From Fragilaria crotonensis (taxonomy: Eukaryota; Bacillariophyta; Fragilariophyceae; Fragilariales; Fragilariaceae), in NCBI GenBank assembly GCA_022925895.1, contig JAKSYS010000122.1, positions 49,589-113,588 on the forward strand: a stretch of 64,000 nucleotides of DNA. The letters run 5' to 3'. The notes under the pieces were generated by a model, which saw nothing but the letters and a program-made list of their open reading frames with translations, was not told the DNA's origin and did no database searches. Each line of letters begins with the position of its first letter. Position 1 is the stretch's first letter. The translations under genes and the position numbers were made by a program. Shown here one piece after another: positions 1-64,000 of the stretch.

Positions 1-993
1 ACTATTAGCTAGTTACTAGTACCTGCCCGGTACACAGTAGCTCATAGTACGAGTGCAAGTAATTGTGCCAGGTCTATGCATATGCGACCTACTACATCTA
101 TGTATGTGTACTGTACTGATTAGGAGGTCCGTCCATGGTACTAATCCGCCACCGCCAGTAGGAGTCCAAACACCAAGGGGAAGAGATAGTCGGACGTCGG
201 ACCACCGGTAGCACATGAGTACATATCGTACGTGTATACATGCGTATCGATGCATAGCAGACGAATCCTTCAAAAAATTACAAACCGTGCATATCATTTT
301 TCGAGTTTTGCCTGCCACTGTTGAGTGGTTCAGTGACGTTTCGATTTTCAGGAGTGAGTCGCACGTCCTCGTCGACCGTTTGCCATTTGGCTGGTTGGTT
401 AAGGTGTTGTCCTCTCTATCAGCCATATCTCTGTCGCTGCTGCTTGCATGCGAGTACATGCTATTCTATGCATACCAGTACAGTAAGCTGAGGATCGTAG
501 CTCGTACCTCTCGAATGAATGCCATTTGTGAGATTTGCATGCACTTGGAGCATGTATAATAGAGAAAGGACAGTGCTATAGTCCAGAACTAGATTACCTT
601 GCAGTCGGTTGCTGGGACCTGGTACTACTCGAGTTAAGTACAGTCCGTCAGTTATTTCCGCAATCCGAAGTACACTCCTCGATTTTTAGCTAGAAGTAGC
701 AACAGGTAGTAGTACAATACTAGGTGAAGCAATAGTCATTCTTATATCATAGTCAATCGTACATCACATAAGAATGAAGTCGAGTAGATATGAACCAACC
801 TACTTTTATTAAAATCAAGAATCCTAGCTGTAGTTATATTTCTTAGGCAATTATAGTAGTGCTCTACTGTAAACAGGTTTGGAAGCTTTTTCCCGACAGC
901 AAACCGAGAAGGAACTAGCGAGAGAGGGTTTGTCTTTCAACGTACTCATCAACACACACACCCCACGCCCACACTCACATACTTAATACTTAG
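1..993. other. Non-coding, GTAC-rich intergenic sequence
   Basis: No convincing gene. Short open frames exist on both strands but their translations show no domain and include runs made from the palindromic words GTAC, CTAGT and CCGGTA. The stretch beside the downstream gene (about 945-990) holds a CA-rich tract that is probably its 3' untranslated region. Confidence 0.6.
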
Positions 994-1659
994 CTACTCT
1001 TGGCAGCCTTGGCCTTGGCGACTGCACTGCTGAGCCTCCTTGGCCTTGTCCGAAAGCTTGTATTCCTCGTTGAGTTCACCAGCCTTCTTGACCGCCTTCT
1101 CGACCAAATCGCCAATGACACCAAGGGCGGTGGTACCAGCACCGACAAGGTCGTATTCGTCGTTAATCTCGGCAATCTTGCTCGTGGTGGTGGCCAAGGC
1201 CGATTCCACCTTCTCAATGGTTGCCGGATCAACCGAACCCTGAGCTTTCAACTTGGTCAAGGAATCTTCCAAAGAAGCTTTGGCCTTGGTAAGAATCTCG
1301 TACTTGGAATCCAACTGGGTCAAGTAGTTGTAAACTTGGATGGATGTCTTGGAGATTCCAGAGATGACTTCGGCGACGTCATTGTCCAACTTGGAGGCGT
1401 AGTTGGCAGCGGCAGCTCCGACAGCTCCCAGGACAGGTCCACCAATCAGGAATCCAGCAGCGCCACCGAGGATGCCAGCCGTGAATTCCACAGTCTCCTC
1501 CTTGATTGGCACCAGCTTTCCTCCAGAAGAAGAAGAAGAAGCAGGTGCGTCCTCGTCACTCATTCGAACGACAAAGGCCTTTCTTTGCACTGACGCAGCT
1601 GGTGCGAATGCAGACGCAGAACTGATGAGAAGGAGGGGAACGATGGGAGAGAGCTTCAT
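994..1659 (-). CDS. Plastid-targeted protein of unknown function (ASA-FAP bipartite leader)
   Basis: A 221-residue protein. It opens with a signal peptide (MKLSPIVPLLLISSASA) followed at once by FAPAAS. The ASA-FAP junction with Phe at +1 is the diatom signature for import into the complex plastid, and the next residues are Ser/Arg-rich like a transit peptide. The mature part has a Gly/Ala-rich hydrophobic stretch at about residues 60-88 (one or two membrane-associated helices), then charged helices (about 90-210) with coiled-coil character. The start is the only ATG giving a signal peptide. The last 16 codons read QQCSRQGQGCQE and look like a shifted frame: removing one base there gives an Ala/Lys tail (AVAKAKAAKSS). 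No enzyme motif is seen; a thylakoid- or envelope-associated structural protein is an inference. Confidence 0.8.
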   Translation of the reverse strand: MKLSPIVPLLLISSASAFAPAASVQRKAFVVRMSDEDAPASSSSSGGKLVPIKEETVEFTAGILGGAAGFLIGGPVLGAVGAAAANYASKLDNDVAEVISGISKTSIQVYNYLTQLDSKYEILTKAKASLEDSLTKLKAQGSVDPATIEKVESALATTTSKIAEINDEYDLVGAGTTALGVIGDLVEKAVKKAGELNEEYKLSDKAKEAQQCSRQGQGCQE

Positions 1660-4099
1660 GGTAACAGTGCCTGTGATGAAGAGGACAAACGACAGAAGAG
1701 AAGTGACTAGTTACGATGGCTCGAGACAAGGAGCAAAAGCAAACGGGGACGGAGGTGTGCAAGAGAGGCAGAGAATGCCACACACGTCTTCTCTCAAACA
1801 CACACACACACCACCACGCGTGTGCGCGGCATTGATCCGGTAGACTGTATGTCATAGTCTACCGGTAGGATACGTATGGTGCTTGGTCAGATTTTCAAGA
1901 TGCGAACCACACAACCATCCAACAAAATGCAACTCGCGAAAGATACGCTGCCGATGACGAATGGCGGTTTTCAGAACGGATTTCCTGTAGAATGTACGTA
2001 ACAATCTAGTATCGATATGTTTTCGGCCAGATCTTCCACTTGCCATTTTGTTGAACGTTGAACCTCCGACGTTGCAAAGATTCAAGATACCAGGTACTGC
2101 ACTATTTGAAAATGAGTTTGGAATCCGGAATCACACAAAAGGAAGCCATACTATGGCTTGTTGGTGATTACTACAGTAGCCTTCAACTCAGTCTACATCG
2201 CTGGGGTACAAGTACAGGGAGTGCTGGGAGTATTCCAGACTCCGGACTCCAGACCCTGGAGTACTCGGAGTAGATTCCAGATTCCACTAAAACAACATGC
2301 CTGTCATTCGTCAGGAACGAGTCAGACTTCGTCTCGTGTTCGTATCACGAATTCGGAGGGCACGAACATTCCTGGTATTGTAGTTAACGACACACGCACA
2401 TCATTCACCCAGGGGAGCACAGGGGAGCAAACACTTTCCTCTGAGCTGGGCACTGGGACTAGAGTGTAGTAGTATGAACAGGGCGCCAAGGCAGTACGGT
2501 TGGCAGAATACTTCAAGGATGGACAGCAGTGAATCATCAAAGCTTTCGTTTGCCAAGCAGCTGGGAAAACACCTTTTTGGGGCTCCTAGGCTCTTTTAAT
2601 GCATTAAAATACATTTAATATTGGGTGTTTTTTTTAACACCTTCTTTCCTGTTGCTATTCATTCATTCATACTGTAGTCCAGTGCTCTTTGTCATACTTG
2701 AGTGTTGCTTTTGTTGAAGTTATTGCCAAAACTAGATACTATGTACTTGGAAGTACATTCTAATAGTGCTGCTGTTATAGGTGTGAAGAACTCAAGGGTA
2801 CTATTGACTACTATCATCATGTAAAGATGATGATTCCAGCATCGTCCTCACTATTGCGGCTCTCGCTGGAGGCATAGTACAACACTGCTTGCATGCTTTT
2901 GTCATTGTCATCAACAACACAGATGGCATTCTCCATTGAAAATTGATTGTTTTTATTTCGGCACAAGCAAGTTTCAACTGCTGCCTGGTACAGCAAGGAA
3001 TACAGAATGTCAACCTCCCTTATCATGTAGTTTACCCTAATGACTGACCCTAACCCTTATTGTCTATGGTTTGTTGATTAAAGCACCCTTTGACATTTTG
3101 CCAGGAAGTGGTCTTTATGCCAAAAATAAAACAGATAGAATTGTTGATTTATATGCCAAGGCGTGAAGCATGATCGTTTTCTTGTCCTCTTCATCGTCTA
3201 GAATCAAATTGTGTAGGTTCACACACATTTTCAAGACTCATTTCATAGCACGTCTCTTCCAAAAGCAAAAGGCAACGGAATGCTGGAAAGGTCTCATCAC
3301 TTAGCCAATGTACACGACAGTTGAAAATGCTACCGAACTGACTATTGGGTTGTCACCTCTAATAAACGCTCCGGGAATCACTGTATAGCTACCCCGCTCA
3401 GGCAGATGCAAAATCTGTGGGAGCTCGAATTATCTACTACCAAACTTTTGTACACTCACAGAGGCCGGCTACTTATCATATCATTATTGGCTTAGGTCAA
3501 AAGAAATTGGTCATGAGCATTTGTGTATTGGATTCAAGCGGCTACTTATGTTGTGGAGTACTGCTGAGAATTGGAGAGAAAGAAGATGTCATGGAGAATT
3601 TCCCTTTTTTTGGCAAAAGCGTTTTCCATCACCATTCAATAAGTGTCGCAGAAAATGAGGAGATGTCTCTTAGGAGTCTTGATTTGCTCAATAGTTGAGA
3701 CGAGGTGTGAGAATAACTTGTCATTGCATTGGCACCTTAAAAATGCTCGCTCCTTCGTTTTTAGATGCATAGGCAGAACGGGCATGATTCGAGATCCGGA
3801 TCCAAAGACGCCAGTTGTTTCTTTCTCGCCATCACAAATGGTGTTGTTGATCGTAAACGAACTTCAAATGCTTGATTCTGTGTGCAGCAACGGCCATCTG
3901 CTTAACGACAATCAAAGATAAATATTGACATTTTCAATGATGGGTAATGGCCAAGAAATTTGAAGATTTGAGCTTTCCTTGGAGACGATAACTTTTGTTG
4001 TGAGAACATCTGCGGACACATTTAGAGGAGGAGCATAAAGGGGAGGGCATCAAATGCCTTGTTCAACTGCCTTTTGAGAAAACACAATAACAAGTTTTA
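1660..4099. other. Intergenic region without a supported gene
   Basis: A (CA)n tract lies at about 1797-1816, next to the start of the plastid-protein gene and probably in its 5' region. A palindrome-rich patch (CTCCGGACTCCAGACCCTGGAG and similar) lies at 2235-2275. The rest is AT-rich with short frames that show no recognisable domain or consistent codon pattern. Part of it may belong to the decayed DDE element whose 3' end is seen at about 4.1-4.57 kb, but I could not align it. Confidence 0.5.
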
Positions 4100-4568
4100 G
4101 ATATCAAGAAAGGTGCAAGGACCAAGACTGCTGGCATAGTTTTGCTACTGATTCTAAAGTTGAAGAGGAGCCTGCTCATCTAAAAATATCTGGGGACTCA
4201 ACTCAGAGTACGACTTCAACTGACCCCAAAACTCCATGCTGCAGAGCTTGCGAGTGAAGGCAGTGTTCTTTCATTCAGTTGGGCGCTGGCAAAGCAAGTC
4301 ATGGTATCATCTCAATTCAGTGTCACAAGCACAAGGTCAAGAGAACTTCAAACGACTAGTGAGAGAATGTGCATGCCCTGCAAGTGTACGACAGCAGTGT
4401 AAAGTGAGAATTGAGAAGTTTGCATCTGGGGCAACAGCACATCATACTTGGTGCACTTGTTATCACCATCTTGATCAGCAGGAGCAACAACATCAAGAAC
4501 TCCAACCCGCTCCAGGTGACACCACAAATCATGCTCCGATTAATTGCTCACACTGTAGTAACAGTTAA
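4100..4568 (+). pseudogene. Relic of the C-terminal part of a DDE transposase
   Basis: Reading across frames gives a broken version of a transposase tail also seen twice near 52.6-54.8 kb: a PKTPC-HAAELA-EG block (like TPKCHCELAGEGIEY), then SWALAK, then in another frame ENFKRLVREC and a basic region ending in HHLDQQ. The frame must be changed at least once and there are internal stops, so this is a fossil. The match rests on the order of short motifs only; an alignment against the better copies would settle it. Confidence 0.4.
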
Positions 4569-4915
4569 AACTGTATGAAATATGTTACTGGCCCTTCTGA
4601 AATTTGGCATACCAATAGCGACCAAGGGCCCTCATGACTTTTCCGGATGTCTCGACCATTTCAGGTTAGGCACTCTATGTTGATTTATGCATCTGTATAA
4701 TTATCGATGTCGTGTTTACTTACTTCTTACTGGTTTACTATTTAATCTGAATTATTTGTAACGTCATGTAAACAGTTTTTGCGTAAGTAAATTCTTTCAG
4801 ATGGATAACGTCTTTTCTTATGAAGTGCTGGTCTGTTACATAATAGAGACCATCGCACCCTTCTCGAGTTCACCTCCAACAAGGAGAACGTCGAAGGTGT
4901 CAGCTACTCACCATC

Positions 4916-6337
4916 ATGATCACCGCAGCAGTTCCAGCCGGCTCCTTTTCTTGGGACAGGGTTGAGCCCCATTGCGAGCAAAACGAAGTTCCAATGGCAT
5001 GTTACAGCCGAACACTCAAGGCGGATCTTCTGCCAGGTACATTTGTGCTACTGGCACCACGAAACACGAGCATTGAAACCAGAAGTCAGGATGCTTGTAT
5101 GACAGTGGCGAGAATTGTTGGTGCAGAAACCAGCCTGCCATCAAGCAGAACTTCAGTCCAAGTGAATATATTCAAGCGATTGAATGACTTTTCAGCGACA
5201 GAAGGCTTTTTGCATCCAAGATTGCTGGATGAAAATCATCTACGGCATCTAGCCGAAATTGTGCAGACACAAGAGATTCGAACAATTTCAAGTGATGAGA
5301 TAATGAACCTGGCATTCGTGTTTACCATGGCATCGCTGCAGGATACCAGCAATCTTTTCTACACTTGTCAGGGAATGACATTCGCGTTTGTAGTAAGGTA
5401 TCGGTCCCACCTCGGAAATGATCAACCGATTCTAATCAAGCTGCCGGACAACTGCTGCCTTCCTTTTCCATCAAGCTACCAAAACTCACGATACCATGAT
5501 TGTTTTCCCAGTAGGATGTGGAATAGCGTGATCTGTGTGAAGCTGGAGATGACGAGGTTACTAGGACGATATTCACACCAACAAGGACTTTATGGAAAAG
5601 AAGTCTGTCGCTTGTCAAATTTCACCGCCGAGGCATGGGGGTTTCTTCGATTACAGTTCGACAACATTTTTGATGCTGCTGGCTGTGGAGTTTCATCTCG
5701 AACCCGACGGCATAGAGTTATCGAAAGTGGGTTGGTTGTTAAAGCTGCTCAAGTTAGTAAGCGCTGCACCATTCTAAGATTCGAGACAAAGGCTCATCTT
5801 CAGCATCTCTGTTATGTTTTTGGAGAATCAACAACTGCAGGGCAGCGATGTCGACTGCCCAAAATATCAGCACCTAAAAGCCTGTGGCAGAATGACATCA
5901 TCAACGTGGTCTGTGGTTCTGATGACCACGAACCTGGCTTTAATTCCAAGACTGTTCGCGATGGCATCGATCTGGAATTTGACGGATGTAATGAATTGTT
6001 CATAACCATTCGATACAGGCGATTCACGTATTCTTCAAGAAGAGGTCTTGTTGCGACTGAGGAATGTGATCCACTGTTGTCTTCATTGATTCATCGTTGC
6101 AATCCATATCCCTGTGATCCCGAGGATGTGGTGCAGGAGGATCATCACCAAGGAATTATCATGAACGGGAGTGAGTTTGAGGATCACGACGGATGTCTCT
6201 ACCGAGTGGTAAGCATACATGCTACTTACGTTTGCGCTAAGTGTTGTTATCCGCAACACAACAACGCATTATTTGGTCGAGAAAAACAATTCGACATACA
6301 ACTTGCAAAGGTGTTGATTGAATTCAGGCTAAGATAA
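4916..6337 (+). CDS. Unknown 473-residue protein of a convergent transposon-like cassette
   Basis: An uninterrupted frame from a clear ATG with no signal peptide. I recognise no catalytic motif. Two parts look structured: an early segment (about residues 38-90) with LPGTFVLLAPRN and then VARIVG and VQVNIFKRL, which reads like a small beta-barrel of BAH/Tudor type (inference), and a Cys/His-rich C-terminus (VCAKCCYPQHNN, about residues 440-452). A GTAAGC donor-like word follows YRV near 6209, so the annotated tail could be intron read-through. The gene ends 29 bp from the end of the opposing transposase-like gene. This tail-to-tail arrangement suggests the two belong to one mobile unit, but no terminal repeats were found to prove it. 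Confidence 0.6.
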   Translation: MITAAVPAGSFSWDRVEPHCEQNEVPMACYSRTLKADLLPGTFVLLAPRNTSIETRSQDACMTVARIVGAETSLPSSRTSVQVNIFKRLNDFSATEGFLHPRLLDENHLRHLAEIVQTQEIRTISSDEIMNLAFVFTMASLQDTSNLFYTCQGMTFAFVVRYRSHLGNDQPILIKLPDNCCLPFPSSYQNSRYHDCFPSRMWNSVICVKLEMTRLLGRYSHQQGLYGKEVCRLSNFTAEAWGFLRLQFDNIFDAAGCGVSSRTRRHRVIESGLVVKAAQVSKRCTILRFETKAHLQHLCYVFGESTTAGQRCRLPKISAPKSLWQNDIINVVCGSDDHEPGFNSKTVRDGIDLEFDGCNELFITIRYRRFTYSSRRGLVATEECDPLLSSLIHRCNPYPCDPEDVVQEDHHQGIIMNGSEFEDHDGCLYRVVSIHATYVCAKCCYPQHNNALFGREKQFDIQLAKVLIEFRLR

Positions 6338-6365
6338 AATTCAGGTAGAAGTATAGTGCTTCTCG

Positions 6366-9300
6366 TTAGTCGTATACATCATCTTGTGATGATGCTTGTG
6401 TGCAGAAACCCTCGGGCATAGGATGATCTGCTGTGTATTGATGGATCACACTTTCGTCGATGCGACAAAGAAATATCATCCGCCTTTGTAACCATCGTGC
6501 TATTGGAATAAGCCGAGACTTCTTGTTGCCAGCTCCCCGAACGCCGCCACCATGACTAGTTCGTCGAAAGAAGAATGTCTTGATGAGTGAGTTCATCGCC
6601 TCCCAGCCTTGCTGCGAGAAGCGATAGAGATTCTTCCACTTGTAGAGATAGTCAGCGATGTGACCGGACCCCATCATATGAAGATAATTTGTTACACCCT
6701 CCTTTTGCCAAAGCTGAAGCCATGCCTGGTAGAATTTGTCGGCATGACTCTGATACGATGCAATCATGTCATTCGTAAAATCCTCCTTCTTTCTTAGTAG
6801 TACCATAGCAATCCTGTAATGGTTAAGTCCTGTCATCCATCGCGCTTTGCGAGCGTCATCTATCACACAAAGATCCACAATCAGATCAAGTGCATCGATG
6901 ATACGTCGAGTTCGAACATTGTCCATGGTTATGGGACCAAGCTCCTTTTTCTGGAAATCAAATGGGCACATCCATTGACACGGGTCTTCGTCTGTTCCTA
7001 ATATTGATCGATTGATTATATCTTCCATGTCTGTAACGAAACGAGTTACTCTCGTACCCTCAGCCTTGACATCATTGTATATAAGCCGCTTTTTTGCATT
7101 TGACATTCCTTCAACAAGCAGCATCGAGAGAATCTTTATGCCATTTCGATTCTCCATGTGAAGCACACACGGGAGAGTCTGCATCAGTAGAAAGTAGGCT
7201 CCTTCCTTAACCTCGCCATGAGCAATCTCTTTCGAAAGCCTAACTATCGTTGCTTCACCTTTGAGAGCAACTCTTAATCCTTCTCGCCTGATTTCCAAGC
7301 TTCCGTTGATGTCGAGCCCTCGCAGAATCAGTTCATTTGTTAGTAAACGAGAAAATGAGTGCCTCTGACTTGCGCTGTTGGGGCAAAAGTGGATGGAGGC
7401 ATTGTCGTTGACCGAACTTTCTGGTGGAGTGTCGAGTTCAATATCGTGGCGAGTAACTTTTGACTCGGCAAGAATCTCAATGAGAGCCCTCTCTAGTGTC
7501 GATACAAGTTCCTCAACTTCAGCCTGCATTGCAACAACTCTCTCGGGCGTCGCCATAGGCTTGTGATAACAAAGCCAATCTGGGTCAATGGAATGCTCGA
7601 TGCACCATCTTGTGCAACGTTCTGGGTTTGGAGTGGCTAACTCATCTGACTCCGTTGCACACCCAGTGCAAGGAAGTGTATGAATCTTTGCCGCACCACC
7701 TTTGCACAAACCCTTCCACTGTGCTGACAGGTCACAGTTGGTCATGCACGAGAAGGTAGAAATCCTGCCATCTCGGGAGGAATAGTTGCTTCATCGGCAA
7801 GATTGTCAAGAAACTTGAAAGGGAACCAAATTCAACAAAGGTTTCCTTGGTCTCCCGCCCCATCATGATCTTCAATGGAATGCAAAGGTTCCGAGACTGT
7901 GCACTCATTGTACACGGATTGTCAAGCAAAGGTCTGCATGTTATTGGACACCGAGCAGCACGGTCAGTAATCTTGATCCCCCCAGCAATGACTGAAAGAT
8001 TCTTTGACAGTGAGGCCCCATCAATTGAGGATGCGATCGATAAGCTTCGCAATTTTCCAATCGTATCCAGGTGGAATGCTTGCGTTATGCACAACATTGC
8101 CTTCCCATAATTGAACTGAACCGACTCACCCTTTTTGGTTTGCTGTAATTCGAATGGGCAATGCTCTCTTGCAAACCATTCGACAACTCCAGCCATTCGT
8201 TTAAGCTCAGACTTTGATGGTATCATTGAGCCTCGGAATCTCTTCACACCGCATGTCTCCACACGTCTCAACACTTCGATTCCTTCGTAGGAGAGCGTGC
8301 CTCCAGCGAGATCCATTTCTCGTAGGATATTGTAAGTAGTGAAGACCTTTTCTCGCAAATGTTTGCGAGCATGCCGAAGCAGATGTGGAAGATACGTGTC
8401 ATGATTCCAAACAGCTTTTGCAACTAAAGCACCGACTCGATTTGCACTCCAGCGTCGATGCTTTTGCAGGACACCATTCAAGGCTGCAAGAACTTGTTGC
8501 GTGAAGCTCTCGTTCCGACTGCTGGTGGAAAGTGCACCAACAGTAGCACCCTCATCGGTTGTCGTTGCGTTATGTTTCATTACTTTGCATTGTAGGGCTT
8601 TGACTTCTCTGACTAGCCGATCATTCCTTTCTTGCAGCAACGCAATCTTACCTTTAAGTTGTTCGACCACTAGTGCATGCTGTTGTACATTCAGCAGACT
8701 GCTCTCAACATCAGTGATAGAAGAGCCGACACCTGCTGTGGTAGTAGCTATCACATCCATCGGCATCGCATTTGTAGTTGAGCTTCAAGGATTGGTTGAT
8801 TGTCGTCGTTGTCACTTGGGTCATCGGTTGAACTTGTTGTCGTCGTGCGAGAATTGTTGTTATTGTGGTGTGCACTGCTGCCGCCATTACCTTGATCAAC
8901 TACAACAACCTCACCATCAAAACTTGATGCGAAAGAAGAATCCGATTCTTCGTTGAAGGCAACACCATAGTTTGGTACAACCCTGCGTTGCACGTTGAGT
9001 ATGGGGATCACCACTTTCCTCTTTCGTCGTATATAACAGTCTTGTTTCCGGAGTGTAGTCGGATGCGAGAAGTAGGTATGATTGGCAGTGCAACCAAACT
9101 TGAGCGAATCAATTGACACTTTATTGGTTGCATCAGGTGGGAGAGCATCCCACAAATCACAGGCATTGCAGAACATGAATCCTTGACCATGAAATGCAAA
9201 GTGACGTGTCTTTCCAAAGTCGGAGCATCGTGGTTTTCTTGTAGTACCTCGTAGAATTCGATCAGTCTTGTTGGGCGATGGGGTGCTTCCAACCCTAGCA

Positions 9301-9506
9301 GATGCACCGGGAGGAGTTGCTAATGCCTCATCATATTGAATTTGTGATCTTGTAGGTGCCCGTCTCCTTGGTGTTGTCGCATTTGCTGCATTCTGATCAT
9401 TTTCTGCCTTTCTTTTCCGGCGCTTCCTTGACGATTCGCTCCTCGCTGCTCGTCCATACGAAGCTTCCGTGTGAATAACAACATTTCCAGATCGTGTTTG
9501 AACCAT
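6366..9506 (-). pseudogene. Large transposase-like gene broken by frameshifts
   Basis: Three overlapping frames on one strand (9506-8751, 8766-7732, 7745-6366) read as one protein of about 1,060 residues. The start is the ATG at 9506 (MVQTRSGNVV); the frame is open further upstream but only with a GTG. Part 1 has a basic cluster (RKRRKRKAE) and a Cys pair (FCNACDLWD). Part 2 has a coiled coil followed by SSIDGASLSK and a conserved block ending in MMGRETKETF. Part 3 has a Cys-rich start (CTGCATESDE, CTRWC) and a C-terminal block with MMGSGHIADYL and QQGWEAMNSLIKTFFFRRT. Such GSGHI / QQGWE proteins are widespread in protists and marine invertebrates. I infer an RNase H-like transposase with acidic residues in IDGAS, a middle Asp and QQGWE. 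Frame breaks fall near 8760, 7830 and 7745; a third frame between the last two continues the protein (LFKFLDNLADEAT...). Confidence 0.6.
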
Positions 9507-9610
9507 CCCTTTTTGCGATGCCTGCTGAAGAGATTGTAACGGTACCAGAAGCGGCTTTTGGGGATGAGGGTACGAGTGGGGGAGATGATCACAATCACAC
9601 ACTTCAGAAG

Positions 9611-9627
9611 TAATCTCGTCCCATGGA
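9611..9627 (+). repeat. 17-bp target-site duplication, left copy
   Basis: TAATCTCGTCCCATGGA occurs here and again at 14505-14521, exactly bracketing the non-LTR retrotransposon. A 17-bp exact repeat at both borders is the normal footprint of target-primed insertion. Confidence 0.85.
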
Positions 9628-12600
9628 CCCCTGACAAAGCAGAATATCGAATCTCCACGATCGCGATCACTTAAGTCCGGAAACCCAGAACTGGTGGAAG
9701 CATATCATGCGGCAATGAAACAGTATTACAAGGAACATAAGATGGTGGAACGAATGCAGCAACTCTTCAGTACGCACACCACATTATCCAGATCCAAGCT
9801 TAAAAAGAAACTTGAACAATGGGATCAAGACCAAGGGCGAGCAATGGCAAACGCGAACGCATCATAACAAAGCCCGAAACCATACGCATGGTCTCCGATA
9901 CTCCGCGACGCCGGTCTTTTATACCGATACTGGAGACTGAGATATAGAGAAGAGAAACACGACGAGGACTACGCCACCACCTTCGACCGTATCGAACAAT
10001 TGGCTCAACAATCCAACACGAAGTTCGTACTGCCTCTCCGATCAGTCGCACTCACTCTGGACCAAGTAACAACGAACCTCAACAGTGCCGCAACACACTT
10101 AAGGAAATGCCAGAAGAACTCGATCGACATTCGATTTAGCAGCTACATTGACCTCCTCGCCAAATACGAGACAGACACCAACTCCGAAACCATGAAGCAA
10201 TCGAAACACAAGGCGGGAATAGTCAGAAACACAATCCGGTCAGAACAGTGCAGAACCATGTACAGCAACATCCGACAGGTCGTCAAACCAAATCTGAACA
10301 GCGGCCTTGATAAACTCATCATGCTTCCAAGACACAAACACAGCACAGAATATCCACAAAACTTTCAGCACTTCCTTTCGTCAACGGATCCAGAGGATAT
10401 CATATGGGACACAATACTCGACAAAGATACCATAAGTAACCTTCTTCGATATAATCGGAATTCTTTTCGGGCAGCTGCAGCATCTCCATGCGGACATGGA
10501 ATCATTCACAGCGGGTTATCCTTCAACAGCCTCTCGAAAGACTCGGCGGCACTTCTGTATGGAACAATACCACCACACTGGCACGGACAAGACGACATAC
10601 TACGCGAATTTTTGACCTCCTTCGCACTACCGGATGTTGTGAAGGAAAATAAGGCGATATCGATAAACATAAATGAAGATGACGTAAGCTACGGTTTTAA
10701 GAAGTGGAAAGAGACGACATCTACCTCACCGTCTGGGCGACACCTCGGACACTACAAAGCCCTAATCCGCGACCCGATCCTGCTCAAGTGCTTTACTCAG
10801 TTCATGCACATCACCGTCAACGGTGGTCTGACACTAAGGCGATGGTGCAACGCAGTCAACATCCTAATCGAGAAGGACCCAGGGCAACCAAAAATCACAC
10901 GCCTACGCATCATCCACCTCTTCGAGGCAGATTTCAACTTCTTCCTAAAGCTAATTTGGGGATCGCGCCTCGTAAAACGAGCGGTATCTATGAAACTCCT
11001 CAATGACGGGCAACACGGATCCATACCACAACGGAAGGCAACCGACCCGATCATGTTGACGCAACTAACCACCGATCTCTGTCGAGTTCTCAAACACAAC
11101 CTAGCCAGATTCGATAACGACGCAAGCGCGTGCTACGATAGGATCATCGTTGCCCTTGGAATGCTCGCGGCCCGCAGGTGCGGTATGCCAGAAACAGCAG
11201 TACAAACACATGCCGACTGTCTGAAACTCATGAAGTACACAATCAAAACTGTGCACGGCGTCTCCGCAAGCAACTACCACGGTACAACCTTTGAACCTCT
11301 ATTTGGCACAGGACAAGGAAGCGGCGCATCTCCATCAGTGTGGCTCACTCTCGTTGTTGTCCTGATGAACACCCTCGATAGAATTATACCAGAACGTATG
11401 AGCTTCCAGTCCCCGAACTCACCAGAACGACACGATCGGCTCATCGACGCGTTTGTCGATGACACCTCCCTTGGGTTTACTGACCCAGGAATGATTACTC
11501 TCGAGACAATGATAGCCAAATTGAACCATATCGCACAGACCTGGGAGAAGATACTGTTCTACTCCGGCGGCTCAATCTCTCAAAATGTTCCTGGTACACG
11601 ATGTACTGGGATTGGAAGAAAGGAAGACCACAGCTACGAATGATTCACCACGACGACCCCACTCTGATGATGGCAACTCAGGACAAACGACAGAACCTTC
11701 CACCATCCGGAGGATGGAAACTAGTGACGCCAGCAGAATACTCGGAGTATACCTTGCTCCAGATGGAAACTTCTCTGATCAACTCCGAGTTCTCAAAACA
11801 AAAGCCGACGGATTCGCCATCAGACTACGTTCCCCAAAGTTAACGCCACGCGACATCCAAACCTTCCATAAAACAATGTACTCCCCCGCGATGCGCTACG
11901 TTCTGCCATGCCTCGCCATCGACGAAGAAGAACTTGGCCCAGTACAGACACAGGTGATAACGGCGATGCTGCAAAAACTCGGCTACTCGTCCAAACTTCC
12001 AACTGCAATACGTTACGGCCCCGCGGAACTCGGAGGACTCGATCTGCTGGACCTTCGAACTGAGTTAGGAATCTCAACTCTGAAATACATGAGAAACGAG
12101 ATCTACTCAAACACAGAGGCGGGAAAACTCATGTTGCTCAACGTCAAATACTCCCAAATCGAGTCCGGCATGTCGGAGCCCATCCTGAGTATCCAGGGAT
12201 CCAATATCCTACCTGACCCCAACATGGATCACATCCATTCGCCAGTTTATATTCCAACACAACCTTACAATTTCTCTCACTGACACATTCACGGTACTTC
12301 TCAGGGGGCCTAAAGATAAATGTCTTATGAACAGGGATGCACTGACTCGGTACTCAACCCAACAAAAACACGATATCAACCTGGTCCGCTTGTACCTTCA
12401 GATTATCACGCTCTCTGACATGTCGCAACCAGACGGAATCTCCGCATGTTGCTACCACCTCAATGGAGAACGGCGACCGACACAAGTGATCCGCATCAAA
12501 ACATGGCCACGACAGGAACCACCAACAGCTCCACAAATTCGACTCTGGACACGATACATCTCAGAAAACTTTCTGCGATATTCAAATAAATGGAAAGATC

Positions 12601-14417
12601 CCCTGGGAAAAATCAGACAAGAAGATCCTCCACCAGACGATACAAGCACCCACCACTCATCAATACAAAGTCATATTAACTCCCTACCACTCTGGCATCG
12701 TCGACTCCTATTCGAATACAAACAAATAGCAAACGATGTTGAGGTATGGAGAGCTTTTCGATCAAGGCAACGACTAACCATCGCCTCCGATGGAAGTCTC
12801 AGGGGAAGAAGCAGGCACTTTTGGCTGGAAGCTGACAACGAGAAACCACCACGTTCTCTTTCAAGGGTATGGGCCAGTCGACGGACCGATCGAAATTGGG
12901 AGCTCCACTCGGAGCGAACTAGGGGGCTTTACGGCGCCACTCCTATTGGTAACCGTACTGGCGAGACACTGGGGATTGCGACATAGGTGCAAGTTTCGAT
13001 GGTTGGCGGATAGCGAGGTGGCCATTAACAGAGTAACGTTCGTCACCCGGAAAGACTACTCACCAACAAAACAGCCGGACAATAGTGACTACCTGACAAC
13101 CATAACAGAACTTTTCCGAGAACTCCGTCGCCCCATGCTCACCAAGTGGATCAAAAGTCACCAGGATGGAAAAATATCATACGACAAACTGACACCCGAC
13201 GCCCGCTTGAACGTTGACGTGGACGAACTGGCCACAAAATGTCACCAAAACAAAAAAGCGAAACCACGGCGAGAGACGAATCATATCCCGACAATGCAGA
13301 TGAGCATATCGATCCTCAACACACGGTTTTCGGCAATTTAGACGAACACATACGGTACCATGTAAATGGGGATATCTTCGTGAATACACACAATCTCGTC
13401 ACAAATGGCCAGATCACGTCTGGGACATGATCGACATGACAGCATTTGGAAAGAACTTTAAGGCAATTCCGCTAAAACATCAACCGTCGCATGTCAAATT
13501 CATCCACAATCAACTGCCACTGGGACAAAAGTACCAACGATCAGACGTAAAGGATGAGAAATTGAAACTATGTCCCACATGCTTACTTCAGGAGGAAAAC
13601 ATCCATCACTTTCTGCACTGTTCCCAAAACCCAGCTCGAGGCAAAAGCATCTCAGCCATGCTTCGGACCATCCTGAAAGACGATCATCCCAGTCGACCAG
13701 CCTTTGCATCTTGCGTTGAACAATATTTAACACACCCAGGGCAACGCGTCCACTTTCACAATGACAAACTCTCCAGCCGCCTCGACGACATCCTACAAAC
13801 GGCAATCGAAGAACAGAACCTCATCGGATGGCACCAACTACTTCTCGGATACTTATCAAGAAGTGGCTCCTGCTTGCAGCCATGGACACTCCACCCCGGG
13901 AAACTGAATCTATCAGCAGGACGAAGTCGCACACACGGCCCTCAAAGCGATTACCCTTATGGTACGAGAAATCTGGCTTGGACGAAATGAAGTCTTACAT
14001 CAACATCGAGATGAGACTGACCAAGAGATCTACTCGATGGAATCCGCAGAGCTTCGCCACTACCACTCGAATCCAACCCTCATTCAGACCTCCGATCAAC
14101 ACTATTGCCGCAACATCACGTTAACCAAACTTCTACACAGCAGACCCTCCGTTCGACGACGATGGCTTCGACGAGTTAAAACAGCGCGAGCAGCCCACTT
14201 GAAAGATGGAAAAACACAAAGACAAGTAACCCAGTACATGATCGCTATCCCGCCGACACGCGACGTCTCCACAAGACTGGCAACCCTTCCACCGGAAAAC
14301 ATTCCAAACAGAACACGTACCTCAAACACTACCCAGCAACGCATGACAGCCTTCTTCCCTGGACGACCCCCCGACTACCATACCAACATCCAAAATCCTT
14401 CGCCCTCTCAAAGATAG
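9628..14417 (+). pseudogene. Retrotransposon polyprotein: reverse transcriptase, RNase H, zinc-binding tail (decayed)
   Basis: Reverse transcriptase lies at about 10.3-11.6 kb: FDNDASACYDRI carries the first catalytic Asp, GTGQGSGASPS is the usual Gly-rich block, and AFVDDTS is the YxDD-equivalent. RNase H lies at about 12.77-13.23 kb with TIASDGS, RSELGG, LADSEVA and LNVDVDELA supplying the D-E-D-D set. A zinc-binding module follows at about 13.57-13.63 kb (CPTC, then HHFLHC). A tail ending QRMTAFFPGRPPD closes the protein at 14417. The frame has one in-frame TAA (9865-9867) and about six frame changes (near 11.59, 11.70, 12.27, 12.80, 13.33 and 13.86 kb), so no full-length product can be made. 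Confidence 0.85.
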
Positions 14418-14504
14418 AGAGATGCCTAGGTTGGGTACCGTGTGCGTCCTTGGCAAAAGTTCCTACTAGAGGTAAACCTATATAATTCGTTTTACATTTT
14501 TTTT
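9628..14504 (+). mobile_element. 5'-truncated non-LTR retrotransposon (element 1)
   Basis: A 4,877-bp unit between two 17-bp direct repeats. Its first base is already inside the coding frame, which is open from 9628, so the 5' part (including any endonuclease) was lost on insertion, as is usual for LINE-type elements. The order is linker, reverse transcriptase, RNase H, zinc-binding tail, short 3' UTR. The 3' end is T-rich (TTTTACATTTTTTTTT) rather than a poly(A). It landed about 105 bp upstream of the ATG of the opposing transposase-like gene, so it is younger than that cassette. Clade not assigned. Confidence 0.85.
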
Positions 14505-14521
14505 TAATCTCGTCCCATGGA
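14505..14521 (+). repeat. 17-bp target-site duplication, right copy
   Basis: Identical to 9611-9627 and directly after the T-run that ends element 1. Confidence 0.85.
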
Positions 14522-14668
14522 TGGAGGGTAACGACAAAATCTTTTTGCTCTGCAACCGTGAGAATTCTGAAATGACCTCTACGTTCATTGCACGTCTCTA
14601 TCAGGTTTTGAGCCGGACATTTTCGTCGGAATATTATGACCTACCCACTTGAAGCCTAAAACCTACTT

Positions 14669-14722
14669 TTGCACCCAGACACGTTGACTAAATTCTCAGG
14701 TAGTCAACTCATCTGGGTGCAA
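14669..14722. repeat. 54-bp imperfect inverted repeat (hairpin)
   Basis: The outer arms TTGCACCCAGA and TCTGGGTGCAA are exact complements, and the inner arms GTTGACTA and TAGTCAAC are also exact complements, separated by a 10-nt loop. It lies in otherwise gene-free sequence (14522-15174). It may mark the end of the DNA transposon that element 1 inserted into, but no partner copy was found near 4.6-4.9 kb. Confidence 0.55.
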
Positions 14723-15000
14723 CACCATTCGCAAGTCTAGTTACATACAACCTTTTTTTACTTAAGGGTGTTCGCGACCGTTACGCTTCGCGCACTCTTG
14801 CAAAAGCGACCTCTGGTCGCTATTGCTGGCCTGTGAATGATCTACCAGCTCCATTTAACAAACTGCATTTAACTGCAGCAGTATAGTATCGTAGTGTATC
14901 CGGAGATCCGGAGTCCGGAGTACAAGTACCGGTACTATCTTGGAGCAAGGCCCCGGCATAGTCAGTACTGGAGTACGACTGAAATCGCCACAAGCAAAAC

Positions 15001-15026
15001 ATGTGAAATCTGAAACGTGCACCCTT
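15001..15026 (+). promoter_or_regulatory. 26-bp block shared by two RING gene promoters, copy 1
   Basis: A 26-nt string (ATGTGAAATCTGAAACGTGC plus six more bases) is identical here and at 17085-17110. The copies sit 149 and 161 nt upstream of the ATGs of RING genes 1 and 2. The flanking sequence is less conserved, so it is either a kept promoter element or a patch of the original duplication. Confidence 0.5.
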
Positions 15027-15174
15027 CACTTCGTTGAGAACAATCTGTTACCTGACATCTGACTTGCATCCTCAGCACTTGCACTCAGTATGCATCCAGC
15101 AAAATACTGGTGTAGTCGAGCTGGTTCAGTATGGCATTGATGTATGACATAGCAACAAGAAGGAGGATCAAGAA

Positions 15175-16075
15175 ATGAGCTTGTTTTTCACGTTGTTCAA
15201 CATTATACTATGGAGCTTTGTCGTCTTTGCCATTATACGCTGTTCCATGTCATGTCAAAAGTCTTGCGACAATTCCGCAACACAAACAACTGATCAGACG
15301 ACGATTCAGAATCAAGAGACAGGTAATCCCGAAACATCACAACAGCCGACATCAGCAACATGTGACGGAATTGACCCTGCTGTCCTACGGGCCAAGGTTA
15401 TCCAGTCCATCTTTCCTGGACAAACGGTACGTTTCTCTGTCGGCTTGATGTTTCTGTTATCTCTTCCTTGCACTCTTATTTGAACAAATACTACCAGTAC
15501 GCGATGTATTGCGCTACAATCAAATCTAACTCTTACTGCACTACTGTTCACGGTTTCTCATCAGGTTGATAACAACTCGAAGCTTGTGTACGACCCTGAA
15601 TCTAATTCATACCAGTGGACCAACGATAAAACTAGCGATGCATCATGTGCCATTTGCATAGAAAGTTACGGTACGTCCTTTTTACAGCTTGCGCTCGCAT
15701 GTTCTTTGGAGGGTTGCACAATCCCTGACTCGTTTCTCCCACATCTCACAAACGTCTGTTATCCATATTGCCTGCTGCCTACTACAATAACCTGCGTTGT
15801 GTGCGTGTGTTCCTGTTTCCATTCACGATCGTAACATGATAGTATCGGGCGATGTGACTGTATCAAGTCAATGTGGTCATGTGTTTCATCGCGAATGCAT
15901 CATGGGTTGGTTATTACATCATGATATCATTGGTGGTCGTGGGCGTGGTAGTGTGAATAACAAAGAACAAGGCAACGATGAATGTCCCCATTGTCGACAA
16001 CTCATGTGGGATGCCGAGACCTACCAACTGGTGGAAACGGAACTGCGTGCCATATGGAATCATTCCGAATCATAA
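15175..16075 (+). CDS. Membrane-anchored RING-H2 protein 1 (three exons)
   Basis: Exons 15175-15426, 15565-15670 and 15843-16075 join to a 196-residue protein. Splice sites are GTACGT donors and CAG/TAG acceptors at the same codons as in the neighbouring paralogs. Residues 3-24 form one hydrophobic helix (FTLFNIILWSFVVFAII) followed by a Cys-rich juxtamembrane turn. A conserved block KVIQSIFPGQT|VDNNS spans intron 1. The RING-H2 domain has CAIC, then CGHVFHREC after intron 2, then CPHCRQ, giving a C3H2C3 zinc ligand set. Such proteins act as E3 ubiquitin ligases on membranes; substrate unknown. The RING-type insert between the last ligands carries a Gly-rich linker. Part of a tandem family with genes at 17271, 19012 and 21205. 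Confidence 0.85.
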
Positions 16076-17270
16076 GTATGGGAGTTCATACTCCCATCTG
16101 ATATCGGATCTTGTTAATGTATTATTTGTATTGCTTCGAAAGACGTGTACAAATAAGGATACTGAATTTTATAGACTTGATTTTGATTTATAAATGATTC
16201 TACGAGAAGTTGAGGGACGATTTGGGCGATACCTTAGAAGGGCCAGACCCAAACCTTGGTTCTCCATTATTGCCTGTGACACCTTGCGATTCATCCATGG
16301 CTATCCGCAGTTTTGGTATGCTTCCTGATGACCATGTCAACTGTACACAAATAATGATGGGGATGAATGATGCGCTATTTGTCGAGACTACTTCATCAAT
16401 CGAGACGATACAGAATACTTGCTCGAAAATCTTTGGGGCAATAAGACCGCTTCGGAAACAAGAACAGCGACAATTTCGCCCCACCTCCCATTAGTGTTAT
16501 AATATGTCGTCTCCGTGCATACAGTACTAGTGCGACAATTTCATCATTTCCTGTCGTGTTGTCTGTTTCCAGACAACAATCAAGTACTGTATCAACTGAT
16601 CAACTGTCAACAAAAGTCCCATTCATCATCATTCAAACGATGGCAATCAGAGAAATGGATCGTGTTTTACCCTCAGAGAGACCCTATTAGACGACCAAAG
16701 AGCATTGGAGTCGATATCTTTCACTCGGCTTTTTCGCGTGATGCGATTGTCTCGACTGCGATAGTAGAGTCTAGTACTTGTAGTATGTGACTTAAGGACA
16801 CCCCGACATCAAATGACTCTCGTGATGATATATGACACTACTATGTGTTATCTTTCGTTCCTAGACCATATATTGCCCTCAGTCTAAGTGTACTATGATA
16901 GCAGATAGCAGACCATGGGCTACTCGATCCATAGGCGATGGTTTCCAAAACAATGCATGCACCTGCGTACGTTAATGACGTCACCTCAACGCAGATTCCG
17001 AAATCATGAATACTCCATGTATCCACTATCTCCTATCTATTTACAATTTGGATATTAAATAAGACTGAAATCTTCACAAGATCATGTGAAATCTGAAACG
17101 TGCACCCTTGTCCCTTTGTTGTATTATAAATCTGACTTCTAGTTTTAGTACCGGTACCAGAGGTACAGAATCCGTATTCTGGTGCAGTCCAACAACAATT
17201 GAACTTGTCACCAGTTCTTGTAGCTCTCTATATAGCTCTCTGATACAAAGTAAGGACAAGGACTCAGGAA
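16076..17270. other. Spacer with duplicated 3' flank of the RING genes
   Basis: No intact gene. About 16200-16680 repeats, in diverged form, sequence that also follows RING genes 3 and 4, including a codon-like block (FGMLPDDHVNC) at about 16308-16440 and the words ACTGTATCAACTG and CATCATCATTCA near 16590-16645. The rest is unique intergenic sequence leading into the RING gene 2 promoter. Confidence 0.55.
17085..17110 (+). promoter_or_regulatory. 26-bp block shared by two RING gene promoters, copy 2
   Basis: Identical to 15001-15026 and in the equivalent position upstream of RING gene 2. Confidence 0.5.
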
Positions 17271-18179
17271 ATGAGCGTGTTGAACGCTGTGTTGAACATT
17301 ATAGTGGGGGCCTTCGTCATCTTTGCCATTATGCTCTGTTATATGTCATTTCAAAGACCTACCATTGGCAATTCCGCAACACAAACAACTGATCAGAGAA
17401 CGATTCAGAATGAAGAGACTGATGATTCCGGAACTTTGCCGCAACAGCAGGCAGAAGTCGCATGTGACGGAATTGACCCAGCCGTACTAAGGTCCAAGGT
17501 TATCCAGTCCATCTTTCCTGGGCAAACGGTACGCACCTCTGTCGACTTGATATTGTGGTTAGTGTTACTTTGTACTCTTCATACAACAAAATACTGCATG
17601 CAACAAGGCGCGACGATCACTCTTTACTCATACTGTACTACTTTCATTGGTTTTTATTAGGTTGATAACAACTCGAAGCTTGTGTACGACCCTGAATCCA
17701 ATTCCTTCCACTGGACCGACGACAAGACGAGCGATGCATCATGTGCCATTTGCATAGAAAGTTATGGTATGTCTTGGTTCCAGCTTGCGTGTGTTCTTTC
17801 CAATGGCGCTACCCCCGACTCATTCTCCCACACCTTTCAATTTTTCATCCGTATTGCCTGTCATTTCCTGTTGCAATAACACACACTGTGTGTGTGTATT
17901 CGTGTTTCCATGCACAACTATTCACGATCATACGAAATGATAGTATCGGGCGATGTGACTGTATCAAGTCAATGTGGACATGTATTTCATCGAGAATGCA
18001 TCATGGGTTGGTTATTGCATCGTCGTAAGGTTGGTCGTGGTGGTCGCAGTCGTGTGAATAACAATGGACAACAAGGCAACGATGAATGTCCCCATTGTCG
18101 ACAACTCATGTGGGATACCGAGACCTACCAACAAGTGGAGACGGAACTGCGTGCTACATGGAATCATTCCAAAGAATAA
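17271..18179 (+). CDS. Membrane-anchored RING-H2 protein 2 (three exons)
   Basis: Exons 17271-17528, 17661-17766 and 17944-18179 give 199 residues. It is the closest paralog of gene 1: the same N-terminal hydrophobic helix (VLNIIVGAFVIFAIMLCY), the same TQTTDQ linker, the IQSIFPGQT motif at intron 1, CAIC before intron 2, and CGHVFHREC with CPHCRQ in exon 3. The donors are GTACGC and GTATGT. Intron 2 contains a short TG repeat (about 17886-17899). The shared upstream 26-mer and identical intron phases (0, then 1) show a duplication of the whole gene with its promoter. Expected role: membrane E3 ligase. Confidence 0.85.
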
Positions 18180-19011
18180 TTTGAGAGGATGAGTCTCGCC
18201 TATCTTTTCCCATGGTGTCAATGTGTCGTCTTTTTTTCACTCGACGAATTTTTCTATTGCACACATGGTGAAAGGTGTACAATGTACAAGTAAGATTACT
18301 GGCGTTTTTGGACGGGGTTGTGATTGTTTTCAAAGCGAAGAGGAGGCTCGATTGGTCATTATTGTTAAAATATCTCAACTCCTTTATTGGTGTATTGGAT
18401 GATTGGATAGTGTTATAAGCTCTTATGAGTGATTGATGACTTTTGATGTAGGGTACCTGGTAGTATTTTGAGAAGCATAGACTACCCTACGCTCTACACG
18501 CTCACAATATTGACACAGCAGCATTAGTATCTCCCTACTACTCCGAGTACGTACTGTCCTACCGGCATTGAGTTTTGATATGCGACATGTACAAGTAGCT
18601 AGTATTCAGTGATGCTGTGATGGAAGACAAGCAATCGGGGGAGACCAGATATGTACACGACAATAACAGCACACTACTAATTATGACGCCTGACGGCGGA
18701 TGCTTGAGACTTGAGACGCCTGACTCAAACATAATAAGCCGAACGAAGAAGCCGAAGAACATGAATCTCTTGCATATATGCGATGTATTCATCATGCCGT
18801 CCCATACAACGATAGTCTATGACTAGCGGTACAGTAGACAGTAGTCGTACAGCAAATCGTATGATACGAAACGACGGCATAATCAACAGAGGACTTGTAC
18901 GAGGTACTTGTACCAGGTACTACTCCGTGGGGCGGAGCTGCGGCAATGAGTTCAAACTCTAAAAACTGCACTCCATGAACTGTGCCCATGAAACAGGAAC
19001 AATAATCAAGG
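18180..19011. other. Intergenic sequence, palindrome-rich
   Basis: No supported gene. Between 18500 and 18960 the sequence is rich in GTAC, TACTCC and GGTACT words and in short inverted repeats. Open frames in it are low quality. Confidence 0.5.
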
Positions 19012-19824
19012 ATGAACTTCCCTTTCACCAGTTACAACATCATACTCTTTTGCCTTCTCTTTGTTGCCATTGTTCGCTTTTGTTTTTTAGCCTATCGAAG
19101 AGTGGGCAATTCCTCAACAATACAGAATCAAGAGACAGCCATTTCAGAAACGTCACCACAGCAGGAGGCAGCAGACACGGATGGAATCAACCCCGCTCTG
19201 CTGCGGACCAAGGTTATCGAGTCCATCTTTCCTGGACAAACGGTATGTTCCTATGTCAACTTGTTATTATTGGGGTTGTTTCTGTTTCTGTCTTTTTGTT
19301 AACAAAAAATAGGTATTGAACGACCACTCCTATCTCATGCTGTTCCATGTTTCATTTATCAGGTTGATAACAATGCGACTCTTGTATACGATGCTGAATC
19401 CAATTCCTACCAGTGGGCCAACGATAAGACAGGTGATGCTTCATGCTCCATTTGTATAGAAAGTTATGGTACGTGTGTGTTGTTTGCAACTAAGATAGCA
19501 CAAACCCCTGGCTCCATTGTCGCACAACTCACAACATTGTGTGCGCTCGTTTTTATCCATGCTCTACAATTATCATAATGTCTTATAGAACCTGGCGATG
19601 TTACGGTATCAAGTCAATGTGGTCACGTATTTCATCGAGAGTGCATCATGGGTTGGTTATTACATCATGATAAGGTTGGTGCTGGTCATGGTGGTGTGAC
19701 TAACAATGGACAAGGCAACGATGAATGTCCCCATTGTCGACAACTCATGTGGGATGCCGACACATACCAACTGGTGGAGACGGAATTGCGTGCCACATGG
19801 AATCATTCCGAAGAAAGAACGTGA
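19012..19824 (+). CDS. Membrane-anchored RING-H2 protein 3 (three exons)
   Basis: Exons 19012-19242, 19363-19468 and 19589-19824 give 190 residues. The N-terminal helix is FTSYNIILFCLLFVAIVRFCF. KVIESIFPGQT ends exon 1, and the RING ligands are CSIC, CGHVFHREC and CPHCRQ. Exon 2 is exactly 106 nt, as in the three sister genes. The C-terminus ends HSEERT after a frame difference from genes 1 and 4, which end in SES. The linker after the membrane helix is shorter (no TQTTDQ block), so this copy and gene 4 form a second sub-branch. Expected role: membrane E3 ligase. Confidence 0.85.
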
Positions 19825-20957
19825 GAGGTGATTAAGAGATATCATTTCCCACGGTGTCAACGAATTGTTTGTATTGCATGGTAAGAAGTGGTCACGGTTG
19901 TGATTGATTCTACGAGAAGCCGAGGGACGATTGGATACCATGGACGGCCGAGTCCACCATTGAATTTGACACCTCGCAATGTATTCATGGCGATCTTGTT
20001 TCTGTCCATGAATTGTACACTCAGGCAAGTACAAACAAATGTTTGGTGTTTGCTTCCTCATGACAACGACCAATGTATAAAAATAAATAACGATGGTGAT
20101 GAATGCTGGGTTTGTTGTCAAAGCCACAAACTCATAACAGACGATAAAGAAATAATCAGTATTGGTCGCTAGAGCTTAAGCGATGACGAGGAATCTGTAG
20201 GAAACAACTACAGCGACAACTTCGTCACGATTTTGTTGATACATACTGCATACCCAGTACACGCTAGGTTGAATGTCATCATTCCCTGTTGTTTATAGCC
20301 TGTTCCTTGGAAATATGCAACAACTGTATCAACTGTCAACAAATCCCCCATGCATCATCATTCAGAGGATAAAACTGCTGACTCATCACCATTGCTATTT
20401 GTTCGGCATCTACTTGTTGTCTCGCAGTAACTGTTTACTGCTGTCCATGGATAGTATTGTTGTTCCTTTTTTTTTCTAAAAAGCTGCTGTATTGGCAATT
20501 TCCAAAGTCAATGGAATCCATTTGTCTTGCCATTTCAAACAAGCTCAGCTCCCAATCCCATGTTACCAAGACGCAGCATGTGCTGACATTAGAGTCATGG
20601 TTCATCAGCTACTAAAAACGGTAGGTCTAGTTATTGGAATCTCACTGTCATTTGACAGATCTCGGACATTCACGAACTACTTGTATTGTACCAGATACAG
20701 TAGAGTACAGTACTAACCTGAGCACTGAGCATTGATCACGCCGTTTACTTCGACTGTTACTATCGCACTGTGTATAGTTTTGGTTTTGGTACCAGGTACT
20801 ATGCAGTGTGCACTCTACTAGTGGTATTGCCAATCGCCAATTAAGCGGGACAGCGCCTGAAAACTTGTACTGTCGTACTAGCGTAGTTGAAAAGAGGAAC
20901 GAAGAAGGCACAAGCCGAACAAGAAACAAGAACCCTCTGCGCTTTGTTCAGCATTTT
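19825..20957. other. Spacer with duplicated RING 3' flank and palindrome-rich DNA
   Basis: The first 600 nt are a diverged repeat of the 3' flank of RING gene 1 (codon-like block near 20040-20170, shared words near 20322-20365). From about 20640 to 20880 the sequence is GTAC-rich. No intact gene is seen. Confidence 0.5.
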
Positions 20958-20963
20958 GATTCA

Positions 20964-20998
20964 TGACTCATGACTCATGACTCATGATTCATGACTCT
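20964..20998 (+). promoter_or_regulatory. Tandem array of bZIP/AP-1-type sites upstream of RING gene 4
   Basis: Five 7-mers in direct succession: TGACTCA three times (20964, 20971, 20978), TGATTCA (20985) and TGACTCT (20992). TGACTCA is the classical GCN4/AP-1 bZIP target. The array ends about 207 nt before the ATG of RING gene 4. None of the sister genes has it. It could also be a chance 7-nt microsatellite. Confidence 0.5.
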
Positions 20999-21204
20999 TG
21001 AGCACATTTTTAGTTGTACTAATTTAACTGTCTTGTGCTCCGTACTACGTACGCCGCACTCATTTCTATCAAACACTCTGCAAGTATCTGTAAGACTGGA
21101 AGTAACTCAGCAGGAGCAGATTCTGTGCAGCAAGCGTATAAATCGAGCACTCGAACTTCAAACAGTCCTCCCCATATAACACAAGAACAAAACGATAAGC
21201 AAGA

Positions 21205-22048
21205 ATGGGCTTGTATGATGTTATCTTCTACGTTGTGTTATGGTGCCTTATCCTTGCTGCCATGATACACTGTTGGCGTATGTCGTTTCGAGGAGGTCCC
21301 AACCATGCCGCAGCAGCAACCACAAATCAGACAGCCGATGCCACTTCCGGAACATTGCCACAAGAACAGGCAACAGCAACCGATGGAATTGACCCTGCTC
21401 TACTGCGGTCCAAGGTTATCGAGTCCATCTTTCCAGGACAAACGGTACGTGTGCCTCTGTCGACTTGTTATATTGATGAAGGTTATTCTGTTTCTGCTTC
21501 TGTTGCGCTCGTTTTTGAACAAAATAGGAGTACTATTACGCATTGTACTGACCCATTCCCAACTTATAACGCACGACTTGTCATATCAGGTTGATAACAA
21601 TTCGACTCTTGTATACGACGCTGAAGCCAATTCCTACCAGTGGACGAATGATAAGGCTGGAGATGCATCCTGCGCTATATGCATAGAAAATTATGGTACG
21701 TCTGCTTGTTACGACTGTCGCTTTGCTACGAGGGGCACAACCCTCGACTCCATTCCCTCATAACTCACAACTTTCGTTATCGAACTTGTTGACAACTATT
21801 TCGTGAAAATCATGATAGAACCTGGCGATGTCACTATATCCAGTCAATGTGGTCATGTATTTCATCGTGAGTGCATCATGGGCTGGTTATTACATCATGA
21901 TAAGGTTGGTGCTCGTCAGGGTGGTGTGATTAACAATGGACAAGGCAATGATGAATGTCCCCATTGTCGACAACTCATGTGGGATGCCGAGACCTACCAA
22001 CTTGTGGAGACGGAATTGCGTGCCACATGGAATCAATCCGAATCATAA
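21205..22048 (+). CDS. Membrane-anchored RING-H2 protein 4 (three exons)
   Basis: Exons 21205-21444, 21590-21695 and 21819-22048 give 191 residues. The N-terminal helix is VIFYVVLWCLILAAMIHCW. An Ala/Thr/Gln-rich linker leads to KVIESIFPGQT at intron 1. The RING-H2 ligands are CAIC, CGHVFHREC and CPHCRQ, and the C-terminus ends WNQSES. Splice positions and phases match the sister genes. It faces the ankyrin gene tail-to-tail across about 580 bp. A bZIP-type site array lies upstream, so this copy may have gained separate control. Confidence 0.85.
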
Positions 22049-22625
22049 GTAAATTTGAGAGGATGATTTTCTCTCCTACATCATTTTCCCATGGTGTCTT
22101 GGTATTGTATGTAAGGCATGGCAAACGATGTAACGTGACTATACGCACTTGGTTGTGTGTGGGGTTGTGATTGTTTCTTGTCATGGGTGATTGTAGTACG
22201 ACCAATTACGAAAAGACAAGACACATTGGATGTTACGGACGGCCGAGACCGAAAACATGGAGTCTCTCCACCAATGGAAAGTGACACGTCGCAAATTTAT
22301 CCATCGTGATCGTTTTCTGTCGACGAAAATGTGCACTCACGCAAGTATACACAAATCTTTGGTATGCGTCCTAATGACATTGTTCAATGTATATACAAAT
22401 ATAACGATGGTGATGAATGATGTGCTTCTTGGCCATTGTCGAGGTGACAAACTCAATTGAGACGATACAGTCATCTAAAGTATTGGCTCAAGATTTTTGT
22501 AACGACGAGTACTCTGAAGGTAACATTCATCGAACCTCACTTTATTGTTAAGATATCTCTATTCCTTGTACACACCATTTCAACCATGCCATGATTTCCC
22601 CGATTGGTTTGCCTCTCTCTATTTG
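22049..22625. other. Spacer between RING gene 4 and the ankyrin gene
   Basis: No intact gene. About 22195-22500 is the third diverged copy of the RING 3' flank; here the codon-like block reads FGMRPNDIVQC and then YNDGDE before a stop. Confidence 0.5.
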
Positions 22626-23831
22626 TCAACACGGATATTCGATCTGGTCGTGGAATACAATCCCGCTGTTTTTAGTGGCGGCACGAATTCGCTGCCATGC
22701 ATAGGTTGTAGGTTGATTCATGACATCCATCGGTGTCAAGTATTCCAGAACTACAGTGGCCACCGGATGAAGCAATGTTTCATTGAGGAGGTCGCGAAGT
22801 GTCAATGCCAAGCACATTTGAAATGGATCAAGATTTGGGTTCATCATGACACCGACATCGTTTCTGTTGTTGGAAATGCCGTGCGCCGACGACAAAGACG
22901 ACAACAATGGAGATGGCACGGCCAGAGTGAAACTAGCAAACGATTCCATGTACAATTTGAGTTCCGGTGAGCTTCGCGACCTGTTGTTGATAGCTTGTGC
23001 GGGTGTTTCACCCTTGTGATTGAGTGCCGTCAAGAGCATAAAGGACATGTTCCCCTTGCCATTGAAGCGTTTCATCATACTATAGTCGTGTTCCAGCAGT
23101 GCCTTGGCAATGGCCTTGGAACTTGCCAAATGTAGAGGAGCATCGCCGGCTTTGTTGACACAACATGGATCGGCACCATTCATTTGTGACAGAAGCACTT
23201 GAATGACTGCGACTATTTCGTTGTCATTGTGGCTGTAATGGTTGCCGCATTTTGGTATGGACGCCGCAGCCGCAACATGCAGGGGTGTACAAGATCCATG
23301 AATGTCCAGAATTGTTGCATTCGCATTCGCCCCGTGATGGAGCAAGACTTTGACAATATCCGCATTTCCAGCACTGCATGCCAAATGAAGTGGTGTACGA
23401 CCCATAAAGTCAACCGCAGTGTCGGGATGTAAACAAATCTCAAGGAGGTAACGCACAATCGCATAGTGTCCATGGATGGAAGCAATGTGAAGTGGTGTCT
23501 TTTGGAAGGTGTCAGTCACGTTGGTATTGGCGTTATGCTTCTCAATCAGATACCCAAGAATCCCGAAATGACCTCGTTCGGCTGCCAACCAGAGAGGTGT
23601 TTGGCTGCGATCGTTTGTGGCATTCACATTGGCAGAGTACTCTTCCGTCAATACCTTGACTAGGGCAGTGTGACCTGCCGCTACGGCTTCGTGGAGTGCT
23701 GTTTGTCCAAAATAACCTCGGTGGTCCACGTCGACGACTCCTTTATCGATGAGTTCCTTTATCTTGTTGATATAAAAACAACAATTTCCCCATCTTGCGA
23801 ATTGGTGAAGTTCTTCATCCAAGCAGTTCAT
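22626..23831 (-). CDS. Ankyrin-repeat protein
   Basis: A 401-residue protein from the first ATG in frame (MNCLDEELHQ); an upstream GTG in the same frame was not used. About six ankyrin repeats fill residues 20-260, each with the usual G-TALHEA / TPLHLA...GH...V..LL pattern (GQTALHEAVAAGH, TPLWLAAERGH, TPLHIASIHGH, TPLHLACSAGN, TPLHVAAAAS, APLHLASS). The C-terminal third (about 270-401) has a Ser-rich segment and a helical end with RDLLNETLLHP and VATVVLEYLTP, which recurs in diatom ankyrin proteins but has no assigned role. No membrane helix or signal peptide is seen. Likely a protein-interaction scaffold. Confidence 0.85.
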   Translation of the reverse strand: MNCLDEELHQFARWGNCCFYINKIKELIDKGVVDVDHRGYFGQTALHEAVAAGHTALVKVLTEEYSANVNATNDRSQTPLWLAAERGHFGILGYLIEKHNANTNVTDTFQKTPLHIASIHGHYAIVRYLLEICLHPDTAVDFMGRTPLHLACSAGNADIVKVLLHHGANANATILDIHGSCTPLHVAAAASIPKCGNHYSHNDNEIVAVIQVLLSQMNGADPCCVNKAGDAPLHLASSKAIAKALLEHDYSMMKRFNGKGNMSFMLLTALNHKGETPAQAINNRSRSSPELKLYMESFASFTLAVPSPLLSSLSSAHGISNNRNDVGVMMNPNLDPFQMCLALTLRDLLNETLLHPVATVVLEYLTPMDVMNQPTTYAWQRIRAATKNSGIVFHDQIEYPC

Positions 23832-26074
23832 TGTTGATTGTTGTTGCAATTGCAAGTGATGCAATATCACGATTGTGTATTGTTGTTTTAAGAAGCGTAG
23901 TATTGTGTTTGTGTGCCATTCCGTTCAGAACATTTTGTTCGATTTTCAATTTTGAAAATCATTGTGGCCGTTGATGTTGGCGTTGGCTTTGGGTTCCACG
24001 AAATGAAAACTGAAAACGCATACCCACGACATTGTATTTTACCTATTGGAGGCATGAGGCACGCCATTGCACTTCACACAAATACTCGATCGCAGATGCA
24101 CATTACATAATCATAGAAACCAACGACATGGCGAGCTTCTCAGAGCACATATCCCAACCGCGATGCCCTGACATGATGGTGACGAATCTCCTCTGACCAA
24201 GCAGTGTCAAATAATGAAAGACGCACAACAAGGTTGACAACACTTCCGCTGCGCGCTCGGTCAGGTTCAGTTGCTAGATTCGGTTGGACAAGGCAAGGAC
24301 ACAAGGTGGCGCATATGCCCGTCAATGCTCACCGAAGTTCCGCGCATCTCCACGCCTTCTGTCACGGGGGCTGTTGAATGTTTGCACCCACCTCCACCAC
24401 TACAATGAGGGAGGACTGTTTTGACGGAGGTATGGGCGAGTTGTTGCAGAAGTTGTCTGGAGACATAAACTGACGTCTGCCCTGCACAATAGTATGAGTG
24501 TTTAGCCCCCGAGCGATAAGGGTGAGTGTTATCCAGCAGAGAAGCACAACAATGTGGTTCAGAAGGACAAGAGGGAGAACGATGCAGGAGATTATACTTC
24601 TAGGGTCAGGACCATTCTCCACCTTTCCCGGTTACACCTGAAGTTGCTGTCCTAGTCCTTTTCACTGATCAATTGGCACTTTGCATTGCTGCAATGAAGG
24701 TTTTGAGAAAACAAAGCCAATCCAGGAGTGGAGAGGCCCTTAGCAATGCCGAGCAAGGTGAGCTTGTAGCCAAGGCGGCGAGCGTGCCACCATGGCTGTG
24801 GATTGGGGGTTTGGCGGGTGAAGGTGAAACCAGCGGTCAACCCGCAGTCCGACACATGGTCGAGGGTGACTCATCTCTAAAACTTGGTGGAAGAGGCGGA
24901 ATCGGGCCAATGTGCTTGCCCTCTACGAAATACGTCGGGGAAGAGGGACCTCAGGTGGCAAGGGAGCAAGTGACGGGCACTTTCGGCGCTTTCCCATTGG
25001 TAACGACATGCAGGCTGTTCAGAGTCGCTAATGACAAGTTAACCTCGTAGATGCTGGTCAGATTGGACGGGCCACTCTGAAGTCCTTGGAATTCCTGGCG
25101 GCGTTGTTGGGGCTTGTGATGGAGCTCGTGTTTCATGTGATGCTTTTGAAAGGGCTCGGCGACGGGCTGGTTGATGTTGTCGAATTTTGTCGACGCGAGT
25201 CGGATACAACAGAGAATTGCGGTCTGGCATGCGGTCTACTCCAATACTTCATAGATCAGGGGATTCAGTACTATATTCGGAGTGATTTGCGGGATGTGAG
25301 AATGTGCTTGGTGATCCCAAGTCACGCATGTTGGATTGGTCGGACTCTCAGCTTGTTCAACATGTATTGAAGGTACCGAGCAACTTTGGATTGCGGCAAT
25401 TCCTAGCAATCGCTGCTGTGGCCCAGCACTTGTCAGTGCAGTGCGAACCGACTCCATCGAGACTGTAAGTCTTCTCTGAAGATATTAACGAGGTATTTGA
25501 GCGTCAGAGTTTTGAACTTGTGTTGTGTAGAGCAGAGACGGAATTTCAACCACCCAAACCCACGGCCCACCCAAACCCATTGGGTTAAGGGTGGGTTTTG
25601 GGTGAGCTCAGGATTTCATGGGTGGGTCTGGGTGGGCCGGCAAATCATAGCAAAAAATGACAGTAGATGTTTGCTACCGGTAGTAGTAGAACCATGTACT
25701 CCAGTACTCCCTACTGGGTTTGGGTGGGTTTGGGTAGGTCTTGGTAGATCGTATGGGTTCTGGGTGGGTTTGGGCTGGTACTTCCGTGAACGTAGCTTTA
25801 CGTGGGTACCCATGGGTTTGATGTTTTCAGAAATTCCCGTCTCTGGTGTAGAGTATTCGAGAATGCGAGTACTTGCACTGACTACTTGTACTGAGTAATG
25901 TACATGTACCAGTAAGACGAGGATTTTCATTTTGTGTCATGTTTCCAAGTTCCAATCCGCGAAACGGATGACGTGTCAGGGGATTCTGATTGGTGCAAGT
26001 GCATTTGGTCTTGATGTGCAACAAGCAACCTGCAACACAAACATATATCTGATACTTCAGTAGTGTTTTTGATC
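23832..26074. other. Long intergenic region with possible gene relics
   Basis: No gene can be supported. On the minus strand at about 24850-25230 the translation looks protein-like over short stretches but switches frame repeatedly, so it may be a relic; I do not recognise the family. At 25550-25790 there is a G/C-run region described separately. The last 200 nt lead into RING gene 5. Confidence 0.45.
25551..25773. repeat. GGGTTT/CCCAAA-run region with G-quadruplex potential
   Basis: CCCACCCAAACCCA runs at about 25551-25580 are followed by GGGTTAAGGGTGGGTTTTGGG, so the two can pair as a hairpin. A second G-run set follows at 25711-25773 (GGGTTTGGGTGGGTTTGGGT). The sequence resembles, but is not, telomeric TTAGGG repeats. 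Confidence 0.6.
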
Positions 26075-26846
26075 ATGTCGGATCCGACGAAACCGAATGG
26101 AGGCGACAACAGCGCGTTGTACGTTGGTCTTGTTGTGGGTGTCCTTGTCTTTTATGCCGTTTGTGCCATTATTCGTTGTTCCTTGGTGAAACGAGCAATG
26201 ACGCGGGAACGTGTGCGACTAGCGGAACGGCGTGCTGCCCTTCGGGCAGTTCGAGAGGAATTGCAAGTCCGCAACGCCGAGGGATTGGGACGACAAGATA
26301 TCCTGTGGCATGCGCGAGTTTTGACAATACTCTTCCCGGAGAAAGTTACAGTCACTGAGACTGTTACCACGATGGACGATGCAGTAACAGCAACAAGTGC
26401 TGTTGCTGCTGATGCACATCATTTGATGTATGATCCGGAGACTCAACGATATCATTGGACAGATGAATTCCTTGCGGATCCCACCATTCAAACCTGTTCC
26501 ATTTGTATGGAACCTTTTGGTACGCCATGCGAGTGTCTGTTGTTTCTCCAATCAAAATAGGAAACTTATCGTGGTTTCTCACTAATGTTTTTTTTTCACA
26601 CGTTGCTGTTGCAGAGCAAACCGACGATGTGGTGACTGGTAGATGTGTCCACCATATCACTACGATTGCATGATGAGTTGGTTGGACACAAAGCTCTATA
26701 AAAATGATTGTCCCTACTGTCGCCAAGAATTGTGGACAGCGTCAGTGTATGATGAAATTTTGCGCCAACTTAAAGAAGCGGACAAGGATGTTCATGTGGC
26801 AACACCTGCACATTGCAACGAACAAGAGACTTTGGGACGTCAATGA
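26075..26846 (+). pseudogene. RING-H2 protein 5, frame-shifted in the RING domain
   Basis: Exon 26075-26519 and a second exon from about 26615 to 26846. The protein begins MSDPTKPNGGD, has a hydrophobic helix (LYVGLVVGVLVFYAVCAII), then a basic helix and ILFPEKV at the place of the IFPGQT motif. The first intron of the sister genes is absent here. CSIC-MEPFG ends the exon at a GTACGC donor. After a TTGCAG acceptor the frame reads EQTDDVVTGRCVHH, but one base is missing near 26650-26657. Only the next frame continues as YHYDCMMSWL and CPYCRQ. With the indel allowed for, CVHHYHYDC aligns with CGHVFHREC, so all zinc ligands are present but split. Either a recent pseudogene or a base-call error. 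Confidence 0.75.
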
Positions 26847-27141
26847 GAATTCGCTCTCCAACTGCGTGCACCGTTAGCAGATCCTGTGTCCGTCCAAAAC
26901 CTTTCACAATTTACGGTTTTGACCTGTTGACATCTGCACCTCGGGAGTCGGGATTCGGGAGTGTCTCACTTAGGGATTATGGGTGATGGAACCGATTCGA
27001 ATCGTGTCACAGATTATTTTGAAACGTCTTGCTCAGATGTGGATGCGTTTTGAGCTTCAGCTCTGCATTTCGTGTCCGCCTTGTTTTCGCCTCACAACGT
27101 TTTTAACATCGTTAACGACCATCGTGTTGCTGACTTCCACC

Positions 27142-27876
27142 ATGTCCGACGTTAATCTCCCATGCACGAGCTGTAACGATGACACCGCCATCATGCTGTT
27201 TATCAAGCGTGCGCTCATATTGGTGCTATGTTTTATCTTCTACTGTTTGCTCCTTTGTTGCTTTACGTGCAGTGCCGTTCGTCGGCAACAAACGGCAGCA
27301 GAGGTTGAAATCTCTTCCAAGGACGACAACATTCGTAATCAAATCTTGGCAATCATCTTTCCAGGACAACAGGTGCGGAACCTTCATTGCTAGCAACACC
27401 ATCAGCTTCAAGACAAGACTACTAGCTCACACTTTGCTATTTCTACAGCGAGGCGGTGAAACGAGGACCGTGAATGTCGATGAAGAGTGCCAGAGCTCCA
27501 ACGAAACGGACGACCATGGTGAAGACGAACATTGTTGTTCCATCTGTCTCGATAAGTTCGGTAAGATCATGTCCGTCGACAGGAGGTACGATGGTGCTGC
27601 CTGGATTTACTGTCTCACGATTGTTGTCGCGTCAACGTAGACCCTGAAGACTTGGTCACTATGAGCGCATGCTCTCATGAGTTCCATCGCGATTGTTTAT
27701 TATTGTGGGCAAAAACCAAGGACGGATGTCCCTACTGTCGTCAGCCACTGTGGGACCAAGCGACATACGATTCAACCAAGAAAGAAATCCTCGATCTGGC
27801 GATGCACAAGGACTCAAGCGACAACACTCAGAGTGAACGTAGTAATGACGAATCTCATACCAGGACGGAAGCGTGA
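27142..27876 (+). CDS. Membrane-anchored RING-H2 protein 6 (three exons)
   Basis: Exons 27142-27372, 27449-27560 and 27641-27876 give 192 residues. The start MSDVNLP matches the MSDP start of gene 5; the frame is open upstream, so a longer N-terminus from 26986 is possible. There is one hydrophobic helix (LILVLCFIFYCLLLCC), then ILAIIFPGQQ at intron 1. An acidic linker (NETDDHGEDEHC) leads to CSIC-LDKFG before intron 2, then ACSHEFHRDC and CPYCRQ. The ligand set is complete (C3H2C3). This is a diverged member of the family with the same intron plan, and the acidic linker replaces the YDPESNSYQW block. Expected role: membrane E3 ligase. Confidence 0.8.
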
Positions 27877-28440
27877 ACCAGTCTCGTTGTGGTTGGATTT
27901 ACAATCACGAGGTTGTTGTGGACTACCCAGCAGCATTGACGAGTAACATAATCGGCAACATTTCCGTCACAATTGGCTCAACGCCACTCTGTAGCAGCAT
28001 ACAGGGAAACGTTGGAAAATCGGATTACGCGACATCGCAACGACTGCACAGGCTGGAAATTCTTTCCGTCGCTAACTTATATTGTAGGACCGAGCATCAC
28101 ATCATTACGCATGACCCGACTCCTGTATGTTGACCAAGTCATCAGTCGAGATGGAGCTGCCGCTGTAGGCTGTATGTTTGTCAATTGTGGCGGCGAGACA
28201 GGCAAACCTACTTCGTCGCTACCCCTTTTTTCACGAATCCATTACACAACGCGACCCAACCCTTCAAATAATGAAGGTCGCGACACACCTGTTCACAACG
28301 TGACTTTGATTCACTCGTTGTGGTGCGGTATGGCGCTAGATATGCCAATGCATTCCATTCAAGAAAAGAATCGATCCAACGATGGCAAAGGCCAATTCTA
28401 GCTTTTCGAAATAGATAAACGTATACACTATCATAGTTAA
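27877..28440. other. Intergenic, no supported gene
   Basis: An open frame at 27973-28401 lacks an ATG start and any recognisable motif. It is treated as non-coding. Confidence 0.5.
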
Positions 28441-28664
28441 AATGTACCTCTAGAGGATGACGCAATCCACACATCCACCCTGGTTGAAATGAGCTGCATC
28501 ATCAAAAACTCGATCCTCATAGAGTGGCGATTGATCTGACAGTCGTTTCAGAAATGTTCCTCTACAGGATGACGCAATCCACACATCCGCCCTTGTTGAA
28601 ATGCATTGCATCGGCATCGACTCGATCCTCATAGTGTGGCGATGGTTCTGACAGTACCTCATCT
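28441..28664 (-). repeat. Tandem duplication (period 112 nt) of a gene 3' end
   Basis: Two adjacent copies, about 28441-28552 and 28553-28664, differ at scattered positions. On the minus strand each copy encodes the same ending, GGCVDCVIL then stop. The period is not a multiple of three, so the outer copy is out of frame with the gene unless another indel or splice joins them. Confidence 0.75.
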
Positions 28665-30835
28665 TGCGAGAGCAAATCGCTCGGCCTTTCGGGTTCGACG
28701 TCAACGAATCGAACTAACGCCTTTGATTTTGTGCGAGTGTAATCCACTGTAGTGATAGTGACAACATTTGTGCCCTTGACGCTTTCAGCATCTCTTGCCG
28801 CATATTTGTCGTCGACATCCTCGTCGCCCATAACATCGTGACTAATCGCGTATCGGTCGTGAATTTCGTCCTCACCATGAGGTGTGTCAGGACCCGTGAA
28901 TACTGGCATTGTAAATGCGTCCACGTCGATTGCTAGAATATGCTCCACGTCGCGTTCCGACTCGGGCTTCACTGGCGCGACGTGAAAATTTATCTTACCA
29001 GCGTTGCTCGTTATCTCGCCGTCCGCCACTTGTGCAGGACCATCTTCGTCATGCGCTGCTGGTGTTGAGACTTGTGGTTCTTCAATCGACCCCACCTCAA
29101 TCAATAATGGATCAACCTCGACGGCCGTCGCGTCCACTTCGACGTCCTCTTCATTTTTTTCGACTGCGTCCACGTCGATTGCTAAAATATGCTCCACGTC
29201 GCGTTCCGACTCGGGCTTCTCTGGTTCCACGTCAAAATAAACCTGACCAGCGTTGCTCGTCATCTCGTCGTCCACCACCAGTGCAGGACCATCTTCACCA
29301 TGCGTTGTTGGTGTTGAGACTTGTGGATCTTCAATCGACTCCTCCTCAATCAATAATGGATCAAACTCGACGGCCGTCGCGTCCACTTCGACGTCCTCTT
29401 CAATTTTTTCAACTGACGGCAATACTGCATCTTTAGTTTCTTTGTGGATAGGTGAGAGGGCAAGAAGAGCCCTGATGGTAGCCTCAACGTCTGGATCAAT
29501 CTCAGTAGCATCAAACTCATGGACGTCTCTGATTGAAACCTCGGGATTTGAGGACTGTTCAGTCTCGTCAAGTGACATTCACCAACGCCTCGTACCAAGA
29601 CCGTCAACTCAGCAGGATCCTCAGCATCTTGGAGGACTTCAGTTGTTGTTGCCGCTTTCACATCAAGCTCTGCAGGAGAGTCGGTGATTCCATCCAGAAT
29701 CGGATAGTGCGAGATCATTTCGCTCTGCGTTTCTGGCTCTCTAACATCTGCGACGTCGACATTTTCTACGAGAGTCTGATCCGTCATATCCCATGGAGAA
29801 AGCTCAACAGGTGCATTCTCAACCACCAGTACCGCAAGGGTATCCTCCACATCAGAAACTGCTGGATCCTCCGCGGCTACCATGAACGGAGGTTCGTAGT
29901 CCAAGGCGATACCTGTCTTTGGAGCTGACACAGTAGTCTCGTTAGCAAAGGAAAGAATGTCGGTTAAAGGGTCTTCAATTGCGACCACTGAATGAGTCGT
30001 GCTAAATTCCGATGGGACATCTGTCTCACCCTTAAGATCTGGAACACTGTTCTCTTCAACAAAAGGAACTGCGTCGTCAGAATCCTGGACAGGATCTGAT
30101 GCTGATTTCTCCTCAACAAAAGAAAGAAGAATTTTCGCAGTATCCAGAACCGGATCTGATGCTTGGTTCTCCTTAGTCAAATGAGTAGCGTCGTCAGAAT
30201 CCTGAACTGGGGCTAATGATGTGTTCTCCTCAACCAGAGGATAAGCATCGTTGAAATTCTGAACAGGCACATCCTCAGCGGGATCCTCGATCATGGAAAC
30301 GATATCCGACACAGGTGCCACGTCAGGAACGCTATCTAGTTCCATAACATCGGCTTTTGGGTGGAATACTGCCACCTCAGCTTCGAGAATGACAATTGAG
30401 CGAACATCATCTGTTGCGGTATCCTCAAATCCCATCTCGGCATGTGCGTCCATGCCCGCCTCCCAGTGGCTTCGATGGATTGCGACGAAAGAGCAGCAAC
30501 GGATGATCCGCTTTCCTGTCGCATCAGTGACAGCATCTTTGACTCGGCTACGCAATGCGCATCATAGGCACTAGTGCTAAGCATATTCCCTTCTTGCTGA
30601 TCTGTGGCGACGATAACTATAGGATTTTCCAATTCTGTGCCTTGCACCGTATCAGTATGAGGACGCATTTTGATTCGTCGCAGTCATCGTGAGATGCAGA
30701 GTCGGTATCAGAGCTTACCGATGGCGTCGAGCCATCCACACTTTGAGCGAAGAACGCCTCTTCATCAGTTGTTAGGTTTCCCATTAGATTCTCGAGAGGA
30801 AACTGCTCTGCTGGTGTATGCATCATGGTCGACAT
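28562..30835 (-). pseudogene. Repetitive acidic protein with C-terminal CaaX box, frame-shifted
   Basis: Four overlapping frames read as one protein of about 750 residues. It starts at MSTMMHTPAEQ (30835) and changes frame near 30665, 30480 and 29575. It is strongly acidic (Glu, Asp, Val, Ala, Pro). Short imperfect repeats (DPVQDSDDA, PFVEEN) fill the middle. Near the C-terminus a unit of about 90 residues is present twice (EEDVEVDATAVE...SERDVEHILAIDVDA). The end is GGCVDCVIL, a CaaX box with Leu last, which in known systems directs geranylgeranylation; prenylation here is inferred. No signal peptide, membrane helix or enzyme motif is seen. The long acidic frames argue for recent coding function. 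The breaks may be sequencing errors or early decay. Confidence 0.6.
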
Positions 30836-31179
30836 GATGCGTTTTGTCGAACAGAGGTTATGCAGATGAATGTTTGAAGTGCAAAAAATGAGATATTATT
30901 CGTGGGATAAACATGTGTATTGTTTTTCTTAAACAATGGTCACTAAATGTCAGTTTAATTGGTTCGAAAGGTCGCTGAATGGGTTTGTTTTCCGTTGATA
31001 GCAGTTATAGGACATCGGACACACTGAAAGGCCATTTATCCTTATGTAGAAAGAAGACCGAAGGGCTGGCCGGCGTGACAAAGAAACGGTTTGTTCGAAA
31101 CGTGTATAGTATGCCTCTCATTTCGTATGTGGCATTGGCACTATGGCGCTGGGGTAGGTAAACTACCATGTACTCGTAC
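30836..31179. other. Intergenic, no supported gene
   Basis: AT-rich sequence upstream of the acidic-protein gene; probably its promoter region. Nothing specific is recognised. Confidence 0.5.
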
Positions 31180-31197
31180 TGTATTCTGTAGACCGTA
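31180..31197 (+). repeat. 18-bp target-site duplication, left copy
   Basis: TGTATTCTGTAGACCGTA is present here and at 35955-35972, on both sides of the second retrotransposon. Confidence 0.8.
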
Positions 31198-31399
31198 CAC
31201 ACAATTTCTTTTTTGCGTTTTTACATTAATAAGAGCATGATTAAAGGCAAAGTGAATTATCAGATCAACTGACGTAATTCTGACGTTCCATAACGTCCTT
31301 TCATCAACATCGGTTATATTCAGGGGAGGGGCTGGCGTTAAGGCTTCTTCTGGAAATTGCATCATTTAAGGGAGAATCCATTAAAAATATCAAATTTTC

Positions 31400-31905
31400 G
31401 CGGTGTCAAGCACAAGGACAGGTAACGAACGAGAACAAGCAACGAACGCACAAACGACGACGACAATCTACGATCAACGCGACGACGATGACAAAAACAA
31501 CGAGCAATGAACAACTACAAGCAACGAACAAGCGATGACGACAACACGGACAATCAATGAACGAACAACGACGACAACGACGACGAGCAACGAACAAACA
31601 AACCAATGATGATGACGACTTGCACGAACGAATCAACCAACAACAATGGCGACATGCAACGAATGACGTCAACGTCGACAAGGTATGACAAAGATGACAA
31701 GCAACGAACAAACCAACCAACAACGATGATGACATGCAACGAATGACGACAACGACAAGTTACGAACAACGACAGCAAGCATCGAACAAACAAACAAATA
31801 ACGTCAAGCGACAACGAATGACAACAACGACAAGCAACGAACGACAACACCGACAAGTAACAGACAAATGAGCGATGACGACAACGACGAAGAACGACAC
31901 AAACT
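31400..31905. repeat. Low-complexity tandem tract, units like GAACGACAACGAC
   Basis: About 500 bp of imperfect 12-16 nt units built from AACGA, ACGAC and CAACAA words. It keeps several frames open on the minus strand by composition alone (Cys/Arg/Val/Ser-rich translations), which I do not accept as genes. It lies in the presumed 5' UTR of element 2. Confidence 0.75.
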
Positions 31906-32176
31906 TCCAAGGGTTTGTAGCACGAGCAAGTATCATGACTACTAGCACTAGTAGATAATCATGCGTGTTATTTTTATTCAAGCCTCTCACAACAATTACA
32001 TTTTCTGCGTTATTAGTGATTGCCGGTCCCCTCTTGGATTTCTCAACAGCCGCAAGAGCAGTGATGCAGTCACCAGTCGGTGTTGTTGTTCCTGTATGGT
32101 GGTGGAATATTGGAGGAGCTATGGGCGGTTCGGTCGACAGGCAGGCTGCCAGTGCGATTTGATATCATTTGATATC

Positions 32177-32222
32177 ATTTGATCAGACATCAAATCGACC
32201 TCGATTTGATGTCAGATCAAAT
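32177..32222. repeat. Hairpin with 22-nt arms
   Basis: GATCAGACATCAAATCGA (32181-32198) and TCGATTTGATGTCAGATC (32201-32218) pair with one mismatch around a 2-nt loop. The stem extends by four more bases on each side (ATTTGATC / GATCAAAT). TTTGATATCA repeats precede it. Probably a structured part of the 5' UTR of element 2. Confidence 0.7.
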
Positions 32223-32488
32223 TTTATCAAATTTATCTTTTGCCCGGCCAGCGCGGTCCCTCCGGAGATTTGATAATTCACCCTTAAATGGTGCCTTTTT
32301 CCGAAGTACAGCAGGTTTCGCGCCGGCAGGGCATTTGATAATAGTTGATGTTTCCCCTTTAATGATGCTCTAAGGTTCTGTCCTTCACCCGTATCTACGT
32401 AAAGTAATAGTAAGCTTCGAGTACCCAACCATGGTGAACGCCGCCTCAGCCCCCTCCCTGTCCCGCTCCTCCTCCACCCCCTCCCAAC

Positions 32489-33800
32489 ATGACGCATCCT
32501 CGTTTTAGTTTCGACATTAACGAATGGTTGCCGTCGCCAGTCCTTTACGGCCGCACTCCTGACGAAAAAGAACATATCTACAGACGACGTGCCAATGATG
32601 CATTATTCCGTCAAAACGCAACACCAGAAGCTTGGTATCGTTACGTTACGCTGGGATATTATGCCGTCGATGATGGACAAATCTTCGAACAAGAATGGAA
32701 CCGCTCTAGAGAGAATTCTGTTCGCATTCATCAGCTCATTTGGTACAACTACCTATATCATATCGATCGAGACATGGATATTCCACCAAAACTGGACTCA
32801 TGGGCTACCCAGATCTCTCAACAGGCACTCCAACAACTGGACCCCAACTCATTGATGATGGACACTTTGAGACTCACTTGGAAACAAACAATGGAAAAGT
32901 TTGACTCAGAGAAGAAGACCGCTGAATGGATTCCAGTATCCGGGCGCACAAACCGTGCCAATCGCAGATCTCCATCTCCACGTCTCCTTCCCCATCATCA
33001 ACACCCACACGTGCTCAAGTCTCACCTCGAGAATGCTACAACATCTCAACCTTGACCACAACGCTGCTCAGACGTCCACAAATCAGGAAACGCCTAGGAT
33101 CTCGCACGATCCTCGAGACAAACCCGTCAACAATATTTCCGATACTCCAATCGATCCAGCACCAGTTCCTCCAGAAGACCATAGGATGGAAGAGGCTTCA
33201 GATTCTGGACAATCGGACAAGATGGTTGAGTTTCCGGTTAATGGCTGACGGGACACACCGCATTACTATTTGTTGGACTGTAGATGGAGACGTCAAACAG
33301 CTGGAAGGTACACCCCATCTTTTGTATTCTGAAATCCATCATTCTCTCTTGGGTCTCCTATTCGATACTCATGACGGAATGCTGCATCCCTGGAAAAACA
33401 CCGCGGCGTACATTGCACAGCCAGTATTGCAAGTTCCAACAGACGATTTAATTCACTTCATAACTCCCAATATCACCACCATAGCGAAGTCATCTCAAAT
33501 CATCTTTGCGATCCGATTCAGGTTTACCCCAAAACACCCACGTGCTTGGCGTAAAAGGATACAACCAAAGAAACCATGATGCTCAACAAGGTCAAGATTC
33601 AAGTGTCGAATTCTACGAGTAATTGTGGTGACTCTGTAACCGCTGGCTACATCTTGCTCAAGCACCCAAGATGACGCACAAAACGTGGTATCTGGAATTT
33701 TGAGACAACAAGTGCCTAAAGAGACGCCGTATTTCGACCTTCAGCTCCAGCACAAAACACCAGTGGGTCAATCGATCAGTCATATAGCGGTACTGTGCGG
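32489..33800 (+). pseudogene. ORF1-like protein of element 2 (decayed)
   Basis: Begins MTHPRFSFDINEWLPSP. The first frame runs to about 32960 (TPEAWYRYVTLGYYA is typical of this ORF1 type in protist elements). A Ser/Pro/His-rich linker follows in other frames. A conserved C-terminal part (TICWTVDGDVKQLEG, then GYILLKHP, then QVPKETPYFDLQL) is spread over three frames. One break is a lost T in a TTTT run near 33705, and another a lost A near 33668. The role would be binding the element RNA. Confidence 0.65.
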
Positions 33801-35938
33801 AGTTCCGACGGCGGCACCAATTCGACTTAGCACGGAGAATCTACTCCAGAATATTCCATGGGGAGATACGCTGGCATCAATAGATCCAACACATACCAGA
33901 TTTTATGGAATGAATGCTAGTAATGGAATTCAGCTCGATAGAGAAGGAGGTCAATTTACCGAGTACTGTAAGCTCCACGCAGAGACGCAGGCAGACATTA
34001 GCGGAATCCAAGAACACAATTTGGATACAACACAACCGAGATTGCGAAGAATTATGTACGACACCGTGCGGAAGCATTGGAAACGTAGCACGTTTTCCCA
34101 TGCTAGCACGCCGATTACATTTGCAAGCCCTTATAAACCAGGAGGCACACTCCTTTTATCAACGGATAGCATCATTGGCCGAGTCGTGGATCATGGCTCA
34201 GATACTTGGGGTAGGTGGGCGTATCAAAGTCTGCAAGGGCGTCAACGTATAAAAGTTACGTTCATATCGGCGTATCAAGTGGAGCAGAAAGAAAAGATAG
34301 CGAGCCTCGCAGCGTCAGCGTCAATGGACGATCAACACAAAGCTAAGATCCTTCGGAATATTCGAGTCTCAGAGGCCATCAAACGAGTCTATGACAAGAT
34401 TCGCGCCTTCCGTAACACAAACACTCCAAAAGGCATCACACAAGTTGAAATCCCGCGGAGTTTTGGCATCAGTTTGCATTATACATCACATCATGATCTA
34501 TACCATGATGCGGGTTCCATTTCAAGGACAAATGGCATGCGACAACAAAGCCATTGTTCAACAGGTCCAGCCATTCTTTCTGATACACTCATCTGACGAA
34601 CATCATCCCGTACAGCCCGCAACCGTGCATCTGGACCCCCTCTCCCCAGAATGGGATGTCTTGAATGAAATATATCACACAGTTAGACATACATGGTGTC
34701 ACACAACCCTCGAACACATAAAGGGCCATCAAGACAAAGACACAGCGGTAAATGATCTTCCATTGCTAGCCCAACTTAATATTGAGGCAGACCAGCTTGT
34801 TGCAGGCCACCATCAGCAGATCCTCCCCGATCCGTCTCCTCGCGCATATTTGATGGAACACACAGGTGCACATTTCCATTTATCGACAGGCACAGTTACT
34901 TCACAGTACGATCCAACTATTCGACGCGCATACACCAACCCCATGAGTGTCTCATACTTGCAAGCTCGTTTTCAGTGGACACCAGAGGTCTTCGCATCAA
35001 TTCATTGGGGGGCGCATGGCACCGCACTCCGCGGCCAAAGAGTATCTCATGTTCACTTCACCAAACTCGTGTATGATTTGCTTCCCACCAATAAACTTCT
35101 ACATCGCTACAACAGCAGCAGCCATACCTCGAAATGCCCATGTTGCGACCTTCAAATTGACGAGACGCGCGACCATTTATTACAATGCTCGGCAACAGAC
35201 GCATGGCGAGAATCGTTCCTGACATCCCTTCGCAAACGATGTGGAGAACTGAACACCTCTCCTCGGTTACAAGAATATTTGTTTGTCACTATCAGAACCT
35301 GGTTAACAGACGGCGAAGTTCGGGCCGTCGACGGATTTCCAAGGGCCTTCCAGCAATTGACAGAGTCTCAATCCGCCATCGGGTGGCGGCACGTGTTCAG
35401 CGGCCGATTTAGTGTGCAGTGGGCAATAGCTCAAAGTTGTCATCTCGAGCAGGAAGATGTGGATCAGCCGACGACAGCTGGAGTTCAATGGCTAGTTGAA
35501 ATCATCACGACAATATGGCAGCAATGGCGCGAACTCTGGAAACATCGGAACAATATCGTTCATGGGAAAGATGAGGCAGCCCAGCATCAGATACAGAAGA
35601 GAATTCTCGAGAATCGGATCCATAAAGTTTATGAGTTGAAGCATCGCGTCGAACCGAGCCTCAAACACGTCTTTACCTCCACGGCACAATATCACATCGA
35701 CAAAGGCAACACACACATGACAAATTGGTTGGCAGTACACGAACTAGCTGCTATAGAAAGTGAAGCAAAGGCTACCTCACGCGCAATACAGGGCACTCGC
35801 TCTATTCTCTCGTACTTCGGCGGCGGCGGTGGCACAGTACCAAGTTTAAAAAAGTCACCTGCAAGTCTTCTCTCAGACTTGCATGTGACCGTGCGGGTCG
35901 ATTCCGGTACCTCCTGGCTAATGCTGGCAGCACGTTAA
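33801..35938 (+). pseudogene. Element 2 polyprotein: endonuclease and RNase H, no reverse transcriptase
   Basis: The first part resembles an AP-type endonuclease N-terminus: GMNASNGI supplies the Asn and ADISGIQEHN the Glu of the active site. It then jumps to a pre-RT linker (KRVYDKIRAFRN) and, at about 34445, straight into RNase H (RGVLASVC, ACDNKAIVQ, IKGHQD, LNIEADQL). The whole reverse transcriptase is therefore deleted. From 34391 one frame runs to 35938. It contains a zinc-binding module (CPCCDLQIDETRDHLLQC) and a tail with a Trp/Arg-rich helix (WQQWRELWKHRN) and a Gly run. An earlier deletion also fused ORF1 to the endonuclease near 33800. Confidence 0.75.
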
Positions 35939-35954
35939 TTTTGAGATATGTTTT

Positions 35955-35972
35955 TGTATTCTGTAGACCGTA
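35955..35972 (+). repeat. 18-bp target-site duplication, right copy
   Basis: Identical to 31180-31197, directly after the T-run that ends element 2. Confidence 0.8.
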
Positions 35973-38546
35973 AGTTTCAAGTTCCTGCATCACTTCCCTG
36001 TTCACTGTATCCTGCATACCAAGTGTTTGTACTGTACTGAGAACTCAGAGTACTCCTACTAACTATGGCTACTACTAGCTAGCTACTGTAGTAGTAGTAT
36101 TTGTACAATGCTACTCTGGAGTATACTGAAACGATAGCCAGTAATACTCCCGGTACGCTACCGGTACAGTAGTATTGTAGAAGTACCGGGTACTGGAGGT
36201 TCCGGAATATGTGCTATCGGACTATAATCTCTTCCACGTTTAGGACTTTTTTCAAAATCGTTTCGTTTCTTCTGCATTCCACGACTGTGATAACCTCTAG
36301 CTCTAGAGGCTCATCAACCAAAATTGAAAACGTGAACAGGAAAACAAGCAAGGAAGTCCATCGATTGCTATGCAAGTGCAGATACAACAATCAGAGAAAC
36401 CCCGAAAGAAAAAGCAAGCAAAAGAAAGAAAATGGAAGAGAAATGAAGAAAAAGTCTGTGAAGAAAAAGGATAAAAGGGAAGAAAAGAAAGAACAAGCTC
36501 TACTCACTAATTTGGAGAAGGTTTAAACGGTCCCAAATGGGCTTTTAGAGCTTTATGTACCTCACAAGAAGTAGTAGTAGTATCATGTGAATCTTATCTT
36601 CTATGCCACGTATTTTCATGTTTGAGTGGCTCGTTGGCTCAATGAAACAAAAATTCTACTACATGCAATGGAGTAAGCAAAAGGAAGCAACAAATAGAAG
36701 AAGGTAAACTTGAAGAAGCTTTATTTTGTTTAGATAGAAATCTGCGGAGGTTCTTGTCGTAGTATTAATAAAATCCGTCAAAGTCTGATCGCTATCTAGT
36801 TTTATACATGCAGTAGCTACAGTCTTACCATGATGTCTACAGGTGTGTGAGAGGGACAAAGAATATAACCTACAAACAGTTGACCTCATGCAACACATTT
36901 GAATGAGTGATGGATTTGTATGTTGACTGTTGGATGGCCTAGGAATGATGATGATGTGGGCACTGTCTACGTCTTTATTGTTATGGTGTAGTAGCTCCTA
37001 TTTTGAAAGGAGATGGACTACTAGTCCTGCCTGATATGCTGCAGACTAGTACTAGATAGTAAAACCAGGCAAAGGGAGTGAAGTTCAACAATTAGTACTA
37101 CTATTGAGATTGCTGTGGTTTTGAGCTGTATAGTGCTGTGTTGTTGGTGTGTCATCATATTGAGTAACATCTCATACTGCCTGTCTTCAGTCCGTACAGC
37201 AGTGAATGTGACAACACGACAAGCAATGGCAGGTAAATCACCATGCATGGTCAATCATAGTAGGCATCATCATGCACCAATGGCAAACGCAGATGCCCTT
37301 GTCATTGAAGAATTATAGAAAATGGATGTAAACTTGCAAATACTCTTTAACTCAATCCTCCAGCAAGATTTGGAATGTACATTCCAACTACTACTGTTTG
37401 TGAAGTGGTAATCTGCAAGCATGCCTTTAGACTGGCATCATCATATTGAGAAGTTGCTTGAATCATTGGTATTCAATGATAAAGGCTCAACGCCTCCATT
37501 TGCCTTCAACAATGTGGCTTGAATTGTTGCTGAACAAAACAACGTTTTGTAGTCCTCTGGCTGATGTGGTTCTTGTCGTGCCTGGAGTCCCCATGGCACT
37601 GCTACTACCGGTGTACTAGTATAATGAACGATTGGTACGTCCGGTGTCTGTACGAGGTGCGTTACGTCTACGGGTACCGGTAGTAGGCCCATCGAAACTC
37701 GCAAATGCTTGCAAGTATGAGCACATACAGTGGAATACTACAGTACCAGACTCGAACTCCAGTTCACATTTTGCTGTAGTTGTACGTTGTACTATAGGGT
37801 ACTGGGTACTGGGTACTAGTACCTGGTACAGTACTGAGAGTCTGACACATATGAAAAGATTATTGGTGTCGTACGCCGCTCGTACACAATGACTAGACCT
37901 ACTAGTACAAGTAGAGATTTGGAAGTACCACTCAGTACTCCGTACAGTATTTGGACTGTACAGTTCTCTAATTGAATACTGTAGGACGAGGTACTACTAC
38001 CGGTAGTACCAGTAGAGTAGCAGACATGTTAGGAGCAATTCTGGACTTGCTTGAAGAAAAGACTGCAAAGCTGCAAGGTGATCGTCGGCGATGGTCCGAG
38101 TGTATTGAACGGATCCGATCCACCTGTCCAATGCGTGGACAACACTCAGCAAACACTGATGATCATTATAGAATATTCTGAAGCGACGACTCGTCAAAGG
38201 GAGCTCAGATTGATGGCTCTTTTGGTGATGGAAGCACTACTCAAACTAATAATGTATTCGCAATTTGCAGATTTATTACAATGAATACGACACCCAAGTG
38301 GTTGCCAGATTTTTCTGTTAGCCCTTCCCTCACATCACCCGTCACCGTCGTAGTAGTTACGGAGTAACACTGCACCGACCCTCCCTGTAATTCCCGATTG
38401 TGTCACCGCATGCCATCCTCCACACGAAAATGACAACGAAAGCAACATGATTGCAGCCGTGGGCAAAAATCACAGCGCAATGCCCCATCTTTAATCCACA
38501 GCCATTGCGATTGGAAGGAATCGATCATTAACAGCAGTCGATGCCG
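35973..38546. other. Intergenic, palindrome-rich, no supported gene
   Basis: 36000-36200 and 37570-38030 are dense in GTAC, CCGGTA and CTAGT words; 37796-37815 has GGGTACT three times in tandem. A Lys/Glu-rich frame at 36209-36526 follows an A/G-rich tract and is not accepted. AT-rich sequence fills the rest. Confidence 0.5.
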
Positions 38547-38798
38547 TTACGGCAGAGCTTTGAAATCCAAATGACGCTGTACTGACGCGTACATGGCATG
38601 GATCTGTTGGTGTGTCCCCGATGCGACCGCCATCGTTGAGGAACAGGAAGGCGATGATGAATGGATCATCTTGCGTCGTTTGGCCAGAGGTTCGTCAGCA
38701 AAAGTATGAATCTGTTGACGGCCCACAAAGACTAACGGCTGATGACGGCGATGGCAGTTGTTGCTGTTGCCTTTTTCCATCATTTGAGTATCAATCAT
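38547..38798 (-). CDS. Possible small protein of 83 residues
   Basis: An ATG-started frame (MIDTQMMEKGN) with a plausible but unremarkable composition, including PLVFVGRQQIHTF and a basic patch LAKRRKM that could act as a nuclear signal. No family is recognised, there is no paralog in the window, and it may be a fragment of a larger spliced gene. Confidence 0.25.
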   Translation of the reverse strand: MIDTQMMEKGNSNNCHRRHQPLVFVGRQQIHTFADEPLAKRRKMIHSSSPSCSSTMAVASGTHQQIHAMYASVQRHLDFKALP

Positions 38799-39668
38799 CG
38801 TGCGGTGTGTATTTGTATATCTATGGCACAATGTGCGTTATAAATGTGATGGATCGAAGGTGTGTGTGTTGATGTTTGATTGAAGGAAGCAATTGAATGA
38901 CAAAGATTCAGAATAGGTGGCGCTACTGTTAGGCTCGAGTATCGGGATATTGATCTTCTACTGGAATTTATGCGAAACAAGATGCAACCTGTGCGATCGC
39001 ATCGGTGGGCGTGAGGAGAGTCGAACCAGATGCGTGTCGAATTCGATTGCGCATGCGCGAGGTCGGCGGTTGGATTACGTCGGCATGTTATCTCCTAATA
39101 CTCGAGCATCCATCCTAAACAATTGGTCCAACACACGTCCATACGAGGTCACAGATCCTGCAATTGACACATTTAGCCATGTTCAATCACCAGCGGGTAA
39201 CCGCCTCTTACCGGATTCTGCTGAAGATTTGAATGGCCGTGTGTATCACGCGCCTGACTAACCAACTTATTTTGGCGCGACGTGTTCAGAAACCCAGTGA
39301 GAGCAGTTTCATGACAAAACTGTCCAAAACGAGCGCATGGCGGCCGTGGCCTACGGTGCATGCATTCGTTAAAGATTACTTCATGGTTCAAGTTTCATTC
39401 ATGGAACATTCGTTTTGGAAATGCATGCATCTATGTCCTGCTTCCTGCTCCGGGCCCATGAAGACGAGTATAGCATAGACATGATGTGATCATACTGCGA
39501 TTAATGCTCTTCAGAGAGAATTTTGTGTGAGCTGACAATGCAACGCGAAACTCAACAACCCGTGCCCCAACTAGTGCACTCTAGGTGTTACTTTGTAGAA
39601 AAAGAAAGCGATCAAAACTTGTTTAGCAATCTCGCATGTTCCATCATATATGCTTCCTCTTTCTAAGT
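38799..39668. other. Intergenic, no supported gene
   Basis: Mixed-composition sequence between the possible small gene and the end of the WD40-like gene; the right part probably carries the 3' UTR of the latter. No RNA gene was recognised by eye. Confidence 0.45.
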
Positions 39669-41345
39669 TTATAATCCACCCCAAACAAACAAGTCACCAT
39701 CGACCGAGCCTCCCGCAAAGGACGTTCCTTCGGCATTCCACGACAAGGATGTGAGTCGGGTCCGTATCCCCATATTATCTTCCAAGTCAGGAGACATGTG
39801 GCCCACGACCGCGGCACCGGATGCACCCTTGGAAACAGCACCATCCGTACCGGCACGGCGTTTGCGACTCGGACGGGGTTGCGGGGATCGGAGTGTGGTA
39901 TCCAAAATGGAAATTTTGGTCCTGGCGCCCGTCTCCGTGTGGGCGACGGCGATATGGTCCAGAGATGGAGTGACGGCCACGACGGAATCGTGGGGGAGTG
40001 CGGAATATCGAACAACAACCGAGTCGCGAATGTAATCGTAGAGAATCAGGTCGGTACCACAACTGTTGTATGGGTCGGTCGACTGCAAGGAAATCATAAT
40101 TGTGCTCTTGTCACGAGAGGCAACAATCTTGTTGATGTAGACATGTCTGTTCCAAGGCCTTGGAGGTTGGGACGGGCCCACACAAATTTTGTCATCACCG
40201 TCCTGTTGAGATACATGCCATTGCATGGAGGATTCCAAGCATGCCACATAGTCGCGAGGAAATTGTGGAAGATAATGTGAAGGAGTAGTCCGAGACACCA
40301 AGGGCGTTTCGTTCCATTTTCGTAGATCCCAAACACGCACCGAGTGCAGGCGTGCGTACTGCGACGACGACGATGACGGTACCATTGAATTCCGAGAATG
40401 ATGGGAGGTTGCTAGAGCATGGTCGGAAACAAAACAACATGAAGTGATATCGTCATGATTGGATTGTGGCTTACTGTAGCAGACCACCGGTCCTTTCACT
40501 CGATGATCCATAATCGAGAAACAATCGCGTTCGGGGTCAACAAAGGCAGAGTATAGGGTGCTGCCAGTCTCCCAAAAGGCCCATCCATTCTGTCGTGACG
40601 AGTCTGATACTGTACAGGCAAGGTTTGTGATGGTGCTTTCCAATCCCTGAAAAATGTTGGGACGTGTCAAGTACCCCTTGGTCTCCCAGTTACTAATCTG
40701 GGACCAACCCATTGTTGCAGCATTCGAAAAGTCATCGAGGCTGCAATTCCAAAGGGGCCACTTGAAGTCTCGATGGTATCGTCGATAAGGTCCTGATCGT
40801 TGATAGCCAGTGTAGAAGGACGACAATGATGATGATGTCGATGACGCGTTGCGTATCGGGATCCCGTGTGGACACGTTGCCCACCTTCCTTCCTGTCCAC
40901 TGTATATTTGATAATCACCATTGGGTAGTCCGACTGCGAACGAGGAAGCATCGGATAATGGAAATAGCTTGAGTGGAGTGGGACAATCTTGCAGAGGAGG
41001 GAGATCCAGAAGCTTGTTGGTCTTTCCAGACTTTCCCAGGGCCAGTTGATGAACTGCAATGCGACCGTGCGAATCGGCCGATATGATTGTGGAATTGTTG
41101 AGGTACTCGACTTGATCCATAAATGATGTTGTCATGGATAGCGAATTCGAATCCAGTCCTCGACGAATTGTTGTACAAGGATTGGCATCTTTCAGAAGTC
41201 GGTTCCGACCGATAGTCCGAGCAATTTGTTGTTTTCGTTTTTGCTCTTGACGGCAACTATGATTACGATGATGAGGATGCCTCTCATCCGTTAGAAGTAG
41301 TCGAGTTTGATTTGACGGCATGGCGGTAATAGGATCGTACCTCAT
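39669..41345 (-). CDS. WD40-repeat-like protein
   Basis: A 558-residue protein. The start is the ATG at 41345 (MRYDPITAMPS); the frame runs further up only with a TTG. An N-terminal basic His/Arg/Gln-rich region (about residues 20-55) precedes beta-propeller-like blades: VEYLNNSTIISADSHGRIAV (blade with Ser-Ala-Asp), ITSCCFVSDHALATSHH, then HSVRVWDLRKWN (a clear WD blade end), and LTSLSWNAEGTSFAGGSVDGDLFVWG at the C-terminus. Intervening blades are weak. VWDLRK is also found in Cdt2/DTL-type CUL4 adaptors, but that is too little to name it. A basic stretch near residue 510 (RPSRKRRAG) may be a nuclear signal. Single exon. Expected role: scaffold in a nuclear complex. Confidence 0.75.
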   Translation of the reverse strand: MRYDPITAMPSNQTRLLLTDERHPHHRNHSCRQEQKRKQQIARTIGRNRLLKDANPCTTIRRGLDSNSLSMTTSFMDQVEYLNNSTIISADSHGRIAVHQLALGKSGKTNKLLDLPPLQDCPTPLKLFPLSDASSFAVGLPNGDYQIYSGQEGRWATCPHGIPIRNASSTSSSLSSFYTGYQRSGPYRRYHRDFKWPLWNCSLDDFSNAATMGWSQISNWETKGYLTRPNIFQGLESTITNLACTVSDSSRQNGWAFWETGSTLYSAFVDPERDCFSIMDHRVKGPVVCYSKPQSNHDDITSCCFVSDHALATSHHSRNSMVPSSSSSQYARLHSVRVWDLRKWNETPLVSRTTPSHYLPQFPRDYVACLESSMQWHVSQQDGDDKICVGPSQPPRPWNRHVYINKIVASRDKSTIMISLQSTDPYNSCGTDLILYDYIRDSVVVRYSALPHDSVVAVTPSLDHIAVAHTETGARTKISILDTTLRSPQPRPSRKRRAGTDGAVSKGASGAAVVGHMSPDLEDNMGIRTRLTSLSWNAEGTSFAGGSVDGDLFVWGGL

Positions 41346-42152
41346 AACAGTAAGCACTGTCACTGAACTATTGGACAAGTTTCAGGACGTTTCAGGTTGT
41401 GGTTTGCTTGTGTTGTTGTACTCCAATCACGCAAGTTGTCACAGGGTGGTTCTAGTAAAAGTGACTGCAAACAATAGCATGATGATGGAACGAGCGCACA
41501 AACAACGAATCTGACAATCAGATTGTTAAGAGATATACTGTAATTTATGAGAGATGAGAGTAGATTGTGACGAACTCCTCGTCATATGCATAATGTATAT
41601 TCACACTTGTCGTCGTGTCATTGTCGCCATTGGATCAAAGATCAAGTGGATGCGGGCAATGACAGTACTGTTACAGTATACTGGCCTACAGTTGATTCGC
41701 ACGGTATCTGTGTACCAGGTACTCCGAGCGCCGAGCTCCGAGTATGCGAGTACTGATCGACAGTAGACCTAATGGTTAGTACCGGTAGTTAGTACTTGGG
41801 TGCCGGTTGGCTGACGGACTTGATAGCAGGGGAAGCGAACATGATGGTCTGATGGATCAACACAAGAGCGTCCAACGTCCAAGATGTTCTCCAAACCTAC
41901 AACTAAGAAAGTAACGCTTCACGCCATCAACAAGAAAGAAACCCAACATTGGATCGTGGCTCTAAAACCAAACCAGGGATTCTAGCTTAATGTTGGTGAC
42001 ATTGATTGGTAGTATGGTTCTATGAATGGGAAACAAAACCTGATAGAGTTATCATTTGCACGGCTAGGCCGTCAACAGGTAATCAAAACACGCGCATGAT
42101 CGTCATTGCTTGCACAGGTTGTTTTGCATAGACAGCCTCGTTCGTCGGGGCC
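41346..42152. other. Intergenic, no supported gene
   Basis: Contains the likely promoter of the WD40-like gene. A GTAC- and GAGC-rich patch lies at about 41690-41800. Nothing else is recognised. Confidence 0.5.
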
Positions 42153-45141
42153 TCACGCTCCGCCACTCTGACCCCCACGCCCGCGGCCGGCAATAGCAGA
42201 CATAAAGTCCCCACGCCCACGCCCGCGGCCGGCAATAGCAGACATTAAGTCACCACGTCCTCCCCGACCGCGACCCGCAGATGCGGACAGTTGGCTCAGT
42301 CGCGCACCCCGACTAGAATCACCCCCTGCCTCGAAATCGGATCCACGCCCTGAACCTCCTTCGAAACGAGGACCGCCATTTTGAGGCACGTCTGTTTGCT
42401 CCGTCTTGGCACCCATGCTCTTGATGACTTCTCGTTTGATCTCTGCTCTCGACTTCAACCTCCGTGATCTCCCTGGGCGCACAACACCTAATTCCTTGAG
42501 GGTCGCAACATTTCTTTCGTGAAGCTCGTCCAGCAATTCTCGCAGCTGCCCAATCGTTGATTTGATACGGGATGTATCCTTTGCATTTATTTCCGACATG
42601 AAATATACAATGTCCTGAAAAAAGTCGTGGCATGCCTCACAAACCTCCTCAGCGAGAAATAACTCAATCGGTGATCGGCCATCATCTTGGTCCGCATTTG
42701 AATCCTTCTTGCCGGTAAGCTGCATGCCAGACCGTCCTGCCAGTCGAAGCAAGGTGAGTTTCAATTCTTGAAGAGCATTGCCGTAGTTCAAGACACGGTC
42801 ACGCCGAATGGTATCAGTAACATCGCCCTCGGTTGCCAGACTCTCCTCCATCCATGATACTCGCAGAGAGTCCATTCTGTCCATGACTTCATCCATTGCT
42901 TCACAGCTGCCACTTGCGAGAGACACTTGCAGGACCTTGCCCTTGTAATGCTTCTTGAGACTTTCATCTCGTTGGCGAGCTTTCTTTTCGCGCAACATCA
43001 CCAAAGCTTCGCGTGCGGCCTTGGCTCCAGGATCCTCAACTTCCGCCTTATTCACAAATGACACTTCGTAGTTTGCCTCCTCGGAGTACCCATAGTCATC
43101 GTCGTAGTCAATGGCCGCGTTGGCCCTTAAAGGGCATTGATTTCCCAGCAGAGGACATCCATCGTTCGGATTTTCGCGAGTTGCGTACACATGGCTACCG
43201 GGCGGGCCATATTGTTCCACATGTCGCTGATAGGTTGATAAATTCTCCTTGAAATTTTGTTTCATCATCTTGTACCATGTCCATTTGCGCTCTGTCATTG
43301 GGTCTGCTTGCATCGCCTCCCAGACTGGGCCAACGCCTTTCAAGTGGGCATGAATTGCTCGTCGCTCGGTCAGGGTCAGGCCAGTCACTCGAAGATTCTC
43401 CAACGTGGAAGGATGCATTCGTGAAATTTCTTCCGGATTGGTGCGTATCAACTGCAAGACATTGGTCCGTTTGAACTTTTTTGCCATCTTTTCTGGCAGG
43501 TGTCTTCCATTTGGCGTCTCGAAACTAGAAAGCTGTGCTTCCGAGAGACACTTGACATTGACAGGCATGCAACGACGTACTTTCTTCAAGGCTTCCACGT
43601 TGTCAGACTCGTTATCGTCTTCCCACTTCTGCTCCGATCGTTTTTGTTGCTCGGCGTATTCATCGGACATAACGAGTGCAGCATTGTACCTTTCCATGTC
43701 TTGTTCCAATCGAAAGTATTCCTCACGAAGTTGCTTTTCGGTATCCTTATCATCATGTTTGATGTCACTAGACCCAATTTCTTGCATGCGCTTGGAAATG
43801 CGTTCCACATGAGCTCTTGCCTCGTCAAAGGAGATATCTTCGGCAATGACAATACCGGCCTGCCGCAGTTGCTGCTCAAGCTTTCGTTGCTTCTTTTCAG
43901 CGTCTTCAAGTTCCGCCAGCAATCGTTGGACCTCGCCATCGGCCTGTTTCTCGATCCTTACCTTTTGGATGGAAACGGCTCGCGCAGATATTGGCGTAGG
44001 AACGACCTGATTTTCGGTGCTTGCAGTAAAGGGCAGTGTGGCTGGTGGAATTAAGGAAAGGACACGTTTGGTTTTGATATCGGCAAGACTACCTCCAGCC
44101 AATGATTGACTTTGATGTCCAACGAAGAAAGACCGAGCAAATGTGTTGGGCATCGCTTTACCACCATGCTGTGCTCGTATCTGAGCCTGGAGAAATCCCA
44201 GTTGAGATTGCAGTGCCTTCACTTTAACGTCGTATAGAGCAAGTCCTTCAAAGAAAGCTGCAATCTCTCGCTCGTGAAGTTCTCCATCTTCGAGCATACT
44301 GATTAGAACCCTCTCGATACATTGATTTTCCATGACAAACTGAAAAGAATCCAGATCTTCTGGAATCGGGAGCAGTTGATCCTCATCCGCCAGCATTTGT
44401 TTGTAGGGCATAAAATCTGCTGCCACCAGCTCCTGGTTCCAACTCCACCGTTTCGTCAACGCTCCTTTGTTGTCAATCCGAATGGATTGTCGTCTCGATG
44501 CGGCAAATTGGTGATCAGCGTCGGGCCGTGTCTCAGTCACAGGTGCCGGCGATGCTGCCTCGACGGAACCATTCCTCGAGACGGGGATCTGGAAAATCCA
44601 GCGGTGTGGGTGGCGGTGTCGGTTGCGGTGTGGGTTGCGGTGTCGGAGATGATTCTGATTCTGGTAAAACGAAGATATTTTGCGCCCACGCAACGTTCAT
44701 CGTCTTACTGGATCTTGCATCGCTCGTTCTCTTCTTTTTCCCAGCGACTTTGAGCGTGTCACTCTTGTTCCTGTTCGAGACATTCGTGTCTGAACTAGGC
44801 ATGATGCGATCAGTATTTGTGGTAGCGACTTGATGAGAAAACGTATTGACCTGGTATGGTTTGACGCTTGTTCGATCCGCGTCTTTCCCCCTCTCATAGT
44901 CAACGTCGAACACCGCTGTCGCTCTGGAAGACGGCAGTACCACGAATTCACGTTGCACTGGAACTGACTGTGCTTGGTTATGATAAACTGGTACTTCCTT
45001 CATGACTCCTTGTCGTTCGATTCCGTCCTCGATGCCGGTATTGTCGTTGATGATGATGTTGTTGCGCTCATTATCAATATCACTACTACGAATGCTTGGA
45101 AGGGTTTGAAATGCTTGTCGGAGGTCGCGACGGCTCCTCAT
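42153..45141 (-). pseudogene. Large coiled-coil protein with Gly-Arg-rich tail, one frameshift
   Basis: Two overlapping frames read as one protein of about 1,000 residues. Part 1 (from the ATG at 45141, MRSRRDLRQAF) is Ser-rich with a basic patch (GKKKRTSDARSSK) and a Pro-Thr run (PTPQPTPQPTPPPTP), and ends in LEEWFRRGSIA. Near 44545 the frame changes by one base to PAPVTETRPDADHQF and continues to the end. Part 2 has a coiled coil (EVQRLLAELEDAEKKQRKLE), then a conserved core (NVLQLIRTNPEEISRMHPST, LTLTERRAIHAHL, WTWYKMMKQNFKENL, YGPPGSHVYATRENPN) found in many stramenopile proteins of unknown role. It ends in a 14-residue repeat (RGDLMSAIAGRGRG, twice). The LMSAI words resemble actin-binding WH2 motifs (inference). 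The break cannot be an intron: no splice pair of usable length exists there. A base-call error is likely. Confidence 0.65.
42178..42258 (-). repeat. 42-bp tandem repeat coding for the Gly-Arg tail
   Basis: CGCCCGCGGCCGGCAATAGC starts at 42178 and again at 42220. The unit is 42 nt (14 codons) and in frame, so copy number can change without harm to the protein. Confidence 0.8.
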
Positions 45142-45672
45142 GTTCCCGTCTTGGCTCACGACAAATTTTTGCGCGAATATTCCATTACAGTACCGAAATA
45201 CTACCGGTAGAACTTGTACCGAAAGACCACTCTTTAGTACTCCAGTATGATATAGTATGGTTCCGAGTACAACAGTACCATCAGGTATCATCTACAATGT
45301 GTACCACGAGGTTGGTGCGGCACTGTAATACAGTACTGTACTCCGAGTACTACTACAGTAGCTAGTATTTATTACTACGTCTTCATGTAGTAGTAGTAAT
45401 TAGAGACCCATCAGCAGAGACCTACAGAGTCACTACAGTAGGGAGACTACGACACTTGTACTTGCAGTACTTGTACCACCTACCGGTAGGTGGTGGTACT
45501 ACTATGCATAAAGAGTACTCCAGTACTAGTACCAGGTACCCAAGTGCGTAAAGATTAAATGCCCTATTAGGCTATTAGGTGCACACCTGCTACTACGGTA
45601 CAACTATTACTGCTGGTGGCCAAGATTGAAGGGGTTCATTTTGTGAGCAGTATGACATCGTAATGCCAAAGC
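45142..45672. other. Palindrome-dense intergenic region
   Basis: Nearly the whole stretch consists of GTAC, AGTACT, TACTCC, CCGGTA and CTAGTA words. It includes the perfect 20-bp palindrome ACCACCTACCGGTAGGTGGT at 45475-45494. No gene. Confidence 0.7.
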
Positions 45673-47439
45673 TTAATCTGCCTGCTCAAAAATTGTCGTA
45701 ACAGTGCATCCCAAGACATCGAACATGGCACCAATAAACTGAAGAAGAGAGCATAGGATGATCAGTTAGCGATGAAGGTTTCAAAATGTCCCGCGAAACA
45801 AAGGCACACACACACACAAGTCCGTGGACGGCCGCCAAGCAGGAATTCTATACATACCTCATCGAATGTGGGATTCCGGGTATCGTCGGCGTCATCATTG
45901 CAATAACAAACATTATTGAATTCTGGTAAACGCCGGACGTTTCCATCACCTCCAGTATCAAGACTTGCAGCAAACATAGTGGCTGGAAGTTCAGGATCAA
46001 GCAACAAGGTTCCAATACGACAATCTCGGCAAGTATACTCAACTATGAAAAACATGGAATCACCATTCAACCCGGAAAAGGCAACCGATGCAACAGTTCG
46101 AAATTCTGTGCTGCAAAACTTGGACAACAAATCATTCAACGACGTCTTGATCGCCACGGCGATGAGATCAGAGGTTGTAGAACAACCATTCGCATCAAGG
46201 GACAGGAAATTAAAGCGAGTGATCATCGTACCCGGACAACTCTCGTCCGTGATTCCTTTCACCTTGGCAACCTCCGCATCAAGAGAAGGAATGTTAGTAA
46301 AGATATAATCATCCAATTGATCCGCCAAGTCGGAGTATGTCGGCACGTCGGCCTCCCAACCAACCGGACAGGTGCAACTGTTGGCACTTGTGACGAGGGT
46401 TCGTTCTTGTGACTTGCCGCCGCCGACAAGACCACGGCTTGGTTTCAACTGGCGACGGCGTCTTGAGGCATCATTTCTCAACAACCTTGACCCCGATGAG
46501 CATGCCTTGCATTTAAAGCTCACATTCACCTTGACAGAAAGCCTGGTGGCGAGATTGCGTCGATTTCGATTGGAGGGGGTGCTCTCGGCATCAGTCAAGA
46601 TGACTTCCGCGACGGCACCAACGACAAGATGGAAGGAGGGGTCGCACACCGAGGCGGCTGGAACGTTGAGAGTATTGTACGATACCAAACACCCCGCGCC
46701 AGGCTAACCAGTTGTTCAGGCGTAATTGTTTCCTGATCAAAACGACAAGCTGGAGGACGATTGACGTTTCATACGTGTTCCCACCAGTGCATCCTTGGTT
46801 GATGTCGGACCATTTCGAAGCCGGTATAAGACTGTTGGCCTTTGCCAGACTCTTCAACACATTGTTGTAAGTGATAGTGAAGTTTCCTGCGGAAAATAGC
46901 CCTGCAGATAAGTGTCGCCGGTCATCAACTTCGGGATTTAGAGCAACGTCCTGTGAATCGAAGACATTGAGCATCCTTGTTGGGGCATCGTATCGGAAGA
47001 GCGTCGAGTCGCTGTCGCATAACTTGCACGTGAAGGTGACATCGAACGATAAGGTGATCTCGTCACCACTGAAATCGGATGGAGAAATGCTATCAGGGAC
47101 AAACTTGATGTTGGTAACGCGTAAAGCCAGGCTTTTACGTCCACCTCTGGAAAGAGATCTCTTGACAGATTGGTTGTAGGCGACGACAAAGGCTTCTTTG
47201 TAGATGAGAATCTTCTTGGAGCTCACATCGCTCTGTCTTGCGCCCCAGAGTGTCAAGTCAGCTCGACGTGTGAACTTCTTGTTTTTGTCAAGTTCACGAC
47301 TAGTGGGAGTACCTCTGTCCAAGCGCGTCCCACCTTCTACCGGTAGTGCTTGCGAGAAAATAACGGACAGCAGCACTATCAACTGAAGCATCCTAACCCT
47401 CATTGACTTCTTCATACCACACTTGATGAAAATCGACAT
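45673..47439 (-). pseudogene. Secreted CxxC-module protein, copy 1 (two frameshifts)
   Basis: The start is the ATG at 47439 (MSIFIKCGMKKS) with a signal peptide ending near PVEGG. The large exon runs to 45858 with a GTATGT donor. The last exon is 45673-45738 (FIGAMFDVLGCT...EQAD), joined at the same codon as in copy 2. Three modules each end in a CxxC: TFTCKLCDS, VSFKCKACSS followed by RRRRQL, and YTCRDCRIGT. A Cys pair (CYCN) follows near the end. Compared with copy 2, one base is extra near 46735 and the frame shifts again near 46690, so about 20 residues in between (QETITPEQLVSLA) are read in a third frame. Function unknown; secreted or cell-wall associated by inference. Confidence 0.7.
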
Positions 47440-47490
47440 GGTTGTCTCGCTCTTGACAGTCTCTATGGCTACCGGTAGATAGCGATGTGA

Positions 47491-47518
47491 GATGATGAAG
47501 ATGATGATGATGATGATA
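47491..47518 (+). repeat. (GAT)n microsatellite
   Basis: About nine GAT/GAA triplets in a row, just upstream of copy 1 of the secreted family. Confidence 0.7.
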
Positions 47519-47677
47519 ATGGGTTTCTTTTGCTCTAATAACGCGCGAGTCTTGGTAAAAAATGAAAGTAACTTTCCGCGTGTCTATTGTTGGTATGCGC
47601 TCCACTGGAGTGTTACTCAGCTATCTTTGAATGCTTCGTACTCAAGTATCAGCATAGAGGATTGTATGCATGTATGA

Positions 47678-47685
47678 TACATGTA
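47678..47685 (+). repeat. 8-bp target-site duplication of the hAT element, left
   Basis: TACATGTA, itself a palindrome, is present on both sides of the element (also 51565-51572). Eight bases is the hAT hallmark. Confidence 0.85.
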
Positions 47686-47906
47686 CAGGGGTGTCCTATT
47701 TAAGGCGGGCGCCTTAATTTTGGGCCTAAGCGCCTTTTTGAAGCCTCAAAATCGCGCCTTAAATAAGACCCTGTAGATTCTACGCTACAAACATAGGAGC
47801 AAGTGGAATTGTACGACGAGTTGTCTCGTATGTTTGTACTAGTGCTCGTTGTTGGCTGCTGCTCCGCGTTTTCATTTCAAGCAAAATGAGTATCTTCCTA
47901 TCATCA

Positions 47907-50402
47907 AGAATGGCAAAAAGAAAGAAGGGCCCCTCCTCGTCTCCAACATCAAGCACATCTCCAACTGGTGCTTCGGCTCGATCAAGCGGATATGTGAAGG
48001 AGAATGATTTCAAGTTCGAGTCAGTGTTGCATCTCGTGTGATTCACACAGGTGTAGTCAATGGGCTTCGCTGTCGATTCTGCATTGCATTTGGCCGAGAA
48101 GACAAGGTGGGAGCAAAGCGTAAGACAACAAGCCTTGGGCAGTCTTGGTTAGCTCCATTTCGGTACGATAACATTGAAACTCACATGAAGACCCAACATG
48201 CAGTAAAGTGGGCAGAGTTCGAGGAAGCAAAGATTGCATGGGGAGGACTAGCATGCCAGACTCGACTGCAGGAGTGTGACAACTTTTTCTGCAGAATCAT
48301 GGCAAGCGAAGCAGCTCAGTGAAGGGACATTTTCCACATGGCAGTGGGAGATCTGCTGGTGCGCTGCTGGGGAGCAACACAACACAGCGACAAGAATATG
48401 TCTTCATCATCAAGAAAGGAATTGTTGACGACATTATTGGCGACATGTTTTATTGTCCTCCCAAGTTTTGCTGGTTGGAGGCAATGCACAGTCAATGGAT
48501 GAAGATGATATCAACATTTATGGAGATGAGGACGAGCCAGCAACAGATGAACGTGGTGATCGAGTAGTTCCTACATTCGGCAGTTGTGCTGAGCATGATG
48601 CAGTGATTGCCGATCGACTCTCAAGCTATCAAGAAATGAAGCGACGAGCCATGTCAATCTTTGAGCGACAAGAAGACCTATTTCAGGTTGAGAATGATGA
48701 CAGTCATCATTGCAACGAGACTAGTGTTGAAGTAGGTGACGGAGCAGCACAGCAGCGACAGTCATCATACCAGTACATAGCATCTATCTCCAATACCGTG
48801 GTCTTTGATCTGGTCATTGGTTACATCATGTGGAGCTTCGTTCCGGATGGCAAAAACATTCTCCACCATACTGCCGTTGTGTGTGGGACTAAGGATGTCT
48901 GTCATCGCGGCGACATCAGCAAGATGGTAAGGGTAGCATGTGCTGCCAACCTTCAGAAGATTTCTGAACTCTTACAAGAATCTTGGGGTTTCTCCATCGC
49001 TCTTGATAGTGCCACCCATCAGAGCACCTCATACCTTGACCTACGATTTCGGTTGTATAGTAAAAGCATCGCAAGATCTACAATGTCCATGGTTGTGCAT
49101 CTTCCGCTACATGACCGTCACACAGGTGAAGTCATGTTCAATATGTTGACGAAGTTTCTTGACGTCCTGTGTCCCAATTGGAAGGTTTCGATGCTAGGAG
49201 TTGCAACTGACGGAGCAAGAAATATGACAGGTCGTGCAGTGGGTGTTGTGACCCGACTTCAACAAGCAATGCACCCGAAGTGTCCCATGCTACGAATTTG
49301 GTGTGGTGCACATCAACTTGACTTGGTGATGGAGCACGTGATGAAGAAAGTGGTAAACGAGTCGTTCTTTTCAATTATGCTCTCATTCATCACTCACCTC
49401 AGTCGTCAGCAGAAACTTGTGGCCGACATGGGGACTACATGCCCTCGAGTTGTCAACCGCTGGTTGTCTACCTACAAGGTTACGAACTGGTTTAAACTGC
49501 ACCGAGCTGAACTCCTTCACTACATCGAGAAGAGCAATTTGAACGCCGCTCCACCTCGCATTTGGTGGGTATATCTTGTCGCTGTTGATGCTTTCACGAA
49601 TGCAACGGCAGTAACCTTCAAGTATATTCAAGGGTCGACAATGCTTATAAACCAGCAGAATGCAGCTTTTGAGAAGCTCGTTGCGACACTGGTAGAGGAT
49701 GTTAGAATTGATGGTCCACTTAATGATGAGGCGATCAACCTTCTCAATCCAATAACATATGTTATCAACGGGTCGTTTGCTGTTCTCAAGGTGAATGTTC
49801 GTGAGTTTCTTGTTGGCCTTGCTAGTTGGGTGGAAGACCTGATTGAGGAATCGGACCCTGCAGTTCAGGCCAAGTTGATACATGATGTTGGAAGCCTCTT
49901 CACTGTGGCATGTGATAGGATAACCAAGATATGCGTTTTCCGAGAAGCTGACAACCGTCCTTATGTGGCGGAAGACTTGTTGCCTCCTGTATTGCCGCCA
50001 AAATTGGTTACAACACGTCCTGGGGATTTCCTTCGGCAGGTCTGTGTCTACAATCATCGTCTGCAGAGTCGGTACTCAAATGAGCAGGTTGACATAATTG
50101 CAGACGAGCACAGAGCCCTGATCATGCACTACAGGACAGATGATGTTGTCAAGCAGGCAATCGATTCCCTACGTCCAACGTGCTCATTCGAAGAGAATTG
50201 GCGTGTTCTTGGCAATGCAAGCTTTCCAAACTTGATCGAGTTCTGTGGAGTGATTGCGACCCTGTTTCCAGGCACTTGCACGGTTGAGTCTGATTTTTCA
50301 ATCTTGCGATGGGAAAAGGATGACTTCCGCAAGTCACTCTCGGATTTTGGTTTACAGGCAGTGCTGCAGACAAAGCAATACAGAGCAATTCAGGAAATGT
50401 GA
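47907..50402 (+). pseudogene. hAT transposase with frame-shifted N-terminal third
   Basis: It begins MAKRKKGPSSSP (47907). The frame breaks near 48020, then a BED-type zinc finger follows (RCRFC and ETHMKTQH, about 48066-48220). There are further breaks near 48280-48470 around KKGIVDDIIGDMFY. From 48453 one frame runs to the end (50402). It contains the RNase H-like core: SIALDSATHQ (first Asp), GVATDGARNMTG (second Asp) and IWCGAHQLDLVME. The C-terminal hAT dimerisation block follows: FPNLIEFCGVIATLFPGTCT, SDFSILRWEKDDFRKSLSD. The core looks complete; only the DNA-binding end is damaged, by about three indels. Confidence 0.85.
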
Positions 50403-50712
50403 AGTAGAAGATGTGCGTGTAGCTGTCAAATCATTCTAGTAGTAGCGATGCCATTAGTAAAATTGACATCGACTTTAACATCTGTCAAAGAAGAGTGCAA
50501 ATTTATCAAAAGATCCACAGCAAATGATGAGCACTAAGAAGGACACAACCAATTCATGCAAACTGTCAGAGCGGCAGTGGCATTGCAGCAACCGATTCTG
50601 ACCGTTGTTCTCTTCAACTGATAACACGCGTCGCTCTGAGCGACTTAATTGAAGAGATTCATTCCACTATAGTATACAAACCTCACAGAATGTAAGCTGG
50701 ATAATCATTGTC

Positions 50713-51329
50713 TCATGACAGGGTGTAGAAGTCAACAAACACATTCGCTTCAAGTGGCTTCGGGCACTTCGGCAAGAATGAACCACTCTGACTTCTCACG
50801 GGGAGCCACTCACGCTTTGTGCATCTTTGTTGCCAATATCTCTGACCGCAGCCAATCATCTCGTTAAGTTCAAGTATTGCAATATCCATCGCAGAGTCAA
50901 TAGATCCAGGGCTGCTGATAGGCTGCAGTAGACGTTCGCCACCAGTTAGCATTTCACACGGAGAGTGCGGCAACTGCGGTGAAGAATGTTGTTTCAATGC
51001 AGATCAGCATGGTACCGGCAGCATATTCAATTCAATCGACCGGATGCCTTTCTCGTTAGTAATGAATGCGTGCAAAACTTGACTGACACAATGCCGATCA
51101 AAGTAGTGCGCCATTGATAATTTGAGGACTGCGTTGACAAAAAAACGATGAAATCCACGAGCCTTCTGCCCATGAATGTAAAACGTATTGCAGCTTCTGG
51201 GCAGTGGGAGAAGCTGAATGGGAATGTCACACGCTGGAATGCCAGCGGGACGCTTGGAATTGTCTTGAGGAGCATCATTGTCTGAAGAGCAAAAGGCACA
51301 ATCTGTGAAGAGGAGATGCCATGTTGCAA
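50713..51329 (-). pseudogene. Unexplained minus-strand frames inside the hAT element
   Basis: Two frames (51329-51027 and 50997-50713) with protein-like composition, e.g. ARGFHRFFVNAVLKLSMAHY and QRYWQQRCTKREWLP when read across frames. They could be a second gene of the element or a captured host fragment. I do not recognise the family. No ATG start is evident for the first. Confidence 0.3.
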
Positions 51330-51564
51330 TGTTTCACGAAGTGTTCTTGTGAAGCATTGTGTCAGTAGTCAGTAGCCTGAACGACGAAGTTTGCACTACA
51401 GTCACACTGTACTGTCGTAAACCTCAACTCTAAACCCCCAAAACCCTAACCCCTAACCCCACCGCCTTACACCGCCTTTTTGAAGGTCTAAAAAAGCGCC
51501 TATATTAACTAATTAAGGCGCTGCTAGGCGCGCCGGCCCGGTCGCCTTAAATAGGACACCCCTG

Positions 51565-51572
51565 TACATGTA
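51565..51572 (+). repeat. 8-bp target-site duplication of the hAT element, right
   Basis: TACATGTA, identical to 47678-47685. Confidence 0.85.
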
Positions 51573-52600
51573 TGAAAATGTAGTTGTACCAGGTACTCCA
51601 GTTCTCTACCAGTGTACTCCGAGATTACATAGAGAATCGAGAGTGACCAGTTTTTCAGAGGCATCGCTTACAACCGCTCTCTACTAGCTAGTATGGTACT
51701 TGTAATTGTTCCACTAGGAACAAACGGACTTTCATACCACATATGACTATCAACGATGAAATGACCGCCTTTATCCTACAGTAAAACAAAAAATGCTGAA
51801 ACACGTGCCTACTACACAACTTACCTGGTCAGGTCCTCTATAACGCAGATCGTCAAAAGGAGAATGTTCCGAGCGATCACTGTTTTGTCTCTAGTAGGGT
51901 TAGCGGGAAATACCGACCGATTCAAGACCTTTCCCGCAATCCCTTTTCTGCTGCGGGAAAAATCTTGAGTGTTTCCTGCAACGCCAGTGAGTGAACGAGC
52001 AGCGTCCTGAACTTGGCCGACGTGGAAAACCCCGACGGCGAACCTCTTCAGATGCAAGAGGCAGTACTCCTATCTCCTATGTAGTTTGATTGCAACTCAG
52101 TACTATGCATACAGTACCACATAAGAATGGCTTACTAGCACAACTACGCCCGGGTGCAATGAAATGCTTGGAAGAGTTGAGGGATGTATATTTCGGTGTC
52201 GAACGTTTTATTTTTACAAATTTGAGAGTGATTTTTTGATTCTCCTCGCACATCAAAAATCTGCCACCAAATGGTGACCACAAAAAAGGTAAGTTCACCT
52301 TTCTATTCTCGTTGTTGTCATTGTCAATGATGTTGTCACAGTCTAACAAGTTCATTTGCTACTGTTCTTTGCTATTACTATTCTTCGTTTGTTACATCTA
52401 AGAGTGTTGCCTTGCAAACGCTGTGGTTAAAATCGAGTGTGCAAGGGTGCATTTTGAACGTTTAACCAGCTTCTCCATGTTGATGGGATTGTCTGTCACC
52501 AGCCGTGCGCTTTTGTTTGGTTTGCAATTTTCTTTTCCCTGTCGGTTCCACCAAATCATATTATAAGAACACCAGATGTATGCCCTTGCTCATCTGGAAC
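51573..52600. other. Intergenic, no supported gene
   Basis: GTAC-rich at first (51580-51700). Two related words, TAGCGGGAAATACC and TGCGGGAAAAATC, lie near 51900-51965. Nothing codes convincingly. Confidence 0.45.
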
Positions 52601-52616
52601 AATTGTCTGATTTGCT

Positions 52617-52880
52617 CTATTTTGAACACCTTTTCTCTTGAAGGCACATTCTGATGATGGTTTGAAAGTTGTCTTTTTCTTGCTTCTGTTTCAAGAATGA
52701 TACATGACGGCAACCGTTCTTGGTGCATCCCTGCCGTGAATACTCAATCCCCTCTCCTGCCTGCTGAAGCTCACAGTGGCCTTCTTTTGGTGTCTGATCA
52801 ACAAGAACCCCCATTTCCCTTCCCATTGACTGAATGAGCATCTCCTCCTCCTCAAAATCAAGGCATTAATGACTGACAAT
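52617..52880 (-). pseudogene. DDE transposase fragment (minus strand)
   Basis: Reads CLDFEEEEMLIQSMGREMGV, then LVDQTPK, then HCEL-QQAGEGIEYS and KQEKDNF. These are ordered blocks of a DDE transposase family common in diatoms and other algae. The downstream catalytic part is not preserved. It is inverted relative to the neighbouring fragment at 53.8-54.8 kb. Confidence 0.6.
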
Positions 52881-53799
52881 AGTGAGATATACTTCACAGG
52901 AGGCTTACTGTATTGTAATTGAACAAGAGATGCCATTCAATAATAGGAAAGATCATTGCAGTGACAATATGGATCAACTTGCCACCGTCCATATAAATAC
53001 ATCAGGAATAAAACATTCTGCAACAATGGAATTTTCATTTTTGCAAGATGAAATCATTTGGCTTCTAGCTAGAGTAGGGGAAAGAGACAAACCTGCCTTC
53101 CTGGAGGCCCATCCTATCTATTGTCATTACCGTGATGAAAGAGTATGGAGTGCATATGAATCTCTTTGAGCTTTCAATCAAAATGACCTCCACAATACAA
53201 TAGTAAAGTCACTTGTCATTGGCCTGCAAGGACAGGAGCGAGAAAGTGATTTCAAAGGAGAAAAGTTGAATCTGTTGGAAGAGCACGGCTTGAGCTGTCG
53301 TTGCCATGCCACAACTTCCCATTGGATGTTTCATTTTGGATTCTTTTGATATGAAATGCGTCAAAAGGGATGTGATGTTGACGGACACGAGAAGAAAAGC
53401 AAAGGTTGAGTGTTGGTGGGACTTCTGTGAGCGCTATTTGATGCTGCTTGAGCACCATATGTTTCATTGGATTCAAGTCAGAAAGGAAGAGACCGAGAAG
53501 CTACAAGCACTAGGCAAAGTCACAATGAGCAGTGGACAAACTTACCGGCAACACAATGGTTGACTAGTCAAAATCTGCATAGAATTTATGAAGCAAATTA
53601 ACAAAGAAAGTGCATTTGGAGGCAATGTCAGCGTATGATCGAATCCAGAAAAGAATCCTATAATTGTGTTTGGACAAAATGATCATTGTAATTTGAAGCA
53701 GAATCCTTCACTGACTAGAGCTGGAATGGGGCAAATTGCATTGCAAGCAGGCACTGGCTGCTGGTGCCAAAGAGCCTTATTGGAGTGATGATCTCAGCA

Positions 53800-54830
53800 T
53801 TCAATTCACGCCAGTTTGGGTATGGAATGGCCTTATAACCAACAAACTCCATTGCATGACTGCAGAGAGACTAGGAAAGGACAGCAGCAAGGAAGAAATG
53901 TGAGAGGAAATGAACTCAAACAATCATTTACCATTAGCCCCTTTGTTCTGGAAAAATGGTCCTGCAATTGGAAGACTGCACGGATGTTGACAAGACTCTC
54001 TACTATCCTCAATATGACTTTCTAGCTATTTCACTTTGACCACTCTTGCAATCACAATCAAATGCCAGACCGATGATGCACTGCAAGTAAAAGGAATGAA
54101 CACAGGGGAGGATATGGGGGTGAGCAAAATATCACAAAGAAAGAAAGCATAATCAAGGGTGTCGATGGTTACCTCGGGGTACACAGCAATCAAAATTGCG
54201 AGCTCAATGTTGGTGACGTACCATCCATGGCCTTTCTTCCAAGTGACAATGGATCTGACTGGATGATCCCAGATGAACAACACCAGCAAACAAGGAAAGA
54301 TCATTATGGAACAACACTGAAATCACAAAGGAGTACACCAAGCCACAGCTGATCAGAATGCTTCAGCAAAAAGGCATCAACAACCTCAAAGGAAGCAAGC
54401 AACAGATCAAGAACATCATAGACCGCGCAGCAGGCATCTCCCTTTCTGAACAAAACAAGACATCAACAAACGCCGGGAAGGAAATGCGAAAGGAGGGATG
54501 GAGCAGATTCTTAGTATGGAGCAAGAAGGATGGGCCCATCAATCCCAGCCAAGATTAAAAATCTTATACAGTCCATGGAAAAATGATTCAATGGAAGCAG
54601 TAGGGTTGGACAAGAATCTTCAGTACTACCTCATGTCCAACTTCAAGGGTTTTAAGGCCCAATAAACAATGCTTCAAATCAAAGCCACCAAGGAGATGGG
54701 CCTGTTCATGGATCAAACACCAAAATGCCACTGTGACCGTGCTGGGGAAGGGATTGAATACGTCCAGGTGAAGCAGTATAGTAATCAAGATTCCAAAGAG
54801 TCAAGTTGTATGACATCTATTCTGCGATGT
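53800..54830 (+). pseudogene. DDE transposase fragments (plus strand)
   Basis: Pieces in order across several frames: RNVRGNELKQSF with PFVL, then YYPQYDFL and an FDHS-like Asp-His motif (about 53.99-54.05 kb), a SAP-like helix (MLQQKGINNLKGSKQQIKNI, 54358), EGWSRFLVWSKKDGPINPSQ, and finally ATKEMGLFMDQTPKCHCDRA followed by GEGIEY (about 54.67-54.77 kb). There are many stops and frame changes. Same family as the fragments at 52617-52880 and about 4.1-4.6 kb. Confidence 0.6.
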
Positions 54831-55168
54831 CATTTCGTTAGGTTGCATTCTATTCGCTTCCAAGCTCACACCTCGCCATACAACCAAAAACCCAGAACCC
54901 GTCCTAAGTCATGATGTCGTAAACTTGTGTTGTAAAAGTGGAAATGAGTCATCTAATCACATATATTAATGTATACGATGGTGTCCAACACTCTCATGTC
55001 CTTTCCCGTGTACTGTAGTCGTCACCATCACGAGTTAAGTCTTGTTTACTCTCCATCGCCTCACAGATGGGCGCCTGCGGAGAAGGTTGTGACCGTTCAC
55101 CTTCAACAGCCTATTCCTTCTTCGTAGTCTTGGCGATTTGCAAGTCCTTGTCAGGCTCGCACTTGACC

Positions 55169-56936
55169 TTACCTATCCACCTCCTCAACAATAGACGTTA
55201 GCGTGCATCCCACGGTATCGAACATGGCAATAGCAAACTGACGATGAAGAAGTGAGTTGGATGATCGGTTAGCAATGAATCGTTCAAAATGTCTAGCAAA
55301 GAGCACTATTACAAGAAGGCATGGCAGATCGGAATATTCAATGACATACCTCATCTGTTGTGGGGATCCGGGTATTGTCTGCGTCAACATTGCAGAAACA
55401 AACATTATTGAATTCTGGTAAACGCCGCAATTGGTTTCCATCGCCTCGAGTTTCAAGACTCAAAGCCCGTGTAGTGAATGGAATTCCAGGATCAAGCAAT
55501 GAAGTTCCAAGAGCACAATCTCGGCAAGTGTAAAACACTGCGAATATTGAAAGATCGACGATGACGCCGTCAAAGACAACCGATGCCACAGTTCGAAATT
55601 CTGTGTCGCAAAATTTCGACAACAAATCATTCATCGACGTCTTGACCGCATCAGCAAGGAGATCACCGCGCGTAGAACAACCATTCGCATTAAAACGCAA
55701 GATATTTTTGCGAGTGATCATCGTTCCAGGACAGCTCTCGGTCACAACCTCGTCCACCTTGTCAACCTCCGCGTCAAGGTCAGTTATCTTGGTTGCGATA
55801 TATTCATCCAATTTATCCGCCAAGGCAGAATACGTCGGCACGTCGGCCACTGAACCAACTGGACAGGTGCAACTGTTGGCGCTTGTGACAAGGAATCGTT
55901 CTTGTGACTTGCCAACTACAAGATCACGGCTTGGTTTCAACTGACGACGGCGTCGAGAGGCATCATTTCTCAACAACCTTGACCCCGATGAGCATGCCTT
56001 GCATTTAAAGCTCACATTCACCTTGACAGAAAGCCTGGTGGCGAGATTGCGTCGATTTTGATTGGAGGGGATGCTGCCGCCATCAGTCTCGATGACTTCC
56101 GCGACGGCAGCCACAATGAGATGGAAGAAGGGGTCGCACACAGAGGCTTTTGGAACGTTGAGAGAGTTGTACGATTCCACAACACCCTGCGCCAGGCTAT
56201 CCAGTTGTTCAGGAGCAATGGTTTCCTGCTCAACAAGAAGAAGCTGGAGAACGATTGATGATTCAAAAATGTTCTCATCGGTGCACCCTTCGTTGATATC
56301 AGACCATTTCAAAGCCGGAATAAGACTGTTGCCCTTCTTTGCGAGACTTTTCAACTCGTTGTTGTAAGCGATTGTAAAGCTTTCTGCGGTAAACAGCCCT
56401 GCAGATAAGTGTCGCACGTCGTGAATTTCAGGATGGAGAGAAACGTCCTGTGAATCCAAGCCATTGAGCTTCCTCGTTGGGGCATCGTATCGAAAGAGCG
56501 TCGTATTGCTGTCGCATACCTTGCACGTGAAGGTGACATCGAACGATAGGGTGATCTCGCTGGTGCTAAAATCGGATGGAAAAATGCTACCAGGGACGAA
56601 CTTGACGTTGGTGACTGCTAAAGCCAGGCTTTTCCTTCCACCTTTGGAAACAGATCTCTTGGCAAGTCTGTTATAGGCGACAACAAAGGCTTCTTCGTAG
56701 ATGAGAATCTTCTTAGAGCTCACATCGCGCTGTCTTGCGCCCCAAAGTGTCAAGTCAGCTGGACGTGTGAACGTCTTCGTTTTGTCAAGTTCACGAGTAC
56801 TCAGAGTTGTGCTGTCCATTTGCTTGCCACCTTGTACAGTTAGTGCTTGCCAGAAAATAACGGACAGCAGCAGCATCAACTCAAGCATCCTGACCCTCGG
56901 TGACTGCTTCATGCCACACTTGATGGAAATCGACAT
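55169..56936 (-). CDS. Secreted CxxC-module protein, copy 2 (intact, two exons)
   Basis: Exons 56936-55350 and 55237-55169 (intron 112 nt, GTATGT...CAG) give about 551 residues. The start MSISIKCGMKQS follows the copy 1 start; the frame upstream has only a TTG. Signal peptide: LELMLLLSVIFWQALTVQG, then GKQ. Module 1 (about 55-165) ends FTCKVCDSNTTLF. Module 2 (about 190-350) ends FKCKACSSGSRLLRNDASRR followed by RRQL. Module 3 (about 375-505) ends YTCRDCALGTSLL. Then CFCN and the tail FAIAMFDTVGCT. Each module has a helix with a Tyr-Asn or similar (VVAYNRL, IAYNNEL), then two or three beta-strands leading to CxxC. The tetra-arginine after module 2 could be a proprotein-processing site. No known domain is recognised. 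It is the only undamaged member here, so it defines the family. Confidence 0.8.
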
Positions 56937-57074
56937 GCTTGTCTCACTCTTAACAGTCTCTAAGGCGGCCGGTAGATTGCGACGTGATGATATTGATCGC
57001 GTGGTGATGATGCTCTGGAAACGCGCGGGTCTTGCCAAAAAATGGATGAAATTTAGTGCTTTCGGCGTGGATAA

Positions 57075-58010
57075 TGGATCGTGTACTGTCTAGTACTGGT
57101 AGTACTCCTCTAGGATTGTACACTCACCTTATAGTACAGTACTGCGACCTCGTCTACAAAGAAGTAATATGGCACTATACGTACGTCTAATTCCTGTAGA
57201 GAACCAGTACATTGTGCGTACATACAGCACCATTTGGGAACACGTGCCTGGGAGTATCCGACTATCCTGCTATGTACTCGAATCTCAATCAGATTCGTCT
57301 CATCCGTTACGGGGATACTGTTAAATAAATTTCTTCCAATTCTCGGAGTACAAGAGTACTCGAGTACTCGAGTACTCGAGTATTCGAGTACGTCTGCAAA
57401 AGTCTACCTTGCATTCACGAATGTCGCGTTCAACCTTCAGTCATGTAGATCATGGATGTTTCCAGGACAATTAGTCGCAAAATGCCTCATTCGCAAATAA
57501 CCATGATTACCGCCAAAAACGGGTGTTATTTACAATACCAAAGTCTACGTATTACTGTGCATATACTCGGAGTCTCAATACACACAAGTTGTTTATTTGT
57601 AACAACAGGCAATCAGGTTCAAATGAGTTCGGAAGTTTGTATCATTGTTGGCCATACTTCAATATATCATGAATCATGAAGTATCTGAGCACCGACGTCT
57701 GTGTGCATATGGACTCGCGACGTTGGAGTTCTGAGACTCTGCTTGCTGTACAATGCAGTATTTAGAATGTGTATGCATATGTTCACTGCCCTCTGTTCAC
57801 AGCAAACCTCGAAGAAACATAGAGTACTTGTATCTTGTATGTATACTGTAGTATTAACGTACATAGAACTACTATGCATACGGTAGAACTTAAAATGGTG
57901 CAATCAGAGATTTCTGGGTCAAAAGGTACAGTACAGGTGAACGGAGGGGCCTGTAAATAAAAACTGAGCCCAAAATCAGAAGCTGACAAAACGGACCATC
58001 ACCTCCTGAC
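57075..58010. other. Intergenic, palindrome-rich
   Basis: No gene. It includes a run of GAGTACTC palindromes described separately and further GTAC-rich patches at 57080-57140 and 57830-57880. Confidence 0.5.
57352..57390. repeat. Tandem GAGTACTC palindrome array
   Basis: GAGTACTC recurs about every eight bases four or five times (AGTACTCGAGTACTCGAGTA...), so the whole array is self-complementary and could extrude as a cruciform. The last units are slightly changed (GAGTATTC). Confidence 0.75.
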
Positions 58011-58013
58011 GAC

Positions 58014-58066
58014 CTATACCCGACACCCTATACCCGACACCCGATACCCGATACCCGACACCCGAC
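58014..58066 (+). repeat. 7-bp minisatellite, unit CGAYACC
   Basis: CTATACC, CGACACC, CTATACC, CGACACC, CGATACC, CGATACC and CGACACC follow one another without a break. A 7-nt C-rich unit is reminiscent of telomere-type repeats but has another sequence. Confidence 0.8.
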
Positions 58067-58079
58067 CAACTGTATTGCT

Positions 58080-59580
58080 AAATCAGATGAATAGCTTTGC
58101 GGGTGGGGATAGGGGATTGATGGGGATGCTCGTACATCTTGCCACTTACACTGGTGGGGGAATATGCACTTTTTGGTCGCAGTATTGAAACTTGAAACCC
58201 ACCTTCAGGTGCATCGGGAGTACTTTTACACGCTTAATGTAAGCCTGTACCCAAACAAAAATGGCTTGATTCCCAAGTTACTCCACTTGCCATCATCTGC
58301 CTGGTGTCCCTGCCACGGTCGCGTCACTCGACATTTTGGGGCATGAGAGGATGCCTTCGACCACATTCCAAAGAATTCAAATCGGCTTCATTTTGAATGC
58401 AGCACCCGACGATCCTGTTAAATGTATCTGAGCATCAATTGAGGGTGCGTGTGCAGGACGACTTTTCATCTTTGTCCCCCTACGAATCTTTTCTATGGAA
58501 AAATTCTGGTGACGACCAACGGCGACAGTCTTCACAGTCGCCCGACCCCTGCCGCCCTTTGGGATGCTCGTTCTGCCACGAAGCGCAGATTCCAAGAACC
58601 ATGTCATGGAAACGATACCACCCCATTCGTCTGGCTTGATACCACACCCGCGCACAAAGTCATTCTACTGACATCAAACATTGCGCTAGCAGCCCAAGCA
58701 AGACTGGAGTCCGCCCATTGGGGAGCACTCCAGTCATGGAACCATGGGAATTGTTCAAAACGACCGAAGCACGCGGGCGTGGTACAAAGCACGAATCATA
58801 CCAGATAAGGTTGCCATAATACGAGACGGCCAATCGGAAGGAAATGTGAATCAAGTACTGGACAGAGAAACCCTTGGTAATGCCATACGAAGCCTGACCT
58901 AGTTGGGTTGGGATCAGACATGCCATGCCCGAGACGTGTTCCAGGACCAATTACTAACACTTGGAATGGTTCATCTGCTTTGTTGTATCGCCACATGTTG
59001 GCGTAGTGGATGCTTTCCATAAAATTGTATCCTCCTGTTGTAACCCGAAGAAATTCGATGATATTCGATGCCGCATGCAGTGCGTCAATGTTAGGTAATG
59101 ACGGACAATTTCTTCATCTGGAATTCGTTTGGCGCGATGGCCATCAATTTGGGAGGAAGCAAGACTTCAGCACTACCGTAGGCAGGTTTCAGAGAAGAGT
59201 GCAGTGCTGGCCAAGGAGGAATATCACCGGTTTTGACCATTCTGCTATATCTTTGCGCTGAGTTTCAATGTTTCTAAAGATTCCCTGTGGCGAACCTTTT
59301 TGGATCCACCAAAGCAAAAAACTAGTACGCCTTGATACTTCCACTAGTCCATTGATCAATTCAGCCTTCTGACCACTCTGATCCGGAAATGTAAACTGCT
59401 CATGCTCGGATATGATGATGGTAGAAAGTGTCAAGTGAAATCCAAATCTTTCCGGCGCATACCCTCATGTATCATACTTCAAACTCAGTGCGGTAATTGC
59501 ACTCGGTAAGGGCTGAGAGTTTACAGTACAGGGTTAACATTAAAAGACATTGACATCAATGGCCTTATCACGTATATAAT
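58080..59580. other. Possible gene relic, otherwise non-coding
   Basis: On the minus strand the translation reads plausibly in patches and in changing frames (e.g. EFLRVTTGGYNFMESIHYAN near 59.05-58.99 kb; KPDEWGGIVSMTWFLESA near 58.6 kb). I do not recognise the family and there is no continuous frame. Probably a decayed gene or transposon piece. Confidence 0.35.
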
Positions 59581-62500
59581 TCAAACAAGGGTCGTAATAA
59601 AAGGAGTAACCCAGTCCTCCTGCGAGTTTTCAACCGTTATAACTGTGAGGCCAGCAGTAGTAATGCTGGTATCAAATAGGGCCCTCGACTGTGCGACTGT
59701 CGACGTTGTCATGCTTCCAGAATTATCAATGAAGAGACCAACAAACGTTATGTTGGTGGAGGGGCCAGCAATGCCTGCAAGATTACAAATGGTAAACCAA
59801 TCCGATGCTGCATAGCCGCTCACATCGTCTCTGTTCACTATCGCAAAGGTCGTCTTTGTACCAAGTTCAGCAACGAAGCCTTCTGGTTGAAACAGTCCGT
59901 TCCAGCCCGTATTAGGGTTTTGAGGTTGGAGCAAGCAAAAGGGACGGGATGGAAATTGTACCCTAAAGCTGTCCCATTTTGCTGTGATTTCTTCATCACT
60001 GAAATTATTCGACTCGTCGATGACAGCAACGCAGGGGACAACTTGGTCAATTGCCTTGCAATTGCCATCGGTAACGTCACATGCTTGACCGGCTGGACAA
60101 TTCTTTGGAGAGGAAAAACATCCAGTGACAGGATCGCACATGTCGATCGTGCAAGCATTCTTGTCATCGCAGGGGTCAATTGTGTGCTGACACCCTAGAC
60201 CGTTCTCACAAGTGTCGATCGTACAAGGGTTCTGGTCGTCACAGGAGTCAGGTGCCACACAAACTGGAGGATTGGCTGTCCCTTGCTCAGATATTTCGTA
60301 AAGCGTCGCCCCGATTCGGCTTTTGAGTTTATCTCCCAATATATCTACCAACTGTTGATAAGGTATGCGTGCCAAAGGATCGTTGAGACTTCCAGTGAAG
60401 AAAGAATATGACTCGTGAATAGGAATAGCATCGGTACTTACCTCACTCTCGCTTGGTCCGCGGGAATCAATAGTGCCGATGTCGCAAAAGCAGGTGTCGT
60501 TCACGCCACTTAAATGCCGATTCGATCCGCTTACCCCAACTGCAATCCAATCTGCAAGCGCGCGACGAGAAGTAGCATTCGAAAGCAGCTTCATGTCAAA
60601 TGGACAGTCTCGGCAAGTGAAGTCAACGCTGAAGAAATAGATCCAAGAAGAACAGTCGCCAGTACCCCTTCGACGGCTGAGGAATGAAACGGCTGTGACA
60701 TTTCGAGATTGTCGATTGCAAAATTTGGCGAGCAACTCATTCAACGACTCCTTCATCGAATCCTCTGTTATCGATTCATGGTCGCTCATGTTCATCGGGT
60801 CGCCCCGAAGAGCACGCCCTTAGAGTCATGTACGTTGTGCGATTCTCTACTGGGGCAGAACAGTTGTATTCGACGACCTCACTTGTAGAGCCCACACTTG
60901 CGACAAAATTATTCACCTCCGGATTAGTAGCCTTGAGATCTTCGAGTGTCTTGTTGAATGCATCATTGAATTCGAAGCGCGATGGAATTTCGAATTCTGG
61001 TGTACCCGCAGGAGGTTCGGGACATGTGCAAGTATCGACACCTGCACTGATTGCGAAGAGACTTCGACGTGCCATGTGATGCACTGGGTCCAATCTGCGA
61101 CGTCTCGACGCATCATTTTTCAACAACGCCGCTCCCGACTTGCAGTTTTTACACTGATAGCTCACATTCACTTTAACCCTGAGCCTTGTCGACGTCGTTG
61201 CGAGCGCTCGTTGACGCACATTGCTGTAGACGTCATTGCTGCTCACGAGTTCTGCTTCAGCGGAGATGGCTACGCGGAAAAATGGATCGCAAATTGCGCT
61301 GCTATCATAAAGAGAATTGACAGTGTCAACAACGCCTTGCGCAAAACTGGAAAGACCACTTGGAGTAATCAGAGTCGGGTCGCCAGAGCATTCAACCAAG
61401 AATGACGTTTCAATCACCTCACCACACGTTAGTGCTGCCGACGACTCAGATAAACCGTAGAGTGTTAAGCCAGATGCGCTCAACTTAGTAGTCACGAGAC
61501 TCAAAAGCTGGGAAGGAGAATAACGCTGGACGGACAGCAAGTAATGAGTTTTCCACATACTCAGTACAAACACATGATACAAACAACGCAAAGACGTTGT
61601 GAATACATACCACTTCCGACATTCGCCGGCCCTTATTCACCGCATTCACATCACAAACACAAGTCTCTCCTAACGAACGCCGACTCATTCCGTCGGCGCC
61701 CGTTTCTGGGGACCAAGCCAACAGCGCACGGCTGCCTGTAGAATTTGAGAGGATTTTACTGTCCACCTCACAATCTCTGCAATTGAAGTCGACGACGAAC
61801 AAATATCGAGTTCCCGTGCATCCTTCTCCATTAGTGACTGTATCGATGACCCGAACGTCAGTGATGGCCAACGACTCTTGATCGCAGTTCTGCACAATTA
61901 ACTCATTCCACGAAGCTTCGGTTGCATCCGCCACGGCTTGCTGTTGCTCCAAAGATAGCGCACTGGAGCCGCTACAGGCTTGCAAGATCAGTCCAGTTTG
62001 ACGCGCCTGCTGCGGTGGCGTACAATCGAACTCGACGACCTCAGCTACATTGCCCACATTCTTGACAAAGTCAATCTTCCCCTGGGCTGTGAGAAGGGTG
62101 ACGGTTTCCTGGAGAGCACCGCTGAATTCGGATCGCGTTGGTACTTCGAAATCATTTGCACCAACGGGACAATAGCATTCACCAGCACCAACAGTGACTG
62201 CGAGGTTTCTTTGCTCATCGATGTGACGATTGTCCGATTCCAACTGGCGACGCCTTCTACCCGCATCATTTTTCAACAAAGTCGTCCCCGATGAGCATCC
62301 GTTGCACTGATAGCTCACATTGACCTTGATGGTTAGGGTAGTGCTGGCAAGTTCTCGTCGATTGAGAGCGCCCGAAGTAAGAAGTTCGGCGTTGGAAGAA
62401 ACGGCCACCCGGAACAAAGAATCGCAGCTTCCGTCGCGCAAGACGTAGAATGAATTGATTGTTTCCAAAACGCCTTGTGCCAATACAGCAAGGCCCTCCG

Positions 62501-63389
62501 ACGTGGCAGGCTTAGTTGAGTCACCAGTAAATGGGATGATGAACGATGTTTCAAACTGGTTAAGCTGGTTGCTACAGCGTGCCAGGTATAGTTCTGTCCA
62601 TTTCCAAGCTGGAAGGAGCGTACCGGCAGCGCTGCCGACCGCATTCAAATTCCCGACTCTCTTCTCCATCTTCTTCAGCTCCGTATTGAACCGGAGAGTA
62701 AAGCGTTCGGGCGTGAGTGGCAAGCACGTTTGACAACTCCTACTGGGTTTCTTCTGTAGGTTTCTTGAACTGGCTGGACTTGTGGTAGTATCGATTTCGG
62801 AATCAAAATCATCGAGTGCATCAGCACTTGTCGAGTGAGAATAAAAATGTTGCTCAGCCGCAACTTCCCTGTCCCATCCCTCCTCCGTAGTGAGTCGTCG
62901 TTTGGCAACAGTGTTCTTAAACAGCGTGGTATTGCTATTGCACCACTTGCATCTAAAGGTAACTTGGAACACAAGCTTGAGAACCCTGTCAGAGAAGTCT
63001 GCCTTTGGTGACGTAGCATCGTCAACGAATTTCACAGCAGCGACGGTTAAAGGGAGTTGACTACTGCAGACGCCTTTCCTGAGTCTATTGTAGGCCGTCA
63101 GAAACGTTTTTTCGTAGGTACGGATTTTCGTTGGGCTGAGATCATTCAGTCCAGCATCCTGGAGGGTCATGGCAACTCGGCGGTTGAGAAGCCTCTGTTG
63201 ATTCGAACAAACATCCGCAGCGATGCCACTTTGTTGTCCTCTTCTTATCATCATCGGGTATTCGTCCGCGATGTCCGCTTTCATTAGCTGGTTCGCCAAG
63301 CCATGCCACATGACGAGAGAAAGCATCAATAGCATTAGCAATTGATGCGCCCAAGGCCTGCGAGAACGTGAGGTTGCAAAAAAACCCAT
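59581..63389 (-). pseudogene. Secreted CxxC-module protein, copy 3, with CTDC repeats and VWA-like end (one frameshift)
   Basis: Exon 1 is 63389-61611, the intron 61610-61526 (GTATGT...CAG), and exon 2 61525-59581. The start is the ATG at 63389 (MGFFATSRSRRP); the signal peptide is HQLLMLLMLSLVMWHGLA. Five modules end in CxxC: FRCKWCNS, YQCNGCSS (then GRRRRQL), FNCRDCEV, YQCKNCKS (then SRRRRLD) and FTCRDCPF. Modules 4-5 repeat modules 2-3, so the gene grew by internal duplication. Then come two Dictyostelium-type CTDC repeats (DDQNPCTIDTCENGLGC and DDKNACTIDMCDPVTGC, about 60243-60118). The C-terminal domain contains FIDNSGSM (about 59727), the DxSxS metal-binding MIDAS of von Willebrand A/integrin I domains. 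One base is missing near 60790, where the frame changes after ACSSG. A GTAAGT at 60441-60436, where the sister genes have their intron, is read through in frame. Likely an extracellular adhesion or matrix protein of about 1,250 residues. Confidence 0.7.
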
Positions 63390-64000
63390 TCTCAAATACT
63401 CGATGAAGTAAAATGCCTCGAAAGCCCTTCTCGCTTCCCACTTCACTTGGTTCGCAGTATGCTGTCCTTTTAATACACGCGAAAGACGTGTGATCGGATG
63501 TTATGAGCTGCGAACTGCGATGTGAGGATCAATTCACACACCGTGCACACACGATTCGAGGTATGTATGCAAATGCAATGGGCTCAATGGCATGTGCACA
63601 AAGAACTGTCGCTTCAATGGTTGGCGAACTTTTAGGTCATATTGGATAATCCGCGCGCGGCTCTGTTTCCAGACGACGTAGCTTGTCTACTGTCTACGTC
63701 GCACTCTCTACGTCACACAAGGAGCATTCCCGAATATTTAATTGTGTGTCCTCCGTATCAATTGAAGTTATAATAGACATTTTGCGTGGATTTTAGATGA
63801 CTTTTTCGCCTATAATGCTTGGCTCCTCATGATTCCGCTCATGCCTGTGACATTTCCCATCAACGTGCACGACTATGAATGAGCGAAGGCAGGTTTCGCG
63901 GATAAAGAATGCATGCAATTTCGAGAAATTTAACATTTTAAATCCGCGAACTGTAGTAGTCATACTCTGTAGGTGGTAGTTGGTTCTGTTTTGTAGCATA
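63390..64000. other. Upstream region of copy 3, no supported gene
   Basis: Probably the promoter and 5' UTR of the copy 3 gene. No clear regulatory element is recognised. The frame at 63793-63999 runs off the window and shows no domain. Confidence 0.45.

What the first reader, a model, noticed from the sequence alone, without database searches (positions are those of the whole stretch)
45673..63389. A locally expanded family of secreted modular proteins with repeated CxxC-ending modules, one member gaining CTDC repeats and a VWA-type MIDAS
Seen: three genes on one strand, all with signal peptides, sharing 3 or 5 modules of the form helix, strands, [YF]xCxxC, LL, basic cluster, and sharing an intron at the same codon. 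Copy 3 duplicates modules 2-3 and adds two CTDC repeats plus a DNSGSM motif. Known: CTDC repeats and MIDAS-type VWA domains occur in extracellular and adhesive proteins. Inferred: a diatom cell-surface or secreted-matrix adhesion system. I recognise no named domain in the repeated modules, so the module itself may be undescribed.
Basis: partly seen in the sequence, partly recalled or inferred. Interest (0 to 1): 0.75.

Follow-up and report, generated by a model that had tools for sequence, protein, structure and literature searches.

The report
Diatom surface proteins sharing phage-tail domain
Three neighbouring genes, probably from a diatom, encode secreted proteins built from repeats of an unnamed small domain, and one of them ends in a domain that this search otherwise found only in viruses, where it sits in tail-fibre and other virion proteins and is often cut in two halves on separate genes.

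Summary
(1) Only copy 2 is an intact gene. Copy 1 has two single-base deletions and copy 3 a frameshift in the duplicated block. That exon of copy 3 is flanked by phase-0 introns; skipping it leaves an open 849-residue frame. (2) The module was cut at the wrong place. Re-phased, the repeat is beta-alpha-beta-beta-(CxxC, linker)-alpha-beta; a low-to-moderate-confidence AlphaFold2 model has ferredoxin-like topology. No Pfam, NCBIfam or PDB sequence match reached significance. (3) The 'VWA' does not behave as a plain VWA domain. The last 153 residues match 35 phage records (named ones are cyanophages) and many viral contigs, but no plasmid or bacterial genome contig searched. No Pfam family covers it. 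Its model (pLDDT 92) matches two cyanophage proteins at TM 0.83 and 0.79; I recognise no VWA chain among the 50 PDB matches listed. Strand order and conserved acidic residues suggest a circularly permuted VWA-like fold. In 42 of 87 distinct viral loci it is split near one point over two genes, also in isolate P-SSM2. Most likely function, inferred: extracellular adhesion or assembly, the last domain being a metal-dependent docking module.

The parts
45673..47439 (-). copy 1: paralogue with domains D1-D3; intron 45739-45857 (119 bp); two 1-base deletions relative to copy 2 near 46746 and 46687 break the frame in D2
   Evidence: 84.6% DNA identity to copy 2 over the first 690 nt of the coding region
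55169..56936 (-). copy 2: intact gene, 551 aa, signal-peptide-like N-terminus, domains D1-D3; intron 55238-55349 (112 bp)
59581..63389 (-). copy 3: exon 1 63389-61611 (D1, D2, D3 core), exon 2 61525 (or 61507)-60442 (end of D3, D4, D5 core), exon 3 60351-59581 (end of D5, CTDC x2, C-terminal domain)
60803..60820 (-). frameshift inside exon 2 of copy 3 (exon length 1084 = 1 mod 3); retained exon gives a stop after 842 aa, skipped exon gives an open frame of 849 aa
56274..56771 (-). re-phased repeat D1 of copy 2 (first beta strand to last beta strand)
55725..56276 (-). re-phased repeat D2 of copy 2; AlphaFold2: strand 2-15, helix 22-40, strand 55-64, strand 79-92 (ends in FxCxxC), helix 149-163, strand 169-178
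   Evidence: mean pLDDT 61.8; blocks of the elements 57-88; pTM 0.64
55350..55727 (-). core of D3 of copy 2; its last helix and strand would lie in exon 2 (55169-55237)
62565..63191 (-). D1 of copy 3
62013..62561 (-). D2 of copy 3
61611..62012 (-). core of D3 of copy 3
60851..61423 (-). D4 of copy 3 (45% identical to D2 of copy 3, 38% to D2 of copy 2)
60442..60801 (-). core of D5 of copy 3, downstream of the frameshift (32% identical to D3 of copy 3, 30% and 33% to D3 of copies 2 and 1)
60134..60250 (-). two CTDC repeats (72 nt apart)
   Evidence: Pfam PF00526 E 9.5e-14; repeat family D11
59584..60042 (-). C-terminal 153-residue domain (CVAVIDE...DW...DNSGSM...EDW), shared with cyanophage virion proteins; possible circularly permuted VWA-like fold

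Best explanation
A tandemly duplicated family of secreted proteins. Each is a chain of three (copies 1, 2) or, with exon 2, five (copy 3) ferredoxin-like beta-alpha-beta-beta-alpha-beta domains. Every domain carries a CxxC at the end of its third strand, followed by a basic, poorly predicted linker, in 8 of 11 aligned repeats with a CxC. I infer disulphide-linked extracellular rods. Copy 3 ends in two small Cys-rich CTDC repeats acting as a stalk, and in a globular domain homologous to one of cyanophage virion proteins. That domain has five strands; its near-invariant acidic and serine residues (IDE, D72, DW, DxSGSM, ExW) lie in the segments that follow strands 1, 3, 4 and 5, which recalls a VWA MIDAS with the two halves of the chain in swapped order. 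It most likely holds a divalent metal and binds a partner protein or glycan, so copy 3 would be the docking or adhesive member and copies 1-2 matrix members. Shown: gene anatomy, homology to phage proteins, residue conservation. Modelled: both folds. Inferred: permutation, metal binding, location, adhesion.
For: Repeats and re-phasing; predicted topology; Foldseek matches for that model include uS10, a PII-like protein and MMLI, which I recall as ferredoxin-like, none below E 1e-3. C-terminal domain: 35 of 50,697 phage records, best listed E 3e-14 (20 of 35 listed); 35 viral loci and 80 kept of 83; model pLDDT 92, pTM 0.89; Foldseek against viral models, ACG-2014j and ACG-2014i virion proteins at TMq 0.83 and 0.79. 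Conservation in dereplicated phage rows at positions equivalent to D9 50/51, E10 48/51, W23 51/51, D72 53/54, D81 52/56, W82 55/56, D106 55/55, S108 55/55, S110 52/53, E142 54/55 (whose numbers run two lower). Profile of 12 rows against PDB sequences: three weak hits (E 0.42-1.7), two labelled membrane proteins and one Ro-related protein, that I recognise as VWA proteins, all aligned over DxSGSM. Phage context is the tail-fibre locus in S-PM2 and S-RIM44.
Against: No localisation, expression or binding data. VWA kinship is weak: VWA_2 is hit by 5 of 72 rows (best E 0.0052), while Dak1, presumably unrelated, is hit by 13 (best 0.0087). The 9-row C-half profile hit one VWA-like chain (E 0.36) but a chromatin protein ranked above it (E 0.24). 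The artificially permuted diatom domain did not hit VWA. I recognise no VWA chain among the 50 PDB Foldseek matches listed. The module model has mean pLDDT 61.8 on an 11-row alignment. Copy 2 has a second hydrophobic stretch at 449-471, read here as strands of D3 and not as a membrane helix. Two of three genes are frameshifted, so the locus may be partly decaying, or the assembly may have errors.
Confidence: 0.5

Rival explanations
1. Copies 1 and 3 are decaying pseudogenes of a family in which only copy 2-like members work; the phage-like tail of copy 3 is a relic.
For: Two 1-base deletions in copy 1 and one frameshift in copy 3. Ka/Ks between copies 1 and 2 is 0.46 (5' part) and 0.51 (3' part), with 0.88 in the first 40 codons, 0.37 in D1 and 0.62 in D3; the two older pairs that could be measured give 0.36 and 0.39, two others were saturated.
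Against: Overall Ka/Ks is still below 1; the rest of each frame is open, including all of exon 3 of copy 3; the frameshifts lie in or near short homopolymers (by eye), where assembly errors are common; skipping exon 2 of copy 3 leaves an open 849-aa frame.
Confidence: 0.3
2. The C-terminal domain is an ordinary, shortened VWA domain binding ligands by a standard MIDAS.
For: DxSGSM after a hydrophobic strand; weak VWA_2 and VWA-protein hits.
Against: DxSGSM lies at residues 106-111 of 153, after three other strands and directly behind the fourth, whereas in a VWA it follows the first strand (recalled); no VWA family passes its cut-off; no VWA chain recognised among the 50 PDB matches listed.
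Confidence: 0.12
3. The repeat is a divergent SEA domain, so the proteins are mucin-like surface proteins.
For: Same beta-alpha-beta-beta-alpha-beta order in the model (SEA topology recalled); probable extracellular setting; a TNVKFVPGS stretch in D1 of copy 2 resembles the SEA hairpin (recalled).
Against: No SEA hit for any of 11 repeats in Pfam, no PDB sequence hit, no SEA structure recognised among the 50 listed Foldseek matches; the CxxC and the long linker after strand 3 are not SEA features (recalled).
Confidence: 0.2
4. The phage-like domain reached the diatom by horizontal transfer from a cyanophage.
For: Relatives found only in viruses in the collections searched; the C-terminal half falls in a 96/91-supported cluster with 36 split-type and 3 contiguous phage rows.
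Against: No other eukaryote sequences could be searched; trees rest on 84 and 57 columns with a long diatom branch, the bootstrap of the first had not settled, and the N-terminal half is unplaced; direction cannot be told.
Confidence: 0.3

Closest known systems
Cyanophage 'virion structural protein' family PHROG 29022 (S-PM2 p223, S-RIM44 gp231, ACG-2014e/i/j)
   Same: The whole 153-residue domain, same near-invariant residues, predicted fold TM 0.79-0.83
   Different: In phages it sits in virion proteins, some with Ig-like matches, at N- or C-terminus or inside, and is often split over two genes; in the window it is contiguous, preceded by CTDC repeats in an intron-bearing gene with a secretion-type start
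VWA domain (Pfam VWA, VWA_2)
   Same: DxSGSM motif after a hydrophobic strand, alternating strands and helices, acidic residues after strands
   Different: Motif near the C-terminus instead of the N-terminus, fewer strands (recalled), no family cut-off reached
Dicty_CTDC repeat (PF00526)
   Same: 51.3 bits against a cut-off of 27, two stretches
   Different: Only two copies, between the repeats and the phage-like domain
SEA and other ferredoxin-like domains
   Same: Predicted strand and helix order
   Different: CxxC-LL-basic insertion after strand 3; no sequence match
Diatom adhesive-trail proteins with vWD domains
   Same: Diatom extracellular adhesive proteins with repeated domains (passages read: PMC7335047, PMC12803021)
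   Different: vWD is not VWA, and Pfam reported none here

Membership tests
VWA domain | Match to a VWA profile above its cut-off | tested here: not met
   5 of 72 rows hit VWA_2, best E 0.0052; the L004 half scores 15.4 bits against a cut-off of 27, the window domain has no hit
VWA domain | DxSxS motif after the first strand of the domain | tested here: not met
   Motif at residues 106-110, after the fourth modelled strand; the defining order is recalled
VWA domain | Divalent metal held by DxSxS plus Thr and Asp from other loops | not testable with these tools
   Conserved D/E residues lie after several strands; no coordinates available
Cyanophage virion-protein domain (part of PHROG 29022) | Sequence homology over the whole domain | tested here: met
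   tblastn in 35 phage records, 30 with at least 80% of the query covered in one place; PHROG E 1.3e-13 over residues 25-137
Cyanophage virion-protein domain (part of PHROG 29022) | Same fold | tested here: met
   Foldseek TMq 0.83 and 0.79 on predicted models
Dicty_CTDC | Repeat above Pfam cut-off | tested here: met
   51.3 bits, cut-off 27
SEA domain | Pfam SEA match or SEA structure match | tested here: not met
   None of 11 repeats in Pfam; none recognised among the 50 listed Foldseek matches
SEA domain | Autoproteolytic GS site in the strand 2-3 hairpin | not tested
   GS letters are seen in some rows of the alignment; cleavage was not examined
Ferredoxin-like fold | beta-alpha-beta-beta-alpha-beta order | tested here: inconclusive
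   Order met in the model, which has low mean confidence

The most novel reading that the evidence does not exclude
A previously unnamed, circularly permuted VWA-like domain serves as a connector in phage tails. In many phages it is cut into two halves carried by two virion proteins (for example a tail-tube or tail-fibre-assembly protein and a fibre or short partner), which reassemble the domain in trans and so lock the parts together. The same domain serves in a diatom as the adhesive or docking head of a secreted matrix protein, perhaps after transfer from a phage.
Probability: 0.3. Interest if true: 0.82.

Novelty: new variant of a known kind. Interest (0 to 1): 0.6.

Why it matters
It would link a diatom surface protein with cyanophage virion proteins, two kinds of contact machinery met in the same waters. 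The split form in phages offers a testable two-piece assembly domain. The repeat gives a searchable profile for a protein family that Pfam, NCBIfam and PHROGs did not name here.

Tried and rejected
Plain VWA: rejected for lack of any family match above cut-off and because of motif position. SEA membership: not met. Relatives of the repeats: none for copy 2 in viral contigs and phages, none for exon 1 of copy 3 in plasmids and viral contigs (one pattern match, no relative); CTDC part in phages: none. Bacterial relatives of the C-terminal domain: two scans of genome contigs found 33 and 32 pattern matches but no relative; these scans need exact short peptide patterns, so distant kin could be missed. 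Plasmids none. Other copies of the repeat in the window: only the three genes; the next hit, at 26643-26843, has E 0.011 and was not followed. Permuted diatom domain against Pfam: no VWA. First module alignment A4 misplaced the first strand and was replaced by A5. Trees could not settle the direction of transfer. VWA control sequences for a half-by-half profile comparison could not be obtained (one search gives counts only). Literature searches showed no account of this domain or its split form in their listings; of five papers only passages were seen (PMC7335047; PMC7824862; PMC3037559; PMC12803021; PMC13056149, a reference entry), no whole text. That SEA domains, uS10 and the like are ferredoxin-like, and that a VWA MIDAS follows its first strand, is recalled.

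Full report
What is there. Three paralogous genes lie on the minus strand. Copy 2 (56936-55169) is intact: 551 codons, one 112-bp intron and a signal-peptide-like start. Two other places in it pass the same hydropathy cut, at residue 264 and at 449-453; I read them as parts of D2 and D3 and not as membrane helices (inference). Copy 1 (47439-45673) is 84.6% identical to copy 2 in DNA over the first 690 nt of the coding region, but has two 1-base deletions in its second repeat. Copy 3 (63389-59581) has three exons. Exon 2 carries the duplicated block and a frameshift; its length is 1084 nt with the first of two possible acceptors. Joined as three exons the frame stops after 842 residues, before the CTDC and DNSGSM parts; joined as exons 1 and 3 it is open for 849 residues and includes them. 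Whether the indels are real or assembly errors cannot be told here; they lie in or near short homopolymers (by eye). Ka/Ks between copies 1 and 2 is 0.46 and 0.51 in the 5' and 3' parts (0.88 in the first 40 codons, 0.37 in D1, 0.62 in D3); intron identity is 73%, upstream 73%, downstream 50%.

The repeat. The [FY]xCxxC...LL motif occurs 3 times in copy 2 and 5 times in copy 3, against shuffle means of 0.0005 and 0.0075 (2000 shuffles each). By phmmer, repeats at corresponding places match between copy 2 and copy 3 at E 2e-11 to 1e-26. First repeats match second repeats of copies 2 and 3 at 3e-6 to 7e-4, D4 more weakly (0.07 and 0.0075). Third repeats do not reach the first or second above shuffled sequences except in marginal cases. 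The best of 2600 shuffled sequences over seven queries was 0.009. But copy 2 begins with a strand-helix-strand-strand unit lacking a first helix, and ends, after the intron, with a lone helix and strand. Shifting the boundary makes three complete units of strand, helix, strand, strand (ending in FxCxxC), LL, basic linker, often CxC, helix, strand. With this phase the 11 repeats, some partial, align with N37, V88, C92 and C95 invariant. An AlphaFold2 model from these 11 rows gives strand 2-15, helix 22-40, strand 55-64, strand 79-92, helix 149-163, strand 169-178; mean pLDDT 61.8, ten-residue blocks 75-88 in the first strand, first helix and last helix, 57-79 in the middle strands, under 50 in most of the linkers; pTM 0.64. 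Foldseek in the PDB gives only weak matches, many of them ribosomal uS10, also a PII-like protein and 4-methylmuconolactone methylisomerase, which I recall as ferredoxin-like; none is below E 1e-3. No Pfam, NCBIfam or PDB sequence match of the repeats is significant. All four introns are phase 0 and lie between the linker and the last helix of D3 or D5. Exon 2 of copy 3 therefore looks like a D2-D3 duplicate set between phase-0 introns: D4 is closest to D2 of copy 3 (45% identity), while D5 is about equally far from all D3 (30-33%), although the phmmer score of D5 is higher with D3 of copy 3 than with D3 of copy 2.

The C-terminal domain. After two CTDC repeats (Pfam E 9.5e-14) the last 153 residues match 35 of 50,697 phage records (16 Synechococcus phages, 11 cyanophages, 6 Prochlorococcus phages, 2 marine viruses), best listed E 3e-14. 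Of the 20 listed, the annotated ones read 'virion structural protein' or hypothetical. PHROG 29022 is matched at 1.3e-13. In S-PM2 and S-RIM44 the gene lies directly after short-tail-fibre and tail-collar genes. No match was found in 72,556 plasmids, and two pattern scans of genome contigs found no relative. Scans of viral contigs gave 35 loci and then 83, of which 80 were kept, some the same contigs. No Pfam family covers it: among 72 rows VWA_2 is hit by 5 (best E 0.0052) and Dak1 by 13 (best E 0.0087), neither convincing. The model has pLDDT 92 and pTM 0.89: strands 4-7, 35-40, 64-69, 100-105 and 133-137, with helices between them. It matches ACG-2014j and ACG-2014i virion proteins at TM 0.83 and 0.79, and nothing in the PDB below E 1e-3; I recognise no VWA chain among the 50 listed.

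Why a permuted VWA. In a VWA the first strand is followed by DxSxS and a later strand by the Asp of the metal site (recalled). Here the DxSGSM strand, a helix and one strand come last, and the strand ending before IDE, a helix and a strand come first. D9, E10, D72, D81, D106, S108, S110 and E142 are near-invariant in the phages (its window numbering is two lower because leading residues were trimmed) and each lies in a segment following a strand of the model, D81 twelve residues behind it. This is an argument from order and conservation, not a structural proof.

The split form. Profile search of all 111 loci then held found 35 loci with the contiguous domain (one protein with two copies), 58 with two halves in two open frames, and 18 with the C-terminal half only. 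Merging loci whose sequence is contained in another leaves 87: 29 contiguous, 42 split, 16 C-half only. In the 18 C-half-only loci the frame with the half begins within 1.3 kb of the locus start, so a partner may be missing. N-halves end at model position 57-64 in 53 of 58 loci (68 in three, 84 in two); C-halves begin at 50-60 in all 76 rows. C-halves end within 9 residues of the protein's end in all 76; N-halves within 12 residues in 51 of 58, while in 7 loci (5 distinct) 153-343 further residues follow. In L004 the N-half ends a gene that matches tail tube (PHROG 45, 1e-35), and the C-half is a separate 93-residue gene starting at once. In L009 the N-half ends a gene of PHROG 3304, 'L-shaped tail fiber protein assembly' (5e-50), and the C-half ends a 575-residue protein with an Ig-like match, after one intervening gene. 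In the isolate P-SSM2 the halves are at the ends of neighbouring genes PSSM2_216 and PSSM2_215. Reassembly in trans is my inference from this pattern.

Descent. Trees of the halves (84 and 57 columns) place the diatom C-half in a supported (96/91; bootstrap not settled) group of 40 rows with the 36 split-type and 3 contiguous phage rows, and leave the N-half unplaced. Transfer from phage is possible but not shown; no other eukaryotes could be searched.

Function. A Cys-rich repeat protein with a secretion-type start and a metal-site-like head, homologous to virion proteins of which several lie in tail-fibre loci, is best read as an adhesion or matrix-assembly protein. Location, metal and ligand are untested. 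Published diatom adhesive proteins with vWD domains are a different family (passages in PMC7335047 and PMC12803021).

Noticed in passing
L004:556-1894; L009:1431-5246; L112:2490-3678 (P-SSM2): In many viral contigs and in P-SSM2 the domain is split into two halves on two separate virion-type genes, near the same point; possible reassembly in trans.
   Followed up: partly
window 48429-50402 +: Transposase-like ORF between copies 1 and 2; I recall the hAT type, Pfam did not confirm it.
   Followed up: no
window 34301-35935 + and 9868-13987 +: Possible retroelement remains: the first has a zf-RVT match below its cut-off (E 3.1e-4); for the second the likeness is recalled only, and the two pieces tested had no Pfam match.
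   Followed up: no
window 22629-23924 -: Ankyrin-repeat protein (Pfam Ank E 2e-39).
   Followed up: no
window 997-1710 -: ORF contains an ASAFAP-like presequence, as in diatom plastid-targeted proteins (recalled; sequence).
   Followed up: no
window 26643-26843 +: Weak module-profile hit (E 0.011) in an otherwise unexamined ORF.
   Followed up: no
window 59584-60042 -, residues C4 and C86: A cysteine in each half of the domain is common in phages too (45 of 48 and 49 of 55); in split phages they would lie on two different proteins.
   Followed up: no
L108:5659-8307: One viral protein carries two copies of the domain.
   Followed up: no
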